NCBI RefSeq assembly: GCF_019739195.1
Contig: NZ_JAHHDS010000003.1
Span: forward strand, 434,001-498,000
Direction of reading: 5' to 3'
Source of the DNA: Microcella sp.
GTDB lineage: Bacteria > Actinomycetota > Actinomycetes > Actinomycetales > Microbacteriaceae
Length of the DNA: 64,000 bases
Position numbers and translations under genes: made by a program. Under the pieces are notes generated by a model. That model was not told the DNA's origin, did no database searches, and worked only from the letters and a program-made list of their open reading frames with translations. This document shows, piece by piece, positions 1 to 64,000 of the stretch (its first letter is position 1; each line of letters starts with the position of its first letter).

Positions 1-528
1 GTCGACGCCTTCGCGCCGCTGCTCACGCGCGTGCTGCTGCGGCGCGGTGCCGAGACGACTGCCCTGCTGCGCACGACCCGAGCCGTCACCGAACTGCGGG
101 CCGGGCATGCCGCCAACGCGCTGCCCGAGCACGCCGAAGCGACCGTCAACATGCGCATCGCCCCCGGGTCGAGCGTGGCCGAAGCGGTCGACGAGGTGCG
201 GCGCGCAATCGACGACGACCTGGTGCTCATCGATGTGCTGCTGCCGAGCGAGCCCTCCCCCGTCTCCCCCTCGTCAGGGCCCGAGTGGAACGACCTCGTC
301 GCGGCGATCGACGAACGTGTGCCCGGCCTGCTCGTGAGCCCCTACGTGATGATGCAGGCGAGCGACTCGCGCTTCTTCACCGCAATCAGTGATCACGTCT
401 ATCGCTTCGCGCCCTTCAGACTCAGCGCGGCAGAGCGCGCGTGCCTGCACGCCAAGAACGAGCGCATCCGCATCTCGTCGTTCCTCGAGGGCATCGCGAT
501 CTACGAAGCACTTGTGCGGCGTCGCTGA
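1..528 (+). CDS. M20-family metallopeptidase, C-terminal part
   Basis: Partial gene: the reading frame is open from base 1 and its start lies upstream of the window. The visible 175 residues hold the end of the dimerisation domain (NALPEHAEATVNMRIAPG) and the C-terminal part of the catalytic domain. The motif HAKNERI near the end matches the last metal-binding histidine of M20/M25/M40 amidohydrolases and carboxypeptidases, which use two zinc ions to cleave peptides or N-acyl amino acids. The substrate cannot be told from this fragment. The TGA stop abuts the stop codon of the convergent next gene with no spacer. Confident for the family only. Confidence 0.85.
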   Translation, partial: VDAFAPLLTRVLLRRGAETTALLRTTRAVTELRAGHAANALPEHAEATVNMRIAPGSSVAEAVDEVRRAIDDDLVLIDVLLPSEPSPVSPSSGPEWNDLVAAIDERVPGLLVSPYVMMQASDSRFFTAISDHVYRFAPFRLSAAERACLHAKNERIRISSFLEGIAIYEALVRRR

Positions 529-1425
529 CTACCCGCGCGCCGCGGCGTGCACCTGCGCGAGCCGGCGGGGAGCATCCGTCACCACGCCGTCGACGCCGAG
601 ATCGACCGCCTGCTGCCAGAGGTCGGCGCGGTTGAGCGTGTAGACGATGATGGTGAGGCCCGCGGCGCGCAGGCGCTCGGCGGCCTCTGGCTCGACCTGA
701 AACGACCGCAGGCTCGTCACCACCGTTGACGCCCCGTGCGCGGCCGCGAAGGCCACGGGGTCGTCGGGCAGTCGCCGCACAATGATCGCGCGCGGTAATG
801 ACGGGGCCTCACGCCACAGGTCGAGCAGCGTCGGCGTCTCGAAGCTCGCGAGCACGACGCGGTCTTGCACGCCGGCGCGGTAGATGGCGGCGACGACGGG
901 GCGCAGCTCATCGGGGGTCCAGACGCCTTTGAACTCGATGAGCGCGCGCGCGTTCGACGACTGCAGCAGCGGCAGAAACTCGGTGAAGGTCGGGATGCCC
1001 GTGCCCGCCCACGCGCTGCCGTACCAGCTGCCCGCGTCGAGAGCCTGCAGCTCGGCGAGCGTGCGGTCGGCGATCGGGCCGCTGCCGTTCGTGGTGCGGT
1101 CGAGTAGGTCATCGTGAAAGAGCACCGCGTGGCCATCGGCTGTCGCCTGCAGGTCTAGTTCGAGCACCTGGGCTCCGCTGCGCAGTGCGGCCTCGAAGGC
1201 CGGCAGGGTGTTCTCGGGGGCCGCGGCCGGGTCGCCGCGGTGGGCGACCGTGAGCGGCACTCCGTCGTTGAGCCCGAACGAGCCGAGCGGCTGCGCGGCG
1301 TGCACGGTGGCCGCCGTGTGGTCGAAGGTGAGAACGGCCACGAGGGCCAGGGTGGCGGTGAAGGCGGCCGCGCTGCGGCGCACTGAGTATCGACGAGGTC
1401 GGTCGATCGTGCGCGTCAGGGGCAT
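529..1425 (-). CDS. Secreted glycerophosphodiester phosphodiesterase
   Basis: 298 residues. An N-terminal basic stretch followed by a hydrophobic segment (about residues 18-44, ending in an AxA-like VHAA) suggests export by signal peptide. The GDPD TIM-barrel fold is shown by HRGD...PENT (residues about 62-73), ELDLQ and FHDD, which carry the catalytic His pair and the metal-binding Glu/Asp residues. The family hydrolyses glycerophosphodiesters to glycerol-3-phosphate and an alcohol, so it probably recovers phosphate or carbon from lipid or teichoic acid debris outside the membrane. Convergent with the M20 gene. Exact substrate unknown. Confidence 0.9.
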   Translation of the reverse strand: MPLTRTIDRPRRYSVRRSAAAFTATLALVAVLTFDHTAATVHAAQPLGSFGLNDGVPLTVAHRGDPAAAPENTLPAFEAALRSGAQVLELDLQATADGHAVLFHDDLLDRTTNGSGPIADRTLAELQALDAGSWYGSAWAGTGIPTFTEFLPLLQSSNARALIEFKGVWTPDELRPVVAAIYRAGVQDRVVLASFETPTLLDLWREAPSLPRAIIVRRLPDDPVAFAAAHGASTVVTSLRSFQVEPEAAERLRAAGLTIIVYTLNRADLWQQAVDLGVDGVVTDAPRRLAQVHAAARG

Positions 1426-1484
1426 CGCGTTCGCTTTCAGACGGTCACCGCGTCATTACGGTGCAGCCATGCTAGCGCAGCCCG

Positions 1485-2996
1485 TTACCGTTCTGTGACC
1501 TGAACGTCGTTCGCTGCTCGTGAGCCGCCGAGCGAGCGGCCACGAGTCGTTGCCGCCGTTGCCGCGATCGACCGCGCCATGCCCGAGAAGATGATGCCGT
1601 GGAAGGGGAAGACCGCCGCCCAATAGAGCCGCCCGCCGAGCCCGGACGGAAAGAAGATGGCGCGCTGCACGAGCCGTGAGCGCCCGCCCGGTCGTTTCTC
1701 GACCGTGAACTCGAGCCACGCGCGCCCGGGCAGCTTCATCTCGGCACGCAGCCGCAAGAAGCGCCCGCGCTCAAGCCGCTCGACACGCCAGAAGTCGAGC
1801 GCCTCGCCCTGGGCGAGTCGATCGGGGTCACGTCTGCCGCGCCGCAGCCCGACTCCCCCGACGAGCTTGTCGAGCCAGCCGCGTGCCGCCCAGGCCACCG
1901 GCAGCGAGTACCAGCCGTTGTCGCCGCCGATGCCCTCGACCACGCGCCAGAGCGCCTCGGGCGGGGCCGACGACTCGGCCTCCTGCCGGTCGGTGAAGAC
2001 GGTGTGGCCGCTCCACTCGGGGTCGCTCGGCAGCAGGTCGCTCGGCGCACCCTGCACGGTCGAGTTCTGCCAGCTCGTCTCGACTTCGCCCTCGCGCATC
2101 TTGGCGAGCGCGTAGCGCACGGCGAGCCGATAGCCCGTGAGCCCGGCGGCGGGCGGCTCGATGTAGTCGTCGATGTCGTGCTCGCTGCGCACTGCGTCGT
2201 ACTGCAGGCTCGAGATAATCGGCACCGCGAGCGCGCGCGGAATCGGCGTCACCAGGTTCACCCACTGGCTCGCCAGGTAGGGCGTCAGCACCGGCAGGCT
2301 CGCGATGGGGCGCTGCTTGAGGCCGGCCTCCACTGCGTAGCCGTTCATCATCTGCCCGTAGCGCAGCACATCGGGGCCTCCGATATCGAAGGCCCGGTTG
2401 ACGTCGGCCGGCAAAGTGGCGGCTGTGACCAGGTAGTGGAGAACATCCCGCACCGCGATCGGCTGAATGAAATTGCGCACCCATTTCGGGGCCGGCATGT
2501 ACGGCAGCACCTCGGTCAGGTGCCGGATCATCTCGAAGCTCGCCGAGCCCGAACCGATCACTACTCCGGCCTGCAGCGCCGCCGTCGGCACGCCGCTCGC
2601 CATGAGAATGTCGCCGACCTCTTTGCGGCTGCGCAAGTGGGCCGAGAGCGGGCCGTCGGGGTGCAGGCCGCCGAGGTAGACAATGCGGCCCACCTTCGCC
2701 GCGGCCGCGGCGCGCGCCACCGTCGAGGCCACCTGCCGCTCGGTGCGCTCGAAGTCGCCCGCGCTACTCATCGAGTGCACGAGGTAGTACAGAACATCGA
2801 TTCCGGCGACTGCGCGCTCGACGTCGGCGGAGCGACTCAGGTCACCCACCTCGACCTCGACGTCACCCGCCCACGGCACGTCGCGCAACCGCACCGGGTC
2901 GCGCACGAATACGCGCACCTCGTGGCCGGCATCGAGCAGGCGCGGCACCAGGCGCCCGCCGATGTAGCCGGTCGCCCCGGTCACGAGCATCTTCAT
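1485..2996 (-). CDS. NAD(P)-binding (atypical SDR) protein with C-terminal DUF2867 domain
   Basis: 503 residues. The first ~300 form an extended/atypical short-chain dehydrogenase fold with the nucleotide-binding GATGYIGG at residues 7-14; a YxxxK catalytic pair is not obvious, so it may bind NAD(P) without classic SDR chemistry. The remaining ~180 residues match the DUF2867 style (EALWRVVEGIGGDNGWYS, then FLRLRAEMKLPGRAWLEF). The two-domain fusion is common in actinobacteria and has no settled function. ATG start is supported by a -10 box TAGCGT exactly 6 bases upstream, so the mRNA is probably leaderless. Divergent from mutY, only 57 bases apart. Confidence 0.85.
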   Translation of the reverse strand: MKMLVTGATGYIGGRLVPRLLDAGHEVRVFVRDPVRLRDVPWAGDVEVEVGDLSRSADVERAVAGIDVLYYLVHSMSSAGDFERTERQVASTVARAAAAAKVGRIVYLGGLHPDGPLSAHLRSRKEVGDILMASGVPTAALQAGVVIGSGSASFEMIRHLTEVLPYMPAPKWVRNFIQPIAVRDVLHYLVTAATLPADVNRAFDIGGPDVLRYGQMMNGYAVEAGLKQRPIASLPVLTPYLASQWVNLVTPIPRALAVPIISSLQYDAVRSEHDIDDYIEPPAAGLTGYRLAVRYALAKMREGEVETSWQNSTVQGAPSDLLPSDPEWSGHTVFTDRQEAESSAPPEALWRVVEGIGGDNGWYSLPVAWAARGWLDKLVGGVGLRRGRRDPDRLAQGEALDFWRVERLERGRFLRLRAEMKLPGRAWLEFTVEKRPGGRSRLVQRAIFFPSGLGGRLYWAAVFPFHGIIFSGMARSIAATAATTRGRSLGGSRAANDVQVTER

Positions 2997-3002
2997 GTCG
3001 CC

Positions 3003-3008
3003 ACGCTA
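3003..3008 (-). promoter_or_regulatory. -10 box of leaderless promoter for the SDR/DUF2867 gene
   Basis: Minus-strand TAGCGT, 6 bases before ATG at 2996. It fits the TAnnnT -10 consensus and the spacing seen at other starts in this window. No clear -35 box. Confidence 0.5.
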
Positions 3009-3040
3009 GGGGCGCGCGCTGAGAGTTGCCCCGCACGCCG

Positions 3041-3046
3041 TAGCGT
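3041..3046 (+). promoter_or_regulatory. -10 box of promoter for mutY
   Basis: TAGCGT, 7 bases before GTG at 3054. Together with the box at 3003-3008 it makes a compact divergent promoter pair. The spacer GGAGGCC could also be read as a Shine-Dalgarno sequence. Confidence 0.45.
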
Positions 3047-3053
3047 GGAGGCC

Positions 3054-3965
3054 GTGCAGACCACGGGCAACGAACAGCGGCGTGCGAGCATCCCGCCCCG
3101 CGTCATCGCGTGGTTCGCCGAGAACGCGCGCGACCTGCCGTGGCGGCGGCCCGGGTTCAGCGCGTGGGGCACGCTCGTGAGCGAGATCATGCTGCAGCAG
3201 ACGCCGGTCGCACGGGTGATTCCCCGGCTCGAGCAGTGGCTCGCACGCTGGCCCACCCCTGACGCGCTCGCTGCTGACTCCCCCGCCGAGGCCGTGCGCG
3301 CGTGGGACCGCCTCGGCTATCCGCGCCGCGCCCTGCGTCTGCATGCCGCGGCCGTCGCGATCAGCGAGCAGCATGGCGGGGTCGTGCCCGATGACGTGGA
3401 TGCTCTTCTCTCCCTGCCCGGAATCGGCGACTACACCGCCCGCGCCGTCGCGGCGTTCGCCTACGGCAAGCCCGTGCCGGTCGTCGACGTCAACACTCGC
3501 CGGGTGCTGGCCCGCGCCGTTACTGGTCTGGGCGAAGCCGGGCCCGCACGCACTCGCGCTGACCTCGCCACGATGCAGGCGCTGCTGCCGAGTGACCCTG
3601 CTGACGCGCGGGCGTTCAACGCCGGCGCCATGGAGCTCGGCCAGACGGTGTGCGTCGCCCGAAGCCCGAAGTGCGCGGCCTGCCCGATCGCCGAGCTGTG
3701 CGCCTGGCGCGCGGCCGGCTACCCCGAGTACGAGGGTCCGGCCGCACCCCGCCAGACGCGCTTCGAGGGCAGCGACCGCCAGGTGCGCGGGCTCATCATG
3801 CGCGAGCTGCGCCTCAGCGACACCCCCGTGCCGGCCGAGGTGATCGAGCAGCTCTGGCCCGACTCGGTGCAGCGCGAGCGCGCGCTCGCGGGCCTGCTCG
3901 CCGACGGCCTCGCCATCGGCTCGGTCGACGAGGGCTACGGCCTGCCCGGCTCCCACTCGGGCTGA
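3054..3965 (+). CDS. mutY: A/G-specific adenine DNA glycosylase
   Basis: 303 residues. Removes adenine mispaired with 8-oxoguanine in base excision repair. Seen: catalytic Glu in SEIMLQQT, helix-hairpin-helix LPGIGDYTARAV, the Asp of VVDVNTRRVLAR, and the [4Fe-4S] ligands C-x6-C-x2-C-x5-C in CVARSPKCAACPIAELC. The open frame extends far upstream, but that part is shadow of the opposite gene; GTG at 3054 is chosen because it lies in the intergenic gap behind a -10 box (GTG at 3045 is an alternative). Shorter than enzymes of ~350 residues: the C-terminal NUDIX-like 8-oxoG recognition domain is replaced by a short winged tail. Confidence 0.93.
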   Translation: MQTTGNEQRRASIPPRVIAWFAENARDLPWRRPGFSAWGTLVSEIMLQQTPVARVIPRLEQWLARWPTPDALAADSPAEAVRAWDRLGYPRRALRLHAAAVAISEQHGGVVPDDVDALLSLPGIGDYTARAVAAFAYGKPVPVVDVNTRRVLARAVTGLGEAGPARTRADLATMQALLPSDPADARAFNAGAMELGQTVCVARSPKCAACPIAELCAWRAAGYPEYEGPAAPRQTRFEGSDRQVRGLIMRELRLSDTPVPAEVIEQLWPDSVQRERALAGLLADGLAIGSVDEGYGLPGSHSG

Positions 3966-3967
3966 CG

Positions 3968-3973
3968 TATCAT
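3968..3973 (+). promoter_or_regulatory. -10 box of leaderless promoter for small membrane protein
   Basis: TATCAT, 6 bases before the ATG at 3980, lying directly after the mutY stop codon. It suggests that the small gene has its own leaderless transcript. Confidence 0.5.
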
Positions 3974-3979
3974 CGGATC

Positions 3980-4132
3980 ATGACACTCGACGACGGAGCC
4001 CCTGCGCTCACTCGGCTGGAGAAGTTCTCTGTTCTGCTCTTCGGCGGCTTCGCGGCTCTGATCGTGTTGCCGTCGCTCGTCTTCATCGCCATCTCGATCT
4101 TCTCGACCGGCGCCATCAAGCTCGACCACTAG
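3980..4132 (+). CDS. Small single-pass membrane protein, 50 residues
   Basis: I do not recognise a family. The 50-residue product has a charged N-terminus (residues 1-15), one long hydrophobic segment (about 17-45, FSVLLFGGFAALIVLPSLVFIAISIF) and a short polar tail ending KLDH. ATG at 3980 is preceded by a well-placed TATCAT -10 box, which argues that it is expressed. A 3-base gap separates its stop from the end of the convergent SUMF1 gene. It could be a small regulatory or stress-related membrane peptide; nothing in the context decides. Confidence 0.6.
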   Translation: MTLDDGAPALTRLEKFSVLLFGGFAALIVLPSLVFIAISIFSTGAIKLDH

Positions 4133-4135
4133 GCG

Positions 4136-4861
4136 TCAGGGGGCCTGCTCGTCGACGTCGCGAGCACATCGGAACCCTGGCCCTCCGGCTCCGTCGTACC
4201 CGGTGAAGTCGGGCAGCGCCCCGCGCCGGAACGAGCCCCGGGCGTACTCGTTCGTGTAGAACCATGAACCGCCGCGGAGCACTCTGCACGTGCCGTCGGC
4301 CGACGGTGAACGGTGCGAGCTGCCGTCATAGGGTCGCAACGCATCGCTCACCCACTCTTCGACGTTTCCGGCGAGATGGTGCACACCCTCGACGCTCGCC
4401 CCGCCCGGAAAGCGGTCGATCGTCACGGTCGTGACGCCGAGTGCCTTCGCGTTGTCCCACACCACGGCTCTCGACTCGTCGAATGTGTCGCCCCACGGCC
4501 AGCGACGGCCCTGCTGGCCGCGCGCGGCGCGCTCCCACTCGGCTTCGGTAGGCAGGCGCAGGCCCGCCCAGGCGGCGTAGGCCGAAGCCTCGAACCACGA
4601 CACGCGCTCGACGGGGTGGCGCCGTAGCTCGGGCTCGACCGCTCGACGGTTCGCGTCGGGAAAGTCGGGTGGCGTGGGGGCACCAGTGGCTGCACAGAAG
4701 TGCGCGTACTGCTCGACCGTCACGGGGTAGCAGTCGATCTCGAATGCGGGCAGATACTCGACGCGCTCGGGCGCCTCGAGGTCGAACTCGTCGCTGCCGC
4801 GCACGAACTCTCCCGCCGGGATGCGCACGAGGTCGTGGCCCGGCTTCAGTTCGCCGTTCAT
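4136..4861 (-). CDS. SUMF1 / formylglycine-generating-enzyme-fold protein (second of pair)
   Basis: 241 residues spanning one complete SUMF1 (FGE-sulfatase) domain: IPAGEFVRGSDE at the start, EIDCYPVTVEQYAHF, PVERVSWFEASAYAAWAGLRLPTEAEWERAARG, WPWGD, GNVEEWVSDA, VLRGGSWF and the final GFRCARD. The cysteine pair that binds copper in true formylglycine-generating enzymes is not present in the segment after RGGSW, so sulfatase activation is unlikely. SUMF1-fold proteins also include EgtB-type oxidases and ligand-binding domains. ATG start overlaps the previous gene by 4 bases, so the pair is translationally coupled. The location opposite a PucR regulator suggests a tie to nucleoside metabolism, by inference only. 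Confidence 0.8.
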   Translation of the reverse strand: MNGELKPGHDLVRIPAGEFVRGSDEFDLEAPERVEYLPAFEIDCYPVTVEQYAHFCAATGAPTPPDFPDANRRAVEPELRRHPVERVSWFEASAYAAWAGLRLPTEAEWERAARGQQGRRWPWGDTFDESRAVVWDNAKALGVTTVTIDRFPGGASVEGVHHLAGNVEEWVSDALRPYDGSSHRSPSADGTCRVLRGGSWFYTNEYARGSFRRGALPDFTGYDGAGGPGFRCARDVDEQAP

Positions 4862-5604
4862 GCCCGAGCCTCGAGCTGAGGCGCCACGGTCGACGCGCAG
4901 CGGAAGGTGGGCCCGCCGAGCCCCCAGAAGTGCTCGTCAGAGAGGTCTTCGTCTTCGAAGCACCGGTAGGTGATGCGGGCGTGGGTCTGCGAGAAGATCC
5001 AACTGCCGCCGCGCAGCACTCGATAGCCCTGCTGGTACCCGATCGAGTCGTAGCCGCTGCCCGCATACCCGCGGTAGACGTCGTCGACCCACTCCTCGAC
5101 CAAGCCGACCATCTGCTCACAGCCGTAGGGTGATGCGCCCTGGGGTCGCGCAGTCACCGGTTCGCTGTGCACTCCCGTGACGGCCGCGGTCTCCCAGGTC
5201 AGCGCGCGGTCGGCATCGAACCGGTCTCCCCACGGAAAGACCAGCCCTTGCCCGCCTCCCGCCGCCTTCTCCCACTCCGCCTCGGTCGGCAGACGCTTGC
5301 CCGCCCACCGCGCGTACTCGCAGGCGTTCAGCCAGTTCACCATGACGGGGTGGTCGCCGTACCCTTCCGGGATGCGGCCGCCCTGCCAGTACGAGGGCGC
5401 TCGAGCACCCGTACTGTCGACATAGGCCGCATAGTCGTCGTTGGTCACCGGATACTTGTCCATCCAGAACTCGGGCACATACACACGGCGGCGCGGCGCT
5501 TCGCGCTCGTAGTCATCGCAGCCCATCCACGAGTAGCCCTCGGGCACGTGCACGAGCGTGCTCGCGCCTTTGACGGCGGCGATGGCGGGTTCCATGGTGA
5601 CCAC
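4858..5604 (-). CDS. SUMF1 / formylglycine-generating-enzyme-fold protein (first of pair)
   Basis: 248 residues, a paralogue of the next gene with the same domain layout: VPEGYSWMGCDDYEREAPRRRV, FWMDKYPVTNDDYAAYV, HPVMVNWLNACEYARWAGKRLPTEAEWEKAAGG, FPWGD, GLVEEWVDDV, RVLRGGSWIFS and TFRCAS. It too lacks the CxxxxC copper site of real FGE. GTG start at 5604 is set by AAAGGAG 6 bases upstream. A good -35 (TTGACA) and a -10 inside a palindrome lie 100-130 bases upstream. Reads divergently from the PucR regulator, which is the usual arrangement for a regulator and its target. Substrate unknown. Confidence 0.8.
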   Translation of the reverse strand: MVTMEPAIAAVKGASTLVHVPEGYSWMGCDDYEREAPRRRVYVPEFWMDKYPVTNDDYAAYVDSTGARAPSYWQGGRIPEGYGDHPVMVNWLNACEYARWAGKRLPTEAEWEKAAGGGQGLVFPWGDRFDADRALTWETAAVTGVHSEPVTARPQGASPYGCEQMVGLVEEWVDDVYRGYAGSGYDSIGYQQGYRVLRGGSWIFSQTHARITYRCFEDEDLSDEHFWGLGGPTFRCASTVAPQLEARA

Positions 5605-5700
5605 AGCGGGCTCCTTTCGCGGGCATCCGGCACTGGATGCTCGCTCTGAGTCTGCTCACAGGCTCCCGTCACAACAACGCACAGATTGTCTGGTCTCACC

Positions 5701-5714
5701 TGCTCATATGTGCA
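5701..5714. promoter_or_regulatory. Candidate operator, imperfect palindrome TGCTCA-TA-TGTGCA
   Basis: Fourteen bases with 6 of 7 pairs complementary, centred on CATATG, between the divergent SUMF1 pair and pucR gene. A further TGCTCA half-site lies at 5653-5658. The same half-sites recur at 16032-16037 and four times at 19443-19487. The palindrome covers the -10 box of the leftward promoter, so a bound protein would block it. The binding protein is unknown; the neighbouring PucR regulator is the first candidate. Confidence 0.45.
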
Positions 5715-5734
5715 ATGGGTGGACAACCTGTCAA
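5705..5734 (-). promoter_or_regulatory. Promoter for the SUMF1 gene pair
   Basis: Minus-strand -35 TTGACA (5729-5734) and -10 CATATG (5705-5710) with an 18-base spacer. The -35 is a perfect sigma-70-type hexamer. The predicted transcript has a leader of about 95 bases before GTG at 5604. Confidence 0.5.
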
Positions 5735-5754
5735 GCCTTCGCGAAGGTGCAAGG

Positions 5755-7314
5755 GTGGCTCTCACCGTGCATGACCTCGTGACGCTGCCGGCGCTGGCAG
5801 CCGCAGCGCCCCAGATCGTCAGCGGGAGTCCCGATCGCGGAGTGCGCTGGGTGCACACCTCAGAGATCTTCGATATCGCCACGCTGCTCAAGGGCGGTGA
5901 GGCGCTGTTGACCTCGGGGCTCGGGCTCGTCGGTGCGAACGAGTCGCGGCTGCGCGCCTATGCCCGATCGCTCAGAGAGATCGACGTGGGCGCTCTCTTG
6001 TTCGAAGTCGGCAGAACCTTCAGCGAGGTTCCCCCTGCCATCATCGACGAGCTGCGCGAGTCGCCCGTCGCCCTGGTGCGGCTCGACGGCGTGGTGCCGT
6101 TCATCGACATCACCGAAGCCGCGCACCGCTTGATTCTCGACGCCGAGTCGATGTCGTTGCGGGCCTCGGATCGTGCGACGACCCGTTTCATGGAGGTCTT
6201 GCTCAACGGTGGCGGCGTCGCCGGCATTCTGGGCTCGATCGATGACCTCACGGGGGCTCCTGCCGCGTTCATCGACAGCGAGGGCCGCGAGATCGCCGCG
6301 ACCGGAACGGTGCCGCAGTACGCACGCGAGCTCGAGAGACCGGTCGAGGTGTTCGGTGAGCGCCGCGGATCGATCCGCTCGGCAGCTGCGGTCACCGCCG
6401 ACCACCGCGTCATCATCGACCGTGGTGCGGCGGCCATGGCGCTCGAGTTGACCCGCTCGGGCCCCACGATGCCGACACGGCGCTATGCGCACGAGCAGCT
6501 GCTGCAATCGTTGCTCTCGGGAGACATCTCGGTGACCGAGCTCGAGGCGCGCGCACGTTCTCTCGGCATCGTGATCGGGCAGGCGAACTCGGTGGTCGCC
6601 GTGGCGTGCTTCATCGCACCAGGGCGCGGAATCGACGACGGCTATGTGCACCTCGTCGACACGGTGCCCCGAGCATTCGGGCCATCGATCATCGGGCGCG
6701 TGGGCCCCAGCGTCGTCTTCATCAGCGCACTGGACCGCTCGCAGCCGCTCGACTCGGTGCGAAGCACCCTGACGCGAGTGACCACGGCACCGAGCGGACT
6801 CTTCCGCTCGGTCACAGCAGGCGAGATCGTCGACACGTGGGGCGACGTGCCCTCGTCTCTTCGAGCCGCCCTCGATGCCGCGAACCTGGCGCCCTTGCTC
6901 GGGCAGAACGCGGTGATGCTGGCAGAAGACACCGCCCTGTTCCGGCTGCTGCGCACCATCGACGACGCAGGGGGCCTGGACGACTTCGTCACGGCGCAGC
7001 TGGGTGCCGTGCTCGAGTTCGACGCCCGACGCGGTAGTGAACTGCTGAGCACTCTCATCGAGCTGTTCCGCGCCGGGGGCAGCCGCACAGCCGCAGCTCG
7101 TGCGCTGGGCATCAGACGCCAGACGCTCTACGACCGCATCGATCGGCTCGAGTCGCTGCTCGGGGCCGATGCCCTCACCGATTCCGCGCGAGCCGTGACT
7201 CTGCACGTCGCAACGCTCGCCTGGGCGATCACCACCCGAACGGCGCGAGCGCCCGTCGGCCTGAGTGACCGAACTCGACGCACCTCCTATTCCGCAGAGA
7301 GCAATTCGCGGTAG
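5755..7314 (+). CDS. PucR-family transcriptional regulator
   Basis: 519 residues. N-terminal PucR domain (about 1-125: LTVHDLVTLPALAAAAPQIVSG, VRWVHTSEI, GEALLTSGLGL), a central CdaR/GGDEF-like region (about 260-400) and a C-terminal PucR helix-turn-helix (GGSRTAAARALGIRRQTLYDRIDRLESLLG, about 445-475). The family controls purine, amino acid and related catabolic genes. The frame is open from 5686, but GTG at 5755 is preferred: GAAGG lies 7 bases upstream and the family usually starts just before LTV.DLL. Its last 28 bases overlap the end of the convergent nucleoside hydrolase gene. Likely regulates the SUMF1 pair and/or the nucleoside operon. Confidence 0.9.
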   Translation: MALTVHDLVTLPALAAAAPQIVSGSPDRGVRWVHTSEIFDIATLLKGGEALLTSGLGLVGANESRLRAYARSLREIDVGALLFEVGRTFSEVPPAIIDELRESPVALVRLDGVVPFIDITEAAHRLILDAESMSLRASDRATTRFMEVLLNGGGVAGILGSIDDLTGAPAAFIDSEGREIAATGTVPQYARELERPVEVFGERRGSIRSAAAVTADHRVIIDRGAAAMALELTRSGPTMPTRRYAHEQLLQSLLSGDISVTELEARARSLGIVIGQANSVVAVACFIAPGRGIDDGYVHLVDTVPRAFGPSIIGRVGPSVVFISALDRSQPLDSVRSTLTRVTTAPSGLFRSVTAGEIVDTWGDVPSSLRAALDAANLAPLLGQNAVMLAEDTALFRLLRTIDDAGGLDDFVTAQLGAVLEFDARRGSELLSTLIELFRAGGSRTAAARALGIRRQTLYDRIDRLESLLGADALTDSARAVTLHVATLAWAITTRTARAPVGLSDRTRRTSYSAESNSR

Positions 7315-8216
7315 GCCGCGAAGAATCCCTCCGCGTCGATGTCGGTGATGACCGTCGCGTTCGGAGCATTGCGCGTCGGGCGGTCGTCCATGAGTGAGTA
7401 CCCGCTGGTGAGGCCCGGTCGAGTGTCGACCTCGACGTAGAGCTGCCGCGACGCTCTGATGAGATCAGGGCGCACGAGAAGCATGGCCGTCAACGAGTCG
7501 GGATGCGTGCTGCCGTCGATGCCCACGGTTCGATTGAACTCGAGGTTCGGGGTGTCGAGAATGCGGAAGAACTCGGCGAGCGGCGTACCGAGCGCGGCGA
7601 GCTGCTCGAGCTGCTCGCTCGTCCATAGTGCACGCTCGAGCGTGAGCGTCCAGGTGACGATCGTGGTCTCGAATCCGGCAGCGAGCACGAGCTGGGCGGC
7701 CTCAGGGTCGACATAGAAGTTGTACTCGGCCGCCGCGGTGATGTTGCCGATCGAGTTCTCGCACCCTCCCATAATCCAGAGCGAGCGGGCCTTTCGCGGC
7801 AGATCGCGATCGAGTGCCACGGCCGTCGCGATGTTGGTGAGCGGCCCGATCGCGACGATGTCGATCTCGCCCGGGTTCTCATCGACAATGCGCACGATCG
7901 CCTCAGCGGCCCGCTCATCGCTCGGCGCCTGTGTCGGAACGGGCCACGCGTGATTGCCCTTGCCATCACCGTGGGCGCTCGCCTCCACCCACTCGCGCAG
8001 CAGCGGCGTTCGGGCGCCGAGGTGCACCGGCACCTCGCCTCTCCGACCGGCCTGCTCGATTGTGATGAGGGCGTTCTGAACCTGCTGATCGAACGCGACG
8101 TTGCCCGCGACGATCGTCACAGCCTCGAGTTGAGCCGAGGGGTGGCGAAGCCCGACCAGCATGGCGAAGCTGTCGTCAGCGGCCGTGTCGGTATCGATGA
8201 TCATGCGTCGAGTCAC
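7287..8216 (-). CDS. Nucleoside hydrolase (IUNH family), last gene of nucleoside operon
   Basis: 309 residues. Cleaves the N-glycosidic bond of ribonucleosides to free base and ribose. The calcium-binding N-terminal motif is DTDTAADDS (family DxDxGxDD, here with Ala for Gly), with VAIGPLTNIA, WIMGGCENSIGN and AEYNFYVDPEAA further on, all typical of IUNH enzymes. GTG at 8216 is chosen because AAGGAG lies 5 bases upstream and GTGA overlaps the previous stop; ATG at 8204 would start right at the metal motif. About the same length as the second hydrolase at 16049-17002 but clearly diverged. Base preference cannot be read from sequence. Confidence 0.9.
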   Translation of the reverse strand: MTRRMIIDTDTAADDSFAMLVGLRHPSAQLEAVTIVAGNVAFDQQVQNALITIEQAGRRGEVPVHLGARTPLLREWVEASAHGDGKGNHAWPVPTQAPSDERAAEAIVRIVDENPGEIDIVAIGPLTNIATAVALDRDLPRKARSLWIMGGCENSIGNITAAAEYNFYVDPEAAQLVLAAGFETTIVTWTLTLERALWTSEQLEQLAALGTPLAEFFRILDTPNLEFNRTVGIDGSTHPDSLTAMLLVRPDLIRASRQLYVEVDTRPGLTSGYSLMDDRPTRNAPNATVITDIDAEGFFAAYRELLSAE

Positions 8217-9535
8217 AGAATCTCCTTCTGCTGGATGATGGCGTTGCTCATGAGGGCGCCGCCCGCGCGCGGATCGCGGAAGGCGAGCGCGAGCACGCCG
8301 CCGATCGCCGCCAGAAACCCACAGCTCACGAAGATCGTGGTGGGGCCCACGATCGGCACGAGCGCCCCGGCGAGCAATGGCCCCGCGATGAAGAACGGCG
8401 CCAGCAGCGTCAGAGTCGTGCCCAGGTAGACGCTCGTGCGGCCCGGTGGCGCGAACTCGATCGACATGCTGGGATCGCACACGAAGGTCAACGAGTTCGC
8501 ACCGCCGAGCAGCGCGCAGGCCAGTGCGAACAGAAGCAGGCTGTCGGCGACCGCTGCGGTGAGCATCCCGCACACCAGAAGCAGCGCGCCGACCACCACG
8601 ACGACGCGATAGCCGGTGCGATTTCCGAGCACACCGAGACCGAAGCCGATGACGGCCTGCGCGAGCACGAATGCGGCCGCGAGCAGAGCCGCATCGGGCG
8701 CCTGCAACGGCCCCGCGAGACCAGCGACCACGACGAAGCCGACTCCCCCGGTCGCGGCCGCCATGGCCGCGCGCGCCGTGAGGTAGCGACGGTAGTGACG
8801 GTGCTCTGCGAGCATGCGGGGCACACCGGCGAGGGTGTGACGAAAGGGCGGGCGTGCCTCGGCGACAGGAAACTCGTGGTCGACCAGATTCGCCACGAAG
8901 ACGATCGACAGCAGCGAGAGGCCTAGTGCTGCCCAAAAGGCAATCTGGTTTCCGAGCGGAAAAGGGTAGGTCGCCAGCAGCCGCTCGGCTCCGAGCGCGG
9001 CGAGGAAGCCGAGCACGCCCCCGAGCAGCTGCACGAGGCCGAACACCCATCCGCGCGCCACGGTGATCGCCTTGGCGATGAAGTCTCCGTAGACAGGGCC
9101 CAGCAGACCGACGGTCGTCGAATAGGCCGCGAAGGCGAGAAAGAACAGCACGATCACGAGCTCAGTCGTGAGCACCCCCGCGAGTGAGGCGGCGATCGCG
9201 ATGAGCAGAATCGCCACCCGCTCGGCGATGACAATCGTCAAAAACAGCGGTTTGCGCCGCCGTCGGCCCAGCACCAGGTGGGCACCGACCAGCTGCGGCA
9301 GATAGCGGCCCAGCGCCCACACTGCGCCGACGAGCCCGACGAGGAAGGCACTGCCGGTCAGGGCCTGCACGAAGGCGGGGATGATCGTGGTCTCGCTCAA
9401 GAGCGACATCGCCAGGGCGAACGTGCCGCCCTCGAGCACCATGAGCGTCATGTTGCGACGCCGGTGGCGTTCCATACCCGCGACGAATTCTGGAGCAAGA
9501 ACTCTCAGCTGCTCGACGTCGGCCGCGATCGTCAT
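8213..9535 (-). CDS. MFS-type transporter (second of tandem pair)
   Basis: 440 residues with about 12 hydrophobic segments and a short cytoplasmic N-terminus (HRRRNMTLMVLEGGTFALAMSLLSETTIIPAFV). Repeated hydrophobic blocks in two halves joined by a loop near residues 215-245 fit the major facilitator fold. It is a close paralogue of the preceding gene: shared segments include LSETTIIPAF, GSA-LVGLVGA, LGRY-PQL-GAHLVLGR and APPG-TSVYLG. ATG at 9535 overlaps the previous stop by 4 bases. Context between nucleoside phosphorylases and a nucleoside hydrolase suggests nucleoside or base transport; direction (import of nucleosides, export of unused base) is open. Confidence 0.85.
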   Translation of the reverse strand: MTIAADVEQLRVLAPEFVAGMERHRRRNMTLMVLEGGTFALAMSLLSETTIIPAFVQALTGSAFLVGLVGAVWALGRYLPQLVGAHLVLGRRRRKPLFLTIVIAERVAILLIAIAASLAGVLTTELVIVLFFLAFAAYSTTVGLLGPVYGDFIAKAITVARGWVFGLVQLLGGVLGFLAALGAERLLATYPFPLGNQIAFWAALGLSLLSIVFVANLVDHEFPVAEARPPFRHTLAGVPRMLAEHRHYRRYLTARAAMAAATGGVGFVVVAGLAGPLQAPDAALLAAAFVLAQAVIGFGLGVLGNRTGYRVVVVVGALLLVCGMLTAAVADSLLLFALACALLGGANSLTFVCDPSMSIEFAPPGRTSVYLGTTLTLLAPFFIAGPLLAGALVPIVGPTTIFVSCGFLAAIGGVLALAFRDPRAGGALMSNAIIQQKEIL

Positions 9536-10848
9536 GGCAGCACCTCGTCGTGGCGCTCGCCGGTGGCAACGCGATGGCGAGGCTCCCGCACGCGCAGGCA
9601 CAGCAGGGCCCCCGCGCCCGCGAGCACGGCTGCTGCGATGAAGACCGGGGTGAAGCCGACCACCGGAGACAGCACGCCTGCCAGCAACGGACCGGCGATG
9701 AAGAAGGGACCCAGCGCGGTCGACGTGAGCCCGAGGTACACGCTCGTCGCGCCCGGCGGGGCGAGTTCGATCGACATGTTCTGGTCGCCGACAAACACGA
9801 GTGAGTTCGCCCCTCCGAGCATCGCCATGGCGATGATGCTGACCGTCAGTGATCCGCCGACGGCCGCGACCGCGAACCCGACTGCCATGAGTGCGCCGCC
9901 CGTCACCATGACTGCTCGCCAGCCCACGGCGTTGCCGAGCGCGCCGAGCCCGAAACCCAGCACCGCTTGAGCCAAAATGAACGCCGCGGCGAGCAGCGCT
10001 GCATCAGAGGGCACCAGCGTCGAGCCCTGCAAGCCTGCGACGACGACGAAGCCCATGCCGCCCGCCGCGATCGCCTGGAGAAGGCGGCCAACGAGGTAGC
10101 GCCGGTAATCGGGGTCAGTGCGCAGAATGCCCGGGATGCTCGCCAGCGTTCGCGTAAACGCCGGTCGCGGCGCGGGGTCAGGCAGGCGCTCTTCTTTCAA
10201 GAAACTCACGAGCACGAGCGAGACCAACGAGCCGGCGACGGCCGCCCAGAACAGAATCTGGTTGCCCACCGGAAAGGGGTACTCGCGAATGACGTTTTCG
10301 GCGACGAGCGCCGCACCGAAGCCGAGAAGCCCGCCGATCAATTGCACAGTGCCGAAGAAGAGACCGCGCCCGACCGGAACCGCCTTCGCGACGAAGTCGC
10401 CGAAGACGGGCCCGATGATGCCCGCGAGCGCCGCGTACATTCCGAACGAGATCAAGAACAGCACGACGACGAGCGAGGTGTCGAGCGTGCCCGCGAGCTG
10501 CGCGCTCGCCGCGACGGCCAGAATTCCGATGCGCTGCCCGACGATGATGGTGACGAACAGAGGCTTGCGGCGCTCGCGACCGAGCACGAGGTGCGCTCCG
10601 ATCAGCTGCGGCGCATACCGCCCGAGAGCGAAGATCGCTCCGACGAGCCCGACGAGCACTGCACTGCCCGTCAAGCCTTCGACGAAGGCAGGAATGATCG
10701 TCGTCTCGCTCAGCATCGAGAGCACGAGTGCGAATGCCGCCCCGTCGAGGATCATCAGGGTGACGTTGCGCTTCTGGTGCTCGCGCATGCGAGCGACGTA
10801 CTCCGGAGCAACTCGAGCGAGTCGCTCCGAATCGGCCGTCAAGGCCAT
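9532..10848 (-). CDS. MFS-type transporter (first of tandem pair)
   Basis: 438 residues, about 12 membrane segments, same family and architecture as the next gene (HQKRNVTLMILDGAAFALVLSMLSETTIIPAFV at the N-terminus, FGDFVAKAVPVGRG in the middle, MSIELAPPGATSVYLG near segment 10). The two are neighbouring duplicates that have diverged, perhaps to split substrates such as purine and pyrimidine compounds. The start overlaps the end of the upstream phosphorylase gene by 10 bases and no strong Shine-Dalgarno is seen, which fits translational coupling. Confidence 0.85.
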   Translation of the reverse strand: MALTADSERLARVAPEYVARMREHQKRNVTLMILDGAAFALVLSMLSETTIIPAFVEGLTGSAVLVGLVGAIFALGRYAPQLIGAHLVLGRERRKPLFVTIIVGQRIGILAVAASAQLAGTLDTSLVVVLFLISFGMYAALAGIIGPVFGDFVAKAVPVGRGLFFGTVQLIGGLLGFGAALVAENVIREYPFPVGNQILFWAAVAGSLVSLVLVSFLKEERLPDPAPRPAFTRTLASIPGILRTDPDYRRYLVGRLLQAIAAGGMGFVVVAGLQGSTLVPSDAALLAAAFILAQAVLGFGLGALGNAVGWRAVMVTGGALMAVGFAVAAVGGSLTVSIIAMAMLGGANSLVFVGDQNMSIELAPPGATSVYLGLTSTALGPFFIAGPLLAGVLSPVVGFTPVFIAAAVLAGAGALLCLRVREPRHRVATGERHDEVLP

Positions 10849-11606
10849 GAAGCGCCCGAACGATCGTGTGCGATCAGCACGCGCAACGACTCCACGGCCG
10901 TGGCGAGAAGATGCTCGCGGTTCTGGTCGATCTCCCCGCCGACGGCGTCATTGTGCACTTGCATGATGCCGCCTGCTCTTGCACGGTGAATGGCACTGAT
11001 CAGAAAGATGGTCGACGCTTCCATCTCAGAGCAGATCGCCCCGCCCGCCACCCATGCAGCCCAGCGCTCGGCGAGCATGGCCGCCATCGGCATGCGCTCG
11101 GGTTCAACTTCGCCGTAGAACGAGTCTTTTGACTGCGTGACACCGCGTTGCCAGGGTGCGCCCGTGCGGCGTGCGGCCTCCGTGAGCGCATCGACGACCA
11201 GTGGGTCGGCGATCGCCGGAAACTCCATGGGCAAATAGTGGCTCGAGGTGCCTTCGTCGCGAATGGCCGCGGTCACGATCGCGAGTGTGCCCGAGGGGGT
11301 ATCGGGCTGGATGGCCCCCGACGTGCCGACGCGGATGAAGGTGTCGGCACCGAGCTTGATGAGCTCTTCGACAGCGATCGCCGACGAGGGGCATCCGATA
11401 CCGGTGGAGACCACGCTGACGGCGACGCCGTCCAGGGTTCCCGTATATGTCGTGTACTCCCGGTTGCTCGCGACGTGGCGGGCATCGTCGAACAGAGCAG
11501 CAATGGGCTCGCAGCGGCCGGGGTCACCCGGCAACAAGACGTAGCGGCCGACATCGCCGCGGCGCAGATGCAGGTGATGCTGAAGATCAGCGTCGAGGCC
11601 GCTCAT
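10839..11606 (-). CDS. Nucleoside phosphorylase, uridine phosphorylase-like (second of pair)
   Basis: 255 residues. NP-I family enzyme: phosphate-binding LLPGDPGRCEPI, STGIGCPSSAIAVEEL, FIRVGTSGAIQ and ribose-binding EMEAST match uridine phosphorylase (Udp) closely. The reaction is nucleoside plus phosphate to base plus ribose-1-phosphate in the cytoplasm. It shares SQSKDSFYG and MPMAAMLAERWAAWVAGGAICSEME-type segments with the gene immediately upstream, so the two arose by tandem duplication. ATGA overlap with the previous gene. Specificity (uridine versus others) is not certain. Confidence 0.88.
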   Translation of the reverse strand: MSGLDADLQHHLHLRRGDVGRYVLLPGDPGRCEPIAALFDDARHVASNREYTTYTGTLDGVAVSVVSTGIGCPSSAIAVEELIKLGADTFIRVGTSGAIQPDTPSGTLAIVTAAIRDEGTSSHYLPMEFPAIADPLVVDALTEAARRTGAPWQRGVTQSKDSFYGEVEPERMPMAAMLAERWAAWVAGGAICSEMEASTIFLISAIHRARAGGIMQVHNDAVGGEIDQNREHLLATAVESLRVLIAHDRSGASWP

Positions 11607-12385
11607 GCCGCCGCCTCGCGATCACGAGCGATCAGTTCGCGAAGACCCGCGATCGCCGGCGGCAGCAGGTTATCCATCGAGCCCTTGGCCAGCTCCGCCT
11701 CGGTCATCGGCGACTGGTCGTGGTGGCCGAGGATGAGCATGATGCCGCCCGCACGCACGCGCAACGTCGACGCAACGATGTAGAGCGCCGCGGCCTCCAT
11801 CTCTGAGCAAATTGCGCCACCCGCCATCCAGGCCGACCAGCGTTCAGCGAGTCTGCCGGCGACCGGCATGCGACCGGGCTCGTGCTGGCCGTAGAACGAG
11901 TCTTTCGACTGACTGATTCCGACGTGCACCGTGTGCCCCAACGAGCGAGCGCCGACGGCAAGCGCGCGAGTGACATCGATATCGGCCACGGCCGGAAACT
12001 CGACCGGCAGATAGTGCAGAGTCGTGCCTTCGTCGCGGATGGCGCCACTGATGACACCGAGGTCGCCCGGCGCGATCTCGGGCTGCATGGCACCCGAGGT
12101 GCCCACCCTGATGAAGGTGTCAGCGCCCACCTTGACGAGCTCCTCCATGGCGATCGATGCTGAGGGGCATCCGATGCCCGTCGATGTCACCGATACCTTC
12201 TCGCCGTCGAGCGTGCCTGTCCACGTCTCGTACTCGCGATTGCGAGCGACGAGCACGGGGTCGTCGAAGTACTGAGCGATCGGCTCGCTGCGGCCCGGGT
12301 CGCCGGGGAGCAGCACATACCTGCCCACTTCTCCTGGCGCGACCTGAATGTGGTGTTGCCGGTCGTCGTGTGTCGTGACGGCCAT
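11603..12385 (-). CDS. Nucleoside phosphorylase, uridine phosphorylase-like (first of pair)
   Basis: 260 residues with LLPGDPGRSEPIAQYF, TSTGIGCPSASIAMEEL, FIRVGTSGAMQPEI, LHYLPVEFPAVAD and EMEAAALYI in the same order as uridine phosphorylase. The segment LH-APLEFPAVAD is also found in E. coli Udp, which favours pyrimidine nucleosides, but purine activity cannot be excluded. Lies 12 bases after the ECF T-component gene and overlaps the next gene by 4 bases. With the hydrolases in the same run, the cell has both phosphorolytic and hydrolytic routes from nucleoside to sugar. Confidence 0.88.
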   Translation of the reverse strand: MAVTTHDDRQHHIQVAPGEVGRYVLLPGDPGRSEPIAQYFDDPVLVARNREYETWTGTLDGEKVSVTSTGIGCPSASIAMEELVKVGADTFIRVGTSGAMQPEIAPGDLGVISGAIRDEGTTLHYLPVEFPAVADIDVTRALAVGARSLGHTVHVGISQSKDSFYGQHEPGRMPVAGRLAERWSAWMAGGAICSEMEAAALYIVASTLRVRAGGIMLILGHHDQSPMTEAELAKGSMDNLLPPAIAGLRELIARDREAAA

Positions 12386-12397
12386 GATGTGAGCCTC

Positions 12398-13294
12398 CTA
12401 GCTCTGCTTGAACGACAGGATGAGCGCGAACAGGATGATGCTGAGGAAGAGCGAGGCGGAGACCACCCAGACGATGACGGCCGTCGCCGGCTCCACCACC
12501 AGCAGCTCGCTGACGTTCCAGCCGCCGCGCATGATCGACATCGTGCCCAGCGTCGCTGCTCCCGCGACTCCGACGAGGGCGAGAATGACGTCGGTCGGTT
12601 TTCCTTTCACCTGCCGATACGACGACTTGTGGCCTGCAGACCCGAACCCGCGCGACTCCAGCGAGATCGAGAGCTGCTGCACGCGTTCGATCGCGCCCAC
12701 GAAGACGGGCACGAAGCTTGGAAGCACTGCTTGAAAACCGTTGCCCTTCATGCCCCGAGACTTCTGAGCACTCAGAATGATGCCGACCTCGCGCTGGAAG
12801 ACCGGAATCAACTGCAGCGTCATCGCCATCATGAAGTTCAACGTGTACGGCACCTTGAGCTTCGACAGGGTCGTGAACAGGTCGCTCGGGTGCGTGGTCA
12901 TCACCACGACGAGCGCCATCAGCAGGCAGGCGACGATGCGCCCCAGCAGCACGAGACCGTAATACAGCCCGTCTTCATAAAGCGTGATCGGCCCGAATTC
13001 GGCGATCTGCGTCCACGGCTGCTCGACGGCAGGTGCCATGAGCTGCAGCGCCAGCAGAGACGAGCCGATCGGCACGATGATGAACGCCGCCTTGAGCATG
13101 GGGCGGATGACGCCGCTGACGATCGCCAAGAACAGTGCGAATGCTGCCATGCCGTAGAGCAGGAAGATGTTCTGAGTCATGAAGGCCACGACGACGTAGA
13201 GCACGACCCAGATCATCTTGGGCAACGGGTGAATGCGGTGCATGACCGAGTCGCCGGGAATCAGTGAGACCGGCAGGGCTCCTTGCATAGACAT
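12398..13294 (-). CDS. ecfT: ECF transporter T component (EcfT)
   Basis: 298 residues, CbiQ/EcfT family. Several membrane segments (about 25-75, 105-140, 230-295) and a cytoplasmic coupling region holding two short Arg motifs, AQKSRGM and SLESRGFG, which match the two coupling helices that dock on the ATPases. The protein joins the substrate-binding S subunit to the ATP-hydrolysing pair. Starts 8 bases after the end of the upstream ATPase gene. The presence of T, two A and S genes side by side indicates a dedicated (group I) ECF transporter rather than a shared module. Confidence 0.9.
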   Translation of the reverse strand: MSMQGALPVSLIPGDSVMHRIHPLPKMIWVVLYVVVAFMTQNIFLLYGMAAFALFLAIVSGVIRPMLKAAFIIVPIGSSLLALQLMAPAVEQPWTQIAEFGPITLYEDGLYYGLVLLGRIVACLLMALVVVMTTHPSDLFTTLSKLKVPYTLNFMMAMTLQLIPVFQREVGIILSAQKSRGMKGNGFQAVLPSFVPVFVGAIERVQQLSISLESRGFGSAGHKSSYRQVKGKPTDVILALVGVAGAATLGTMSIMRGGWNVSELLVVEPATAVIVWVVSASLFLSIILFALILSFKQS

Positions 13295-13302
13295 TGCGGC
13301 TC

Positions 13303-14184
13303 CTAGCCTTGGCGTTCGAGTCGGGCGACGAGATCGTCGACGAGTTCAGCTGGGGTGAGTGCCACGGGGCCACCGTGCGGAACAACGGTCTGCAGGGCGA
13401 TCTCGGTCACCTGCGGTGCTTGCAGGTTCGTGCGGGCCATCAGCGTCTTGTCGGCGAAGACCTCTCGAGGCGAGGCGTCTGCGATGATCTGCGCGTCTTT
13501 CATGACGATGACGCGCTTCACCACATCCGCCAGCAGCGGCATGTCGTGCGAGACGCAGACGACCGTCGTGCCTTGATCGGCAAGCTTGCCCATCAAGTCG
13601 TTGATGATCGACGTTGTCTGGTGATCTTGGCCGGTCGATGGTTCGTCGAGAATCAAGATGGAAGGCTCCATCGTGACGATAGAGGCGATTCCGACGAGCT
13701 TCCTGATCGGAAAGCTGACGCGATAGGGGTGCTCGTCGATGACATCTCGAAGCCCGAAGAACTCGACCGCACGAGCCACTCGCTCAGCGAGCTCGTCGCC
13801 TTCGATGCCGATATTCGTCGGCCCGAACTCGAGTTCCGCCTGAATGGTGCGAGCGAACAGCTGGTGATTGGGGTTCTGAAACACGTAGCCGATGTGAGCA
13901 GACATCTCTTGCACGGTACGGCCCGCCGTCGAGATGCCGTTGATCATCACCTCTCCGCTTGACGGCTTCAAGAGCCCATTGAGCAGTTTGGTGAGCGTCG
14001 TCTTGCCTGATCCGTTCTGGCCGATGATGCCCAGAATCTCGCCGTGCTCGACGGTCACGCTCACGCCATCGAGGGCGACAACCTTGCCGTGCGGATACAC
14101 GTAGTGGGCATCGTTGACCACGATGGCGTGGGGAGCGTTCGACCGGGCTTCGGCAGGCGACGGCATGGGAATCTTCTTAGCCAC
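13303..14184 (-). CDS. ecfA: ECF transporter ATPase (second A subunit)
   Basis: 293 residues. ABC ATPase with Walker A GQNGSGKTT, Q-loop region YVFQNPNHQLF typical of EcfA, a degenerate signature (RVSFPIRKLVGIAS in place of LSGGQ), Walker B ILILDEPSTGQD and switch His in CVSHDM. The altered signature motif suggests an asymmetric heterodimer in which one composite ATP site is weak. The frame opens at 14244, but GTG at 14184 follows GGAGG with a 6-base spacer and overlaps the upstream gene by 8 bases, so it is the likely start. Confidence 0.88.
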   Translation of the reverse strand: MAKKIPMPSPAEARSNAPHAIVVNDAHYVYPHGKVVALDGVSVTVEHGEILGIIGQNGSGKTTLTKLLNGLLKPSSGEVMINGISTAGRTVQEMSAHIGYVFQNPNHQLFARTIQAELEFGPTNIGIEGDELAERVARAVEFFGLRDVIDEHPYRVSFPIRKLVGIASIVTMEPSILILDEPSTGQDHQTTSIINDLMGKLADQGTTVVCVSHDMPLLADVVKRVIVMKDAQIIADASPREVFADKTLMARTNLQAPQVTEIALQTVVPHGGPVALTPAELVDDLVARLERQG

Positions 14185-15040
14185 GCTGGGCCTCCAAAAG
14201 GGTATTGATGGCGCTGACGGCTGTCTCTGTGCGGGTGGGAACATCGCCCTTCCACAGCCCGCGCTCGCTCAGCATGGTGGCGAGGGCGGCGCTCTCCGGA
14301 ACGCGCAAGTGCAGGGCAGCCAGTTCGTCGACTCGGCTGAAGATCTCTTGAGGGGTGCCGTTCATGACGACACGGCCGTGGTCGAGAACGACGACACGGT
14401 CGGCATAACGGGCCATGACCTCCACCTCGTGCTCAATCACGATGACGGTCATGCCCTTGTCACGGTTCAGCGTCGCCGCCATATCGAACACTTCTTGCTT
14501 GCCGATCGGGTCGAGGTTCGACGTCGGCTCGTCCATGATGAGAATCTGCGGGCTCATCGCCAAGACGGCGGCGATCGCGAGACGCTGCTGCTGACCGCCC
14601 GAGAGGCCGAGAGGCGAGCGCTTCTCGAACCCAGCGAGGCCGACAAGCTCGAGCGTCTCGGGAATAATGCGGATCATCTCTTCATAGGGCACGCCTGCGT
14701 TCTCGAGTCCAAGCGCAATCTCCTCAGCAACCGAGAGCTGGCTCATCTGAAACTCCGGGTTGTCGAACACGATGCCGACGACTTTCGCCATCTCTCGCAC
14801 GGCGTACTCGCCGACCTCGAGACCCGCGACGGTGACCGAACCGGTCATCTCACCGCCGAGCATCGTCGGTACAACTCCGTTGACGCAGAGGCCGAGCGTG
14901 GTCTTTCCGGCTCCATTGAGTCCCAGCACAGCCACGTACTCGCCGGGCATGACAGAGAAATCGATCGAGTTCAGTGCCGGCTCTTCTGTGCCGGGATAGG
15001 TGTAGGTGACATTGTCAAAAGTGATGATGGGGTCGGTCAT
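14177..15040 (-). CDS. ecfA: ECF transporter ATPase (first A subunit)
   Basis: 287 residues. Canonical ABC ATPase: Walker A GLNGAGKTT, FDNPEFQMSQLSVAEEIALGLEN, signature [12 protein letters not shown], Walker B ILIMDEPTSNLDP and HEVEVM for the switch His. Unlike its partner it keeps an intact signature, so the two A subunits are not equivalent. ATG at 15040 is preceded by GGAGG 5 bases upstream, just after a 15-bp hairpin that separates it from the S-component gene. Works in the cytoplasm to drive uptake of the ligand bound by the S subunit. Confidence 0.9.
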   Translation of the reverse strand: MTDPIITFDNVTYTYPGTEEPALNSIDFSVMPGEYVAVLGLNGAGKTTLGLCVNGVVPTMLGGEMTGSVTVAGLEVGEYAVREMAKVVGIVFDNPEFQMSQLSVAEEIALGLENAGVPYEEMIRIIPETLELVGLAGFEKRSPLGLSGGQQQRLAIAAVLAMSPQILIMDEPTSNLDPIGKQEVFDMAATLNRDKGMTVIVIEHEVEVMARYADRVVVLDHGRVVMNGTPQEIFSRVDELAALHLRVPESAALATMLSERGLWKGDVPTRTETAVSAINTLLEAQRG

Positions 15041-15054
15041 GATTCCTCCGTTGC

Positions 15055-15088
15055 GTCCGGGCGCGCGACGGTTGTCGCGCGCCCGGAC
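15055..15088 (-). other. Intercistronic hairpin between S and A genes of ECF operon
   Basis: Perfect 15-bp inverted repeat (15055-15069 and 15074-15088) with loop GGTT. No T-run follows on the minus strand; the ATPase ribosome binding site comes directly after. It is therefore more likely an mRNA-stabilising, processing or partial-termination element than a full terminator. Confidence 0.7.
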
Positions 15089-15102
15089 GGTTGTGGTCGT
15101 GC

Positions 15103-15816
15103 CTATGCGCCAGCGTTGATGGCGAGGAACACGACGACGATGAGCACGCCGATGACGACACCGGCGACGGCAAGAAGCACGCCTTTCAATGGTGTCGCCT
15201 TCACTATGTCGAGATTCTGTGTCAACGATTTCGGCAACGCTTCGATGATCGCTAGTGCTACGAAGCCCGCGATGATCTTGTCGGCCAGAGACGTCAGAAT
15301 GTTCGACGAGAACACAGACCCCGCGAGATTCTGCCCGACCGCGAGGAACGTGCCGGTGAGTGCGTCAGCACCCGCGCCGGTCGCGCCACCGAAGACCAGA
15401 ACGATGATCGGCGCGGCCACGATGGTGCACGCGACAGCGACGATGATGTTCAGCAGGAAGAACCGCGGGATCGTGCGGCCGAGGCCCCACGAGCGCACGC
15501 CGTAGCCCCAGAGCAGGGCGCCGACGACGTTGACGAGAGCGAACGGCAAGCTCACCGGACCGGTGATGAGCGCCGAGCCGGTGTTCGTGAGAACACCGAC
15601 GAGCGCCCCCCACCAGGGGCCGAGCACGATCGCAGAGATCGCGGTGCCGATCATGTCGAGGTAGACCGGCAGTCGCAGAGCAGACGCGATGTAGCCGCCG
15701 ACGATGTTGAGGGCCACGCACACCGGAATGAGCGTGACGATCAGTGTCGTCGGCAGGTTGTTGCGGTTGAAGCGACTGCTCTTCTTCGGAGCAGAAGCCA
15801 CTGGGGCGTTGGTCAT
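15103..15816 (-). CDS. ECF transporter S component (substrate-binding membrane subunit)
   Basis: 237 residues with six hydrophobic segments (about 25-47, 52-75, 80-100, 118-148, 175-190, 208-235) and the pattern LPVYLDMIGTAISAIVLGPWWGALVGVLTN, characteristic of a large ECF S-component family. It binds the ligand in the membrane and hands it to the EcfT/EcfA module encoded downstream. The surrounding hydrolases, phosphorylases, ribokinase and aldolase make a nucleoside, base or pentose the probable ligand; this is inference, since S subunits diverge too fast to call by motif. The 232-base leader upstream is unusually long for this operon. Confidence 0.8.
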   Translation of the reverse strand: MTNAPVASAPKKSSRFNRNNLPTTLIVTLIPVCVALNIVGGYIASALRLPVYLDMIGTAISAIVLGPWWGALVGVLTNTGSALITGPVSLPFALVNVVGALLWGYGVRSWGLGRTIPRFFLLNIIVAVACTIVAAPIIVLVFGGATGAGADALTGTFLAVGQNLAGSVFSSNILTSLADKIIAGFVALAIIEALPKSLTQNLDIVKATPLKGVLLAVAGVVIGVLIVVVFLAINAGA

Positions 15817-16048
15817 GATCCATGCCTTTCGAATCGGGGGTGAACAACCGCGCGGCGTCTCTGCCGCGCGGCACTCGAAGAAGTCGGGACGTCACCATCG
15901 ACGCTCGACCAGGATTCGCTCTTGTGGAGCGCTTCGAACGACCGTGCGCGACGACGGCCGCTGGACGCGGTCGCCTTTCGCGCACTCGGACGAACGGAGT
16001 CGAAGACCGCTGCCGGGCGTGCAACGGAATATGAGCAGGCGCTGAAGA
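15817..16048 (-). promoter_or_regulatory. Long leader of the ECF transporter genes with hairpin
   Basis: A 232-base stretch with no gene in an otherwise gapless operon. It holds a perfect 9-bp hairpin with a 6-base loop at 15848-15871, about 32 bases before the S-component start, followed on the minus strand by TTGTTC only, a weak T-run. At its far end (16029-16037) the minus strand reads TGCTCATAT, the same nine bases as at 5701-5709. It may carry an internal promoter, an operator, or a ligand-sensing RNA; I could not match a known riboswitch. Confidence 0.4.
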
Positions 16049-17002
16049 TCACGAGTCGAACGCTTCCGCGAGGGTGTCGGCGAAGACATCAGCATCGGCA
16101 CGCAGCGCAACGCGCGCATTGTGCGGCAGGGGCGACCACGGTCGCTCATCGATGACCAGTGAGCCGACGCTGTGAAGCCCGCCTGTTTCGACGGTGACGG
16201 CCGCGCTGATCACCTGCGTGAGCACCGCGGGGCGCAGCAGTGCCGCGATGCACAACGCATCATGAACCGGTGCAGCATCCATGGGAGTGTGCTCAGAACC
16301 GGGATACGTGTCGATGCGGCCGCGGACCAATGAGGCGGTGGCCACAGCACCCGGCGTGCCGATGGCGTCGAATCGAGCGCAGTGATCACGACTGATCGCA
16401 GCGTCATGGGTCGCATCGAGCGGCACGATCAGCACGTCAGCGATGCCCGCGGAGAGCACCGCTGCGGCAGCCTCCGGGTCGACCCAGAAATTAAACTCTG
16501 CCGTCGCCGTGACGTTGCCCCACCCTCGCGCGCCACCCATGATCACCAAGCGAGGGATGCGGGTGGCGAGGCGCGGCTCTGCAGCGAGCGCCGCCGCAAT
16601 ATTCGTGAGGGGCCCGACCGCCACGAGTGTCGTCTCTGGACCATCGGGACCCAGATAGTGCTCGATGAGCACCTCTACGGCCCCTCGCTCAGATGCTGTC
16701 GACACGGGGTCGGGCAGATCGAGTCGGCGCTTCTGGAACTCTTCTCGCCCGGCGTTGAGCACATCGCGCGGAATCGGGAAGTCGGATCGAACGAGTGGGC
16801 GAGGGCATCCGGCATGCACGGGAATCGAGCTTTCTATCGCATCGAGCACGCGGAGCGTGTTGTCGGTCGTGTTCTCGAGGGGCACATTGCCATTGACAGT
16901 GGTGACGGCGATGAGGTCGAGCGCTGGATGAAGCGCGGCTGCCATGATTGCGACGGCGTCGTCAGAGCCGGTGTCGCAGTCGATGATGAGCTTCATCGTC
17001 AT
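16049..17002 (-). CDS. Nucleoside hydrolase (IUNH family)
   Basis: 317 residues. The metal site DCDTGSDDA (residues 8-16) fits the IUNH DxDxGxDD consensus exactly. VAVGPLTNIAAAL, LVIMGGARGWGNVTATAEFNFWVDPEAA and DATHDAAIS follow in the family order. It hydrolyses ribonucleosides to base and ribose, which the ribokinase three genes upstream can phosphorylate. ATGA overlap with the GntR gene. It differs from the hydrolase at the operon end in keeping the Gly of the metal motif, so the two probably have different preferences. Confidence 0.92.
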   Translation of the reverse strand: MTMKLIIDCDTGSDDAVAIMAAALHPALDLIAVTTVNGNVPLENTTDNTLRVLDAIESSIPVHAGCPRPLVRSDFPIPRDVLNAGREEFQKRRLDLPDPVSTASERGAVEVLIEHYLGPDGPETTLVAVGPLTNIAAALAAEPRLATRIPRLVIMGGARGWGNVTATAEFNFWVDPEAAAAVLSAGIADVLIVPLDATHDAAISRDHCARFDAIGTPGAVATASLVRGRIDTYPGSEHTPMDAAPVHDALCIAALLRPAVLTQVISAAVTVETGGLHSVGSLVIDERPWSPLPHNARVALRADADVFADTLAEAFDS

Positions 17003-17784
17003 GAGGCCACCTCGTGCGCCTGCGGACGTTCGAGCACCATGCTCACGTGCACATCGTCGCTCGCGATCCAGACCTCGGAGTGCTCCAGAGGGCGACCGTC
17101 CGCCAGAAAAGCGGTCTGCCGGAGGTGCAGAACCGGAGAGCCTTCGTCTACCTGAAGGTGGCGGGCGATGTCGCCCGTGGCCGCCCGAGCAGAGAACATA
17201 CGCCGCGCATAGGCGAGGGCGAGACCGTAGTGAAGCTCGAGCAGGTCGAAGAGCGTGCGGCCGACGAGATCGAGCTTCTCGAGATCGGGGGCGAGGTCGG
17301 CGCGAACGAAGTTGTAGAGCAGGGCGATCGGGGTCGTATCGGCGCTGCGCACCCGCTCAATGCACACGACCGGCTCGTCGGCGAGCACATGCAGTTCAGC
17401 ACCGACGGCGACGTCGGGCACGGCGAGCTCAGCGCGCAGCACGACCGTGGTGAGGTGCAGACCCTGACGGGCGAAGTCTTCGGCGATGCCCCGAAGCTCT
17501 CCCTCGGCCTTCGGAATCGCGGCAGTCGCGACCACGAAGGTGCCCCTGCCCTGGGTCTGCGTGAGCAGGCCCTCGTCGATGAGCGTCGACAGGGCACGAC
17601 GCACGGTGCCCCGGCTGACCTTGAGCTCGGCTGCAAGATCGGGTTCGGCAGGCAGTTGCTGGCCGATCGGCCAGGTGCCCGCGCCAATGCGTGCCCGGAT
17701 CGCATCAGAGATCTGAGTGTGCAGGGCCGTCGCTCCCGCACGGTCGATGCTGGTTGCTCCCTTTCTCCACTCGAAGATGGCCAT
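16999..17784 (-). CDS. GntR/HutC-family transcriptional regulator
   Basis: 261 residues. N-terminal winged helix-turn-helix (about 22-85: LHTQISDAIRARI, WPIGQQLPAEPDLAAELKVSRGTVRRALSTLIDEGLL) and a C-terminal UTRA ligand-binding domain (about 105-250: VVCIERVRSADTTPIAL, GSPVLHLRQTAF, LEHSEVWI). HutC-type regulators usually repress a catabolic operon until a sugar, nucleoside or amino acid derivative binds. It sits inside the operon 2 bases after the DeoC-like gene, which fits autoregulation; the palindrome at 19372-19385 is a plausible operator. Confidence 0.92.
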   Translation of the reverse strand: MAIFEWRKGATSIDRAGATALHTQISDAIRARIGAGTWPIGQQLPAEPDLAAELKVSRGTVRRALSTLIDEGLLTQTQGRGTFVVATAAIPKAEGELRGIAEDFARQGLHLTTVVLRAELAVPDVAVGAELHVLADEPVVCIERVRSADTTPIALLYNFVRADLAPDLEKLDLVGRTLFDLLELHYGLALAYARRMFSARAATGDIARHLQVDEGSPVLHLRQTAFLADGRPLEHSEVWIASDDVHVSMVLERPQAHEVAS

Positions 17785-17786
17785 GA

Positions 17787-18461
17787 TCAGTAGCTCCTCG
17801 TGGTCGTGTCGTCGCTACCGCTGACGATCTCGATGCCCGCACTCGTTCCGACCAGCGCGGCACCCGCGGCGATCAGCTCTCGCACCTGATGGGCACTCGT
17901 GATGCCTCCCGATGCCTTGACGAGCACGCCGTCGCGCACCCGACTCGACAACCATGCGATGCTCGCGACGTTCGCGATCTCGACCGCACCGCTGCTGGCA
18001 TTTTTGAGGTAGGCGGCCCCTGCTTCCATGGCGAGTTCGACCGCGGCCTCGCGTTCGGCTGCCGTCAGCAGTGGAAGCTCGAGCATCACCTTCACGGGCA
18101 CGCCGCTCGCCGTGACGACACCCGCGATGTCGTCACGAAAGGCGTCGAACCGGCCCGACTTCAGCCACCCGATCTGACACCCGATGTCGAGCTGCTGAGC
18201 GCCGGCCGCCACGAGTTGCTCGGCTTCAGCGGCCTTGCCCCGTGGTGTGGTGATGCCGACGATCGGAAAATCGAGCGCCGAAGCGACAACGACCTCGGTG
18301 CCTGACAGCACCGAGGCGACCTCGCGCACCCATGAACCCGGAACCATGGCGGCCTGAAAGCCCCACTGGACGCACTCTTCGGCATGAGCCGCCATGCGGT
18401 CGGCCGTCAGGTCGGCGGCGATCAGGGTGTGCTGGATAACCGCAGCCAGTTCGGCGTTCAT
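17787..18461 (-). CDS. Deoxyribose-phosphate aldolase-like (DeoC) protein
   Basis: 224 residues, DeoC/FbaB-type TIM barrel. Seen: IQHTLIAADLT at the start, DIGCQIGWLKSG (DeoC has E-I-D-x-V-x-N-I-G-x-L-K-S-G), LKNASSG at the position of the Schiff-base KTSTG, and VKASGGI for the second catalytic Lys. The Schiff-base Lys is kept but the motif around it is changed and the upstream Asp-Val/Met-Val-Ile stretch is altered, so the true substrate could be another sugar phosphate. ATG at 18461 overlaps the ribokinase stop by 4 bases. Likely splits 2-deoxyribose-5-phosphate to acetaldehyde and glyceraldehyde-3-phosphate. Confidence 0.82.
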   Translation of the reverse strand: MNAELAAVIQHTLIAADLTADRMAAHAEECVQWGFQAAMVPGSWVREVASVLSGTEVVVASALDFPIVGITTPRGKAAEAEQLVAAGAQQLDIGCQIGWLKSGRFDAFRDDIAGVVTASGVPVKVMLELPLLTAAEREAAVELAMEAGAAYLKNASSGAVEIANVASIAWLSSRVRDGVLVKASGGITSAHQVRELIAAGAALVGTSAGIEIVSGSDDTTTRSY

Positions 18462-19363
18462 GCTGCGGCCCCCGCCAGTTCGTCGCGTCGCGGAATGCCG
18501 GCGATGACGCCGCGGTGCTCGACCGAGAAGGCTGCGGCGCGGCAGGCGATCGTGACAGCATCGTTGAGCTCTGCACCGGCGGAGTACTCGGCTGCGAAGA
18601 CGCCCACAAAAGTGTCGCCGGCGCCGGTCGTGTCGACCACGACAGCGCTGGGCGACGTGATGCGGCTCACTGAGCCGTTGTCGACCACGATGGCGCCTTC
18701 CGCGCCGCACGTCAGGATGATGTCGCCCGAGCAGTGCTCGGCAAGCGCGACCGCGATGGCGAGGTCGTCGAGGTCGACGGCCTCGAGCCCGAGCAGTGAC
18801 CTCGCTTCGGTCTGGTTCGGAACCAGGATGTCAGCGGTGGTCCAGAGTTCACGAGGCACATCTGTCGCCGGAGCGGGATTCAGGATGACGGGAATGCCTG
18901 CGCGTCGGGCCGCGTCACAGCAGCGCATCGCCGCGTCGTGGGGCACTTCGAGAGAGATGACGAGGGCAGAAGCCCCCTCCAATGCGGTCGCTGCAAGCGG
19001 CTCGACACGTGCACCCCACAACGCGTCGAGCGCGCCCGCAGCGATCGCGATGCGATTCTCGCCCTCGCCGTCGACAAGAATCACGCCGGCCATCGTCGCG
19101 TCATCGACAGTGATGACGGCTGCGTCATCGACACCCTCGCGCGACCACAGCTCTCGCGCGGCTCGGCCGTCGGCATCGTCTCCGATCGCCGTGATCAAGG
19201 TCGGCCGTGATCCCCACCGAGCGATGGCAATGGCCTGATTCGATCCTTTGCCGCCATGCTCGCGGGTGAGCACACCACCCGAGACTGTCTCGCCCGCGTG
19301 CGGCATGCGGGCGAGCTGCATGGTGATACCCACGCCGTACCCACCGAGAACCGCGATCGACAT
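18458..19363 (-). CDS. Ribokinase-like PfkB-family sugar kinase, first gene of nucleoside operon
   Basis: 301 residues. PfkB family: substrate motif GGKGSNQAIAIARWG (residues about 38-52) and ATP/anion-hole signature DTTGAGDTFVGVFAAE (about 243-258) with the catalytic Asp. Ribokinases phosphorylate ribose to ribose-5-phosphate, which is what the nucleoside hydrolases of this operon would require. The N-terminus MSIAVLGGYGVGI lacks the usual N-x-D of ribokinase (there is no Asp after GYG), so sugar choice could differ. Promoter and two kinds of operator-like repeats lie upstream. First gene of a run of 13 minus-strand genes. Confidence 0.87.
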   Translation of the reverse strand: MSIAVLGGYGVGITMQLARMPHAGETVSGGVLTREHGGKGSNQAIAIARWGSRPTLITAIGDDADGRAARELWSREGVDDAAVITVDDATMAGVILVDGEGENRIAIAAGALDALWGARVEPLAATALEGASALVISLEVPHDAAMRCCDAARRAGIPVILNPAPATDVPRELWTTADILVPNQTEARSLLGLEAVDLDDLAIAVALAEHCSGDIILTCGAEGAIVVDNGSVSRITSPSAVVVDTTGAGDTFVGVFAAEYSAGAELNDAVTIACRAAAFSVEHRGVIAGIPRRDELAGAAA

Positions 19364-19371
19364 TGATCACC

Positions 19372-19385
19372 TTGTCTGTAGACAA
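19372..19385. promoter_or_regulatory. Candidate GntR operator TTGTCT-GT-AGACAA
   Basis: Perfect 6+6 inverted repeat with a 2-base centre, 9 bases upstream of the ribokinase start and downstream of the predicted -10 box. It resembles the GTnTAnAC-type core of HutC/GntR operators, and a GntR/HutC gene is in the same operon. Placement fits a repressor acting as a roadblock. Confidence 0.5.
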
Positions 19386-19407
19386 CCATGGACAAATGGT
19401 GAACGTG

Positions 19408-19437
19408 ACTGTACTGACATCCCCGAACTCACGGCAA
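19408..19437 (-). promoter_or_regulatory. Promoter of the nucleoside operon
   Basis: Minus-strand -35 TTGCCG (19432-19437) and -10 TACAGT (19408-19413) with an 18-base spacer, about 45 bases before the ribokinase start. The TGCTCA-CC-TGAGCA palindrome begins 6 bases upstream of the -35, the usual place for an activator. Confidence 0.5.
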
Positions 19438-19442
19438 GGCTC

Positions 19443-19487
19443 TGCTCACCTGAGCACAAAGCGTGCTCAGAGGAGCGCAGATGAGCA
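19443..19487. promoter_or_regulatory. Cluster of four TGCTCA/TGAGCA half-sites
   Basis: TGCTCA (19443-19448) and TGAGCA (19451-19456) form a perfect 14-base palindrome; TGCTCA (19464-19469) and TGAGCA (19482-19487) form a second, wider pair. All fall in the intergenic gap upstream of the operon promoter. The same half-sites occur near pucR and in the ECF leader, suggesting a shared regulator. Confidence 0.5.
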
Positions 19488-19517
19488 GGCCGAACTCTGG
19501 CCCATCGGCGGAGCCTC

Positions 19518-19523
19518 TACGCT
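19518..19523 (+). promoter_or_regulatory. -10 box of leaderless promoter for SdpI-like gene
   Basis: TACGCT, 6 bases before GTG at 19530, the same arrangement as at other leaderless starts in this window. Confidence 0.5.
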
Positions 19524-19529
19524 GGCACC

Positions 19530-19889
19530 GTGGACATCACCGGAGAAGATGCCTTGCAGTTGACCGGCGTATTTCTCGTCGCTGGCGCGATCGGGTTTCC
19601 GCTCATCATCTGGCTCGGCGCCATCGGGCGCCTTCGGCCGAATCGATGGATCGGCTACCGTAGCGACCACTTGCTCGAGAGCCCCGTTGCGTGGGCTCGC
19701 GGACACCGTGCGGCTCTGCCGATGGTCGTCGTCGCGTCTCTCGCGACCCTCGTGCTGGCGGTGACCGGCCTGCTGATTCCCTGGCTCATCGCCAAAGCCG
19801 CGGTGCTGTTCCTGGCCGCCGTGGCCATCTTCGGCGGCGGCCTGCGCGGGCAGCTGCTCGCCGACGACGCCGCCGCACTCGACGACTAG
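19530..19889 (+). CDS. SdpI-like small membrane protein
   Basis: 119 residues with three hydrophobic segments (about 10-30, 64-85, 86-104). The cytoplasmic loop GRLRPNRWIGYRSDHLLESPVAWARGHR matches the SdpI/YhfL family pattern (N..IG.R....L.S...W...H). SdpI in Bacillus gives immunity to a toxin peptide, but most actinobacterial homologues have no known role. No toxin-like gene is adjacent. Its TAG stop and the TAG stop of convergent rbfA share the palindrome CTAG at 19886-19889. Confidence 0.7.
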   Translation: MDITGEDALQLTGVFLVAGAIGFPLIIWLGAIGRLRPNRWIGYRSDHLLESPVAWARGHRAALPMVVVASLATLVLAVTGLLIPWLIAKAAVLFLAAVAIFGGGLRGQLLADDAAALDD

Positions 19890-20386
19890 CGCCGGGGCGA
19901 CTCCGCGGCGTCCGAGTCGTCGTCGAGCAGTTCATCGTCATCGAGCTCATCGAGCTCGGCGTCGACGTCGCGCGGCTTGACGTAGGGGTCGGGGTCGCCC
20001 GCGTACTGCGCCGTCGCGGCCTCCGCCTCGGTCTGCGCGTCGCGCTCGCGCGCCTCGCGCAGCAGAGCTTCGATCGAGGCCGCGTTCTCAGGGATGCCGT
20101 CGAGGATGAACTCGATCGACGGGGTGAGGCGCGTGTTGAGGTTGCGACCGACCTCGGTTCTGAGCATCCCTGTCGCCGCCGTCAGCGCCGCCGCAGTGTC
20201 AGTGCGCTCTTGCTCGGTGCCGAGCACGGTGTAGAAGATCGAGGCGTGCTGCAGATCTCCCGTCACCTGCACATCGGTGATCGTCACGAAGCCCAGGCGC
20301 GGGTCGCGCAGGCCCTTGTCGAGCCGTTGCGCGACGACCTCTTTGATGCGGTCGGCGACCTTGCGAGCGCGGGGGTTGCCTGCCAT
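19886..20386 (-). CDS. rbfA: 30S ribosome-binding factor A
   Basis: 166 residues. Binds 30S precursors and aids 16S rRNA 5-prime end maturation. The KH-like core is clear (NPRARKVADRIKEVVAQRL, DPRLGFVTITDVQVTGDL, ASIFYTVLG, LRTEVGRNLNTRLTPSIEF). A C-terminal extension of about 40 residues is very acidic (VDAELDELDDDELLDDDSD), longer than in typical RbfA. The frame opens at 20476, but ATG at 20386 follows CAGGAG with a good spacer and matches the family N-terminus. Lies downstream of infB as usual; truB is not next to it. Confidence 0.93.
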   Translation of the reverse strand: MAGNPRARKVADRIKEVVAQRLDKGLRDPRLGFVTITDVQVTGDLQHASIFYTVLGTEQERTDTAAALTAATGMLRTEVGRNLNTRLTPSIEFILDGIPENAASIEALLREARERDAQTEAEAATAQYAGDPDPYVKPRDVDAELDELDDDELLDDDSDAAESPRR

Positions 20387-20404
20387 GAGCTGCTCCTGAC
20401 TGCT

Positions 20405-20431
20405 GCGGGTGGTGCGGGTGGTGCGGGTGGT
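20405..20431. repeat. Three tandem copies of a 9-base repeat
   Basis: GCGGGTGGT occurs three times in a row between rbfA and infB. A small tandem repeat that could vary in copy number by slippage; it lies about 19 bases upstream of the rbfA start codon in the leader. Confidence 0.7.
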
Positions 20432-20441
20432 GCTGAGGGAT

Positions 20442-20474
20442 GCGGCCCGCCGATCGCTCGGATCAGCGGGCCGC
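20442..20474 (-). other. Hairpin between infB and rbfA
   Basis: Inverted repeat GCGGCCCGC / GCGGGCCGC (20442-20450, 20466-20474) with a 15-base loop that can pair further. No T-run follows, so it is probably a processing or stability element in the infB-rbfA transcript. Confidence 0.55.
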
Positions 20475-20491
20475 ACCGGGTCACGTCATGC

Positions 20492-20506
20492 GCGCCCGGA
20501 GGGCGC
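20492..20506 (-). terminator. Hairpin directly after infB stop
   Basis: Minus strand GCGCCC-TCC-GGGCGC, 4 bases after the infB stop codon. Short stem and no T-run: at most a weak or Rho-assisted terminator that would lower rbfA expression. Confidence 0.35.
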
Positions 20507-20510
20507 AGTG

Positions 20511-23174
20511 CTAGGCGCGCACCTTCTCCTTCATCTCGATCGTCTCGATCTCGTCGCCGATCTGGATGTCGTTGAACTTGCCGAGGCCGATACCGCACTC
20601 GAAGTCGGTGCGCACCTCGGTCACGTCATCCTTGAAGCGACGCAACGACTCGATGGCCAGGTTGTCGCCGACCACGACGCCGTCGCGGATGACCCGCGCC
20701 TTGGCGTTGCGGGTGATCGTGCCGCTGCGCACGATGACACCGGCGATGTTGCCGACCTTCGACGAGCGGAAGATCTCGCGCACCTCGGCGACACCCGACT
20801 GCACCTCTTCGAACTCAGGCTTGAGCATGCCCTTGAGCGAGCCCTCGATCTCTTCGAGAGCGGCGTAGATGACCGAGTAGAACCGGATGTCGACGCCTTC
20901 GCGCTGAGCACGCTCGCGCGCCTTCGTGTCGGGGCGAACGTTGAAGCCCACGATGATCGCGTTGTCGATCGTCGCGAGGTTGACGTCGCTCTCGGTCACA
21001 GCACCCACACCGCGGTGGATGATGCGCAACTGCACGCTGTCATCGACCTCGATCTTGAGCAGAGCCTCTTCCAGCGCCTCGACGGCACCGGAGACGTCAC
21101 CCTTGATGATGAGGTTGAGCGACTCGACCTTGCCGTCTTCGAGCGCCTTGGTGAAGTCTTCGAGGCTGATGCGCTTGCGAGCCTTGGCCAGCATGGCGTT
21201 GCGCTCGGCGGCCTCGCGCTTCTCGGCGATCTGACGGGCGGTGCGGTCGTCGTCGGTGACGATGAAGGTGTCGCCGGCGCGCGGAACGCTCGACAGACCC
21301 TGCACCTGCACCGGACGCGAGGGGTAGGCCTCGTCGACCTTCTCGCCGTTCTCGTCGGTCATGGCGCGCACGCGGCCATAGGCCGTGCCTGCCACGATCG
21401 GGTCGCCGACGCGCAGGGTTCCGGCCTGGATGAGCACCGTCGCGACCGAGCCGCGACCCTTGTCGAGCTTCGCCTCAATCGCGACACCACGGGCATCGCG
21501 GGCGGGGTTCGCACGCAGGTCGAGGCCGGCGTCTGCGGTGAGCAGCACAGCATCCAGCAGTTCTCGAATGCCCATGTTCTGCAGAGCAGAGACGTCCATG
21601 AACATGGTGTCTCCGCCGTACTCTTCAGCCACAAGACCGAACTCGGTGAGCTGCTGACGCACCTTGGCGGGGTTCGCACCCTCTTTGTCGACCTTGTTGA
21701 CGGCGACGACGATCGGCACACCGGCGGCCTGCGCGTGGTTGAGCGCCTCGACCGTCTGCGGCATGATGCCGTCGTCGGCCGCGACCACGAGAATCGCGAC
21801 GTCGGTCACCTGCGCACCACGAGCACGCATGGCGGTGAATGCCTCGTGACCCGGGGTGTCGATGAAGGTGATGGCGCGCTCGATGCCCTCGTGCTCGGTC
21901 CAGACCTGGTACGCACCGATGTGCTGCGTGATGCCGCCGGCCTCACCCGCGACGACGTTCGCTTCGCGAATCGCGTCGAGCAGCTTGGTCTTTCCGTGGT
22001 CGACGTGACCCATGACGGTGACCACGGGGGGACGGATGACGAGGTCGTCTTCGTCGTCCTCCTGATCGAGGTCGATGTCGAAGGCCTCGAGAAGCTCTTT
22101 GTCTTCGTCTTCGGGAGACACGATCTCGATGCGCCAGCCGAGCTCTTCGCCGAGCACCTCGAAGGTCGCGCCGTCGAGCGACTCGGTCGCCGTGGCCATC
22201 TCACCGAGGTGGAACAGCACGGTCACGAGGTTGCCGGGAGGGCAGCTCATGCCCGTGGCGTTCTCGAGCTTGTCGGCGAAGTCGGTGATCGACGCGCCCT
22301 GGCGCAACCGGATGACCGTCTTGCCGTCGCCGCGGGGAACGCTGACACCGCCGACCGACGGGGCCTCCCGCATCTCGAACTCTTGACGCTTCGTGCGCTT
22401 CGACTTGCGCGCCTTCGACTTGCCGCCACCGCGACCGAAGGCACCAGCCGTGCCACCGCCGGGGCCGCGACCACGACCGCCACCACCGGGGCGAGGGCCG
22501 CTGAAGCCGCCGCCGGGAGCACCGCCCGGGCCGCCTGCGCCACCCGGGCGGAAGCCGCCGCCAGCGCCGGCCGGACGGCCGGGACCACCCGTGCGCTGCT
22601 GGAACGGAGCGCGCGGGCCGCCGGGGCGACCTGCGCCGTCGGGACGCGGAGCGCCGGGACGCGGAGCACCCGGACGCGGCGCGCTCGGGCGCGGGATGGC
22701 GCCGCCGCCGGGGCGGGGCATGCCCTGAGTCGACGAGAAGGGGTTGTTGCCGGGGCGAGGAGTGCCCGGACGCGTCATACCCTGCTGCGAGGCGAAGGGG
22801 TTGTTGCCGGGGCGCGGCTGACCGGCTTCGGCAGCGGGGCGCGCAGCGGCGTCGCCACCGGATTCGGGCGCCGTGGGAGCCGCGGGAGCGGGAGCCTCAG
22901 CGGCCGGCTCGGGAGCGGCGTCGACGGGAGGTGCAGGGGCGGGCGCCGGCGCAGGCTTCGCGGGAGCCTTCGCTGCAGGCTTCTCGGCTGCCTTCGGCGG
23001 CGCCGTGATGCCTTCTGCTTCGAGGGCCGCGCGCAGCTTGCGGGCGACGGGGGGCTCGATCGTCGACGACGGCCCCTTGACGAATTCGCCGAGCTCTTTG
23101 AGCTTCTCGAGGGCGACTTTGCTTTCTACACCGAGTTCGCTCGCGATCTCGTGCACGCGTGGTTTGGCAGCCAC
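20511..23174 (-). CDS. infB: Translation initiation factor IF-2
   Basis: 887 residues. GTPase that brings initiator tRNA to the ribosome. Layout: IF2_N helical domain (about 5-50), a long Gly/Pro/Arg/Ala-rich linker (about 55-265) with repeated PRPG and FSSTQGM/FASQQGM units, a second N-domain (about 285-335), the G domain with [11 protein letters not shown] (G1), [18 protein letters not shown] (G3) and NKVDK (G4), then domains II-IV ending near [15 protein letters not shown]. The frame opens at 23198; GTG at 23174 is chosen because CAGGAG lies 5 bases upstream and the protein then starts [11 protein letters not shown]. That Shine-Dalgarno lies in a hairpin (23182-23207). Confidence 0.97.
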
Positions 23175-23181
23175 TTGTTCT

Positions 23182-23207
23182 CCTGTCTGGGTCCGCACCC
23201 AGGCAGG
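23182..23207 (-). promoter_or_regulatory. Hairpin occluding the infB ribosome binding site
   Basis: In the minus-strand RNA, CCUG-C-CUGGGU pairs with ACCCAG-A-CAGG around a GCGG loop; ten pairs with one C-A mismatch. The 3-prime arm CAGG is the first part of the infB Shine-Dalgarno CAGGAG, 7 bases from the GTG. Folding would limit ribosome access. Confidence 0.55.
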
Positions 23208-23250
23208 GGCAGACCATTAGTTCTGGACGGAACTCATTTCGAGCCGCTCA

Positions 23251-23529
23251 TTAGTTGTCCATGTGCCGATCAGCCTTTTCTTCGGATGATGAAATGGTCG
23301 TCAGAACGGATGCTGCGTCGAGCGGACCCGCCACCCGCAGCGCGCGGGCCCAGGCCCGCCGCTCAGTGGCGATTTCGACGCAGTCGCGAGTGCTGTGCAC
23401 CCACGCACCCCGACCCGGAAACCGGGCCCGAGCATCCACCACGACCGCTCCATCGCGCGCGACCACCCTCACGAGTGAGGATCGAGGCGCCCGCTGTCGA
23501 CAGCCGAGGCAGGTTCTGACGGGTTCCAT
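23251..23529 (-). CDS. ylxR: YlxR-family RNA-binding protein
   Basis: 92 residues, DUF448. Contains the conserved RTCLGCRQRAPRSSLVRVV at residues 5-23 and PGRGAWVHSTRDCVEIA around 38-55. The family is small, basic and nucleic acid-binding, always near nusA and infB; recent work on homologues links it to RNase P or transcription control, so the precise role is uncertain. ATG at 23529; the gene lies between the two hairpins after nusA and the infB leader. Confidence 0.92.
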   Translation of the reverse strand: MEPVRTCLGCRQRAPRSSLVRVVARDGAVVVDARARFPGRGAWVHSTRDCVEIATERRAWARALRVAGPLDAASVLTTISSSEEKADRHMDN

Positions 23530-23565
23530 GTTACCCCTCTTGCATTCCGCACGCCGACCCTCGCT

Positions 23566-23584
23566 CGAAACGCGATGCGTTTCG
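23566..23584 (-). other. Second hairpin in the nusA-ylxR gap
   Basis: Perfect 8-bp inverted repeat CGAAACGC-GAT-GCGTTTCG, 6 bases from the left arm of the large nusA inverted repeat. Not followed by a T-run. Confidence 0.6.
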
Positions 23585-23590
23585 GGCTTC

Positions 23591-23664
23591 GGCGCGAAGA
23601 TCGATATCCAACCTCCGGGCTACTCGTCCATCACTGAATCCGGTTGGATATCGATCTTCGCGCC
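23591..23664 (-). repeat. Perfect 23-bp inverted repeat spanning the nusA stop codon
   Basis: Arms 23591-23613 and 23642-23664 are exact reverse complements, separated by 28 bases that include the nusA stop (23620-23622). One arm is inside the nusA coding sequence (residues GAKIDIQP), the other is downstream, so the noncoding arm looks like an inverted copy of the coding one. The RNA hairpin would be very stable. No T-run, so not a standard terminator. Confidence 0.9.
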
Positions 23665-24615
23665 CGTCAGCTTGGCGGCGAGGCGGGCGTTCTGGCCCTC
23701 TTTGCCGATCGCGAGCGAGAGCTGGTAGTCGGGCACGAGGGCACGAACCGCCTTGGTCGAGGGGTCGAGTACGAAGGCGCTCGACACCTTCGCCGGTGAG
23801 AGCGCGTTGGCGACAAAGGTGGCCAGATCGTCGCTGTGGTCGACGATGTCGATCTTCTCGTTGCCGAGCTCGTTCGTGACCGCGCGCACCCGCTGCCCGA
23901 GCTCGCCAATGCACGCGCCTTTGGCGTTGACGCCCGGCTCGAGCGAGCGCACCGCGATCTTCGTGCGGTGCCCGGCCTCGCGGGCGAGCGCTGTGATCTC
24001 GACAACGCCGCTCGCGATCTCGGGCACCTCGAGCGCGAACAGCTTGCGCACGAGCGAGGGGTGCGTGCGGCTGACGGTGATCTGCGGGCCCTTGAGACCT
24101 TTCGACACGCTCGTGACGTAGACGCGAATGCGGTTGCCGTGGGTGTATTCCTCGCCAGCGACCTGCTCCTCCGGCGGCATGATGGCCTCGATCGTGCCGA
24201 GGTCGATGTGGATCATGCGCGGGTTCGGCCCCTGCTGAATCACCCCGGCAACGATGTCGCCTTCGCGGCCTTTGAACTCGCCGAGCACGCGGTCGTCACC
24301 GATGTCGCGCAGCCGCTGGTTGATGACCTGCTTCGCGGCGAACGCGGCAATGCGGCCGAAGTCGTCGGGGCTGTCGGGGGCCTCGCCGATGAGCGCGCCC
24401 TCGTCGTCGAACTCGGGCACAAAGACCGTCACGTGACCGGTCTTGCGGTCGAGCTCGACGCGCGGCTGCGGCTCGTCGGTTCCGCGGTGGTCGTCGTGAT
24501 CAGTGTGCTTCAGGTAGGCCGTCAGAATGGCCTGCTCGATGATCTGCACGAGCTCGTCGAACGGGATCTCCCGCTCACGCTCCATCATCCTCAAGATGCT
24601 CAGGTCGATGTCCAC
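23620..24615 (-). CDS. nusA: Transcription termination/antitermination factor NusA
   Basis: 331 residues. Binds RNA polymerase and nascent RNA. Layout: N-terminal domain (1-125, MDIDLSILRMMERER...), S1 domain (about 130-200, GVIQQGPNPRMIHIDLGTIEAIMPPEEQ), KH1 (about 200-275) and KH2 (about 275-330, AIGKEGQNARLAAKLTGAKIDI). As in other actinobacteria there is no C-terminal acidic repeat. GTG start behind GGAGG at a 9-base spacer. RimP, which often precedes nusA, is absent: the gene upstream is proS. Confidence 0.96.
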   Translation of the reverse strand: MDIDLSILRMMEREREIPFDELVQIIEQAILTAYLKHTDHDDHRGTDEPQPRVELDRKTGHVTVFVPEFDDEGALIGEAPDSPDDFGRIAAFAAKQVINQRLRDIGDDRVLGEFKGREGDIVAGVIQQGPNPRMIHIDLGTIEAIMPPEEQVAGEEYTHGNRIRVYVTSVSKGLKGPQITVSRTHPSLVRKLFALEVPEIASGVVEITALAREAGHRTKIAVRSLEPGVNAKGACIGELGQRVRAVTNELGNEKIDIVDHSDDLATFVANALSPAKVSSAFVLDPSTKAVRALVPDYQLSLAIGKEGQNARLAAKLTGAKIDIQPDSVMDE

Positions 24616-24716
24616 TGACGGTACCTCCGCTATTCGATTAGAGACCGCACGGCCGCCCTCGGCGTCGTGCCGTGCGAACCCCTACGCTACCGGAATCGGA
24701 GGGCTGGCCGCCGCCC

Positions 24717-26486
24717 TCAGGCGGACTCGCGCAGACGCTCGTGCACCTCGTGCAGGGCGATCTCGTCGCGCTCGCCGGTACGGCGGTCCCAGAACTCGAC
24801 GATTCCCTCGGCGGCACGTCGGCCGACGATGACGATGAGCGGCACGCCGATGAGCTCGGCATCACCGAACTTCACGCCGGGCGAGACCTTCGGGCGGTCG
24901 TCGTAGAGCACATCGACGCCGCGCTCGTCGAGTTCGGTCGCGAGGGTCTCGGCGACCGTGTAGGCGGCCTCGTCGCGGCCGGCCGCGACAACCTGAATGT
25001 CGAAAGGCGCGACCTCGCGGGGCCAGATGAGGCCCTGCTCGTCGTGCGCGTTCTCGGCGATGACGGCGAGGATGCGCGTCACGCCGATGCCGTATGACCC
25101 CATGGTGACGGTCACGAGCTTGCCGTTCTCGTCGAGCACCTGCAGGCCGAGCGACTCGGCATACTTGCGGCCGAGCTGGAACACGTGCCCGATCTCCATG
25201 CCACGCGCGAGTTCGACCGGGCCGCTGCCGTCAGGGGCCGGGTCACCCGCGCGAACTTCGGCGATGTCGACCCAGCCGTCGCCGACGAAGTCACGCCCCG
25301 CCACGAGATGGAAAACGTGCTTCTCGTGCTCATTGGCACCCGTCACCCAGGCCGTGCCGTCGACGACCCGAGGGTCGAGCAAGAAACGGATCTTCGTCGC
25401 CGAGTGCTCGCCCAGCACCGGGCCCCCCGGACTCCACGGCCCGATGTAGCCCTTGACGAGCCCCTTCGCCTTCGCGAAGTCTTCATCGGTCGCCGCCTCG
25501 ACGGCCGCCGGCGCGAACGCCACCTCGGCGCGCTTGAGGTCGACGTCGCGATCGCCCGGCAGACCGACGATGACGAGCTCTCTCGTTCCGTCAACGGCGG
25601 TGAGGCGCAGCACGACGTTCTTGAGCGTGTCGGCGGCCGTCCACGGCCGGTCGTCACGCGGGTAGCGGTCGTTGGCGAGGTCGACGAGCGTTGCGATCGT
25701 GGGGGTGCCGGGCGAATCGTGGATGACCGCCGCAGGCAGCCCGTCGATCGGAAGGGCATCCGGCACCGCAGAACGGTAGGCCTCGACGTTGGCGGCGTAC
25801 CCGCCCGCCGACCGCACGAAGGTGTCTTCGCCGATGGCAGTCGGGTGCAAGAACTCTTCACTGCGCGACCCGCCCATGGCGCCCGCATCGGCCTGCACGA
25901 TGACGTATTCGAGACCCAATCGGGTGAAGATGCGCTCGTAGGCGTCGCGCTGCGCCTGGTACGAAGCATCGAGACCCGCATCGGTGTAGTCAAACGAGTA
26001 CGCGTCTTTCATCGAGAATTCGCGGCCGCGCAGAAGGCCCGCGCGGGGCCGAGCCTCATCGCGGTACTTGTCTTGAATCTGGTAGATCGCGAGCGGCAGG
26101 TCTTTGTAGCTGCTGTAGAGGTCTTTCACGAGCAGCGTGAAGACCTCTTCGTGGGTGGGGGCCAGCAGGTAGTCCGCACCCTTGCGGTCTTTCAGGCGGA
26201 AGATGCCGTCGCCGTACTCGGTCCAGCGGCCCGTCACCTCGTAGGGCTCGCGGGGCAGCAGCGCCGGAAAGTGCACTTCTTGCGCCCCTGCCGCCGCCAT
26301 CTCGTCGCGGATCACGTCTTCGATGCGGCGCCTCACCTTGAGCCCGAGCGGTAGCCACGCGAAGACACCCGGCGCCTGTCGGCGGATGTAGCCGGCGCGG
26401 ACGAGCAGACGGTGGCTGGCCACCTCGGCGTCGGCGGGGTCGTCGCGGAGCGTGCGGAGGAAGAGCGTGGAGAGGCGCGTGATCAC
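24717..26486 (-). CDS. proS: Prolyl-tRNA synthetase
   Basis: 589 residues, bacterial-type ProRS with the editing insertion. Class II motifs: [17 protein letters not shown]..., motif 2 [27 protein letters not shown] (about 139-165) and motif 3 [16 protein letters not shown] (about 452-467). The insertion domain that clears Ala-tRNA(Pro) lies between about 225 and 405. The anticodon-binding domain occupies the last 100 residues. GTG start at 26486 is fixed by TAGTCT 6 bases upstream, so the mRNA is probably leaderless. Downstream of ispG as in many actinobacteria, but separated from it by 315 structured bases. Confidence 0.96.
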
Positions 26487-26492
26487 CGGCCC

Positions 26493-26498
26493 AGACTA
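26493..26498 (-). promoter_or_regulatory. -10 box of leaderless promoter for proS
   Basis: Minus-strand TAGTCT with a 6-base spacer to GTG at 26486. It implies that proS does not depend on read-through from ispG. Confidence 0.5.
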
Positions 26499-26552
26499 CT
26501 TGTCTGCGACAGGCCGACCGTGTGGCGTGCATCCTGACCCCCGTTTGGGGGC

Positions 26553-26733
26553 CAGAATAGAAACAGGCCTGCGAGCGATGGCAAGGGGGGCTTGGATCGC
26601 TCGCAGGCCCTTCCCGTCTCGCGATGAGTCGCGCGGCGGGAAACCTGCACGACGAGAAGAACCCCCCTGAGCGATCTTGCGCAGATCTCGTGCCAGCCCC
26701 CCGGCACTCTCCAGTCAGCTCCCCCGGCCGATG
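26553..26733 (-). ncRNA. Candidate structured small RNA between ispG and proS
   Basis: The 315-base gap 26487-26801 holds no gene but many hairpins. On the minus strand a TACGCT box (26739-26744) could start an RNA of about 180 bases ending at the T-tailed hairpin 26566-26609. This RNA has two G6 runs (from 26662-26667 and 26697-26702), one in the loop of GTGCC/GGCAC (26690-26707), and a C6 run in the terminator loop. Read on the plus strand, the same region has two C6 loops, reminiscent of the actinobacterial 6C RNA. Strand and family are not certain. A further CCCCC/GGGGG hairpin lies at 26538-26551. Confidence 0.35.
26566..26609 (-). terminator. Strong intrinsic terminator (or attenuator) upstream of proS
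   Basis: Perfect 14-bp stem (26566-26579, 26596-26609). On the minus strand the loop carries AAGCCCCCCTTG and the stem is followed by TGTTTCTATTCT, a T-rich tail. It lies 80 bases before proS, so it ends transcripts from upstream, which means proS needs its own promoter or that this is an attenuator. Confidence 0.6.
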
Positions 26734-26768
26734 GGTTCAGCGTAGTGAGCGGGGCGCGACGACGGTCA

Positions 26769-26786
26769 GTCCCCCGATGGGGGGAC
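26769..26786 (-). terminator. Hairpin after ispG
   Basis: Stem GTCCCCC / GGGGGAC with a 4-base loop, 15 bases after the ispG stop. GC-only stem and no T-run; a probable transcript end or 3-prime stabiliser. Confidence 0.45.
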
Positions 26787-26801
26787 ACCTCGGTTCACCT
26801 C

Positions 26802-27950
26802 TCAGGCGGTGACGACCTCGGGCGACCCGACCGGAGCATCCGGCATCGACGCCGCGAGGCGGTTGGCCTCTTCGATGAGCGTCGCGACGATCTCTGACTC
26901 GGGAACGGTCTTGATGACCTCGCCCTTGACGAAGATCTGTCCCTTGCCGTTGCCCGACGCGACGCCGAGGTCGGCCTCGCGGGCTTCGCCTGGGCCGTTC
27001 ACGACGCAGCCCATGACGGCGACGCGCAGCGGCACCGACATGCCTTCGAGGCCCTTCGTGACGTCTTCGGCGAGCGTGTAGACGTCGACCTGAGCGCGGC
27101 CGCACGAGGGGCACGACACGATCTCGAGCTTGCGCTCGCGAAGGTTCAACGACTCGAGAATCTTGAGGCCCACCTTGACCTCTTCGGCCGGCGGGGCCGA
27201 GAGCGAGACGCGGATGGTGTCGCCGATGCCCTCGCCGAGCAGAATGCCGAACGCCGTGGCGCTCTTGATCGTGCCCTGGAAGGCAGGGCCGGCCTCGGTC
27301 ACCCCGAGGTGCAGCGGCCAGTCGCCCCGCTCCGCGAGCTGACGGTAGGCCTTCACCATGACGATGGGGTCGTTGTGCTTGACCGAGATCTTGAAGTCGT
27401 GAAAGTCGTGCTCTTCGAACAGACTCGCCTCCCACACCGCGCTCTCGACGAGCGCTTCGGCGGTGGGCTTGCCGTACTTCTGCAGCAGGCGCGGGTCGAG
27501 CGAGCCGGCGTTGACGCCGATGCGGATGCTCACCCCGGCCTCTTTCGCCCGCTTTGCGATCTCGGCCACCTGGTCGTCGAACTTGCGAATGTTGCCGGGG
27601 TTCACACGTACTGCGGCGCACCCCGCGTCGATGGCCTGGTAGACGTACTTGGGCTGGAAGTGGATGTCGGCGATGACCGGAATCTGGCTCTTCTTGGCGA
27701 TGATGTGCAGCACATCAGCGTCGTCTTGACTCGGCACGGCGACGCGCACGATGTCGCAGCCGGTGGCCGTGAGTTCGGCGATCTGCTGCAGCGTGCCGTT
27801 GATGTCGGTCGTCGGCGTCGTCGTCATCGATTGCACGCTGACCTGGTGGTCGCTGCCCACCATGACCTTGCCGACCTTGATCTGGCGGGTCTTGCGGCGG
27901 GGGGCGAGGGTCTCAGGGACCTTGGGCATTCCGAGATTCACAGCGGGCAC
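26802..27950 (-). CDS. ispG: 4-hydroxy-3-methylbut-2-enyl diphosphate synthase
   Basis: 382 residues. [4Fe-4S] enzyme of the MEP isoprenoid pathway converting MEcPP to HMBPP. TIM barrel N-terminus ([39 protein letters not shown]) and C-terminal cluster domain with [11 protein letters not shown] and [11 protein letters not shown] supplying the Cys ligands. The frame opens at 27974; GTG at 27950 is preferred because TAGACT lies 7 bases upstream. The promoter overlaps the end of the scoB gene. Elsewhere in actinobacteria this gene follows dxr and the M50 protease directly; here a CoA-transferase/thiolase block lies between. Confidence 0.95.
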
Positions 27951-27957
27951 GATGCGC

Positions 27958-27963
27958 AGTCTA
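27958..27963 (-). promoter_or_regulatory. -10 box of promoter for ispG
   Basis: Minus-strand TAGACT, 7 bases before GTG at 27950, overlapping the stop codon of the upstream scoB gene. Confidence 0.45.
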
Positions 27964-28596
27964 CGCAACCGCAATGAACGAAGGCTCGGTAGCGCGCGCG
28001 ACGTCGTCGACGGTCACTCCGGGCGCGAGTTCGACGAGGGTGAGTCCCTCGGACCCGACGTCGAAGACGCAGAGGTCGGTGATGATCCGATCGACTACTC
28101 CTCGGCCCGTCAGTGGCAGGCTGCAGTCGTTCACGATCTTGGGCGAGCCGTCTTTCGCGACGTGCTCCATGAGCACGATCACGCGGCGAGCGCCGTGCAC
28201 AAGATCCATGGCGCCACCGGGGCCTTTCACCATCTTGCCGGGGATCATCCAGTTCGCGAGATCACCTGAGGCCGACACCTGCATCGCTCCGAGAATCGCG
28301 GCGTCGATCTTGCCCCCGCGAATCATGCCGAAGCTCATCGCCGAGTCGAAGTACGAGGCGCCGAGCAGCACAGTGACGGTCTCCTTGCCCGCGTTGATGA
28401 GATCAGGGTCGACAGCGGCCTCGCTGGGGTACGGACCGACACCCAGAATGCCGTTCTCGCTCTGGAGAACGACGGTGACGCCCGCCGGCACGTAGTTCGG
28501 CACGAGCGTGGGCAACCCGATGCCCAGGTTGACGTAGGAGCCATTGACGAGTTCACGAGCGGCCCTGGCCGCCATCTCGGCTCGCGTCAGCGGCAT
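27961..28596 (-). CDS. scoB: 3-oxoacid CoA-transferase subunit B
   Basis: 211 residues. Subunit B of the succinyl-CoA:3-ketoacid (acetoacetate) CoA-transferase family. It carries the catalytic Glu in [10 protein letters not shown] (residues about 46-55) and the conserved [27 protein letters not shown] and GPGGAMDLV segments. The frame runs on upstream to 29145 as a shadow of subunit A; ATG at 28596 starts [15 protein letters not shown] as in homologues and lies one base after the scoA stop. Works as a heteromer with the product of the preceding gene. Confidence 0.93.
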
Positions 28597-28597
28597 G

Positions 28598-29380
28598 TCA
28601 GCGTCCTTCCTCTGCAGCGAGCACCGTTCGGCGCTCGATGCGCTTCTCGATTCCGACTCCGACCTCGACGATGCGATCGACGAAGACACCGGGCACGTGA
28701 ATGGCATCGGGATCGAGCTCGCCCGGTTCGACGAGCTGCTCGACCTGCGCGATGCACGTGCGGCCTGCCATCGCGGCAAGAGGCGAGAAGTTGCGGGCCG
28801 ACCGAGAGAAGACGAGATTGCCATGCCGATCTCCGCGCTGCGCGTGCACGAGCGCGAAGTCTGTGGTGATGGCCTCTTCGAGCACGAAGTCGCGCGGCTC
28901 TCCGTGCACCATGAACATTGTGACCGTCTTGGGAGGCGAGGCGAGAGCGACGCTTCCGTCCGCGGCATAGCGACGCGGCAGACCCCCTTCGGCGACCTGG
29001 GTGCCGACACCGGTCTGGGTGTAGAACGCAGCGATGCCTGATCCGCCAGCGCGCAGCTTCTCGGCGAGCGTTCCTTGCGGAGTGAGCTCGACCTCCAGCT
29101 CGCCCGAGAGAAACCGACGCTCGAACTCTTTGTTCTCTCCGACATATGACGACGTCATCTTCGCGATGCGCCCTGCACGTAGTAGCACGCCCAGACCCCA
29201 GTCATCAACGCCGCAGTTGTTGCTCACCACGCGCAGGTCTCGGGCACCCTGGGCCAGCAGCGCTTCGATGAGGAGCATGGGATTGCCGCACAGACCGAAG
29301 CCGCCCACGGCAAGACTCGCTCCATCGGGAATGTCAGCGACAGCCTCGGCTGGTGCGCTCATCGTCTTGTCGATCGTCAT
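28598..29380 (-). CDS. scoA: 3-oxoacid CoA-transferase subunit A
   Basis: 260 residues. Subunit A family motifs: [25 protein letters not shown] (CoA-binding region), [34 protein letters not shown] and [17 protein letters not shown]. With subunit B it moves CoA from succinyl-CoA to acetoacetate, making acetoacetyl-CoA, which the divergent thiolase can split. Together the three genes allow growth on ketone bodies or turnover of acetoacetyl groups. Repeats that may be an operator lie in the gap to the thiolase gene. Confidence 0.93.
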
Positions 29381-29406
29381 CGCTGGTCTCCTTGTGGGAT
29401 CGCACG

Positions 29407-29437
29407 ACGAGTCGGCGCTGAGTCGGCACTGACTCGT
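29407..29437. promoter_or_regulatory. Candidate operator between scoAB and thiolase
   Basis: Direct repeats GAGTCGGC (29409-29416 and 29420-29427) and an inverted repeat ACGAGTC (29407-29413) / GACTCGT (29431-29437), in the gap between divergent genes of one pathway. No regulator gene is adjacent. Confidence 0.4.
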
Positions 29438-29524
29438 CCCCTTCTCGGGGCTCGCCTCTCAACCTAGTGCGAGCGCGCCGCTAGGGTCGAGGTCAACCGC
29501 ACCGATCCAGGAACGGAGTCACTT

Positions 29525-30709
29525 ATGAGCGACAACGACGTCGTCATCATCGCGGCCGCCCGCACCCCGCAGGGCCGTGCGCGCGGCGCGCTTGCCCGCC
29601 TCACCGCCGTTGAGCTCGGCATCACCGCCGCGAGAGGCGCCCTCAATGCGAGCGGGCTCAGCCCTGACGCGATCACCGCGGCCATTCTCGGCCAGGTGCT
29701 GCCGGCCGGCTGCGGTCAGAACCCCGCCCGGCAGGTCGCCCTCGGCGCCGGCATCGCCCCCGCCGTGGCGACCTCGAGCGTGAACTCGGTCTGCCTTTCC
29801 GGAGCCCGCGCGATCGCCGATGCGGCACGACTCATCCGGCTGGGCGAGGCCGACGCCGTGCTCGCCGGCGGCATGGAGTCGATGACGAACGCGCCCCACC
29901 TGCTGCCCGGTTCGCGGCTCGGCTGGGCCTACGGCTCGGTCGAGGCGCTCGATCACCTCGCACACGACGGCCTGCGCGACGCCGTCGACGGCATCTCAAT
30001 GGGCGAGAGTACCGAGCGTCACGTCGGCAGGCTCGGCATCAGCCGTGAGGAGCAGGATGCTGTGGCCGCGGCGTCGCACACTCGAGCTCACGAGGCGCAC
30101 GCTCAGGGGCTCTTCGGCGCTGAGATCGTCGGGGTCGAGATCGCCGCGCGGGGCGCGAGCACGATCGTCGACACCGACGAAGGAGTGCGTTCCGACAGCA
30201 CCGTCGAGTCACTCGGCCGACTGCGGCCCGCGTTCACGGCCGACGGCACGATCACGGCCGGCAACGCTTCGCCATTGAGCGACGGTGCCGCCGCGGTCGT
30301 CGTCGCCCGTGAAGACTGGGCGCGCGAGCAGGGCGCCACGATACTGGCGCGCATCACCGGCTGGGGCGAAGTGGCCGGCCCCGACAACTCGCTGCACGGG
30401 CAGCCTGCCCGTGCTATCCACGCGGCGCTGGCCCGCAGCGATTGGTCCGTCGACGACCTCGACCTCATCGAGATCAACGAGGCCTTCGCCGCCGTGTCAA
30501 TCCAGTCGACGCGCGACCTCGGCGTCGACCCCGCGATCGTGAACCCGCACGGCGGCGCGATCGCGATCGGGCACCCGGTCGGCGCATCCGGCGCCCGCCT
30601 CACGGTGCACGCCGCGCACATGCTGCACGCGGGCCACGCCCGGCGCGCCGCGATCTCGTTGTGCGGCGGAGGCGGTCAGGGTCAGGCGTTGCTGCTCGAG
30701 AGGCCCTGA
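29525..30709 (+). CDS. Acetyl-CoA C-acetyltransferase (thiolase)
   Basis: 394 residues, thiolase family. Nucleophile Cys in NSVCLSG (about residue 88; biosynthetic enzymes usually read NKVCGSG), His in NPHGGAIAIGHPVGASGAR (about 348) and the second Cys in SLCGGGGQGQA (about 378), so all catalytic residues are present. Splits acetoacetyl-CoA to two acetyl-CoA or runs in reverse. ATG at 29525 follows GGAG. Divergent from scoAB, which would supply acetoacetyl-CoA, so a degradative role is favoured. Convergent with the M50 protease gene 11 bases away. Confidence 0.93.
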   Translation: MSDNDVVIIAAARTPQGRARGALARLTAVELGITAARGALNASGLSPDAITAAILGQVLPAGCGQNPARQVALGAGIAPAVATSSVNSVCLSGARAIADAARLIRLGEADAVLAGGMESMTNAPHLLPGSRLGWAYGSVEALDHLAHDGLRDAVDGISMGESTERHVGRLGISREEQDAVAAASHTRAHEAHAQGLFGAEIVGVEIAARGASTIVDTDEGVRSDSTVESLGRLRPAFTADGTITAGNASPLSDGAAAVVVAREDWAREQGATILARITGWGEVAGPDNSLHGQPARAIHAALARSDWSVDDLDLIEINEAFAAVSIQSTRDLGVDPAIVNPHGGAIAIGHPVGASGARLTVHAAHMLHAGHARRAAISLCGGGGQGQALLLERP

Positions 30710-30720
30710 GGCACCGCTGA

Positions 30721-32046
30721 CTAGAAGAGACTGATCGGCTTCACGATGTCGGCGTAGATCAGCAACAGGCTCATCACGCCGAGCACGAGCACAACACCAA
30801 GCGTGAAAGGCACGAGCTTCGCGGTGTCGATCGGCCCGGGGTCGGGCTTACCGCGCAGCTTCGCAAACCATCGGCGCACGCCTTCGAAGAGTGCTCCCGC
30901 GACGTGGCCACCGTCGAGCGGTAGCAGCGGGATGAGGTTGAAGACGAAGAGCGCGACGTTGAGCGACGCGAGCGTACCTGTAAGAAGCGAAATGCGCTCA
31001 AACACAGGAATCGTGTCGATGCTCGCGATCTCGCCCGCGATGCGGCCGACGCCGACGACACTGATCGGCCCGTTGGGGTCGCGCTCTTCCGGACCGAAAG
31101 CTGCATTGGCGACATCGATCATTCGTTGTGGCAGATTCAGGATGATGGTCACGACGCGGGAGATGTTGTCGCCCACCGTCGGCAGCACCGTCGTGACCGA
31201 CTGTTGCACTGTCTCGCTGGCCGCCCCAATTCCAATGAATCCCACACGCTGCGTGAGCGGCTCCCCGTCAGCGCCCTCCGCTATCAGCCCCTGCTCGTCA
31301 TACACGTAACGTTCGGTGAGCAACGGCGTGAGCGTTGTGCTCGATACGACCCCGTCACGTTCCACAGTGAAATCAAGCGACTCGCCTGCAGAGCCGCTAA
31401 CGATCGACAGCACCGCATCCCACGACTCGATGGCTACCCCGTCGATGGCCACGATGCGATCGCCCGGTTCCAGACCCGCCTCGGCACCAGGTGCCAAAGG
31501 GTCGCCGGCTTCGCACTCCTGACGTTCGCTTGTGGCGGGAAGCACGCATTCGAAGACGCTGCCGAGGGTGGTCGACGCTTGCGGAATACCGAACCCCATC
31601 AGCACGACCGCGTAGAGCACGATCGCGATGAGCAGATTCATGATCGGGCCGCCGAGCATGATGATGATGCGCTTCCAGACGGCGAGCTGGTAGAAGGTAC
31701 GGTGCTCCTCGCCCTCGACGATCGTGTCGGCCGAGGCCGTGCGGGCGTCTTGCACGAGCGTCTCGAAAAAACCGGTTGACGCCGTGCGCGCGGCCTGGCC
31801 CGCAACCGGCGGATACATGCCCGCCATCGAGATGTACCCGCCGAGCGGAATCCACTTGAAGCCGTACTCGGTCTCTCCTCGACGCCACGACACGATCGTG
31901 CGACCGAAGCCGATCATGAACTGGCCGACGCGCACGCCGAAGAGCTTCGCCGGCACGAAGTGGCCGAGCTCGTGCAGCGCGATCGAGATGATGAGCCCGA
32001 CAACGACGACGAGAATGCCGACGATGTACAGCAACACGGTCTCCAC
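30721..32046 (-). CDS. Site-2 protease, M50 family (Rip1/RseP-like)
   Basis: 441 residues. Intramembrane zinc metalloprotease. HELGH at about residues 25-29 in the first membrane segment and LDGGH near 383 supply the zinc ligands; a PDZ domain lies between (about 185-260: GAEAGLEPGDRIVAIDGVAIESW). Homologues cut anti-sigma factors and other membrane proteins in envelope stress signalling. GTG start; a TAGAGT -10 box lies 8 bases upstream. Follows dxr by 46 bases, the usual actinobacterial order. Confidence 0.93.
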   Translation of the reverse strand: METVLLYIVGILVVVVGLIISIALHELGHFVPAKLFGVRVGQFMIGFGRTIVSWRRGETEYGFKWIPLGGYISMAGMYPPVAGQAARTASTGFFETLVQDARTASADTIVEGEEHRTFYQLAVWKRIIIMLGGPIMNLLIAIVLYAVVLMGFGIPQASTTLGSVFECVLPATSERQECEAGDPLAPGAEAGLEPGDRIVAIDGVAIESWDAVLSIVSGSAGESLDFTVERDGVVSSTTLTPLLTERYVYDEQGLIAEGADGEPLTQRVGFIGIGAASETVQQSVTTVLPTVGDNISRVVTIILNLPQRMIDVANAAFGPEERDPNGPISVVGVGRIAGEIASIDTIPVFERISLLTGTLASLNVALFVFNLIPLLPLDGGHVAGALFEGVRRWFAKLRGKPDPGPIDTAKLVPFTLGVVLVLGVMSLLLIYADIVKPISLF

Positions 32047-32054
32047 GAGCGGTC

Positions 32055-32060
32055 ACTCTA
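32055..32060 (-). promoter_or_regulatory. -10 box of promoter for the M50 protease
   Basis: Minus-strand TAGAGT, 8 bases before GTG at 32046, in the short gap after dxr. Confidence 0.35.
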
Positions 32061-32092
32061 TCGCCGGTCGCACAGCGGCCGCTGGGCGGCGG

Positions 32093-33187
32093 CTATGCGC
32101 GCGCCGCGATGAGCTCATCTGCCGCGCGGCGCGCCCAGAGCTCGGCCTCGAGCACGCCCTCGAGCGTCATGCGGTGCGGCTCGTGGGTATCGACGACTGC
32201 CTGCACGGTGTCGACGATGTCGAGGTAACCGATGCGACCGTCGTGGAACGCATGCACGGCCTGCTCGTTCGCGGCATTGAACACGGCCGGGAAGGTCGCG
32301 CCGGCCTCCCCCACGCGTTTCGCGAGGGCGACCGCGGGGAACGCCTCGACGTCGAGGGGCGCGAAGCTCCAGGTGGATGCTGTGCTCCAGTCGAGCGGAG
32401 CCCCGACTCCCCCGACGCGGTGAGGCCAGTCGAGCCCGAGCGAGATTGGCAGGCGCATGTCGGGCGGCGAGCACTGCGCGATCGTCGAGCCGTCGATGAA
32501 CTCGACCATCGAGTGCACGATCGACTGCGGGTGCACCGTGACCTCGATGCGGTCGTAGGGCACGTCGAACAGCAGGTGCGCCTCGATGACCTCGAGACCC
32601 TTGTTGACGAGCGTCGACGAGTTGGTGGTGATGACCCTGCCCATGTCCCAGGTCGGGTGAGCGAGTGCCTCGGCAGGCGTCACGCCCTCGAGTGAGGCGC
32701 GCGAGCGGCCGCGGAACGGCCCGCCGCTGGCCGTCAGCACGAGCCTGCGCACCTCGTGATGCTCGCCCGCGAGCAGTGCCTGCGCGATCGCCGAGTGCTC
32801 GCTGTCGACCGGCACGATCTGGCCGGGGGCAGCGAACTCGGTGACGAGCGACCCGCCGACGATCAAACTTTCTTTATTGGCCAGTGCGAGGATGCGCCCC
32901 GCCTGCAGCGCCGCGAGCGTCGGCGCGAGGCCCACCGACCCGGTGATGCCGTTGAGCACCACGTCGCAGTGCACGTCGCGCACGAGCTGCGCCGCGGCCT
33001 CGGCACCGAGCGCGACGTGCTCGACGCCGTGCTCGAGCGCCTGCGCCTCGACAAGCTCGCGGTTGCGGCCGGCAGCGAGCCCGACCACGCGGAACCGATC
33101 GGGGTTCGCCGCGATGACCTCGAGCGCTTGCACGCCGATCGAGCCCGTGGAACCCAGAACGATGATGTCGCGCATGGTTCTCATCAT
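32093..33187 (-). CDS. dxr: 1-deoxy-D-xylulose 5-phosphate reductoisomerase
   Basis: 364 residues. NADPH-dependent second enzyme of the MEP pathway, DXP to MEP. NADPH site [12 protein letters not shown] at the N-terminus, [12 protein letters not shown], metal/substrate residues in [18 protein letters not shown] and [16 protein letters not shown], all in family order. Three in-frame ATGs (33187, 33184, 33175); the last gives [14 protein letters not shown] and is equally plausible. With ispG it places two MEP-pathway genes in the window. 27 bases downstream of the FKBP gene. Confidence 0.95.
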
Positions 33188-33214
33188 GCCCGACGCGCGT
33201 CGAGCATCCCGCCT

Positions 33215-34186
33215 CTAGGAGGCAGCCAGGATGTCGACGACGAAGACGATGACGTCATCGGGGCCGATGGATCCGTCGGGGGTGCCGCCGCTCGGGCCGT
33301 AACCCAAGTCGGGCGGAATGATCGCGATGATCTGCGAACCGACCGTCTGACCGACGAGCGCGTCACGGAAGCCCTGGATCACTCCGCTCGTCGGGAAGTC
33401 GGTCGGGGCGCCGCGCTCCCAGCTTGAGTCGAAGATCTCGCCGGTGTTCCAGTTCATGCCGGTGTACTGCACCGTCACGGTCTGACCGTCTTCAACCACC
33501 GGGCCGTCGCCGAGGATGAGTACAGCAAGGTCGAACTCGGTGAAGGGCTCGCTGTCGGGCAGCGTGATGGTCGGCGCGCCGTTCTCGGCGAGTTCGACGG
33601 TCGGGAAGCCCTCGGGCGCCTCTTGCGACTCGCCCTCGGCTCGCTCGAGGGGCGGCGGCACGATGCTGACGACGTCGATGACGAACACGAGCGATTCAGA
33701 CCCCGTGAGACCGAGCTCGGGCACGCCCTGCTCGCCGAAGCCGTCGACCGGCGGAATGACGCCCGCGAGACGCGTGCCGGGCGTCGCGCACTCGATAAGA
33801 AGCGAGAAGCCGACGAGCTGAGGGCTCTCGGTGTCGACCGGGAATCGTTCGGCGTTCGTGCCGGCGAAGCCCGTCGTGGCGAGCTCGTCGCCCGTCTCGC
33901 CGTTGAACACCGAGTACTCGATGAGTGCGATATCGCCCGAGACGACCGCGTCGCCTTCGCCCTGCTCGAGCACGGTGCGCTGCGTGGCCTCGGCCGTCAG
34001 CGGACCCTCGAAGTCGATCGTCGGCACGCTGCCGAACGCGCCGTCGACGTTGATCGCGTCGGAGGCTGCCCCGGCGGGAGCGCAGTCGCCATCGCCGGTC
34101 GGGGCCTCACCGGGCGCGCACGCGGCGAGCGAGAAGAGCAGTGCGGCACTGAGGCCGGAAGAGAGCAGAGCGGAACGGCGGCGCAC
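33215..34186 (-). CDS. FKBP-type peptidyl-prolyl isomerase lipoprotein with two FKBP domains
   Basis: 323 residues. A lipoprotein signal with lipobox LAAC near residue 22 puts it outside the membrane. Two FKBP-like units: a degenerate first (about 70-185, GDIALIEYSVFNGETGDELATT) and a complete second (about 225-322, VTVQYTGMNWNTGEIFDSSWERG, VIQGFRDALVGQTVGSQIIAIIPPDLGYG). Speeds proline cis-trans isomerisation in exported proteins. The frame opens at 34225; GTG at 34186 follows GAGGA and starts right before the signal peptide. Confidence 0.9.
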   Translation of the reverse strand: MRRRSALLSSGLSAALLFSLAACAPGEAPTGDGDCAPAGAASDAINVDGAFGSVPTIDFEGPLTAEATQRTVLEQGEGDAVVSGDIALIEYSVFNGETGDELATTGFAGTNAERFPVDTESPQLVGFSLLIECATPGTRLAGVIPPVDGFGEQGVPELGLTGSESLVFVIDVVSIVPPPLERAEGESQEAPEGFPTVELAENGAPTITLPDSEPFTEFDLAVLILGDGPVVEDGQTVTVQYTGMNWNTGEIFDSSWERGAPTDFPTSGVIQGFRDALVGQTVGSQIIAIIPPDLGYGPSGGTPDGSIGPDDVIVFVVDILAAS

Positions 34187-34264
34187 GAGGGGTTCCTCAC
34201 GTCGGTATGGGCACGAAACGGCCATCCTCCCACGGCCTGCCTTGGACTCGCCTCGACGGCGACC

Positions 34265-34765
34265 CTACGCAAGCTCGGGAACGGCGCCCTCGATCACCGT
34301 GGTCGGCTCGTGGTGCACGGAGAAGTTCACCGAGTTGGCGATGAAGCACAGCTCGCTCGCCCGATGATGCAGCTGCTCAGCCCGGCGCGCATCCCCCTCG
34401 TCGTGATGTGCGGCCAGCGTCACGACCGGTCGCAGCGTCGCCTCGATGAGCCGACCGCCGTCGCCCTCCTGCTGAAGCGTTCCGGTCGCCTCGTCGTGGT
34501 AGTCGACGACGACGACACCGTTCGTCGCGGCGACATGCAGGTAGCTCAGCATGTGGCACTGCGAGAGAGCGGCGATCACCATCTCTTCGGGGTTCCAGCG
34601 GTCGGCGTCGCCGCGGAACACGCGATCGCTCGAGCCCTCGATCTCGTGCCGCTTGCCTGCGGCGTGGATGCGGTGGTCGCGGCCATAGGCGCGGTACGTC
34701 GCCGTGCCCTCGCCCCGGTTGCCGGTCCACTGCAGGGCGACCGCGAAGTGGTGTCGATCGTGCAC
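34265..34765 (-). CDS. OsmC-family protein
   Basis: 166 residues. OsmC/Ohr fold: RWNPEEMVIAALSQCHMLSYLHVAATNGV holds the first conserved Cys, and the second appears in HHRASELCFIANSV. The pair fits thiol-dependent peroxidase activity on organic peroxides, with Glu in NPEEM. The frame opens at 34813, but GTG at 34765 follows AGGAG at a good spacer. Divergent from gabT; no clear functional link. Confidence 0.85.
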   Translation of the reverse strand: MHDRHHFAVALQWTGNRGEGTATYRAYGRDHRIHAAGKRHEIEGSSDRVFRGDADRWNPEEMVIAALSQCHMLSYLHVAATNGVVVVDYHDEATGTLQQEGDGGRLIEATLRPVVTLAAHHDEGDARRAEQLHHRASELCFIANSVNFSVHHEPTTVIEGAVPELA

Positions 34766-34808
34766 AGGAAGCTCCTCTCGCACCCGGGCCCGACGCAGAG
34801 GCCGGGAG

Positions 34809-34814
34809 TACACT
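34809..34814 (+). promoter_or_regulatory. -10 box of promoter for gabT
   Basis: TACACT, 9 bases before ATG at 34824, giving an almost leaderless mRNA. It lies in a small palindrome GAGT-AC-ACTC. Confidence 0.4.
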
Positions 34815-34823
34815 CATCCCACC

Positions 34824-36188
34824 ATGACTGACACCCTTTCTGCGCCCGCAGCCCCGTCATTCGAGGGCTCTGCCCCGACCGTCGCTCAAGAGCGCCGCGT
34901 CGTCACCGCCATTCCCGGCCCTGCCTCACAGGCCCTGCACGAGCGCCGCCTCGCCGTCGTGAGCGCCGGCGTCGGCACCTCGCTGCCCGTCTACATCGAC
35001 CGGGCGCACGACGCGATCGTCGTCGACGTCGACGGCAACCACTTCATCGACCTCGGTGGCGGCATCGGGGTCATGGGTGCAGGCCACACGAACGACGCCG
35101 TCGTCGCGGCCGTGCAGGCCCAGGTCGCCAAGGTCACTCACACGCTCTTCACCGTGACGCCCTATGAGCCCTATGTGCGCGTTGCCGAGCTGCTCGTGCA
35201 GCACACCCCCGGCGACCACGCCAAGAAGGTCGTGCTGGTCAACTCGGGCGCCGAAGCGCTCGAGAACGCCGTGAAGATCGCGCGCAAGCACACCGGCCGA
35301 GCCGGAGTCGCCGTGCTCGATCACGGCTACCACGGCCGCACGAACCTCACGATGGCCATGAACTTCAAGGCCATGCCCTACAACCTGGGCTTCGGGCCGT
35401 TCGCGAGCAACATCTACCACGCCCCCAGCTCGTATCCCTTCCACGACGGGCTCTCGGGTGCCGAGGCGGCGAAGCGCACGATCTCGTACCTCGAGAAGCG
35501 CGTCGGCGCCGACGACCTCGCGTGCCTCGTCGCCGAGCCGATTCAGGGCGAAGGCGGGTTCATTGTTCCCGCTGAGGGCTACCTCGTGGCCCTGCAGGAA
35601 TGGTGCACGGCGAACGGCGTCGTCTTCATCGCCGACGAGGTGCAGTCGGGCGTCGCCCGCACGGGTGCCTACTACGCGAGCGAACACTTCGGCCTCGTGC
35701 CCGACATGATCACGACCGCCAAGGGCATCGCGGGCGGCATGGTGCTCGCCGGCGTCGTCGGCCGCGCCGACATCATGGACAGCTCTCACGCTGGCGGCCT
35801 CGGCGGCACCTACGGCGGCAACCCCGTCGCGTGCGCTGCCGCGATCGCCGTGTTCGAGCAGATCGAGCAGCGCGATCTGCTCGGGCGCGCGCAGCACATC
35901 GAGTCGGTACTGCTGCCGCTGCTGCACGATCTGAAGGCGAAGCACCCGCGCATCGGCGACGTGCGCGGCATGGGCGCCATGCTCGCGATCGAGTTCGTCG
36001 ACCCCGAGACGCACGAGCCCGACGCCGGCATCGTCACGCGCGCCGTGGCCGCGGCAGCGCAACAGGGCGTGCTGCTGCTGAGCGCCGGCACCTACGGCAA
36101 CGTCATCCGCTTCCTGCCCGCTCTCACGATCAGCGACGAGCTGCTGCGCGAGGCGATCAGCGTGCTCGACGACGCCCTCTCAGCCTGA
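34824..36188 (+). CDS. gabT: 4-aminobutyrate aminotransferase
   Basis: 454 residues, class III PLP-dependent aminotransferase. Features: GGGIGVMGAGHTN, NSGAEALENAVKIAR (phosphate cup), HGYHGRTNLTMAMN, EPIQGEGGFIVP, IADEVQSGVARTG with the PLP Asp, and the Schiff-base Lys in TTAKGIAGG. Converts GABA and 2-oxoglutarate to succinate semialdehyde and glutamate. ATG at 34824 is behind a TACACT box; the earlier open frame is shadow. Precedes an asparaginase gene and lies near the pot polyamine transporter, so it fits the end of putrescine breakdown. Confidence 0.93.
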   Translation: MTDTLSAPAAPSFEGSAPTVAQERRVVTAIPGPASQALHERRLAVVSAGVGTSLPVYIDRAHDAIVVDVDGNHFIDLGGGIGVMGAGHTNDAVVAAVQAQVAKVTHTLFTVTPYEPYVRVAELLVQHTPGDHAKKVVLVNSGAEALENAVKIARKHTGRAGVAVLDHGYHGRTNLTMAMNFKAMPYNLGFGPFASNIYHAPSSYPFHDGLSGAEAAKRTISYLEKRVGADDLACLVAEPIQGEGGFIVPAEGYLVALQEWCTANGVVFIADEVQSGVARTGAYYASEHFGLVPDMITTAKGIAGGMVLAGVVGRADIMDSSHAGGLGGTYGGNPVACAAAIAVFEQIEQRDLLGRAQHIESVLLPLLHDLKAKHPRIGDVRGMGAMLAIEFVDPETHEPDAGIVTRAVAAAAQQGVLLLSAGTYGNVIRFLPALTISDELLREAISVLDDALSA

Positions 36189-36196
36189 CGCCGGCA

Positions 36197-37180
36197 GTGT
36201 CTGAAGGGGGTGCTCGGGCGCTCGACGTCGAGGACTCGGTCGAGCTCGCCCGCATCGAGCGCAGCGGACTCGTCGAATCGCGCCACATCGGTGCGGCCGC
36301 CGTAATGGATGCCGACGGCACGGTGTTGCGCGCGGTCGGCGACGTATCCGCGACGATCTACCCTCGCTCAACGCTCAAACCGCTGCAGGCGGTCGCGATG
36401 CTGCGTGCCGGGGCGCAGTTCACCGACGTCGAGCTCGTGCTCGCGGTCTCGAGCCACTGCGGCAGCCCTGAGCATGTCGCCATCGTCGAACGGATGCTCG
36501 CTCACGACGGCCGGAACGAGAACTCTCTGCAGTGCCCTCCCCTGTGGCCGCTCGGCTCCGAGCAGCGTGCATCGCTGCAGGCGGCCGCCCTCGGGCCGTC
36601 GCGCTTGACGAACAACTGCTCGGGCAAGCACGCAGGGCTACTCCGCGCGAGCGACGCGCTCGGCGCTGACGCGGGGCAGTACCTCGAGACGGAGCATCCG
36701 GTTCAGGAGCTCATTCGCGACGTCGTCGCGGAGTTCACCGCGCAGCCTCTGGCTCACCTCGCCGTCGACGGCTGCGGTGCTCCCATGGCAGCCACGAGCC
36801 TCGCCGGACTCGCTCGCGGCATCGCGCGGCTCACGCGCGGCGACGAACCCGAGGCGCGCCGCGTCATGGAGGCGGTGCTCGCGGAGCCCTGGGCGATCGA
36901 CGGCGCCGGGCGGGCGAACACCGTCGTCATCGAGCGGCTGGGCGCCCTCGCCAAGCTCGGCACCGAGGGTCTCGTCGTCATCGGCACCCGCGAGGGCGTC
37001 GCCGTGGCGGTCAAGGTGCTCGACGGTTCGATGCGCGCCACCACTCCGGTCGCACTGACGCTGCTCGCCTCGGTCGGCGCGATCGACGGCGCGGTGGCCC
37101 GTGAGCTCATCGAGGAGACAAGCCAGCGAGTGCACGCCGGCGGCCGAGAGATCGGACGACTGACCGTCAGTGCTTTCTGA
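36197..37180 (+). CDS. Asparaginase, Rhizobium etli type II-like family
   Basis: 327 residues, PF06089-type asparaginase. Conserved blocks: STLKPLQAVAMLRAGA, SSHCGSPEHVAIVERML, NNCSGKHAGLLRA (with the catalytic Ser/Lys/Cys area) and VDGCGAPM. Hydrolyses L-asparagine to aspartate and ammonia; distinct from the E. coli enzymes. GTG at 36197 begins 8 bases after the gabT stop; no strong Shine-Dalgarno, so probably translated by coupling. Both genes release or move amino nitrogen. Confidence 0.87.
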   Translation: MSEGGARALDVEDSVELARIERSGLVESRHIGAAAVMDADGTVLRAVGDVSATIYPRSTLKPLQAVAMLRAGAQFTDVELVLAVSSHCGSPEHVAIVERMLAHDGRNENSLQCPPLWPLGSEQRASLQAAALGPSRLTNNCSGKHAGLLRASDALGADAGQYLETEHPVQELIRDVVAEFTAQPLAHLAVDGCGAPMAATSLAGLARGIARLTRGDEPEARRVMEAVLAEPWAIDGAGRANTVVIERLGALAKLGTEGLVVIGTREGVAVAVKVLDGSMRATTPVALTLLASVGAIDGAVARELIEETSQRVHAGGREIGRLTVSAF

Positions 37181-37207
37181 CCATCCGTGCTTCCTGACCG
37201 TCCGTGT
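37174..37207. repeat. 17-bp imperfect tandem repeat at the end of the asparaginase gene
   Basis: Two adjacent 17-base units (37174-37190, 37191-37207) sharing CTGACC-TCCGTG and differing at three positions. The first unit holds the asparaginase stop codon. A recent small duplication in the convergent gap to potC. Confidence 0.6.
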
Positions 37208-37244
37208 GCGACGAGCGGTCAGACGGGGAGGGCGGTGCGCTGCG

Positions 37245-38042
37245 TCAGCCCTGCTTCGCGAGCTTGCGTCGCCGGGCAGCCGCGGAGAACTGCGATACCA
37301 GTACGAGAATGATCGCCAGGAAGAACACGGCCGAAGCGATGACGTTCGCTTCTGCCGGTATTCCTCGGGCGGCCGCCGTGTACACGAAGCTCGGGAAGGT
37401 GACTTCGGCACCACGGTTGAAGTTCGTGATGATGAAGTCGTCGAAACTCAAGGCGAACGACAGCAGGGCAGCCGCGACGATACCGGGCAGCAGCATCGGG
37501 AAGGTGATGCGCCAGAAGACCTGTCGCGGGTTGCCGTAGAGGTCGCGACCCGCCTCTTCGAGAGCGGGGTCGAGGCTCGCGACCCGAGCGCGCACCGTCA
37601 CCACGACGAAGCTCAAACAGAACAGCGTGTGGGCGAGGATGATCGTGCCCAGACCCTTCGGAACGCCGGCCTGCAAGAACTGCGCCGCGAGACCGGCGCC
37701 GAGCACGACCTCGGGTGTGGTCATCGGCAGGAAGATCAGCAGCGTCGTGGTGTTGCGGAACCGGAACCGGTAGCGCACGAGAGCAATCGCGATCATGGTG
37801 CCGAGAGTCGTGGCCATCACGGTCGCGACGACGCCGATGAGAACGCTGTTGCCGAATGCCTGGCACACCGTCTGCGCCTCGCACACGTTGAGCCAGTTGT
37901 CGAACGTGAACCCGCGCCAGATGATGTTCGTGCGCCGGGCGTCGTTGAACGAGAAGACGATCGTGTACACGATCGGAATGAGCAGGAAGACGAACGCCAT
38001 CGCCGAGTAGACCCAGATGGCGTACTTGCCGAAGCCCTTCAC
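37245..38042 (-). CDS. potC: Polyamine ABC transporter permease (PotC-like)
   Basis: 265 residues, six membrane segments, MetI-like fold with the ATPase-docking EAA loop LDPALEEAGRDLYGNPRQVFWRITFP. N-terminus VKGFGKYAIWVYSAMAFVFLLIPIVYTIVFSF is typical of PotC. GTGA overlap with potB. Last gene of the potDABC run; convergent with the asparaginase gene. Confidence 0.9.
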   Translation of the reverse strand: MKGFGKYAIWVYSAMAFVFLLIPIVYTIVFSFNDARRTNIIWRGFTFDNWLNVCEAQTVCQAFGNSVLIGVVATVMATTLGTMIAIALVRYRFRFRNTTTLLIFLPMTTPEVVLGAGLAAQFLQAGVPKGLGTIILAHTLFCLSFVVVTVRARVASLDPALEEAGRDLYGNPRQVFWRITFPMLLPGIVAAALLSFALSFDDFIITNFNRGAEVTFPSFVYTAAARGIPAEANVIASAVFFLAIILVLVSQFSAAARRRKLAKQG

Positions 38043-38950
38043 AGCAGCTCCTCCGTTCCGCTGCGCTTCACGTAGAGACTGACCAGAATCAAGATGAAGG
38101 CCATGAGCACAAGCGACAGCGCTGCCGCGGCCGGGAAGTTCTGCAGCACCAGGAAGTTCGTCTCGATCACGTTGCCGATCATGGTCGTGTCGGCCGAGCC
38201 GAGGAACTCGCGCGAGGCATTGATGTAGTCGCCCGCTGCGGGGATGAAGGTGAGCAGGGTTCCTGACATGACGCCCGCCGCTGAGAGCGGAAGGGTGACC
38301 GTGCGGAAGGTCGTTGCCGGACTGCCGTAGAGGTCGTTGCCCGCCTCGATCAAGCGCAGGTCGAAGCGCTCGAGCGTCGCGTAGATCGGCAGGGTCATGA
38401 ACGGGATGAAGTTGTAGGTGAGGCCGAAGATCACCGAGAACGCGGTGCCCGTGATCGCTTCACCCGGACCGAGAACGCCCAGTGACGACAGGATCCCCGA
38501 GACCGGCCCCTCGGTCGAGAAGATCTGCTTCCAGGCCAGGGTGCGCAGCAGGAACGAGATGAAGAACGGGGCGATCACCAGCACGAGCGCGAGCGCCTGC
38601 AGCAACGGGTACGGCCGCAGAGTGATGCCGATGAAGTAGGCGAGCGGGAAGCCGATGAGCAGCGCGAAGAGTGTGGCGAGCGCTGCATAGCCTGCCGAAC
38701 GGATCGCCTGCTGCCAGTAGGTCTCGAGCACGACGACGTAGTTCTGCCAGTTGAAGGCGTTCTGGAACTGGCCGAAGATCACCGGGTCGGGCTCTTGCAG
38801 GCTCGTGATCACGAGCGAGATCAGCGGTGTGACGAAGAACAGGATCAGGTAGAAGATGCCGGGCAGCAGCAGGAAGAGCGCGATGGGGCTCTTGCGCCGA
38901 GCGACCGGCTCGACCACCGCCGTCGAGCTCGAGAAAGCGGTGAAGGCCAT
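38039..38950 (-). CDS. potB: Polyamine ABC transporter permease (PotB-like)
   Basis: 303 residues, six membrane segments after a cytoplasmic N-terminus of about 22 residues. EAA loop LIEAGNDLYGSPATTFRTVTLPLSAAGV. Pairs with PotC to form the membrane channel. ATG 3 bases after the potA stop. Confidence 0.9.
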   Translation of the reverse strand: MAFTAFSSSTAVVEPVARRKSPIALFLLLPGIFYLILFFVTPLISLVITSLQEPDPVIFGQFQNAFNWQNYVVVLETYWQQAIRSAGYAALATLFALLIGFPLAYFIGITLRPYPLLQALALVLVIAPFFISFLLRTLAWKQIFSTEGPVSGILSSLGVLGPGEAITGTAFSVIFGLTYNFIPFMTLPIYATLERFDLRLIEAGNDLYGSPATTFRTVTLPLSAAGVMSGTLLTFIPAAGDYINASREFLGSADTTMIGNVIETNFLVLQNFPAAAALSLVLMAFILILVSLYVKRSGTEELL

Positions 38951-38953
38951 GGC

Positions 38954-40174
38954 CTAGGCCCCCTCGAGTTCCGCTTCGAGGTCTTTGCGAGACTGCACCG
39001 CGATCATCGAGGTGTCGAGGTCGGCATGGAACCGCGAGACCGGCTCGCTCTCGGCCTCGTCGGCCAGCCCGAAGGCGTGATCGACCGACCAGCTGAGCCA
39101 AACCTCGTCGCCGTCGTGGTGAAGCGTCGAGATCGACGTGTTCTGCGCGAACACCGTGACCGCACCGTGACGGGGCATCGTCACTTCGTACTGCGTGCTC
39201 ACACCGCTGAACGACACATCGGTGATGCGGCCGGGGCCGATGACGTTGCGCGCCGAGTCGGCCTTCGGCGCGCTGTCGTGCAGGCTGACCTTCTCGGGTC
39301 GCACACCGACGGTGATGCGGCCGCTGTGGCGTTGTGCGCGTTCGAGCGGAACCTCGATCTTGGTGCCGCCGGCGTCAACCACGAGCGATGTGCTCGAGCT
39401 CGACACGACGTCTCCCGTGAAGAGGTTCGACTGACCGAGGAACTTCGCGACGAAGGCCGTGTGCGGCAGTTCGTAGAGCTCTTGCGGGGCGCCCATCTGC
39501 TCGATGCGGCCCTTGTTCATGACCGCGACAGTGTCGGCCATGGTCATGGCTTCTTCTTGGTCGTGGGTCACGTGCAGGAAGGTCAGGCCGACCTCGCTCT
39601 GGATGTCTTTGAGTTCGACCTGCATCTGACGCCGCAGCTTGAGGTCGAGGGCCCCAAGCGGCTCGTCGAGCAGCAGCAGCGCGGGTCGGTTGACCACGGC
39701 GCGCGCAAGCGCGACACGCTGCTGCTGCCCGCCGGAGAGCTGCCCCGGCTTGCGAGTGGCGAGGTGATCGAGCTCGACGAGCGTGAGCGCCTCGTGCGCG
39801 AGCGGCTCGGCGTTCTTGATGCCCCGTCGGCGCAACCCGAACGCGACGTTCTCGAGGATCGTCATGTGCGGGAAGAGCGCGTAGCTCTGGAACACCGTGT
39901 TGACGGGGCGCTGGAACGCCTTCGTCGCCGTGACGTCCTTGCCGCCGATGAGGATTCGGCCCGCCGTGGGCTCTTCCAGACCGGCGATGAGCCGCAGGGT
40001 GGTCGTCTTGCCGCACCCGGAGGGCCCCAGCAGAGCGAAGAACGAACCGGCCGGAATGGTCAGGTCGAGTTCTTCGATCGCTGTGAAGCCTGGGAATCGC
40101 TTGGTGATGCCGACCAGCTCGAGGTCAGCACCTGCTTCAGCGAAACCCCCCTGCGGAACATCGTTGTTCGTCAC
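38954..40174 (-). CDS. potA: Polyamine ABC transporter ATPase (PotA-like)
   Basis: 406 residues. Walker [14 protein letters not shown]-loop [11 protein letters not shown], signature [14 protein letters not shown], Walker [12 protein letters not shown], switch His in [10 protein letters not shown]-terminal TOBE-type regulatory domain spans about 255-380. Energises uptake of putrescine/spermidine. GTG start; AAGGAG is 10 bases upstream. Second gene of the operon, after the binding protein. Confidence 0.93.
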
Positions 40175-40204
40175 CTCGGTGGATCTCCTTCTGGTGGGGT
40201 GGGA

Positions 40205-41410
40205 TCAGGCGCCGAGCAGGATCGCCTGGAAGGCGGCCTGGTACTCGTTCTCCTCCTGCGCGGTGAGGCCGCGGAAGATCTTCGACTGCGCGAGGGTCTC
40301 GTCGTTCGGGAAAATCAACTGGTTCTCCGCGAGTTCGGGGTCGATGGCCACGGCGGCCTCCTGTGCTCCGGCGACGGGGGTGATGTAGTTCACCCACGCG
40401 GCGACCTCGGCAGCGACCTCAGGCTCGTAGTAGTAGTTGATGAGCGTCTCGGCGTTCGTCTTGCGCGGCGAGCCGATCGGGATGAGGAAGTTGTCGTTCC
40501 AGAGCGTGGCTCCGCCCTCGGGAAGCAGGAACTTCCACTTCTCGTAACCGGCCTCGAAGTTGAGCACGGTGATGTCACCCGACCAGCAGATCGCGGCGAG
40601 CGTGTCTTCGTTGACGAGATCTTCGGTGTAGGCGTTGCCGCGCACGTTGCGGATCTGGCCCGACTCGACTTGGGTGCGGAAGATGTCGAGAGCAGCGTTG
40701 AACTCGTCGGCCGTGAAGTCACCCGAGATGTCGACGCCGTTCTCGAGCATGATGACGCCGATCGTGTCGCGCATCTCGGAGAGCACACCCACGCGGCCCG
40801 TGAGATCGGGACGCCACAGGTCGCTCACCGACCGCACCTCGCTCGTCGCTTCGACGTTGTAGCAGATGCCGGCGAAGCCGCCCTGCCACGGCAGGGAGTG
40901 CACGCGGCCCGGGTCGAACGCGGGGTTCTGCAGGCTCGGCACGAGGTTGGCGGCATTGGGGATGTTGGCCTTGTTGAGCTCTTGTGTGTAGCCGAGCTGG
41001 ATCCAGCGGTTCACCATCCAGTCGGTGAGGCACACGGTGTCGGCCCCGATGTCTTGACCGAGGGCGAGCTGGTCGCGCACCGTGGCGAAGTACGAGTTGT
41101 TGTCGTCGACCGTGACGAGGTAATTGACGTCGATGCCGAACTGCTCTTGGAAGGCGAGCAGGGTGGGGTAGTTTCCGTCGTCGTCCTCGTCGATGTAGAA
41201 CGGCCAGTTGGCCCAGTTGAGGGTGGGGTCGTTCGCCGAGTTGTCTTCTGCAGGGCCCGCAGGTGCAGCATCCGTCGTGCAGGCTGCGAGCGCGAGGGCG
41301 GTCGCTCCGGCACCGGTACCGGCCAGCATGGTTCGGCGGCTCACCTGCGCGCGCTTCGCTTGGGCGATGAGGCTGCGGATCATCGGGTCTTCGGGAAGAG
41401 GTCGGTTCAT
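40205..41410 (-). CDS. potD: Polyamine-binding lipoprotein (PotD-like)
   Basis: 401 residues. N-terminus has SRRTMLAGTGAGATALALAAC: an SRR twin-arginine-like motif followed by a lipobox LAAC, so probably Tat-exported and lipid-anchored. The mature part is a spermidine/putrescine-binding (SBP type) protein: NWANWPFYID, LPWQGGFAGICYN, ICWSGDITVL, TLWNDNFLIPIGSP. ATG follows AAGGAG. First gene of the pot operon. The breakdown genes gabT and those at 59.7-64 kb are likely partners. Confidence 0.92.
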   Translation of the reverse strand: MNRPLPEDPMIRSLIAQAKRAQVSRRTMLAGTGAGATALALAACTTDAAPAGPAEDNSANDPTLNWANWPFYIDEDDDGNYPTLLAFQEQFGIDVNYLVTVDDNNSYFATVRDQLALGQDIGADTVCLTDWMVNRWIQLGYTQELNKANIPNAANLVPSLQNPAFDPGRVHSLPWQGGFAGICYNVEATSEVRSVSDLWRPDLTGRVGVLSEMRDTIGVIMLENGVDISGDFTADEFNAALDIFRTQVESGQIRNVRGNAYTEDLVNEDTLAAICWSGDITVLNFEAGYEKWKFLLPEGGATLWNDNFLIPIGSPRKTNAETLINYYYEPEVAAEVAAWVNYITPVAGAQEAAVAIDPELAENQLIFPNDETLAQSKIFRGLTAQEENEYQAAFQAILLGA

Positions 41411-41599
41411 GGCGGGCTCCTTCTAGCGATTGCCGGTACGACGGTGTCCGATACCGCGCGGTGACGGTGGGTCGATACTGTCATACGCCTAGTCGTGCTC
41501 GCACCCCTGAGGGCCCGATTCGTCGATTCTGAAACACAAATGTCACGAAATCAGCACTTCCAGGTAAAGAACGGTGCGGAATCCATCGCTTCGGCGCGC

Positions 41600-41605
41600 T
41601 ACGCT
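41600..41605 (+). promoter_or_regulatory. Possible -10 box for ald, in the 256-base potD-ald gap
   Basis: TACGCT about 62 bases before the ald start. The gap 41411-41667 has no gene; on the minus strand TATGAC/CAGTAT near 41475 may serve potD. No clear operator was seen. Confidence 0.3.
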
Positions 41606-41667
41606 GATCGAGCAACGCAGCGCGGCGGTGCCTCTTCTCCGGCGCGCATTCACCGCGAGGAGACGCC

Positions 41668-42783
41668 ATGAGAATCGCCGTTCCGGCCGAGGTCAAGAAC
41701 AACGAGTACCGAGTCGCCATCACGCCCGCTGGCGTGCACGACCTGGTGAGCCACGGCCACGAGGTGCTCGTGCAGGCGGGCGCCGGCACGGGCTCGTCGA
41801 TCACCGACGACGACTACTCCGCACAGGGCGCACGCATCGTGCCCGACGCCGACACCGTCTGGGGCGAGGCCGAGCTGCTGCTCAAGGTCAAGGAGCCGGT
41901 GGCCTCGGAGTACGGGCACTTCCGCGACGGGCTCGTTCTGTTCACCTATCTGCACCTCGCGGCTGAGAAGGCACTGACGGAGGCACTGCTCGCGGCGGGG
42001 GTGACCGGCATCGCCTATGAGACCGTGCAGCTGCCGTCTCGCGCCCTGCCCCTGCTCGCTCCGATGAGTGAAGTGGCCGGTCGCCTCGCCCCCATCGTCG
42101 GCGCCAATGCCATGCTGCGCCCCAACGGCGGCCCCGGCCTGCTGGTACCGGGGGTTCCCGGCACTCACCCCGCGAACGTCGTCGTGCTCGGCGGCGGTGT
42201 CGCCGGCACGAACTCGGTCGCGATGGCGGTCGGCCTCGGTGCCGAGGTGACGGTGCTCGACACCAACATTCAGCGTCTGCGCGAGCTCGACGCCCTGTAC
42301 AGCGGACGCATCCGGACGATCGCCTCGAACGGCTTCGAAATCGAGCGCGCCGCCATGCAGGCAGACCTGCTTATCGGCTCGGTGCTCATTCCCGGCGCGA
42401 AGGCTCCCAAGCTGATCAGCAACGAGCTCGTCTCACGCATGAAGCCGGGCAGTGTGCTCGTCGACATCGCCGTCGACCAGGGCGGATGCTTCGCCGATTC
42501 GAGACCCACGACGCACGCCGAACCGACCTTCGAGGTGCACAACAGCATCTTCTACTGCGTCGCGAACATGCCGGGCGCGGTGCCCGCGACGTCGACGTAC
42601 GCGCTCACCAACGCGACCATGCCGTATGTGCGCGCGATCGCCAATCTCGGCTGGAAGGCCGCCCTGCGGTCGGATGCCGCGCTGGCGCTCGGTCTCAACA
42701 CCCACGCTGGCTCGGTCACCAATGAGCCTGTCGGTACAGCACACGGTCTCGCCTCGGTGCCCCTCGTCTCAGTGCTCGACTAG
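41668..42783 (+). CDS. ald: Alanine dehydrogenase
   Basis: 371 residues. NAD-dependent, L-alanine to pyruvate and ammonia. N-terminal substrate Arg in NEYRVAITP (residue ~15), Lys in LLKVKEPV (~75), catalytic His in TYLHLA (~96), dinucleotide site VLGGGVAGTNSVAMAVGLGAEVTVLD (about 172-197) and Asp in VDIAVDQGG. Length matches the family. ATG follows GAGGAG. Fits with the nearby aminotransferases, which make alanine or glutamate. Confidence 0.95.
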   Translation: MRIAVPAEVKNNEYRVAITPAGVHDLVSHGHEVLVQAGAGTGSSITDDDYSAQGARIVPDADTVWGEAELLLKVKEPVASEYGHFRDGLVLFTYLHLAAEKALTEALLAAGVTGIAYETVQLPSRALPLLAPMSEVAGRLAPIVGANAMLRPNGGPGLLVPGVPGTHPANVVVLGGGVAGTNSVAMAVGLGAEVTVLDTNIQRLRELDALYSGRIRTIASNGFEIERAAMQADLLIGSVLIPGAKAPKLISNELVSRMKPGSVLVDIAVDQGGCFADSRPTTHAEPTFEVHNSIFYCVANMPGAVPATSTYALTNATMPYVRAIANLGWKAALRSDAALALGLNTHAGSVTNEPVGTAHGLASVPLVSVLD

Positions 42784-42785
42784 GC

Positions 42786-45467
42786 CTAGCGAGCAGGCCG
42801 AAGGCTACTCTCACGGGGCGGGTCGGCGGCGAGCGGCGAGGCCGCGCGGCTGATCGACCCGTTCGGCTCCGCAAGCCAGAACTCGGCGCGGCCCGGGTCG
42901 ATCGGCGGCAGTGGGTCGCGGTGACTGAGCAAGCTGCGCACGTCGGCCGCGTCGCAACCGATGATGGCGATCGGAACCTGCGTTCGAGCGGCACTCAGCA
43001 AAGACCACGCCGACTGCCAGTGCGCGGGCGTCGCAAGAAGGATGCGCGGCTGAATCGCCACACTGCGGTCGGGCGGTGCGGTCGACGCCGCGGCGGCCGA
43101 GACGTCGCCGATGACCTGATGCGGAAGCTGCGCGACCGCGATGCGCTCAGCAACGGAGTCGATGCGCGCCGCGATGATGATCGCGTCGCGATCAGAGTCG
43201 GGCAACCAGGGCGGTGCGGGTGCGGCGCGAGCAGCTGGCAACGTCGTGGTGGGCTCGATGACCTGAAGCTGCAGATCGCGCCACCACCCGCGCCCGGCCG
43301 GTGCGCGGCGATCGAAGAGACCGCGCGGTGCTCCGGCCATCGCGTGCTCGTCTGCGTCGGCGCACCGCAGGTGCACACGGCTCTCGAAGCGCCCGCCGAG
43401 CACCGAGCTGCCAGCGCTCGACGACGACGCAGATGCCGCCGCGGCACCTCCGGCTGCTCGCATCGCTCGCACCGCGGAATCCCATCGCGCTAGCAGCTCG
43501 GACGACCTGTCGCCCGCGGCTGCCAGAAGAAGATCGAGGCCGTCGCAGAGCAGTAGTGTGGCCGCAGGCGGGCGTACGGAGAGCTGCTCGAGCACAGACC
43601 ATGCTTCGGGAAGCGTCGGCGGCACCACGACGCACGATGTGTCGTCACCGACGCCTGCGGCGAGTGCGGCGAGCAGCGTTGACTTGCCGCTGCTCGATGC
43701 GCCGAGCACGACGAGGCAACCGTCGCGGGGCGGGTGCCACTGCGCACGGTACCGTGCGCGCTCATCCGGATCATCGAGTACTCCGAAAGTGATGCTGTCG
43801 ATCAGGGAGCGCGGCGGTGCAGGATCGCCGTGGTCGGGCGACGGGCGCTCGCTCGGGGGAAGGTCATCGACGGCGAGCCGCTCGGGGAGAGGCGGGCACC
43901 ACGTGCTGCCGCCCGCCTCGTGCGCGCTCCACCGTTCGAGCACCTGGTCGATGTCGTCGTCGTCGATGACGGCCGCCTGCAGGGGATGGGTGCCGTTCTC
44001 ACCCACCAGCATCGCTCGACCGGGCGGCGCAGCGATGAGTTCTCGCGCGCGCTCACCGACAATGCCTCCGGAAGCGGCGTCGGTGACCCGGAATGAGAGC
44101 CTGACCGGGCAATTGGCCGCGATGGCGTCGCGCACGACGCTCGCCGGGTGCTGCGTGCACAGCACCAGGTGCATGCCGAGCGAGCGACCTCGGGCCGCGA
44201 TGTCAGCGAACACACCGTGCAGCTCGGGAAAAGTCGCGGTCAGGGTGGCGAACTCGTCGACGAGCAGGAGTAGTCGGGGCAGCAGATCGGGTCGCTCGCG
44301 AATGTCGCGTGCGCCGGCGTCGCTCAGTGCCCGTTCCCGGTGCCGCAGCTCAGCGCGCAGCGAGCGCATCGCCCGCTGCGCGACGACCGGGTCGAGGTCG
44401 GTGACGAGACCGATGCAGTGGGGCAGCTCGGTCAGGCGCGCAAAGGTGGCCCCGCCCTTGAAATCGATGAACAGCAGTTGCGCCGCGCTCGGGGGCTCGG
44501 CCGCGGCCCAGCCGAGTGCGAGCGCGCGCAGCAGCTCGCTCTTGCCGCTGCCGGTCGTGCCGCCCACGAGGGCGTGCGGCCCCGACCCGACGAGGTCGAT
44601 CGCGACGACGCCTGACTCGCCGACGCCGATCGGCACGCCGACAAGGCCGGTCGCGGTTTCACCATGCCGCGAGAGAGTGCCCCATGAGACAGCGGTCGGC
44701 AGACGTCGTTCAGAGGCTGTCGACGATCGAGCCGCTTCGAGTTGTCGCCCGGTGACGAATTCAGGTCTCATCCGACGTACCGGGCGGCCCGCCTCGCGCA
44801 CCTCGACCAGGGTCGCAGAGATCACGGTGATCACGGAGGCACCGACGGGCGGCCCGTCAGACCCATCGGCATGACCGCCGCGCGCGGCGCGATGCAGCGT
44901 CACCCCCGGCTCGTGCGAGAGTCGACGGCACAGCACCTCGGCGACAAGGCCACTGCCCTCGACCACAAGGTGCCCACGAGCGATGAGGGCGGGAAGCTCA
45001 GGGTTCTGCTGGGCTCGCGCGAGCATCCGCCCCAGGCGCCGATCGTCATCGGAGTCGCCGACGCGATGCGCCGACTCGATCGCGACCGAGCTGCGGCCGA
45101 ACCCAGTGCCGATGCGCAGCGCCGCTGCCGCTCCCCCGTCGGCGAGCGAGCGGGGAGGATGCGGGGTGCTGCGCTCGGCCTCGCGCCGCTCGACCGCGTG
45201 GGCATGATCGATCGCCTGCTCGAACAGCGCGCACTCGCGGTCGAACCGCTCGGCCTCGGCACGGCGATGTCGGCGAGCCGACCGACGGCCATCGATGACG
45301 CCCGCGACGGCGACGATGGGACCCAGCGCGGCGAAGAGCAGCATGAACGGGGAGGCGAGCACCATGCCGATCACGACGGCACCAATCATGGGTGCGACCA
45401 CGGCGACCACCGGGAAAGGCGCAGTGCTGGGCGGGCGAGGGGGCTCGGGCATCGGCGGCAGAGGCAT
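42786..45467 (-). CDS. FtsK/SpoIIIE-type ATPase, EccC/EssC-like, last gene of kinase-FHA operon
   Basis: 893 residues. Two adjacent membrane segments near the N-terminus (about 18-60) followed by a basic cytoplasmic stretch, as in EccC/EssC coupling ATPases of type VII secretion. The first ATPase domain is intact: GGTTGSGKSE (about residue 305), FIDFKGG, LLLVDEFATL, LVLCTQHP. A second nucleotide-binding domain has GASSSGKST (about 590) with LLLCDGLDLLL as Walker B but little other FtsK sequence, so it may be inactive. EssC carries FHA domains at its N-terminus; here the FHA domain is a separate gene upstream. ATG at 45467 preferred over GTG at 45488. No WXG100 gene is seen. Confidence 0.87.
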   Translation of the reverse strand: MPLPPMPEPPRPPSTAPFPVVAVVAPMIGAVVIGMVLASPFMLLFAALGPIVAVAGVIDGRRSARRHRRAEAERFDRECALFEQAIDHAHAVERREAERSTPHPPRSLADGGAAAALRIGTGFGRSSVAIESAHRVGDSDDDRRLGRMLARAQQNPELPALIARGHLVVEGSGLVAEVLCRRLSHEPGVTLHRAARGGHADGSDGPPVGASVITVISATLVEVREAGRPVRRMRPEFVTGRQLEAARSSTASERRLPTAVSWGTLSRHGETATGLVGVPIGVGESGVVAIDLVGSGPHALVGGTTGSGKSELLRALALGWAAAEPPSAAQLLFIDFKGGATFARLTELPHCIGLVTDLDPVVAQRAMRSLRAELRHRERALSDAGARDIRERPDLLPRLLLLVDEFATLTATFPELHGVFADIAARGRSLGMHLVLCTQHPASVVRDAIAANCPVRLSFRVTDAASGGIVGERARELIAAPPGRAMLVGENGTHPLQAAVIDDDDIDQVLERWSAHEAGGSTWCPPLPERLAVDDLPPSERPSPDHGDPAPPRSLIDSITFGVLDDPDERARYRAQWHPPRDGCLVVLGASSSGKSTLLAALAAGVGDDTSCVVVPPTLPEAWSVLEQLSVRPPAATLLLCDGLDLLLAAAGDRSSELLARWDSAVRAMRAAGGAAAASASSSSAGSSVLGGRFESRVHLRCADADEHAMAGAPRGLFDRRAPAGRGWWRDLQLQVIEPTTTLPAARAAPAPPWLPDSDRDAIIIAARIDSVAERIAVAQLPHQVIGDVSAAAASTAPPDRSVAIQPRILLATPAHWQSAWSLLSAARTQVPIAIIGCDAADVRSLLSHRDPLPPIDPGRAEFWLAEPNGSISRAASPLAADPPRESSLRPAR

Positions 45468-45561
45468 CGTGCCCCCATGACACCGCACGTCGAGGCACTC
45501 GCCCTCGTGGGCGGCCGGTTTCGTGCCGGAGTCAGCGGTGATGGACGGTGGGGAGGAGCCG

Positions 45562-46311
45562 CTAACTGAGCAGCAGGTACTGATCGCCCAGGTCGACCCG
45601 GGTTCCGCGCTCGACCGGATACCGCCGGCCCGGCACGCACGGCAGGGGCTCGGCGCCCGGTTCTCGGATCACCGTGCCGTTGCCGGAGTGCCGATCGCTG
45701 ATCCAGAACACGCCGTCGTTATGGCCGAACTCGAGGTGCGTCTTGGAGACGGAGCGCCCGGGGTCGACGATAGTCACCACGTGATCGACCACTTCGCCCG
45801 GCTCGGGTCGAGGGTTGCGTCCGGCGAGCCCCGACCCGATCACGGTGTAGCTCTCGCCCGTGCTGAACTGCAGCACGAACCGCTCGCCTTCGCCGGCGGG
45901 TGGAGCGGCGATGGCACTCTCAGCGGCAAGCCGCTGGCCGCATCCGGCGCAGAATCGATCGTCTGATTCTGCGGGCGTGCCGCACGCGGTGCACGCTACT
46001 GCCGGTGACGGGGGCGGCTCGGGCTCGGGCTCCGGTGTGGGCTCCGGCTCAGGCTCAGACTCAGACTCAGGTTCCGGCTCAGGCTCAGACTCAGACTCAG
46101 ACTCAGACTCAGACTCAGACTCAGACTCCGGCTCCGGCTCCGGCTCCGGCGCGGGCTCCGCGACAGGCTCAAACTCGATGCGCGCGTTGACCGGCGCTTC
46201 CGGCCTTCCGTCGACCGGGGGCACGACTGATCGCGCCGATACTGATCGCCCGCACTCGCCGCAGAACATCGCGATGGGCGGCAGATCGGCACCGCAGTGC
46301 TGGCAGTTCAT
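45562..46311 (-). CDS. Double zinc-ribbon protein with acidic repeat and C-terminal FHA domain
   Basis: 249 residues. Two zinc ribbons, [18 protein letters not shown] (residues 3-20) and CTACG...FCAGC (about 107-125), flank a Pro-Glu/Ser-Glu repeat of about 48 residues. An FHA phosphothreonine-binding domain fills about 150-249: [30 protein letters not shown] domains dock on sites phosphorylated by Ser/Thr kinases, and one lies in the operon. ATG overlaps the upstream stop by 4 bases, with GGAGG very close (2 bases). The repeat is encoded by hexamer DNA repeats. Confidence 0.88.
46018..46160. repeat. Hexanucleotide repeat tract coding Ser-Glu/Pro-Glu
   Basis: Repeated CTCAGA and CTCCGG units, including about seven uninterrupted CTCAGA copies near 46084-46126. 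Since the unit is 6 bases, slippage changes linker length by two residues without shifting the frame. Confidence 0.85.
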
Positions 46312-48638
46312 GCCCTCCGGCCCCCCGTCGACGCTGGCATCGCCCCAGAATACCGACGCAGCGACGCGGGCGAGATCGCGGCCCGCCACCGGTCGCGTCG
46401 CGAGCGGCCATCGGCGAGGGATGCCCGCACGGCGTCAGCCGCGACCCACACGGTGTCGGCCTCAGAGCTCGTGGGCTCTTCGGGCGCGTACACCGCGCGG
46501 TCTGCGACGCGTGCGAGCACGAGCGCCTGTGGTCGATCGAGCACGGTCGCCAGTTCTGATCGGGTCGCCGCCCGCGGCAGCTCGACTCCGAAGTCTCGTG
46601 CCTCGTCGATCAGCTCGCGCCACCCGCCCAAGATGCGCGCGGTGGGGTCTGCTGCGGTGCGGCGACGTCGGCGGCGCCGCAGCTTGGCCGCCACGACTCC
46701 GAGCATCGGCGACGCGATGAGTCCGGCGACGAGCAGCACCCAGCCGAGCACGGAGACGACAGTCAGCACGGCCTGCCAGAACGGGTCGATCGCGGGATCA
46801 TCGGCCTGCTCGATCTCGGGCGGCGCGAGCTCGTCGAGGGCCGGCGGGTCATCGACGGGCGGCTGCGGTGCGTTCTGGGGCCGCGAGACGGGAGTCGGGT
46901 CATCCGGCTCGATCGGTGGCAGTTCACGTCGATCAGGAACGACGTCGACAGGCACCCACCCCGACGACCCGGTCGAGATCTCGACCCACGCCGTGCGCTC
47001 GCCCTCGAGCACCGTGACCTCTGCTCCGCCATCGATTGGCCCGAATCCGAGCACGACGCGCGAGGGGAATCCGAGCTCGCGGGCGATGAGGGCGGCGGCC
47101 GCGGCGTATTGCTCGGCATCACCGATCATCGGTCGTTGAGTGAAGAGCTCATCGAGGCGCTCGATCGAATGGCCCGAGCGGCTCGGCGCCTCGTCGTCGG
47201 CCACGCCGTGGCTGAGGTAGCCATCGCGCTGCAGAGCGGCGACTGCGCGCTGCAGTCGAGCACCCGCAGCCTGGTCGACGGGGGCGACGGCGTCGAGCCA
47301 TTCGCGCAGCGATTCCGGAACCGCAATGATGCCGGGCACCTCGGCGTCACCCGGCACAGCCGTCGAGAGCGTCGCGGGCGCGCGCTCGGTCACGACCGAC
47401 TCGAGGGTGTACTCGAGACCGGCGTCGGCGCCGCCCACGAGCGCGGCCGAGCCCGTCACGGCGTTGAACACGAATTGGTCGCGCACGTCGGCGGCCTCGT
47501 CGCCCGCGAACTCGATCGCGCCGAATTCGCCGATGATCGGAAGCCAGACGCCGGTCGCCCGTTCGAGTCGAAGAGTGATCTGCACCCGTTCTCCGTCGAT
47601 GCCAGTGAGGTCGCGCTGCGTCGGAATGCGCACGAACCGGCCAGACTCGCTGTCGACGCTGTCGCTCCCCACCGCGAACACGACCCCGTCGTAGCTGTCG
47701 AGCACGGCCAGGCGAACGCGACTGCCCGCCGGAGCCCCCGCAATGGTCAACGCTGGCGCCCCCACGACCTCCTCGGCGAACGAGGCGCGATAGGCGGCGA
47801 GCGGGCTGGGCTGCTCGAGCGGATCGAAGGGTCGCTCCACGACCGTGCGCAACACCGTGCGCTCCCCCGCCGGCGGCAGCATCGCGACCGCCCCCGCGCC
47901 CGCGCCGCCGGCGACGAGCACGAGGGCAAGGGCGGTGGCGATCGCTCGAGTACCAGCCCATCGCGAATCGGCAGCGGAGGCCGCCGCGCCGAGTAAGGCG
48001 CGACGCCGATGCCGTCTCCAGACCGCCATCCACAGCAGCAGCACCGCTGCCAGCGAGATCGCGGTCGAGATCGGCAGCTCGACTCGCTCGGGGCCGAGCC
48101 CGATCGCCAGCGGCAGCGCTGCCAGCGGCACGGCTGCGGCGAGCTCGCCCACCTCGGTGCGCAGCGCGATCGAGAGGGTCAGCAGTGGCCCGATTAACAG
48201 GATGACGAGAGCGGGGACCAGCAGCGCCTGATAGTTGCCGACCGGCAGGTCAATCGTGACGAGTTGACGCCAGCCGAGGGCGACCCCGGCGACGAGGTCG
48301 AGCAGGCCCTGCGGCTCGGGAAGCACGCCGTACACGGTGCGCGACGGCACGGCGAGCGGAACACCGACCACGACGAAGGCTGCGCTGGCGGCAAGGATCA
48401 CGCCCCACGCCGGCCAGTGCCCGAGCGTCGACACTAGACCGAGGGTCGTCGCGATGACGATGGCGACGACCGCGAGAATGACGAAGGACGGGTCGCGATA
48501 GATCGGCCAGAGCACCGCCGCGATGAGGCTCCACGCCGCGATCGTGAAGACGGTCGCCGAGACGAGCACCGAGGTGCGCGGGGTCGGACGACGCGTCGCC
48601 GGTCTCGACGCGGCGCGATGGGGTGCGGATGCTCGCAT
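46308..48638 (-). CDS. Membrane protein with transglutaminase-like domain, catalytic residues lost
   Basis: 776 residues. N-terminal block of about six membrane segments (about 20-235), an extracellular DUF3488/transglutaminase-like region (about 270-590), one membrane segment near 640-665 and a cytoplasmic Arg-rich tail. The transglutaminase core is recognisable as [29 protein letters not shown] ... [21 protein letters not shown], but the nucleophile Cys (usual G-D/N-C-x-x-Y/F-A) is Ala and the His of H-A-W is Thr; the Asp remains. So it is probably a pseudoenzyme. Usual partner of MoxR and DUF58 genes. ATG at 48638 overlaps the DUF58 stop by one base. Confidence 0.87.
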
Positions 48639-50035
48639 CAGGAATCGCCGCCCCGCATCGCATGACGAAGGTCGGTGAGCGAGCCGATCGTGACGACCGA
48701 GAAAGAGCCGAGTCGGCGCCGCCCGGGCACGCGCTCCGGGTCGCACTGCAGCACGACGACCGCGACGGCCGGCGGAAAGCCCGCGGCGGCCGTGCGCAGC
48801 CTCGCGGCGGTCACGGTCGAACCCACGACGAGGAAAGCCACCGAGACGCCTCTCGTACCCTCACCGGCGAGCCGCGCCACATCGAGGATTCCCAGTGCCG
48901 CAGGGCCGTGCTCGACGAGCGCCAGCTCGTCGAGCAATCGAGTGGGCGTCAGGGTCGACAGCGGTCGCAGCGCGACCACGGCGCGCTTCGCGAAGTCGGG
49001 CGTGACGGCGCTCACGACGACCGACACCTCGCGAGCATCCCGAATCGCCCGAGCACCGAGGCTCGCGGTGACACTCACGGCGAGCTCGAACTCCGCGTCA
49101 GACCCGAAATCGATGCTCGCGATGCTCTGTGCGACCACGAGGTGACTGCGTCGAGTCTCTTCGAACTGGCGCACCATGAGGGCACCCGTCTTCGCCGTCG
49201 ACTTCCAGTGGATGTGGCGGCGGTCGTCACCAGGCACGTACTCGCGCAAGGCGTGGAAGGCCAGATCGCTCGGCGTCAGATCACGCGTCGGCTGGCCCTC
49301 GAGGTCGCGCACGAGGCCGCTCGAGGTCGACGGGATGTCGATTGTTCGCGGGTGCACGATGATCTCGAGCGGGTCGGTCCAGATCAGCTCACGGCGCACG
49401 AGGCCGATCGGATCGGCTCGCAGAGTTCGCACCGGCCCGAGGGCCAAGCGGCCGCGCCGCTGAGTGGGCACTGCCAGCTCGCGCTCGACCACGTGACCGG
49501 GCGCGAGACCGTGAATGCTCACGGGCACGATGACGGTGCCGACGGGCACGTCGATCACCTGGGCGAACGAGCGTCGACCCGTCGGGTTCGTCACCCTCAG
49601 CACGGCCGACGCTTCATCGCCGACCGCGACCCGGCTGGGCGGCGGGCTCAGCTCGATCGCCAGCCGCACCCGGCCGACGAGGTAAAGCGCAGCGACGACC
49701 GCGAGCGTCGCCCCGATGGTTCCGAGCACGATGAGCTCGACCCAGCCCCAGGCGTACCCCGCGAGAAGCATGAGCGGAATGAGCACCGCGACCGTCCAGC
49801 CGAGTGGTGTGATGACCGACGAGGCAGCGCGCACGGCCGATGCGAGTGCCGCTCGCACCGTGCGCAGGGCGCGTACGACGACGACGACGAGATCAGCCAC
49901 GACCCCCGTGCGCTCGCCCACGATGCGCGTGCGTGCCGTCGTGACCGTCGAGGCGAGCGTCGACTCGTCGGGCGCGCGACGATGCCGCTCGCCCGACGTC
50001 GTGCGAGGAGAGCGGTCAGATACCGGGGTCGTCAC
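48638..50035 (-). CDS. DUF58-domain membrane protein
   Basis: 465 residues. Two membrane segments (about 75-120) after a cytoplasmic region of 70 residues, then an all-beta segment and the DUF58 signature LREYVPGDDRRHIHWKSTAKTGALMVRQFEE (about 255-285), which leads into a von Willebrand A-like fold. DUF58 proteins occur with MoxR ATPases and transglutaminase-like proteins, and are thought to act with them in envelope complex assembly. GTG at 50035 overlaps the MoxR stop by 4 bases. Confidence 0.9.
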   Translation of the reverse strand: MTTPVSDRSPRTTSGERHRRAPDESTLASTVTTARTRIVGERTGVVADLVVVVVRALRTVRAALASAVRAASSVITPLGWTVAVLIPLMLLAGYAWGWVELIVLGTIGATLAVVAALYLVGRVRLAIELSPPPSRVAVGDEASAVLRVTNPTGRRSFAQVIDVPVGTVIVPVSIHGLAPGHVVERELAVPTQRRGRLALGPVRTLRADPIGLVRRELIWTDPLEIIVHPRTIDIPSTSSGLVRDLEGQPTRDLTPSDLAFHALREYVPGDDRRHIHWKSTAKTGALMVRQFEETRRSHLVVAQSIASIDFGSDAEFELAVSVTASLGARAIRDAREVSVVVSAVTPDFAKRAVVALRPLSTLTPTRLLDELALVEHGPAALGILDVARLAGEGTRGVSVAFLVVGSTVTAARLRTAAAGFPPAVAVVVLQCDPERVPGRRRLGSFSVVTIGSLTDLRHAMRGGDS

Positions 50036-51000
50036 ACGGCGACCCGATCGCTCGGCGGCGGCGTCTCGACGAGCACCTGGGCGATGACCGCACCGGAGGT
50101 CACGCCGTCGAACTCCGACTCGGGGTCGAGCCCGAGGCGGTGCGCGAGCACGGGCTCGGCGAGCGCCTTCACGTCGTCGGGAACCACGTAGTGGCGGCCG
50201 TTGATGGCCGCGAACGTCTTGGAGCAGCGGATGAGCGCCAGCGCCCCGCGCACGCTCGCCCCGAGGCGCACATCAGCGTTCGTGCGCGTGGCCTCGACCA
50301 GTCGAGCGACATAATCGGTGATCACGGGGTCGACGTGAACGGTGCGCGCGACGGCAATCATGTCGCGCACGGCATCGAGGCCGACGACCGGCTCGACGAC
50401 CTCGGCCCGCGGTCCGCCCGCGCCGTCGAGAATGCGCACGGTGGCCGCATGGTCGGGGTAGCCGATCGCGGTCTTCATGAGGAATCGGTCGAGCTGAGCC
50501 TCAGGCAATCGGTAGGTGCCCGCCTGCTCGATCGGGTTCTGCGTCGCGATGACGAGGAACGGAGCCTCGACAGGATGCGTGACGCCGTCGATCGTGACGT
50601 GTCCCTCCTCCATGACCTCGAGCAGGGCCGACTGCGTCTTGGGGCTCGCCCGGTTGATCTCGTCGGCGAGCACGATCGTGGCGAAGACGGGTCCGGGGTG
50701 AAACTCGAACTCGCCCGTGCGCTGGTCGTAGACCGTCATGCCCGTGATGTCGCCGGGCAGCAGATCCGGCGTGAACTGCACGCGCGTCGTCGTGCCCCGG
50801 ATGCTCTGCGCGAGTGCGCGCGCCATCGACGTCTTGCCCGTTCCCGGCACGTCTTCGAGCAGCAGGTGCCCTTCGCTCAGCAGGGCCGTGAGGCCGAGCC
50901 TGATCACGTACTCCTTACCCAGCACGACCCGCTCGACGTTCGAGACGATGCGGTCGACGACTTCGGCGAACCAGGTCGCCTGCTCGGGGGTCATGGTCAT
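50032..51000 (-). CDS. MoxR-family AAA+ ATPase
   Basis: 322 residues. Walker A EDVPGTGKTSMARAL (about 43-57), Walker B VLADEINRASPKTQSALLEVMEE (about 103-125), sensor 1 ATQNPIEQAGTYRLPEAQLDRF and a C-terminal lid. MoxR ATPases act as chaperones that remodel or load metal or partner into VWA-type proteins such as the DUF58 protein encoded next. ATG at 51000 overlaps the stop of the giant surface protein by 4 bases; ATG at 50994 is an alternative. Confidence 0.93.
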   Translation of the reverse strand: MTMTPEQATWFAEVVDRIVSNVERVVLGKEYVIRLGLTALLSEGHLLLEDVPGTGKTSMARALAQSIRGTTTRVQFTPDLLPGDITGMTVYDQRTGEFEFHPGPVFATIVLADEINRASPKTQSALLEVMEEGHVTIDGVTHPVEAPFLVIATQNPIEQAGTYRLPEAQLDRFLMKTAIGYPDHAATVRILDGAGGPRAEVVEPVVGLDAVRDMIAVARTVHVDPVITDYVARLVEATRTNADVRLGASVRGALALIRCSKTFAAINGRHYVVPDDVKALAEPVLAHRLGLDPESEFDGVTSGAVIAQVLVETPPPSDRVAV

Positions 51001-54000
51001 GGTCGATACTCCCGTGTGTAGGTGAGTGAGCCGACGGTCACGGTGATGACCAGTCGGGGATCGTCGGGTGGGTCTGCTGCGATGGTGCACGGCGACGTGG
51101 CGGGATCCCCTTGCACGATGCCGCCGAGGCACTCGTAGCCGACGCTCGAGTAGGCGCCAGCATCCATCGGGGTCCAGGCGATCTCGACGATGCGGTCGTC
51201 GGGGGGTCCGCCGCTCTCGGTGATCGTCACGGAGGGGTCAATGCGCACCGCGACGCCGACTGCGATCGCCGACGACCAGGCACCGCACAGCAGCTCTTCG
51301 TACTGCCGGCAGCCGCGCACCTCGACGGCGAGATCGCGCCCGTACTGCAGCCCGCCGGCTGTGAGCAGAATCGGCAGCGCCGTGGGTGCCGAGACGTCAC
51401 CGATCGGCGCGAGCGAGACCGCATCCACCAACTGGTACTGCACGACATCGACCGGGTCTCCGCCCGCGGTCGAGACGCCCGTCAGCCTGAAGTCCCATCG
51501 ACCCGTGTCGACTGCCTCGGGGCCGGTGGTGGTGATGCCCGAAACAGCGGTCGGCCGTGGTCGAGGCGTCGCCGTGACCTCGGCGCTCGCGGTGCAGCCC
51601 TGGCCGTTGTAGGCGTAAACCACGACGCGATAGGTGGTGTCGACCGCGAGTCCGTCGACCACCGTCGACGTCGACGTCGGTGCGAACTGAGTAACGCCGG
51701 AGGGCGGAGAGTGCGTGGGCTCCCCCGACTCGACGCCCGTCACCGTGCAGGCAGGCGCTGTGCCGCTGCTGGAGATCCAGAGGTAGTACGCCGTGATCGA
51801 CCGGCCGTTCGCGGCGAAGGCACCGTTCCACGAGACGCTCACCGAGTTGTCGCCCGAGCCCGACTCCGTGGTCGATCCGACCGCGCTTGGCGCCGTGAGG
51901 GCCAACGGTGCTCCCGCGGGCACCCCTGAGGTGGTGGCGGCGTTCCAACTCGTCAGGGGTTCGAATGAGTCGTTGCGCGCACTGACCGATACCGAGTACG
52001 ACGTACCGTTGGCGAGCGCCCCGGCATCCACGACATTGAGCCAATAGACGGTCCCGATTGCATCATCGGCCGAGACGGTGAGCGTGCGCGAGACGCTGCC
52101 GACCGTGATGCGATAGCTGCGAATGGGGCTCGCAGCACTGTCTTGGCCGGGCTTGCTCCAGCCAATGCGCAATCCGCCGTCGAGCGGCGAGACCCCGACG
52201 ATCGTCGGGGCGGGGGGAACGAGGTCGCTCCAGACGGCCTCGGCGATCGCGGTGGGCGCCGACGGACCCTGCGCGTTGACGGCGATGACGCTCACCCGCA
52301 CTCTGTTGTCTGGCCCGTTGCCCGGCGTGGGTACGCTGCACGGCGATGACGGGCACGACGTCGTGGTCGATGAACCGTCGCTCACTCGCGTCACGGTCGC
52401 GTCGAACCGCTCGATCGGGGCGTTGTTCGACGCGCCAGGCGACCACGCGATCGTCAGGCTGCGATTGGCATACGACTGCACGCGTAGCGACGTGACCGGG
52501 TCGGGCACATCTTGCACCGAGATGCGCACCGCGCCCCACACCAAGCGCTCCGGGTCTGCGGTCGCATCGGCCACCTGGTACTCGAGATTCGTGTCGATGG
52601 GGGCGGCTGTCTCGCTGATCGTCGCGAGCAGTGTTTGACCGTCGGCGCTCGGTACGATGCTGACCCCCGCCGGCAGGCTGCCCTGATCGAGGCCGCGCAC
52701 GTCGACGACGCGCAGCGGCTGGCCGGGGAACGGGTTGGTGGCCTGGTCGTTGTCGAGCACCCTGATCGTCGTCGTCTCGCCGCGAGGCGCGATGATGGCG
52801 TCGGGGGCGGGTCGAGCGAGCGGGCGCGTCGAGGCGACGACCGAGACCTGGATGCGGCCCGCAGTGCCCTGCGCGGCGTCGTCTCGCACACCCAGGGTGA
52901 CGCCCGTCGTCGAGCCGCGGGGCGTGCTCGGCGGCACCCTCACGAGCAGAGACTGCCCCGACAGTTCGACCTCGAGACCCGGCGTGGGGCCATCGATGAT
53001 CGAATAGGCGAGCTCGTCGACGTCATCGGGGTACGGGTAGGCCGTGACACGCACGAGGTCGAGAAGCCGCTCTTGCCCGGGCTCAAGCTCGAGCGTGGCC
53101 CCGACGAGCGCGGGCGGCTGGTTCTCGCGAGGGGTCACGTCGATCGGCAGAACGATCGTCGCGACTCTGCCTTCCGGGTCATCTGCTGACTCGCCATCGG
53201 TCACCTCGAAAGTCAGCGAGGCCGGGCCGAAGTAGAGGTCGGCCGAGGTAAAGCGCAGAGTGTCGTCGTCGACGACGAGGCCGTCACCGTTCGACTGGGT
53301 GGCGCTCACGGTCGCCGAGTCGGTCAACCGCACCGACGCCCCCCCGACGGCGAGCACGTAGTCATTGATGTCGATGGTGACGGTCTCTTCACTGATCACC
53401 TCGACGCGCTCGGCGCGCCGGTCGAGCTGAGGTAGCGCGTCATCGGTACCCGGCACCCAGATGAACGCGGTCGAACGCACATCGGGATCAGCCGGGTGCA
53501 CGACCTGGAAGGGGATGATCTGCCGTTGCTCGCCGACCGTGACGAGAACGCGCCGATCAGGCTGCACACTCGCCCCCGACTCGTAACCCGGCACGAGCTG
53601 CAGACCCAGGTCGGAGACATCGCCCTCGGCGAAGAAAACACGGGCGAGCACATCGACAGCGATCTCGTCGCGGTCGAGGATGTCGGTGAGCGAGAGCACA
53701 GTATCGCGTGCGACGGGTGCAGAGAGCGGGGCATCCGGGCCGACCGTGACTGTGACGAACGCTTGTGATGCACCCGCGAGCTCGTTCTCGATCGTGTAGA
53801 CGAGCCCGTACTGCCCCGGCGTGCTCGGCGGCGTCACGCGCACGAACTGACCGTCGACCACCTCGGCAACGACGGCCTCGTCGTTGGCCTCGATACCCGT
53901 GACCGTCAACGCGGTGCCGTCAGGATCAGTGTCGTTCTCGAGCACGGGCACGAGCACCCTGAATCCCGGACGGATCAGCACCTGGTCGTCGTTCGCGACG

Positions 54001-56912
54001 GGGTTGCGCGCACCCTCGAGCCGGGGACTGATGCCGACCCGCACGAGGCCGGTCGACCGGGCACCGAGCGCGTCGACCACGGTGTAGCGGAACTCGTCGG
54101 TGCCCGCCGCGTAGCTGCCCGCCTGGTAGTCGATGAAGTCGAGGCCGGTCTCCACGACCGAGCCCTTCTGCGGGCTCGACTCCTGCCCGATCACCTGCAC
54201 CGAGTCTCCATCGGGATCCATGCCGTCGACGGGAATCGCGATGCGCACGGTGTCTCCCGCGATCACCCGGGCGGTGACCGTGCGGGTAATGGGCGCCTGG
54301 TTGGTCGCCTCGTTGACCTCGCGCACGCTGATGCGCACCGTCGCCTGCGCACGCTCTTGCCCGAGCGGCCCGAGCACCTCGTACACGGCCGTGAAGTCTC
54401 CGGGCTGGTCGGGGGCGAGGTAGCGCAGACGGTCGCCCGCGACGAAGAGCAGACCCGAGTCTCCCGTAAGGCCCTGCACCAGCACAGGGTTGAGGGTGAT
54501 CGGCTCGTCGTCAGGATGCTCGTCGTTCGCCAGCACCGGAATGCTCACCGCGTCACCGACGCGCACCGTGATCGTGTCGTCGATCGCAACGGGAGGCTGC
54601 AGGCGATCGGGGCGCGGAATCTCGATCACGGTGATCGTGCCCGTCGACTCGGCGAGCCCGTTGCTGATGCGGTACTCGACCGACTGCGGGCCAGTCAGCG
54701 GGCGGCCGAGTGAGATGCGCACATCGCGCTGATCGAGCACTTCTGCCCGCATGCCGCTCGCCGGAGAGATGCCGACAACGCCCGTGACGACGAGCACGCC
54801 ACCGGCGGGGTCGATATCGGCGCTCGCGACGGCGATGGTCGCGCTGCTCAGCGTGCGAACGAAAAGCGTCTTCGGCACCGTGATCGGTGCCGAGCCCGCC
54901 TCAGGCGGCGCAGCGACGTCGACTCTGACGATGCCGGTCGCCGTCGTCGTTCCATCGGTCACCACGTACTCGAGGTAGTGCGTGCGCACCTCGAGGCTCG
55001 AGAAGCGGAACACTCCGCGATCGAGGCTCGGGGTGATCGTTGCACCGCTCTTCTCCGGCACGGCCGACAAGCGGACGGTGCCGTTGCCGCCCCGCACGTG
55101 CACGAGAGGTTCGATGCGCACTTCTTGACCGGCGTAGGCCAGCACGACGAACGGCTCGGCGATGATGGGCGTCTGGCCAGCAGGGCGCACTGTCACAGCG
55201 AGCTCACCGAGGCCGACGGCCGCGCCGTCGCTGACCGCGAGCACGACCGTGCGCAGCTCGCCGACTCCTCCGCTCTCGGCGAAGGTCACACGACCGTCGG
55301 GCCGGAAGGTGGCACGGTCGGGAGGCGCGACCGTGGCCTGCTCGAGATAGATGGGGTCTCCGTCGGGGTCGATCCAGTCGCCGAGCACCGCCGAGGTCGC
55401 CGTACTGCCCTGCGCGACCGTCGTCTTGCTGACCCTGGCCTGCACGGGCGGCGAGTTCTCGCCCGCGCTGCGCACCGTGACCGTCACGATCGCGGTGTCA
55501 GACCCGCCGCGGCCGTCGGTGATCGTGTACGCGAAGGCGATGCTTCCGGCCGCCGAGCTCTCCAGCGTGAGCTGCAGAAGTTGCCCGTCGGCGATGACAT
55601 CGAGCCTGCCGACGCGCTCATCGAGTTGATCGACCTCGCTGATCACGAGCACGTCGCCATTCGGATCACTGTCGTTGAGCAGCACGGGCAGGGTGCTCGC
55701 GCGGCCCGGTCGAGCACCGAACTCATCATCGAGAGCCACGGGCGGCTGCTGCGTGCGCTCCAGCTCGGGTGGAGTGTCCAGCAGGTCGACCTGCTGTTCA
55801 CGCTCATCTTCTTCATCGACGATGAGCTCGTCCCAGTTGTCGATCAAACGGCCGTCGTCCTGAACCGCCCATGCGGCTCCTGCGCCTCGATCGTTGAGCA
55901 CGACGCGGTCATCGCGAACGACGTGCACGAGTTCGCCCGCCGCTGGCACCTGATCGAGCACGAGTTGCTGCACGGTCGAGCCGCACCGTCGCCACGCGAG
56001 GCCGTCGGTCCAGGCCGCGTACGAGCATCCGTCGACGGTGACCGGGGGTGCCGGGCTCCCCTGGCGATCGATGACGATCTCGTCGAGCGAACCGCTGTCA
56101 AGCGCGACCGACACGAGCCCTCCCCGGTGGGCAACAAGCAGCGCCTCCGCGTCGTCGCTGGGCTCGGCCAGCACGGGCGCCGCGCCGGGCGGAATGACCG
56201 TCGACAGGTCAATGACCCCTGCCTCGGTGTGCAGCAGCCGGGTCGCGACCTCGAGCACGGCCCAGCGCCCCTGCGCGATGCTGACCTGCACCTCGGCGGT
56301 CTGCGGCAGATCGATCGACCACGTCGCGTCGACGCGATCGGCGCGATCAGGTGCGACCCGGTAGACCTCGCCCAGACCCGGTGACACGGCGACGAGGCCC
56401 AGACGATCGGTCGTCGCGATCGCGCTGCGAGGCCCGAACTGGAACGCGGCCACGGTCGCCGGATCGAAAGACTCGAAGGCCGGCCGCGGCGTGACCCAGG
56501 TTTCTCCTGTGCCGGCGCTGTGCACCACGACCGAGGCCGCTGCGAGGGCAACCGTGGGCTCGTCCGGCGGCAGTGCCACAGACTCGACGACCTCGGATCG
56601 AGCCGCGTCGACCACCTCAGCCGTGGCGTTCGCCTCGTCGATGATGATCACATCAGTTCCCCGCTGCAGCACGCTGAGCCGCGACCCTTCACCCGGAATC
56701 ACCGAATCGAGCATGCCGATCTGCACATTGGCTCTGCCGATTGCCTGGCGGTCTTCGTTGACCACCCACACCGCTCCATCGTTGAGATCGAGGCGCTGCG
56801 ATTCGAACCCGGCCGAGATGATCGCGATCGTCGCGACGACCGTCGCCACAACGCCCGTGCTGACAGCGGTCAGAGCAACGGAGCGGTGGCGGGAGAACCA
56901 GCGGCGGATCAT
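50997..56912 (-). CDS. Giant surface protein with Ig/cadherin-like repeats and fibronectin III domains
   Basis: 1971 residues. One N-terminal membrane segment (about 13-35) after RRWFSRHR, with no signal peptidase site, so probably anchored with the rest outside. Residues ~40-370 look like a beta-propeller-type region. From ~388 to ~1465 there are many tandem-95/Big-type units of the form PPVA-DD...G...IPVLxND-DPDGD-L (for example near 390, 490, 775, 870, 965 and 1400). From ~1467 to ~1790 lie three fibronectin III domains, then a last beta domain. No LPxTG or C-terminal anchor. Likely adhesion, cell-wall binding or a structural partner of the kinase, whose own ectodomain is fibronectin-like. 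Confidence 0.85.
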   Translation of the reverse strand: MIRRWFSRHRSVALTAVSTGVVATVVATIAIISAGFESQRLDLNDGAVWVVNEDRQAIGRANVQIGMLDSVIPGEGSRLSVLQRGTDVIIIDEANATAEVVDAARSEVVESVALPPDEPTVALAAASVVVHSAGTGETWVTPRPAFESFDPATVAAFQFGPRSAIATTDRLGLVAVSPGLGEVYRVAPDRADRVDATWSIDLPQTAEVQVSIAQGRWAVLEVATRLLHTEAGVIDLSTVIPPGAAPVLAEPSDDAEALLVAHRGGLVSVALDSGSLDEIVIDRQGSPAPPVTVDGCSYAAWTDGLAWRRCGSTVQQLVLDQVPAAGELVHVVRDDRVVLNDRGAGAAWAVQDDGRLIDNWDELIVDEEDEREQQVDLLDTPPELERTQQPPVALDDEFGARPGRASTLPVLLNDSDPNGDVLVISEVDQLDERVGRLDVIADGQLLQLTLESSAAGSIAFAYTITDGRGGSDTAIVTVTVRSAGENSPPVQARVSKTTVAQGSTATSAVLGDWIDPDGDPIYLEQATVAPPDRATFRPDGRVTFAESGGVGELRTVVLAVSDGAAVGLGELAVTVRPAGQTPIIAEPFVVLAYAGQEVRIEPLVHVRGGNGTVRLSAVPEKSGATITPSLDRGVFRFSSLEVRTHYLEYVVTDGTTTATGIVRVDVAAPPEAGSAPITVPKTLFVRTLSSATIAVASADIDPAGGVLVVTGVVGISPASGMRAEVLDQRDVRISLGRPLTGPQSVEYRISNGLAESTGTITVIEIPRPDRLQPPVAIDDTITVRVGDAVSIPVLANDEHPDDEPITLNPVLVQGLTGDSGLLFVAGDRLRYLAPDQPGDFTAVYEVLGPLGQERAQATVRISVREVNEATNQAPITRTVTARVIAGDTVRIAIPVDGMDPDGDSVQVIGQESSPQKGSVVETGLDFIDYQAGSYAAGTDEFRYTVVDALGARSTGLVRVGISPRLEGARNPVANDDQVLIRPGFRVLVPVLENDTDPDGTALTVTGIEANDEAVVAEVVDGQFVRVTPPSTPGQYGLVYTIENELAGASQAFVTVTVGPDAPLSAPVARDTVLSLTDILDRDEIAVDVLARVFFAEGDVSDLGLQLVPGYESGASVQPDRRVLVTVGEQRQIIPFQVVHPADPDVRSTAFIWVPGTDDALPQLDRRAERVEVISEETVTIDINDYVLAVGGASVRLTDSATVSATQSNGDGLVVDDDTLRFTSADLYFGPASLTFEVTDGESADDPEGRVATIVLPIDVTPRENQPPALVGATLELEPGQERLLDLVRVTAYPYPDDVDELAYSIIDGPTPGLEVELSGQSLLVRVPPSTPRGSTTGVTLGVRDDAAQGTAGRIQVSVVASTRPLARPAPDAIIAPRGETTTIRVLDNDQATNPFPGQPLRVVDVRGLDQGSLPAGVSIVPSADGQTLLATISETAAPIDTNLEYQVADATADPERLVWGAVRISVQDVPDPVTSLRVQSYANRSLTIAWSPGASNNAPIERFDATVTRVSDGSSTTTSCPSSPCSVPTPGNGPDNRVRVSVIAVNAQGPSAPTAIAEAVWSDLVPPAPTIVGVSPLDGGLRIGWSKPGQDSAASPIRSYRITVGSVSRTLTVSADDAIGTVYWLNVVDAGALANGTSYSVSVSARNDSFEPLTSWNAATTSGVPAGAPLALTAPSAVGSTTESGSGDNSVSVSWNGAFAANGRSITAYYLWISSSGTAPACTVTGVESGEPTHSPPSGVTQFAPTSTSTVVDGLAVDTTYRVVVYAYNGQGCTASAEVTATPRPRPTAVSGITTTGPEAVDTGRWDFRLTGVSTAGGDPVDVVQYQLVDAVSLAPIGDVSAPTALPILLTAGGLQYGRDLAVEVRGCRQYEELLCGAWSSAIAVGVAVRIDPSVTITESGGPPDDRIVEIAWTPMDAGAYSSVGYECLGGIVQGDPATSPCTIAADPPDDPRLVITVTVGSLTYTREYRP

Positions 56913-56916
56913 CCGC

Positions 56917-58323
56917 TCACTCCCCCACCGTCTCGGCGCACTTCTCGTCGCTCGGCTGACCCAGTCGGCCTTCGCGAACGACGCGCACGGTCACGCAGAC
57001 TCGGTCGCCAGGATTCGCCGCCACCACGAACTCGCTGCTGCGCTGGAAAGCCTCGGAGCCGTCGGAGAGCTGCACCTGGTAGGTGTCTCCGACCGCGAGT
57101 CCCGGGTCGGACCACGAGAACACGATCGCCGAGCCGTCGAGCTGCGCGTCGACGTTGGCGACGCGCGGCAGCTCGCGGTCTCCTCCCTGGATCGCCAGCA
57201 GGGTCGCCGTCGCTCCGAGCGCGATGACACCGAGCGACACCAGCACGAGCACGGCGGCGATCAGTCTCGTTCGGCGTGCCGATGCGGTCGCCGCCGTGGG
57301 TGCCTCATCGGGAGTCTCGGCGAAGGGTGCGGCGATGGCGGCCGCGCTGCGACGTCGTCGACGACGATCGGCCGCCGACCCTGGCGCTCGCGGCGAGACG
57401 GCGCGCACGATCGTGCGGTCACCCGGGTCGCCGATGGTCGCGAGCGCCCAGTCGTCCATGGCGACATCGGCTTGAGTCGTGACAAGACCGAGCTCGGCCT
57501 CGACGCGCTGCAGGTCGCGCACCAACTCGAGCATCGACTGCTGCCGCTGCTCAGGATTGCGTTTCATCGAGCGCTTGAGCACGGCCTCGAGCGACGCCGG
57601 CACGTCGTCGCGGTCGATCGACGGCACGCGTGCGCGGGCGATGCGCCCGATGAGGTCGTCGGCTTTGTTCGAACCGTCGAGCACTTCGAAGGGCGAGCGG
57701 CCGGCCAACAGAGTGAACAGGGTCGCACCGAGAGACCACACCTCGCTCTGCACCGAGCCCGACGTGTCGTCGAGCAGCACTTCGGGCGCCGACCACGGAA
57801 TCGACATGCCGACGCTGTCGGTCGAGCCGGCCGAGCCCAGGGTCGAGGCGATGCCGAAGTCGCTGAGTACCGGATGCCCGTAGGCGGTGGTGAGAATGTT
57901 CGACGGCTTGATGTCGCGGTGCAGAACTCCGCTGCGGTGGGCTGTCTCAATCGCGCTGCCGATCTGCACGCCGATGCGCAGCACGTCAGCGACCGGAATC
58001 TGCTCGGTACGGTACCTCGCGCCGAGCTTCGCCGAGCAGAGCTCCATGACGAGATAGGGGCGGCCGTCTGCCGAGATGCTCGCCTGATAGACCGTCAAGA
58101 TGCCCGGGTGCGACGACAACTGCGCCATGAGGTTCGCCTCAACCTGGAACATCTGCCGCACCTGATCGGTCACGACGGCCGAGAGCAGCACTTTGACCGC
58201 CACCTGCCGCCGCGGCATGTTCTGCTCGTACAGGAAGACGTCGGCGAAGCCACCACTGCCCAGCAGGCGAACGTGACTGAATCCGGGCAGCACAGGAGGT
58301 TCCGACGGTCGGCGTTGCGCCAT
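56917..58323 (-). CDS. Membrane Ser/Thr protein kinase with fibronectin-like ectodomain
   Basis: 468 residues. Cytoplasmic kinase domain (about 14-275): glycine loop LGSGGFADVFL, Lys in VAVKVL, catalytic HRDIKPSNIL, SDFGIAS and APEVLL. A juxtamembrane Arg-rich stretch (about 320-330) precedes one membrane segment (about 346-370), followed by an extracellular ~95-residue domain with IVFSWSDPGLAVGDTYQVQL, fibronectin III-like. There are no PASTA repeats, so it is not PknB. ATG follows AAGGGGGG; a TACACT box at 58364-58369 may give an internal promoter. Would phosphorylate FHA-binding partners. Confidence 0.92.
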   Translation of the reverse strand: MAQRRPSEPPVLPGFSHVRLLGSGGFADVFLYEQNMPRRQVAVKVLLSAVVTDQVRQMFQVEANLMAQLSSHPGILTVYQASISADGRPYLVMELCSAKLGARYRTEQIPVADVLRIGVQIGSAIETAHRSGVLHRDIKPSNILTTAYGHPVLSDFGIASTLGSAGSTDSVGMSIPWSAPEVLLDDTSGSVQSEVWSLGATLFTLLAGRSPFEVLDGSNKADDLIGRIARARVPSIDRDDVPASLEAVLKRSMKRNPEQRQQSMLELVRDLQRVEAELGLVTTQADVAMDDWALATIGDPGDRTIVRAVSPRAPGSAADRRRRRRSAAAIAAPFAETPDEAPTAATASARRTRLIAAVLVLVSLGVIALGATATLLAIQGGDRELPRVANVDAQLDGSAIVFSWSDPGLAVGDTYQVQLSDGSEAFQRSSEFVVAANPGDRVCVTVRVVREGRLGQPSDEKCAETVGE

Positions 58324-58382
58324 GGAATCCCCCCTTCCGCAGCGAGCCCGCAGCTATCTCCTCAGTGTAGAGAGTGGGCGGG

Positions 58383-59168
58383 TCAGGCGTCGGGAGCGTG
58401 CACCACGTCGACGACGATCACGGTGATGTTGTCGCGTCCGCCCTGCGCGAGCGCAGCATCCACCAGCGCGTTCGCCGTCTCTCGAGCGCTCAGCCTCGCG
58501 GCGAGGTGAAGACGCAGTCGCTCGAGCGGTACTTCTTTCGTGAGACCGTCAGAGCACAGCAGCAGGCGCATCCCCGACTGCAACGGCAAGAGAGTCATGT
58601 CGATCTCGGGCTCGATCGAGAACCCGACGGCGCGCGTGATGACGTTGGCCTCGGGATGGTTGTCGGCCTGATCGGCGTTCAACTGCCCAGCGTCGACCAT
58701 CTCTTGCACGAGCGAGTGGTCGGTGGTCACTTGCGTGAGCTCGTTGCCGACGAACCTGTAGACGCGGGAGTCGCCGACGTTGAAGACCGTGAGCATCGCG
58801 CGGCCGTCGACAAGCGAGAGCGCAGCGCCGGTGACGGTGGTACCGATGCCGAGATCGGCTTCGTCGAGCTGATGGATATCCCAGGTCGCGAGGTTGAGCG
58901 CATCGACGATCGCGGCGGCCTCGATGAACTCGGTGTCGACAGAGGCCTGCAGGCGCCGCACGACGGCATCGCTCGCCCGGTCGCCGTGCGAGTGCCCGCC
59001 CATGCCATCGGCCACGGCGAAGAGCGGCACGTCGGCGAGGTAACTGTCTTCATTGGCCGTGCGGCGGTATCCCGTATGCGTCACGCCATGCCACGACAGC
59101 TCGATCGCCTCGCCGTGGTCGGGCATCGTCACGATGTGACGAACGCTGCTGCGGCCGAGGGCGGTCAC
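58383..59168 (-). CDS. PP2C-family Ser/Thr protein phosphatase
   Basis: 261 residues. PP2C metal-binding motifs: NEDSYLADVPLFAVADGMGGHSHGDRAS (about 39-66), NVGDSRVYRF (about 128-137), LLCSDGLTKEV (about 204-214) and GGRDNITVIVVDV near the C-terminus. Soluble; reverses the action of the kinase encoded 59 bases downstream. GTG start follows GGAG with a 7-base spacer. The kinase-phosphatase-FHA trio is a complete phosphorylation switch. Confidence 0.94.
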   Translation of the reverse strand: MTALGRSSVRHIVTMPDHGEAIELSWHGVTHTGYRRTANEDSYLADVPLFAVADGMGGHSHGDRASDAVVRRLQASVDTEFIEAAAIVDALNLATWDIHQLDEADLGIGTTVTGAALSLVDGRAMLTVFNVGDSRVYRFVGNELTQVTTDHSLVQEMVDAGQLNADQADNHPEANVITRAVGFSIEPEIDMTLLPLQSGMRLLLCSDGLTKEVPLERLRLHLAARLSARETANALVDAALAQGGRDNITVIVVDVVHAPDA

Positions 59169-59217
59169 GATGGGCTCCGAGTCTCTGGGCGAAGGGTGGG
59201 GTGCGGGGCGGGCGAGC

Positions 59218-59688
59218 TCAGCCGCTGGTCGGATCGCCCTCGCTCACGAAGTCGAGCTCGACCCCGTCTGCCAGCGCGATGACCGCGTCAGAGAGCACCG
59301 CGATCGACTCGCCGCGACGCAGGCGTCGTGATGCCCCCGAAGCCCAGTGTACGACCACGCCGTTGGTCGACCCGAGGTCGTGAACGACGAGTGTCTCGCC
59401 GACCTGCTCGACGCGCACGTGGCGTGCCGATACCTCGCCCCGATCGGCAGGGATGGCAACGCGCCGAGGCGCGGGGTGCTCGTCGATGCGGCTGAGGCTC
59501 GGGTTTCGGCCGATGTCGACCGGCCGGTCGAGCGCGACGACCGTCGAGGTACCCCGCACCCTCACCGACCACTGCACCGTCGGCTCGGGCCCTGACTCGC
59601 CACCGCCGGGCAACGGCCGCGCGATCGGAGGCGCCGGCTCGACGAGCCGAATGATGGTGTCGTCGAGATCGCCGCTCTCAGTCGCCAC
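59218..59688 (-). CDS. FHA-domain protein, first gene of kinase-FHA operon
   Basis: 156 residues. Disordered N-terminus with DDTIIRL (a possible phosphothreonine site) and Pro/Gly-rich stretch, then an FHA domain (about 45-150): VDIGRNPSL, VSARHVRVEQ, VHDLGSTNGVVV, which are the Gly-Arg, Ser-x-x-His and Asn residues that bind phosphothreonine. Could read the kinase output, like GarA-type proteins, but it lacks other domains. 27 bases after the end of the aldehyde dehydrogenase gene on the same strand. Confidence 0.92.
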   Translation of the reverse strand: MATESGDLDDTIIRLVEPAPPIARPLPGGGESGPEPTVQWSVRVRGTSTVVALDRPVDIGRNPSLSRIDEHPAPRRVAIPADRGEVSARHVRVEQVGETLVVHDLGSTNGVVVHWASGASRRLRRGESIAVLSDAVIALADGVELDFVSEGDPTSG

Positions 59689-59715
59689 GATCGCTCCCCC
59701 CGCCGCGCAGCTGCG

Positions 59716-61152
59716 CTATCCGCCGATGTACGACATCACGTGCTTGACGCGCGTGTAATCTTCGAAGCCGTAGTGCGACAGGTCTTTGCCGTAGCCGGAG
59801 TGCTTGAAGCCGCCGTGCGGCATGTCGCTCACGAAGGGAATGTGCGTGTTGATCCACACGCAGCCGAAGTCGAGGTCGCGGCTGAACCGCATCGCGCGGC
59901 CGTGGTCGCTTGTCCACACCGAGGCGGCGAGGGCGTAACGCACTCCGTTCGCGAGCGCGAGCGCCTCTTCTTCGGTGCGGAAGGTCTGCACCGTGAGCAC
60001 GGGCCCGAAGATCTCCTCCTGCACCGCCTCGTCGTCCTGCCGCATGCCCGTCACGATCGTCGCCGGCCAGAAATAGCCGACGTCTCCCTGTCGAGCGCCG
60101 CCCGTCACGATCTGCGCGTGCTCGGGCAGCCGGTCGACGATGCCGCTGACCCTCTCCAGCTGATGTGCGTTGTTCAGGGGGCCGTAGAGCATGCCATCCT
60201 CGCGCGGGCCGCCGGTGCGGCCATGACTGCGAGCGCGCTCGACGAGCGCCGCGACGAGCTCGTCGTGCACCGACTCGTGCACGATGACGCGGGTCGCCGC
60301 CGTGCAGTCTTGACCGCCGTTGAAGTAGGCGGCGAGCACGAGACCCTCGGCGACCTTCTGCGGGTCGGCATCGGCGAACACGAGCGCGGGCGCCTTGCCG
60401 CCGAGTTCGAGGTGCACGCGCTTCAGGTCGCTCGCGGCGGCTTTCGCGACCTCCATGCCCGCACGCACCGACCCGGTAATCGCCACCATCTGGGGTGTGG
60501 GGTGCTGCAGCAGAGCCGCGCCTGTGGTGCGATCACCGAGAACGACATTGAGAACGCCGGGGGGCAGGATGCCCGCCGCGAGCTCGGCGAGGCGCACCGT
60601 GGCGAGCGGTGTCGTGTCTGAGGGCTTGAGCACCACGGTATTGCCCGCCGCGATGGCCGGCGCGATCTTCCAGATGGCCATGTTGAGCGGATAGTTCCAG
60701 GGCGTCACCTGCCCGATGACGCCGATCGGCTCTCGCCGCACGAACGACGTGTGGTCGGCAAGGTACTCACCGGCCGAGCGGCCGTCGAGATCGCGTGCCG
60801 CTCCGGCGAAGAAGCGCAGTTGGTCGATCGACTGATCGATCTCGTCGGCGACGAGCGTCGCTCGCGGCTTGCCGGTATCTCGCGACTCGAGGTCGGCGAA
60901 TTCTTCGGCATGGTCGGCCATGGCGTCGGCGAGGCGGAACAGTGCGAGCTGACGTTCGGCCGGAGTAGTGCGCCCCCATGAGCGAAACGCTGAGTCAGCA
61001 GCGGCGTAGGCGGCATCGATCTCGGCCGGTGTGCTGACCGGCGCGTGGGCATAGACCTGCTCAGTCGCGGGGTCGATCAGCTCGAGGTGGGTCTCGGCCG
61101 CGCTCGGCACGGCCTCGCCCCCGATCACGTTGTGCAGAGTGCGTACGGTCAT
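59716..61152 (-). CDS. Aldehyde dehydrogenase, gamma-aminobutyraldehyde dehydrogenase-like
   Basis: 478 residues. NAD(P)-dependent ALDH: TPWNYPLNMAIWKIAPAIAAGNTVVLKPSD, catalytic Glu in LELGGKAP, nucleophile Cys in FNGGQDCTAATRV, EIFGPVLTV and the C-terminal GFKHSGYGKDLSHYGFEDYTRVKHVM. The C-terminal pattern and context (amine oxidase, aminotransferase) point to 4-aminobutanal or a related omega-amino aldehyde from polyamines. The frame opens at 61173; ATG at 61152 is chosen since TATTGT lies exactly 6 bases upstream. Divergent from the Lrp gene. Confidence 0.9.
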   Translation of the reverse strand: MTVRTLHNVIGGEAVPSAAETHLELIDPATEQVYAHAPVSTPAEIDAAYAAADSAFRSWGRTTPAERQLALFRLADAMADHAEEFADLESRDTGKPRATLVADEIDQSIDQLRFFAGAARDLDGRSAGEYLADHTSFVRREPIGVIGQVTPWNYPLNMAIWKIAPAIAAGNTVVLKPSDTTPLATVRLAELAAGILPPGVLNVVLGDRTTGAALLQHPTPQMVAITGSVRAGMEVAKAAASDLKRVHLELGGKAPALVFADADPQKVAEGLVLAAYFNGGQDCTAATRVIVHESVHDELVAALVERARSHGRTGGPREDGMLYGPLNNAHQLERVSGIVDRLPEHAQIVTGGARQGDVGYFWPATIVTGMRQDDEAVQEEIFGPVLTVQTFRTEEEALALANGVRYALAASVWTSDHGRAMRFSRDLDFGCVWINTHIPFVSDMPHGGFKHSGYGKDLSHYGFEDYTRVKHVMSYIGG

Positions 61153-61158
61153 GCCGAC

Positions 61159-61164
61159 ACAATA
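61159..61164 (-). promoter_or_regulatory. -10 box of leaderless promoter for aldehyde dehydrogenase
   Basis: Minus-strand TATTGT, 6 bases before ATG at 61152; faces the Lrp promoter 77 bases away, so Lrp could bind between the two. Confidence 0.5.
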
Positions 61165-61240
61165 GCGCGGCATCCGGGCTCGTGAAGGAGACCTGGCGAC
61201 GGATTTCGTCGTTCAAGACCCGCAATATCTGCGGAATCGC

Positions 61241-61269
61241 TTGTCAAGGCTGACGATCACTGACAGAAT
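61241..61269 (+). promoter_or_regulatory. Promoter for lrp-type regulator gene
   Basis: -35 TTGTCA (61241-61246), 17-base spacer, -10 CAGAAT (61264-61269), then 6 bases to ATG at 61276: the best-formed promoter seen in the window, again predicted leaderless. Confidence 0.6.
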
Positions 61270-61275
61270 CACCTC

Positions 61276-61743
61276 ATGGCCACCCGTTCCAAGCCCGTGC
61301 ACCTCGATGACGTCTCGAAAGCGATCGTCGAGCAGTTGCAGACGGATGGCCGCCGTTCGTACGCCGAGATCGGCAAGGCCGTCGGCCTGAGCGAGGCTGC
61401 CGTGCGCCAGCGGGTGCAGAAGCTCACCGACGCCGGCGTCATGCAGGTCGTGGCCGTGACCGACCCGATGCAGCTCGGCTTCTATCGGCAGGCCATGATC
61501 GGAGTGCGCGTCGTCGGCGACACCGCCCATGTGGCCGAGAAGCTCAGCAACATTCGCGCCGTCGACTACGTCGTGCTCACCGCGGGAAGCTTCGACATTC
61601 TCGCCGAGGTCGTGTGCGAGAACGACGACGACCTGATCGATCTGCTCAACCATCAGATCCGCACTATCGAGGGCGTGCACTCGACCGAGACATTCGTCTA
61701 TCTGCGCTTGCAGAAGCAGTTCTACAACTGGGGGACCCGATGA
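61276..61743 (+). CDS. Lrp/AsnC-family transcriptional regulator
   Basis: 155 residues. N-terminal helix-turn-helix (about 8-55: LDDVSKAIVEQLQTDGRRSYAEIGKAVGLSEAAVRQRVQKLTDAGVM) and C-terminal RAM/AsnC ligand domain (about 70-150: IGVRVVGDTAHVAEKL, VVLTAGSFDILAEVVCENDDDL). Family members sense amino acids or related amines. Flanking genes on both sides are polyamine catabolic, so it probably controls them. Overlaps the next reading frame at ATGA (61740-61743). Confidence 0.93.
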   Translation: MATRSKPVHLDDVSKAIVEQLQTDGRRSYAEIGKAVGLSEAAVRQRVQKLTDAGVMQVVAVTDPMQLGFYRQAMIGVRVVGDTAHVAEKLSNIRAVDYVVLTAGSFDILAEVVCENDDDLIDLLNHQIRTIEGVHSTETFVYLRLQKQFYNWGTR

Positions 61744-61799
61744 GCATTTTCCGCACCAAGAAGAACGCCAAGGCCCACAAGGCCGTGAAGGAGCACACC

Positions 61800-63221
61800 A
61801 TGACCATCGACACCGCGCTGGCACCCTCGGGCGTCGCGCTCGACGCCGCCACCGAGGCAGACCTGCAGCAGAAGGCGAAAGACCACCTCTGGATGCACTT
61901 TGCCCGCCAGTCGGGCATGGAGGCCGGCAACGGCGTGCCCATCATCGTGCGCGGCGAGGGCCACCACGTCTATGACTCGCACGGCAAGAAGTACATCGAC
62001 GGCCTCTCGGGCCTCTTCGTCGTACAGGTCGGTCACGGCCGTGAGCGCCTCGCGGAGGCGGCACGCAAGCAGGCAGAAGAACTCGCGTTCTTCCCGCTCT
62101 GGTCTTACGCGCACCCCACGGCGATCGAGCTCGCTGACCGACTTGCCGACTACGCGCCTGGTGACCTCAACCGCGTGTTCTTCACCACCGGTGGTGGCGA
62201 GGCCGTCGAGTCTGCCTGGAAGCTCGCGAAGCAGTACTTCAAGCTCACCGGCAAGCCCATGAAACACAAGGTCATCTCGCGCGCCATCGCCTACCACGGC
62301 ACGCCGCAGGGCGCCCTCGCGATCACGGGCATCCCCGGCATGAAAGAGATGTTCGAGCCGCTCACCCCCGGTGGCTTCCGCGTGCCGAATACCAACTACT
62401 ACCGAGCCGAAGAGATGGGCTTCCACGGCTCGCTCGAAGAGTTCGGGCAGTGGGCCGCGAACCGCATCGAAGAGGCGATCCTGTTCGAGGGCCCCGACAC
62501 CGTCGCGGCCGTCTTCCTCGAGCCGGTGCAGAACTCGGGCGGCTGCTTCCCGCCTCCCCCCGGCTACTTCTCCCGAGTGCGCGAGATCTGCGACAAGTAC
62601 GACGTGCTGCTGGTGAGCGATGAGGTCATCTGCGCCTACGGCCGCATCGGCGAGATGTTCGCGTGCACGGCCCTCGGCTACGTGCCCGACATCATCACCT
62701 CGGCCAAGGGCCTCACGAGCGGCTACTCGCCACTCGGCGCGATGATCGTGAGCGACCGGCTCTACGAGCCCTTCAAGCACGGGCAGACGGCGTTCTATCA
62801 CGGCTACACCTTCGCCGGGCATCCGGTGTCGGCCGCCGTCGCCCTCGAGAACCTGAACATCATGGAAGAAGAGGGCATTCTCGAGCACGTGCGCGAGAAC
62901 TCGCCCAAGTTCCGTGCGGCTCTCGAGCGACTGAAAGACCTGCCGATCGTCGGCGACGTGCGTGGCGAGGGCTACTTCTTCGGCATCGAGCTCGTCAAGA
63001 ACAAAGAAACGAAAGAGACCTTCAACGAGGCCGAGTCCGAGCGCCTGCTGCGCGGCTTCCTCTCGAAGGCGCTCTTCGACGCCGGGCTCTACTGCCGTGC
63101 CGACGACCGAGGCGACCCCGTCATTCAGCTCGCTCCCCCGTTGACGATCGGGCCGGCCGAGTTCGACGAGATCGAGGGCATTCTGCGTCGCGTGCTGACC
63201 GAAGCGGGAACACTGCTCTGA
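61800..63221 (+). CDS. Class III PLP aminotransferase, putative polyamine/omega-amine aminotransferase
   Basis: 473 residues. PLP enzyme: GLSGLFVVQVGHGRERLAEAA, TTGGGEAVESAWKLAKQYF, AYHGTPQGALAITG, EPVQNSGGCFPPPPGYF, VSDEVICAYGRIGEMF and Schiff-base Lys in TSAKGLTSG. Groups with omega-amino acid or putrescine:pyruvate aminotransferases, transferring an amine to a keto acid. ATG at 61800 follows AAGGAG 6 bases away; ATG at 61740, overlapping the Lrp stop, would add 20 residues. Pairs with the dehydrogenase to take an amine through its aldehyde to an acid. Confidence 0.9.
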   Translation: MTIDTALAPSGVALDAATEADLQQKAKDHLWMHFARQSGMEAGNGVPIIVRGEGHHVYDSHGKKYIDGLSGLFVVQVGHGRERLAEAARKQAEELAFFPLWSYAHPTAIELADRLADYAPGDLNRVFFTTGGGEAVESAWKLAKQYFKLTGKPMKHKVISRAIAYHGTPQGALAITGIPGMKEMFEPLTPGGFRVPNTNYYRAEEMGFHGSLEEFGQWAANRIEEAILFEGPDTVAAVFLEPVQNSGGCFPPPPGYFSRVREICDKYDVLLVSDEVICAYGRIGEMFACTALGYVPDIITSAKGLTSGYSPLGAMIVSDRLYEPFKHGQTAFYHGYTFAGHPVSAAVALENLNIMEEEGILEHVRENSPKFRAALERLKDLPIVGDVRGEGYFFGIELVKNKETKETFNEAESERLLRGFLSKALFDAGLYCRADDRGDPVIQLAPPLTIGPAEFDEIEGILRRVLTEAGTLL

Positions 63222-64000
63222 GCACGAACTCCCCTGCCCGCCGCGCTGATGAGAGTAGAAGCATCGACTACCGGGGCCTGAGCTACTGGCACGCCACGGT
63301 CGAGGACGACTTGACGCCCCGCCTTGCCCTCGATGGCGACCTCGACACCGACGTCGCCATCGTGGGCGCAGGTCTCACCGGCCTGTGGACGGCGCACGAA
63401 CTGCTCAAGCGCGATCCCGGCTTGCGCATCACCGTTCTCGAGAAGAACATCGCGGGCTTCGGCGCGTCGGGTCGCAACGGCGGCTGGTGCAGCGCCCTGT
63501 TCCCCGCATCGACGACCGCGCTCGAGAAGAAGCACGGCCGCGAGGCCGCGCTCGCCATGCGGCGCGCGATGGTCTCCACGGTCGACGAGGTCGGCGCGGT
63601 GGCCGCTGCCGCGGGCATCGACTGCGACTACGAGCGCGGCGGCACGATCGTCTTCGCACGCAGCGATGCCCAGTGGCGCGCCGCGCAGCACGAGGTCGAC
63701 GTGGCGCGCGGCTACGGCGTCGATGCCCTCGAGCTCTGGGGCGCCGAGCGCGTCCATGCACGGGATGCCCGGGGTGCGGTCTACGACCCGGCCTGCGCCC
63801 GCCTGCATCCGGCCGCCCTCGTGCGCGGGCTCGCTCGCACTGTCGAGCAGCAGGGTGCGGTCATCCACGAGCAGACGACGGTCGAGAGCTGGCAGCCGGG
63901 CCTGGTGCGCACCGACCGCGGCGCCGTGCGCGCCCGTTACATCATCACCGCGCTCGAGGGCTACGGTGCCACCGTGGCGCAGTCGAAGCGGCGCATCCTG
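63218..64000 (+). CDS. FAD-dependent amine oxidoreductase (PuuB-like), C-terminus beyond window
   Basis: Partial: 261 codons to the window edge without a stop. DAO-type FAD fold: VAIVGAGLTGLWTAHELL (Rossmann GxGxxG), ITVLEKNIAGFGASGRNGGWCSALFP, as in gamma-glutamylputrescine oxidase and related enzymes. Homologues begin a little before YRGLSYWH, but no ATG, GTG or TTG occurs in this frame there; the only candidate is CTG at 63218, which overlaps the aminotransferase stop as CTGA. Same operon. Would oxidise a primary or secondary amine to an aldehyde for the dehydrogenase. Confidence 0.8.
   Translation, partial: MSTNSPARRADESRSIDYRGLSYWHATVEDDLTPRLALDGDLDTDVAIVGAGLTGLWTAHELLKRDPGLRITVLEKNIAGFGASGRNGGWCSALFPASTTALEKKHGREAALAMRRAMVSTVDEVGAVAAAAGIDCDYERGGTIVFARSDAQWRAAQHEVDVARGYGVDALELWGAERVHARDARGAVYDPACARLHPAALVRGLARTVEQQGAVIHEQTTVESWQPGLVRTDRGAVRARYIITALEGYGATVAQSKRRIL

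Follow-up and report, generated by a model that had tools for sequence, protein, structure and literature searches.

Regulators of the SorC family bind as tetramers to two half-operators, and in DeoR, the SorC-family regulator of Bacillus subtilis, an effector lysine holds deoxyribose-5-phosphate covalently. Excerpts of one report on B. subtilis DeoR, which acts at the dra-nupC-pdp operator, describe the left half-operator as a palindrome with TTGAACA halves and state that both half-operators are required for complex formation (PMC11229326). PucR-type proteins are characterised in part of a second source as activators, with the exception of B. subtilis PucR, which is both activator and repressor, and several of them bind inverted repeats (PMC7652997). 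Searches of the open-licence literature returned nothing on the SorC family with a nucleoside regulon in Actinobacteria, on a PucR binding site with nucleosides in Actinobacteria, or on a DeoR Schiff base or Lys141 with deoxyribose-5-phosphate.

The locus described here lies in the window, a 64,000-nucleotide stretch of Microcella sp. DNA starting at C3:434001, and its candidate regulator resembles DeoR in that a deoC-type gene adjoins it and nucleoside catabolism is concerned, and also in the predicted operator layout, with a palindromic half-operator on the upstream side of the promoter and a second element near -35, as in the excerpted account of the dra-nupC-pdp operator. It differs in the half-site (TGCTCA here, TTGAACA in that account), in gene order (here deoR-deoC-aldH) and in the motif-linked genes, which here include those for ribokinase and for PnrA-like and RbsB-like proteins. 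Among other systems, Corynebacterium glutamicum GabR (PucR family) is also actinobacterial, and its sites are likewise inverted repeats located between divergent genes, but in the portion of the source consulted these are two 21-bp repeats between gabR and gabT, whereas the palindrome here does not track PucR (PMC7652997). Bacillus thuringiensis NupR (GntR/HutC), a nucleoside-uptake regulator, is an analogue for a second palindrome at rbsK; its consensus, as excerpted, is a 20-bp imperfect repeat, whereas the GntR site here is predicted (PMC9430930). RbsR paralogues of Bifidobacterium are, according to part of a further study, predicted to control nucleoside hydrolase, transporter and ribokinase genes, but belong to the LacI family, not SorC (PMC4746261). 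The kind of regulator proposed here is already known; its predicted operator, TGCTCANNTGAGCA, is not described in the titles and abstract starts surveyed in the open-licence literature, where the inner 12-mer occurred once, in an article unrelated by its title and the start of its abstract.

The TGCTCA palindrome and the rbsK upstream region

The nucleoside locus includes four minus-strand genes: rbsK (18458-19363; ribokinase family, PfkB, 245 bits against TIGR02152 and below its 300-bit cut-off), deoC (17787-18461, with a start chosen in this analysis; deoxyribose-phosphate aldolase, TIGR00126 at 149 bits over 17787-18470, cut-off 117), gntR (16999-17784; GntR-UTRA regulator, PF00392 and PF07702) and nh1 (16049-17002; nucleoside hydrolase, PF01156). 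The PucR-type regulator gene pucR lies on the plus strand (5755-7314, from a GTG start chosen in this analysis; PF07905 and PF13556, scanned from 5686), and the first gene divergent from it is sumfA (4858-5604, minus strand; PF03781). The motif sites below are given without strand.

A preliminary description of this DNA had proposed a common TGCTCA/TGAGCA motif in three intergenic regions, and its letters and coordinates for all motif sites were correct on re-reading, including four half-sites in 19443-19487 made up of the exact palindrome TGCTCACCTGAGCA (19443-19456), TGCTCA (19464-19469) and TGAGCA (19482-19487). Two of the three regions hold, because the sites on the rbsK and pucR sides are conserved and the half-site at 16032, between ecfS and nh1, is not. 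The bare hexamer is uninformative alone: the window contains 76 copies against 31 expected from shuffles, and rough gene calls assign 59 of these to coding DNA. Its density was 1.05 per kb in coding DNA and 2.2 per kb outside it.

Searching the whole genome and orthologous loci, as had been proposed, showed the full palindrome to be rare and kept upstream of orthologous rbsK genes. The own genome (2,880,602 bases) holds two exact copies of TGCTCANNTGAGCA and seven places at one mismatch or fewer, two of which are 19443-19456 (exact) and 5701-5714 (one mismatch). With up to three mismatches allowed, the window gave 22 matches, no more than the 26.8 expected by chance, and with up to two mismatches the whole genome showed little excess (103 against 89 for a reversed control pattern). 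The control had no exact match in any of the 26 genus genomes, and a hand count over 299 family genomes placed the motif in 121 and the control in 27.

The exact palindrome upstream of rbsK, candidate operator P1, is invariant in all six aligned genomes, from three genera, with six different centre dinucleotides; 12 of its 12 columns are invariant in these genomes against 25 of the 158 other columns of the rbsK upstream region, a conservation that contradicts chance as its origin. P1 sits just upstream of a possible rbsK -35 element (TTGCCG, 19432-19437, minus strand) that is paired with a possible -10 element (TACAGT, 19408-19413, minus strand); a TTGNNN-17/18-TANNNT arrangement is present in 6/6 aligned promoters, and a stricter sigma-70 scan of the region found no promoter. 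An imperfect palindrome, P2 (AGCGCAGATGAGCA, 19474-19487), has its centre 31 bp from that of P1, and NGCGCMNNTGMGCA stands at the identical distance in the three genus genomes that were compared; inspection by eye did not reveal P2 in either of the other genera, and it is seen in the genus only. The half-site between P1 and P2 reads TGCKCAGA in the same three genomes. A second half-operator overlapping the -35 element, as in the regulator promoters described below, was not recognised at rbsK.

A DeoR-like SorC regulator as the candidate reader

At C3:352349-353356, some 81 kb ahead of the start of the window, the own genome encodes a SorC-family regulator; after it come a second deoC (TIGR00126, 161 bits, above the cut-off) and then aldehyde dehydrogenase genes. 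The 336-aa product carries the PF04198 effector domain (9.3e-54, 182.8 bits; cut-off 27), and its best PDB match is a DeoR (8r7y, 1.2e-45, over residues 10-315). Its N-terminal HTH is of the DeoR sub-class, aligning with 8r7y from residue 10 and with the DeoR DNA-binding domain 7bhy at 8.8e-06, and two recognition-helix arginines are invariant in 30/30 orthologues. The NCBIfam DeoR model (NF053881) was its best NCBIfam match at 237.7 bits, and because this falls below the curated cut-off of 420 the protein is called DeoR-like here, not DeoR. The linkage to deoxyribonucleoside catabolic genes is of the DeoR type, with deoC adjoining the regulator and, in two genera, the nucleoside cluster contiguous with it. 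In genomes G089 and G265 the syntenic cluster rbsK-deoC-gntR-nh1-ECF-phosphorylases-MFS-nh2 is joined to regulator-deoC2-aldH, with exact palindromes ahead of both rbsK and the regulator; G160, which is in pieces, agrees, with a single-mismatch palindrome before the regulator.

The exact palindrome was found in 25 of the 26 genus genomes, and in 24 of the 26 it stands 89-147 bp upstream of the SorC-family regulator. Across the family, 48 of 120 sampled genomes had a regulator match, and among these 30 orthologue loci were returned; the palindrome lies upstream of 29 of the 30 (24 genera; 23 with no mismatch, six with one), and locus L116 has none upstream. In 26 of the 29 loci its end is 15, 16 or 18 nt ahead of a TTGNNN-(16 to 19)-TANNNT pair. 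By hand count, the exact motif occurred in 39 of the 48 regulator-bearing genomes, leaving nine without an exact copy, against 3 of 20 listed genomes without the regulator (Fisher 4.5e-7, with genomes counted as independent and relatedness uncorrected). A ROK kinase gene was considered as the linked gene and rejected: its product had no Pfam match other than the ROK family, and the motif tracks the regulator, not the kinase, because it is kept in 14 of 15 family loci lacking a ROK gene in the fetched flank. Other motif neighbours, among ten hand-picked ORFs, were PnrA/Bmp binding proteins (five, one with the motif 3' of it) and ribose-binding-like proteins (two). The palindrome fell inside a predicted ORF in 21 of 57 rows (some places entered twice, and two rows being single-mismatch sites); in five cases the enclosing ORF is the regulator or ROK gene called too long, and the remaining cases may be chance.

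From these associations, TGCTCANNTGAGCA is very probably the operator of the DeoR-like SorC regulator acting in trans, with a pentose phosphate as the likely signal. Besides its own promoter, the factor would bind in trans that of rbsK-deoC-gntR-nh1, through P1 and possibly P2, which at about three helical turns from P1 would fit a tetramer on two half-operators; it would bind the sumfA/pucR intergenic region more weakly. The signal would likely derive from nucleoside breakdown. We lean towards repression relieved by the pentose phosphate, because of the homology to B. subtilis DeoR, with activation as the alternative. The residue that would align with the effector lysine of DeoR is asparagine in all 30 orthologues, and the effector may therefore be something other than deoxyribose-5-phosphate. 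The prediction supplies a concrete and cheaply testable operator for a regulator present in 48 of the 120 family genomes, with a predicted regulon of nucleoside hydrolases, phosphorylases, ribokinase and uptake proteins of the PnrA-like and RbsB-like kinds. More speculatively, and with considerable doubt on our part, one DeoR-like SorC regulator could govern a family-wide nucleoside and pentose regulon, sensing ribose- and deoxyribose-derived phosphates by a ligand chemistry unlike that of DeoR (the effector lysine being absent); in the genus it might have recruited the patchy nucleoside cluster and the resident PucR/SUMF1 genes, stacking three regulators on one locus, with activation exerted from the SorC sites, in helical phase with one another, ahead of the rbsK promoter.

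It is improbable that the palindrome is read by another core regulator, neither SorC nor PucR, that has a nucleoside signal and also controls the SorC gene. The motif is tied to SorC through association between sequences and occurs in three of the 20 listed genomes without a regulator match, but its place ahead of the regulator gene in nearly every locus is what autoregulation would produce, and motif and regulator co-occur over genomes.

PucR, GntR and the remaining sites

Between sumfA and pucR, the degenerate candidate operator TGCTCATATGTGCA (5701-5714) is present in 3/3 genomes, with one mismatch in the own genome, two in G021 and one in G017, and lies 54, 54 and 55 nt ahead of the PucR start. 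Of its 12 columns nine are invariant, compared with 48 of the 138 other intergenic columns, and three other frames also reach nine. A promoter scan found none for sumfA or pucR; a TTGACA on the minus strand lacks a fair -10.

This site, together with P1, flanks the cluster encoding PucR, and characterised PucR-type proteins are said, in part of one source, to be activators, several acting on inverted repeats (PMC7652997). The preliminary description had proposed the locus PucR as the candidate reader of the palindrome, activating at rbsK and repressing at sumfA, a reading that we now consider very unlikely. PucR was matched in only 3 of the 26 genus genomes (E 1e-30), against 25 with the exact palindrome, and it was not found in G089, G160 or G265 (E 1e-10; G160 is 77% complete), yet these keep the rbsK site. 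The palindrome is also absent upstream of 15 distant PucR homologue loci, where the best case has 3 mismatches of 12 (the count omits L018, on the same contig as G017, and L027 and L028, which are short partial matches). The case illustrates how a regulator gene next to a motif can mislead its assignment if the likelier reader lies at another place in the genome.

Still less credible is the locus GntR-UTRA protein as reader of the TGCTCA palindrome: gntR was found in the genus trio, G089 and G265, but its matches (E 1e-40) cover 3 of the 26 genus genomes against 25 for the palindrome, and a better GntR candidate exists in TTGTCTGTAGACAA (19372-19385), 8 nt ahead of the rbsK ATG. This second palindrome is conserved at 14/14 positions in the genus trio, exact TTGTCTNNAGACAA is confined to the three of 26 genus genomes holding the locus, where it co-occurs with gntR, and a related sequence was seen by eye before rbsK in G089, G265 and G160. 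Its spacing is GT-N6-AC, which differs from the N4 between GT and AC in HutC-type operators. TTGTCTGTAGACAA probably belongs to the locus GntR, which would probably form a second layer of control at rbsK from this site, downstream of the possible promoter and ahead of the start codon.

Chance, the over-reading of a common hexamer, is suggested by the 76 mostly coding copies, the little or no palindrome excess at two or three mismatches and the unconserved 16032 site, but can be practically dismissed for a full palindrome that is rare, conserved across genera and without an exact reversed counterpart in the 26 genus genomes. It is the best reading for two single half-sites only: TGCTCA at 5653-5658, which reads differently in both G021 and G017 and is probably not a site by itself, and TGAGCA at 16032-16037 (the minus strand at 16029-16037 reads TGCTCATAT), which is rejected as a site, being absent from the orthologous regions of G021, G017 and G265, while that of G089 holds one TGAGCA. 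Adjoining the pucR-side site, a GACAnnnTGTC element (GACAACCTGTC, 5722-5732) has GACANNNTGTC at the matching place in all three genomes, and PucR is one candidate for its owner.

The nucleoside locus and the palindrome in the source genome

The nucleoside locus has the order rbsK-deoC-gntR-nh1 / ecfS-ecfA-ecfA-ecfT-two phosphorylase genes-two MFS genes-nh2; pucR converges on nh2, and a pair of SUMF1-like genes diverges from pucR. The names ecfA, ecfT and MFS come from inspection of the ORFs, those of the S component, the hydrolase, the phosphorylases and the SUMF1-like genes from domain matches. This locus is syntenic in the source genome and two further genomes of the genus, G021 and G017. 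In these three genomes the two adjacent SUMF1-like genes (FGE-sulfatase domain; window 4136-5604) lie beside pucR and the nucleoside cluster.

According to the preliminary description, three intergenic regions of this locus contain TGCTCA/TGAGCA words; all letters and coordinates proved correct, but the half-site at 16032 was not conserved, being absent from G021, G017 and G265, with one TGAGCA in G089. The hexamer by itself carries no weight: the window holds 76 copies where shuffles give an expectation of 31. Of the 76, 59 fall in coding DNA, at densities of 1.05 per kb in coding versus 2.2 per kb in other DNA (both by rough gene calls), and the three intergenic regions hold 7 in 548 bases. 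The source genome (2,880,602 bases) has two exact copies of the full palindrome TGCTCANNTGAGCA and 7 places that match it with up to one mismatch; two of the seven are window 19443-19456, upstream of rbsK (P1), and 5701-5714, between sumfA and pucR. Four of the five remaining places were inspected, C3:2069514 being left out: one lies beside a SorC regulator (L001), two inside predicted ORFs (L004, L006) and one between two genes (L003). Looser mismatch limits drown the signal, with 103 places against 89 for a reversed control pattern at up to two mismatches in the source genome, and 22 observed against 26.8 expected at up to three in the window.

Co-occurrence of the palindrome with the SorC regulator and with PucR

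The exact palindrome was found in 25 of the 26 genus genomes (reversed control, 0 exact), and in 24 of the 26 it precedes a SorC-family regulator gene (PF04198) by 89-147 bp; each of these 24 fetched loci also has a ROK kinase match. The exceptions are G012 (71% complete), whose sole site falls within an ORF, and G020 (75% complete), which has no site. Across the family, 121 of 299 genomes contain the exact palindrome and 27 (hand count) the reversed control, while the SorC regulator is present in 48 of 120 genomes (E 1e-60). Among 30 regulator loci (24 genera) drawn from those 48 genomes, 29 have the palindrome upstream, with no mismatch in 23 and one in 6, the remaining locus (L116) having none; in 26 of these 29 it precedes a TTGNNN-TANNNT pair by 15 (5 loci), 16 (20) or 18 nt (1). 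By hand count, 39 of the 48 family genomes with the regulator carry the exact motif versus 3 of 20 listed genomes without it (Fisher p 4.5e-7, relatedness uncorrected); 52 further, unlisted genomes without a regulator match lie outside this count. By eye, a second element, CNACGRRTGTTG, degenerate in some loci, overlaps the -35 upstream of the SorC gene (L090-L119), some 20 bp away from the centre of the palindrome; it is CAACATWTGTTG-like in several genus genomes and is possibly a second half-operator.

The earlier proposal that PucR reads these words did not survive the comparison, since it is the SorC regulator and not PucR that tracks the palindrome across genomes. PucR matches (E 1e-30) were confined to the source genome, G021 (70%) and G017 (61%) and not found in the other 23 of the 26 genus genomes; GntR matches (E 1e-40) fell in the same trio. 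In two genomes of other genera, G089 and G265, this nucleoside cluster recurs with a single MFS gene rather than two and leads into the SorC regulator, deoC2 and aldH; exact palindromes stand upstream of both rbsK and the regulator. G160, from the genus of G089 and with the cluster on two contigs, has an exact palindrome before rbsK and one with a single mismatch before the regulator. At E 1e-10, no PucR was found in G089, G265, G160 (77% complete) or four more genomes of G265's genus. At 15 loci of distant PucR homologues (13 distinct, two pairs giving identical results), no palindrome was found within 400 bp upstream, the best having 3 mismatches.

Relationship of the SorC regulator to DeoR

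The best PDB match of the SorC regulator was the deoxyribonucleoside regulator 8r7y (1.2e-45, residues 10-315), which we take to be the B. subtilis DeoR of PMC11229326. DeoR also ranked first in NCBIfam, at 237.7 bits, below the cut-off of 420. The regulator gene is followed by deoC (161 bits, cut-off 117) and then by genes for two aldehyde dehydrogenase-type proteins. In L150 (2917-5333) such genes follow the regulator and deoC in tandem, and the second encodes a short product of 293 aa, whose family-profile match is limited to the N-terminal half of the profile. All 30 orthologues have asparagine at the position aligned with a lysine that we presume to be the covalent effector site of DeoR. 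Two recognition-helix arginines, aligned with arginines of DeoR, are invariant in the same number (30/30), and would correspond to R34 and R39 if the PDB chain is offset by five residues; R34 and R39 contact bases in DeoR (PMC11229326).

Candidate operators and other targets

The rbsK palindrome is unbroken in all three genus genomes with the locus, with differing centres, and a second, imperfect palindrome (P2, 19474-19487) lies 31 bp from it in all three. Across six rbsK upstream regions, all 12 columns of the motif are invariant around six different centres, versus 25 of 158 other columns. A candidate rbsK promoter, TTGCCG-18-TACAGT, was read from the sequence at 19437 to 19408 on the minus strand, and TTGNNN-TANNNT pairs occur at rbsK in all six genomes; a stricter scan reported no promoter there, so that the start site is an inferred one. 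The palindrome ends 5, 5, 5, 6, 16 and 16 nt before the -35 (source genome, G021, G017, G265, G089 and G160), a variation of about one helical turn. P1 would lie at an estimated -55 to -42, compared with the -60 to -21 operator from which B. subtilis DeoR represses (PMC11229326); at that position both repression and activation are possible, and repression is predicted with modest confidence. A further element, TTGTCTGTAGACAA, lies 8 nt before the rbsK ATG; its exact form is restricted to the three genus genomes that carry the locus, and a related sequence, judged by eye, is kept in the PucR-less clusters. The local GntR would be its likeliest reader.

The pucR-side site is degenerate yet in place, starting 54, 54 and 55 nt upstream of the PucR start in the three genomes. 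Nine of its 12 motif columns are invariant versus 48 of 138 others; because three other frames in the region, one shifted by a single base, also score 9, the site rests mainly on the palindrome match. GACAnnnTGTC inverted repeats adjoin it in all three genomes (window 5722-5732) and are a possible PucR site. Upstream of pucR in G017 (L017), two GACACGGTGTC copies flank the pucR-side site.

Ten motif-adjacent ORFs were hand-picked, not blindly. Five are Bmp/PnrA-type binding proteins, the motif lying 3' of the gene in one case, and two are ribose-binding-like (RbsB best in NCBIfam, under its cut-off); the others are a metallophosphoesterase with a 5'-nucleotidase C-terminal match, an ABC ATPase and a glycosyltransferase-like protein. 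Such neighbours fit a nucleoside and pentose regulon, against which counts the palindrome's location inside predicted ORFs in 21 of 57 locus rows, five of these being over-long regulator or ROK gene calls. The palindrome adjoins PnrA/Bmp-type binding protein genes in L061, L082, L123 and L153 (G189), the last with two palindromes within 1.4 kb beside the gene.
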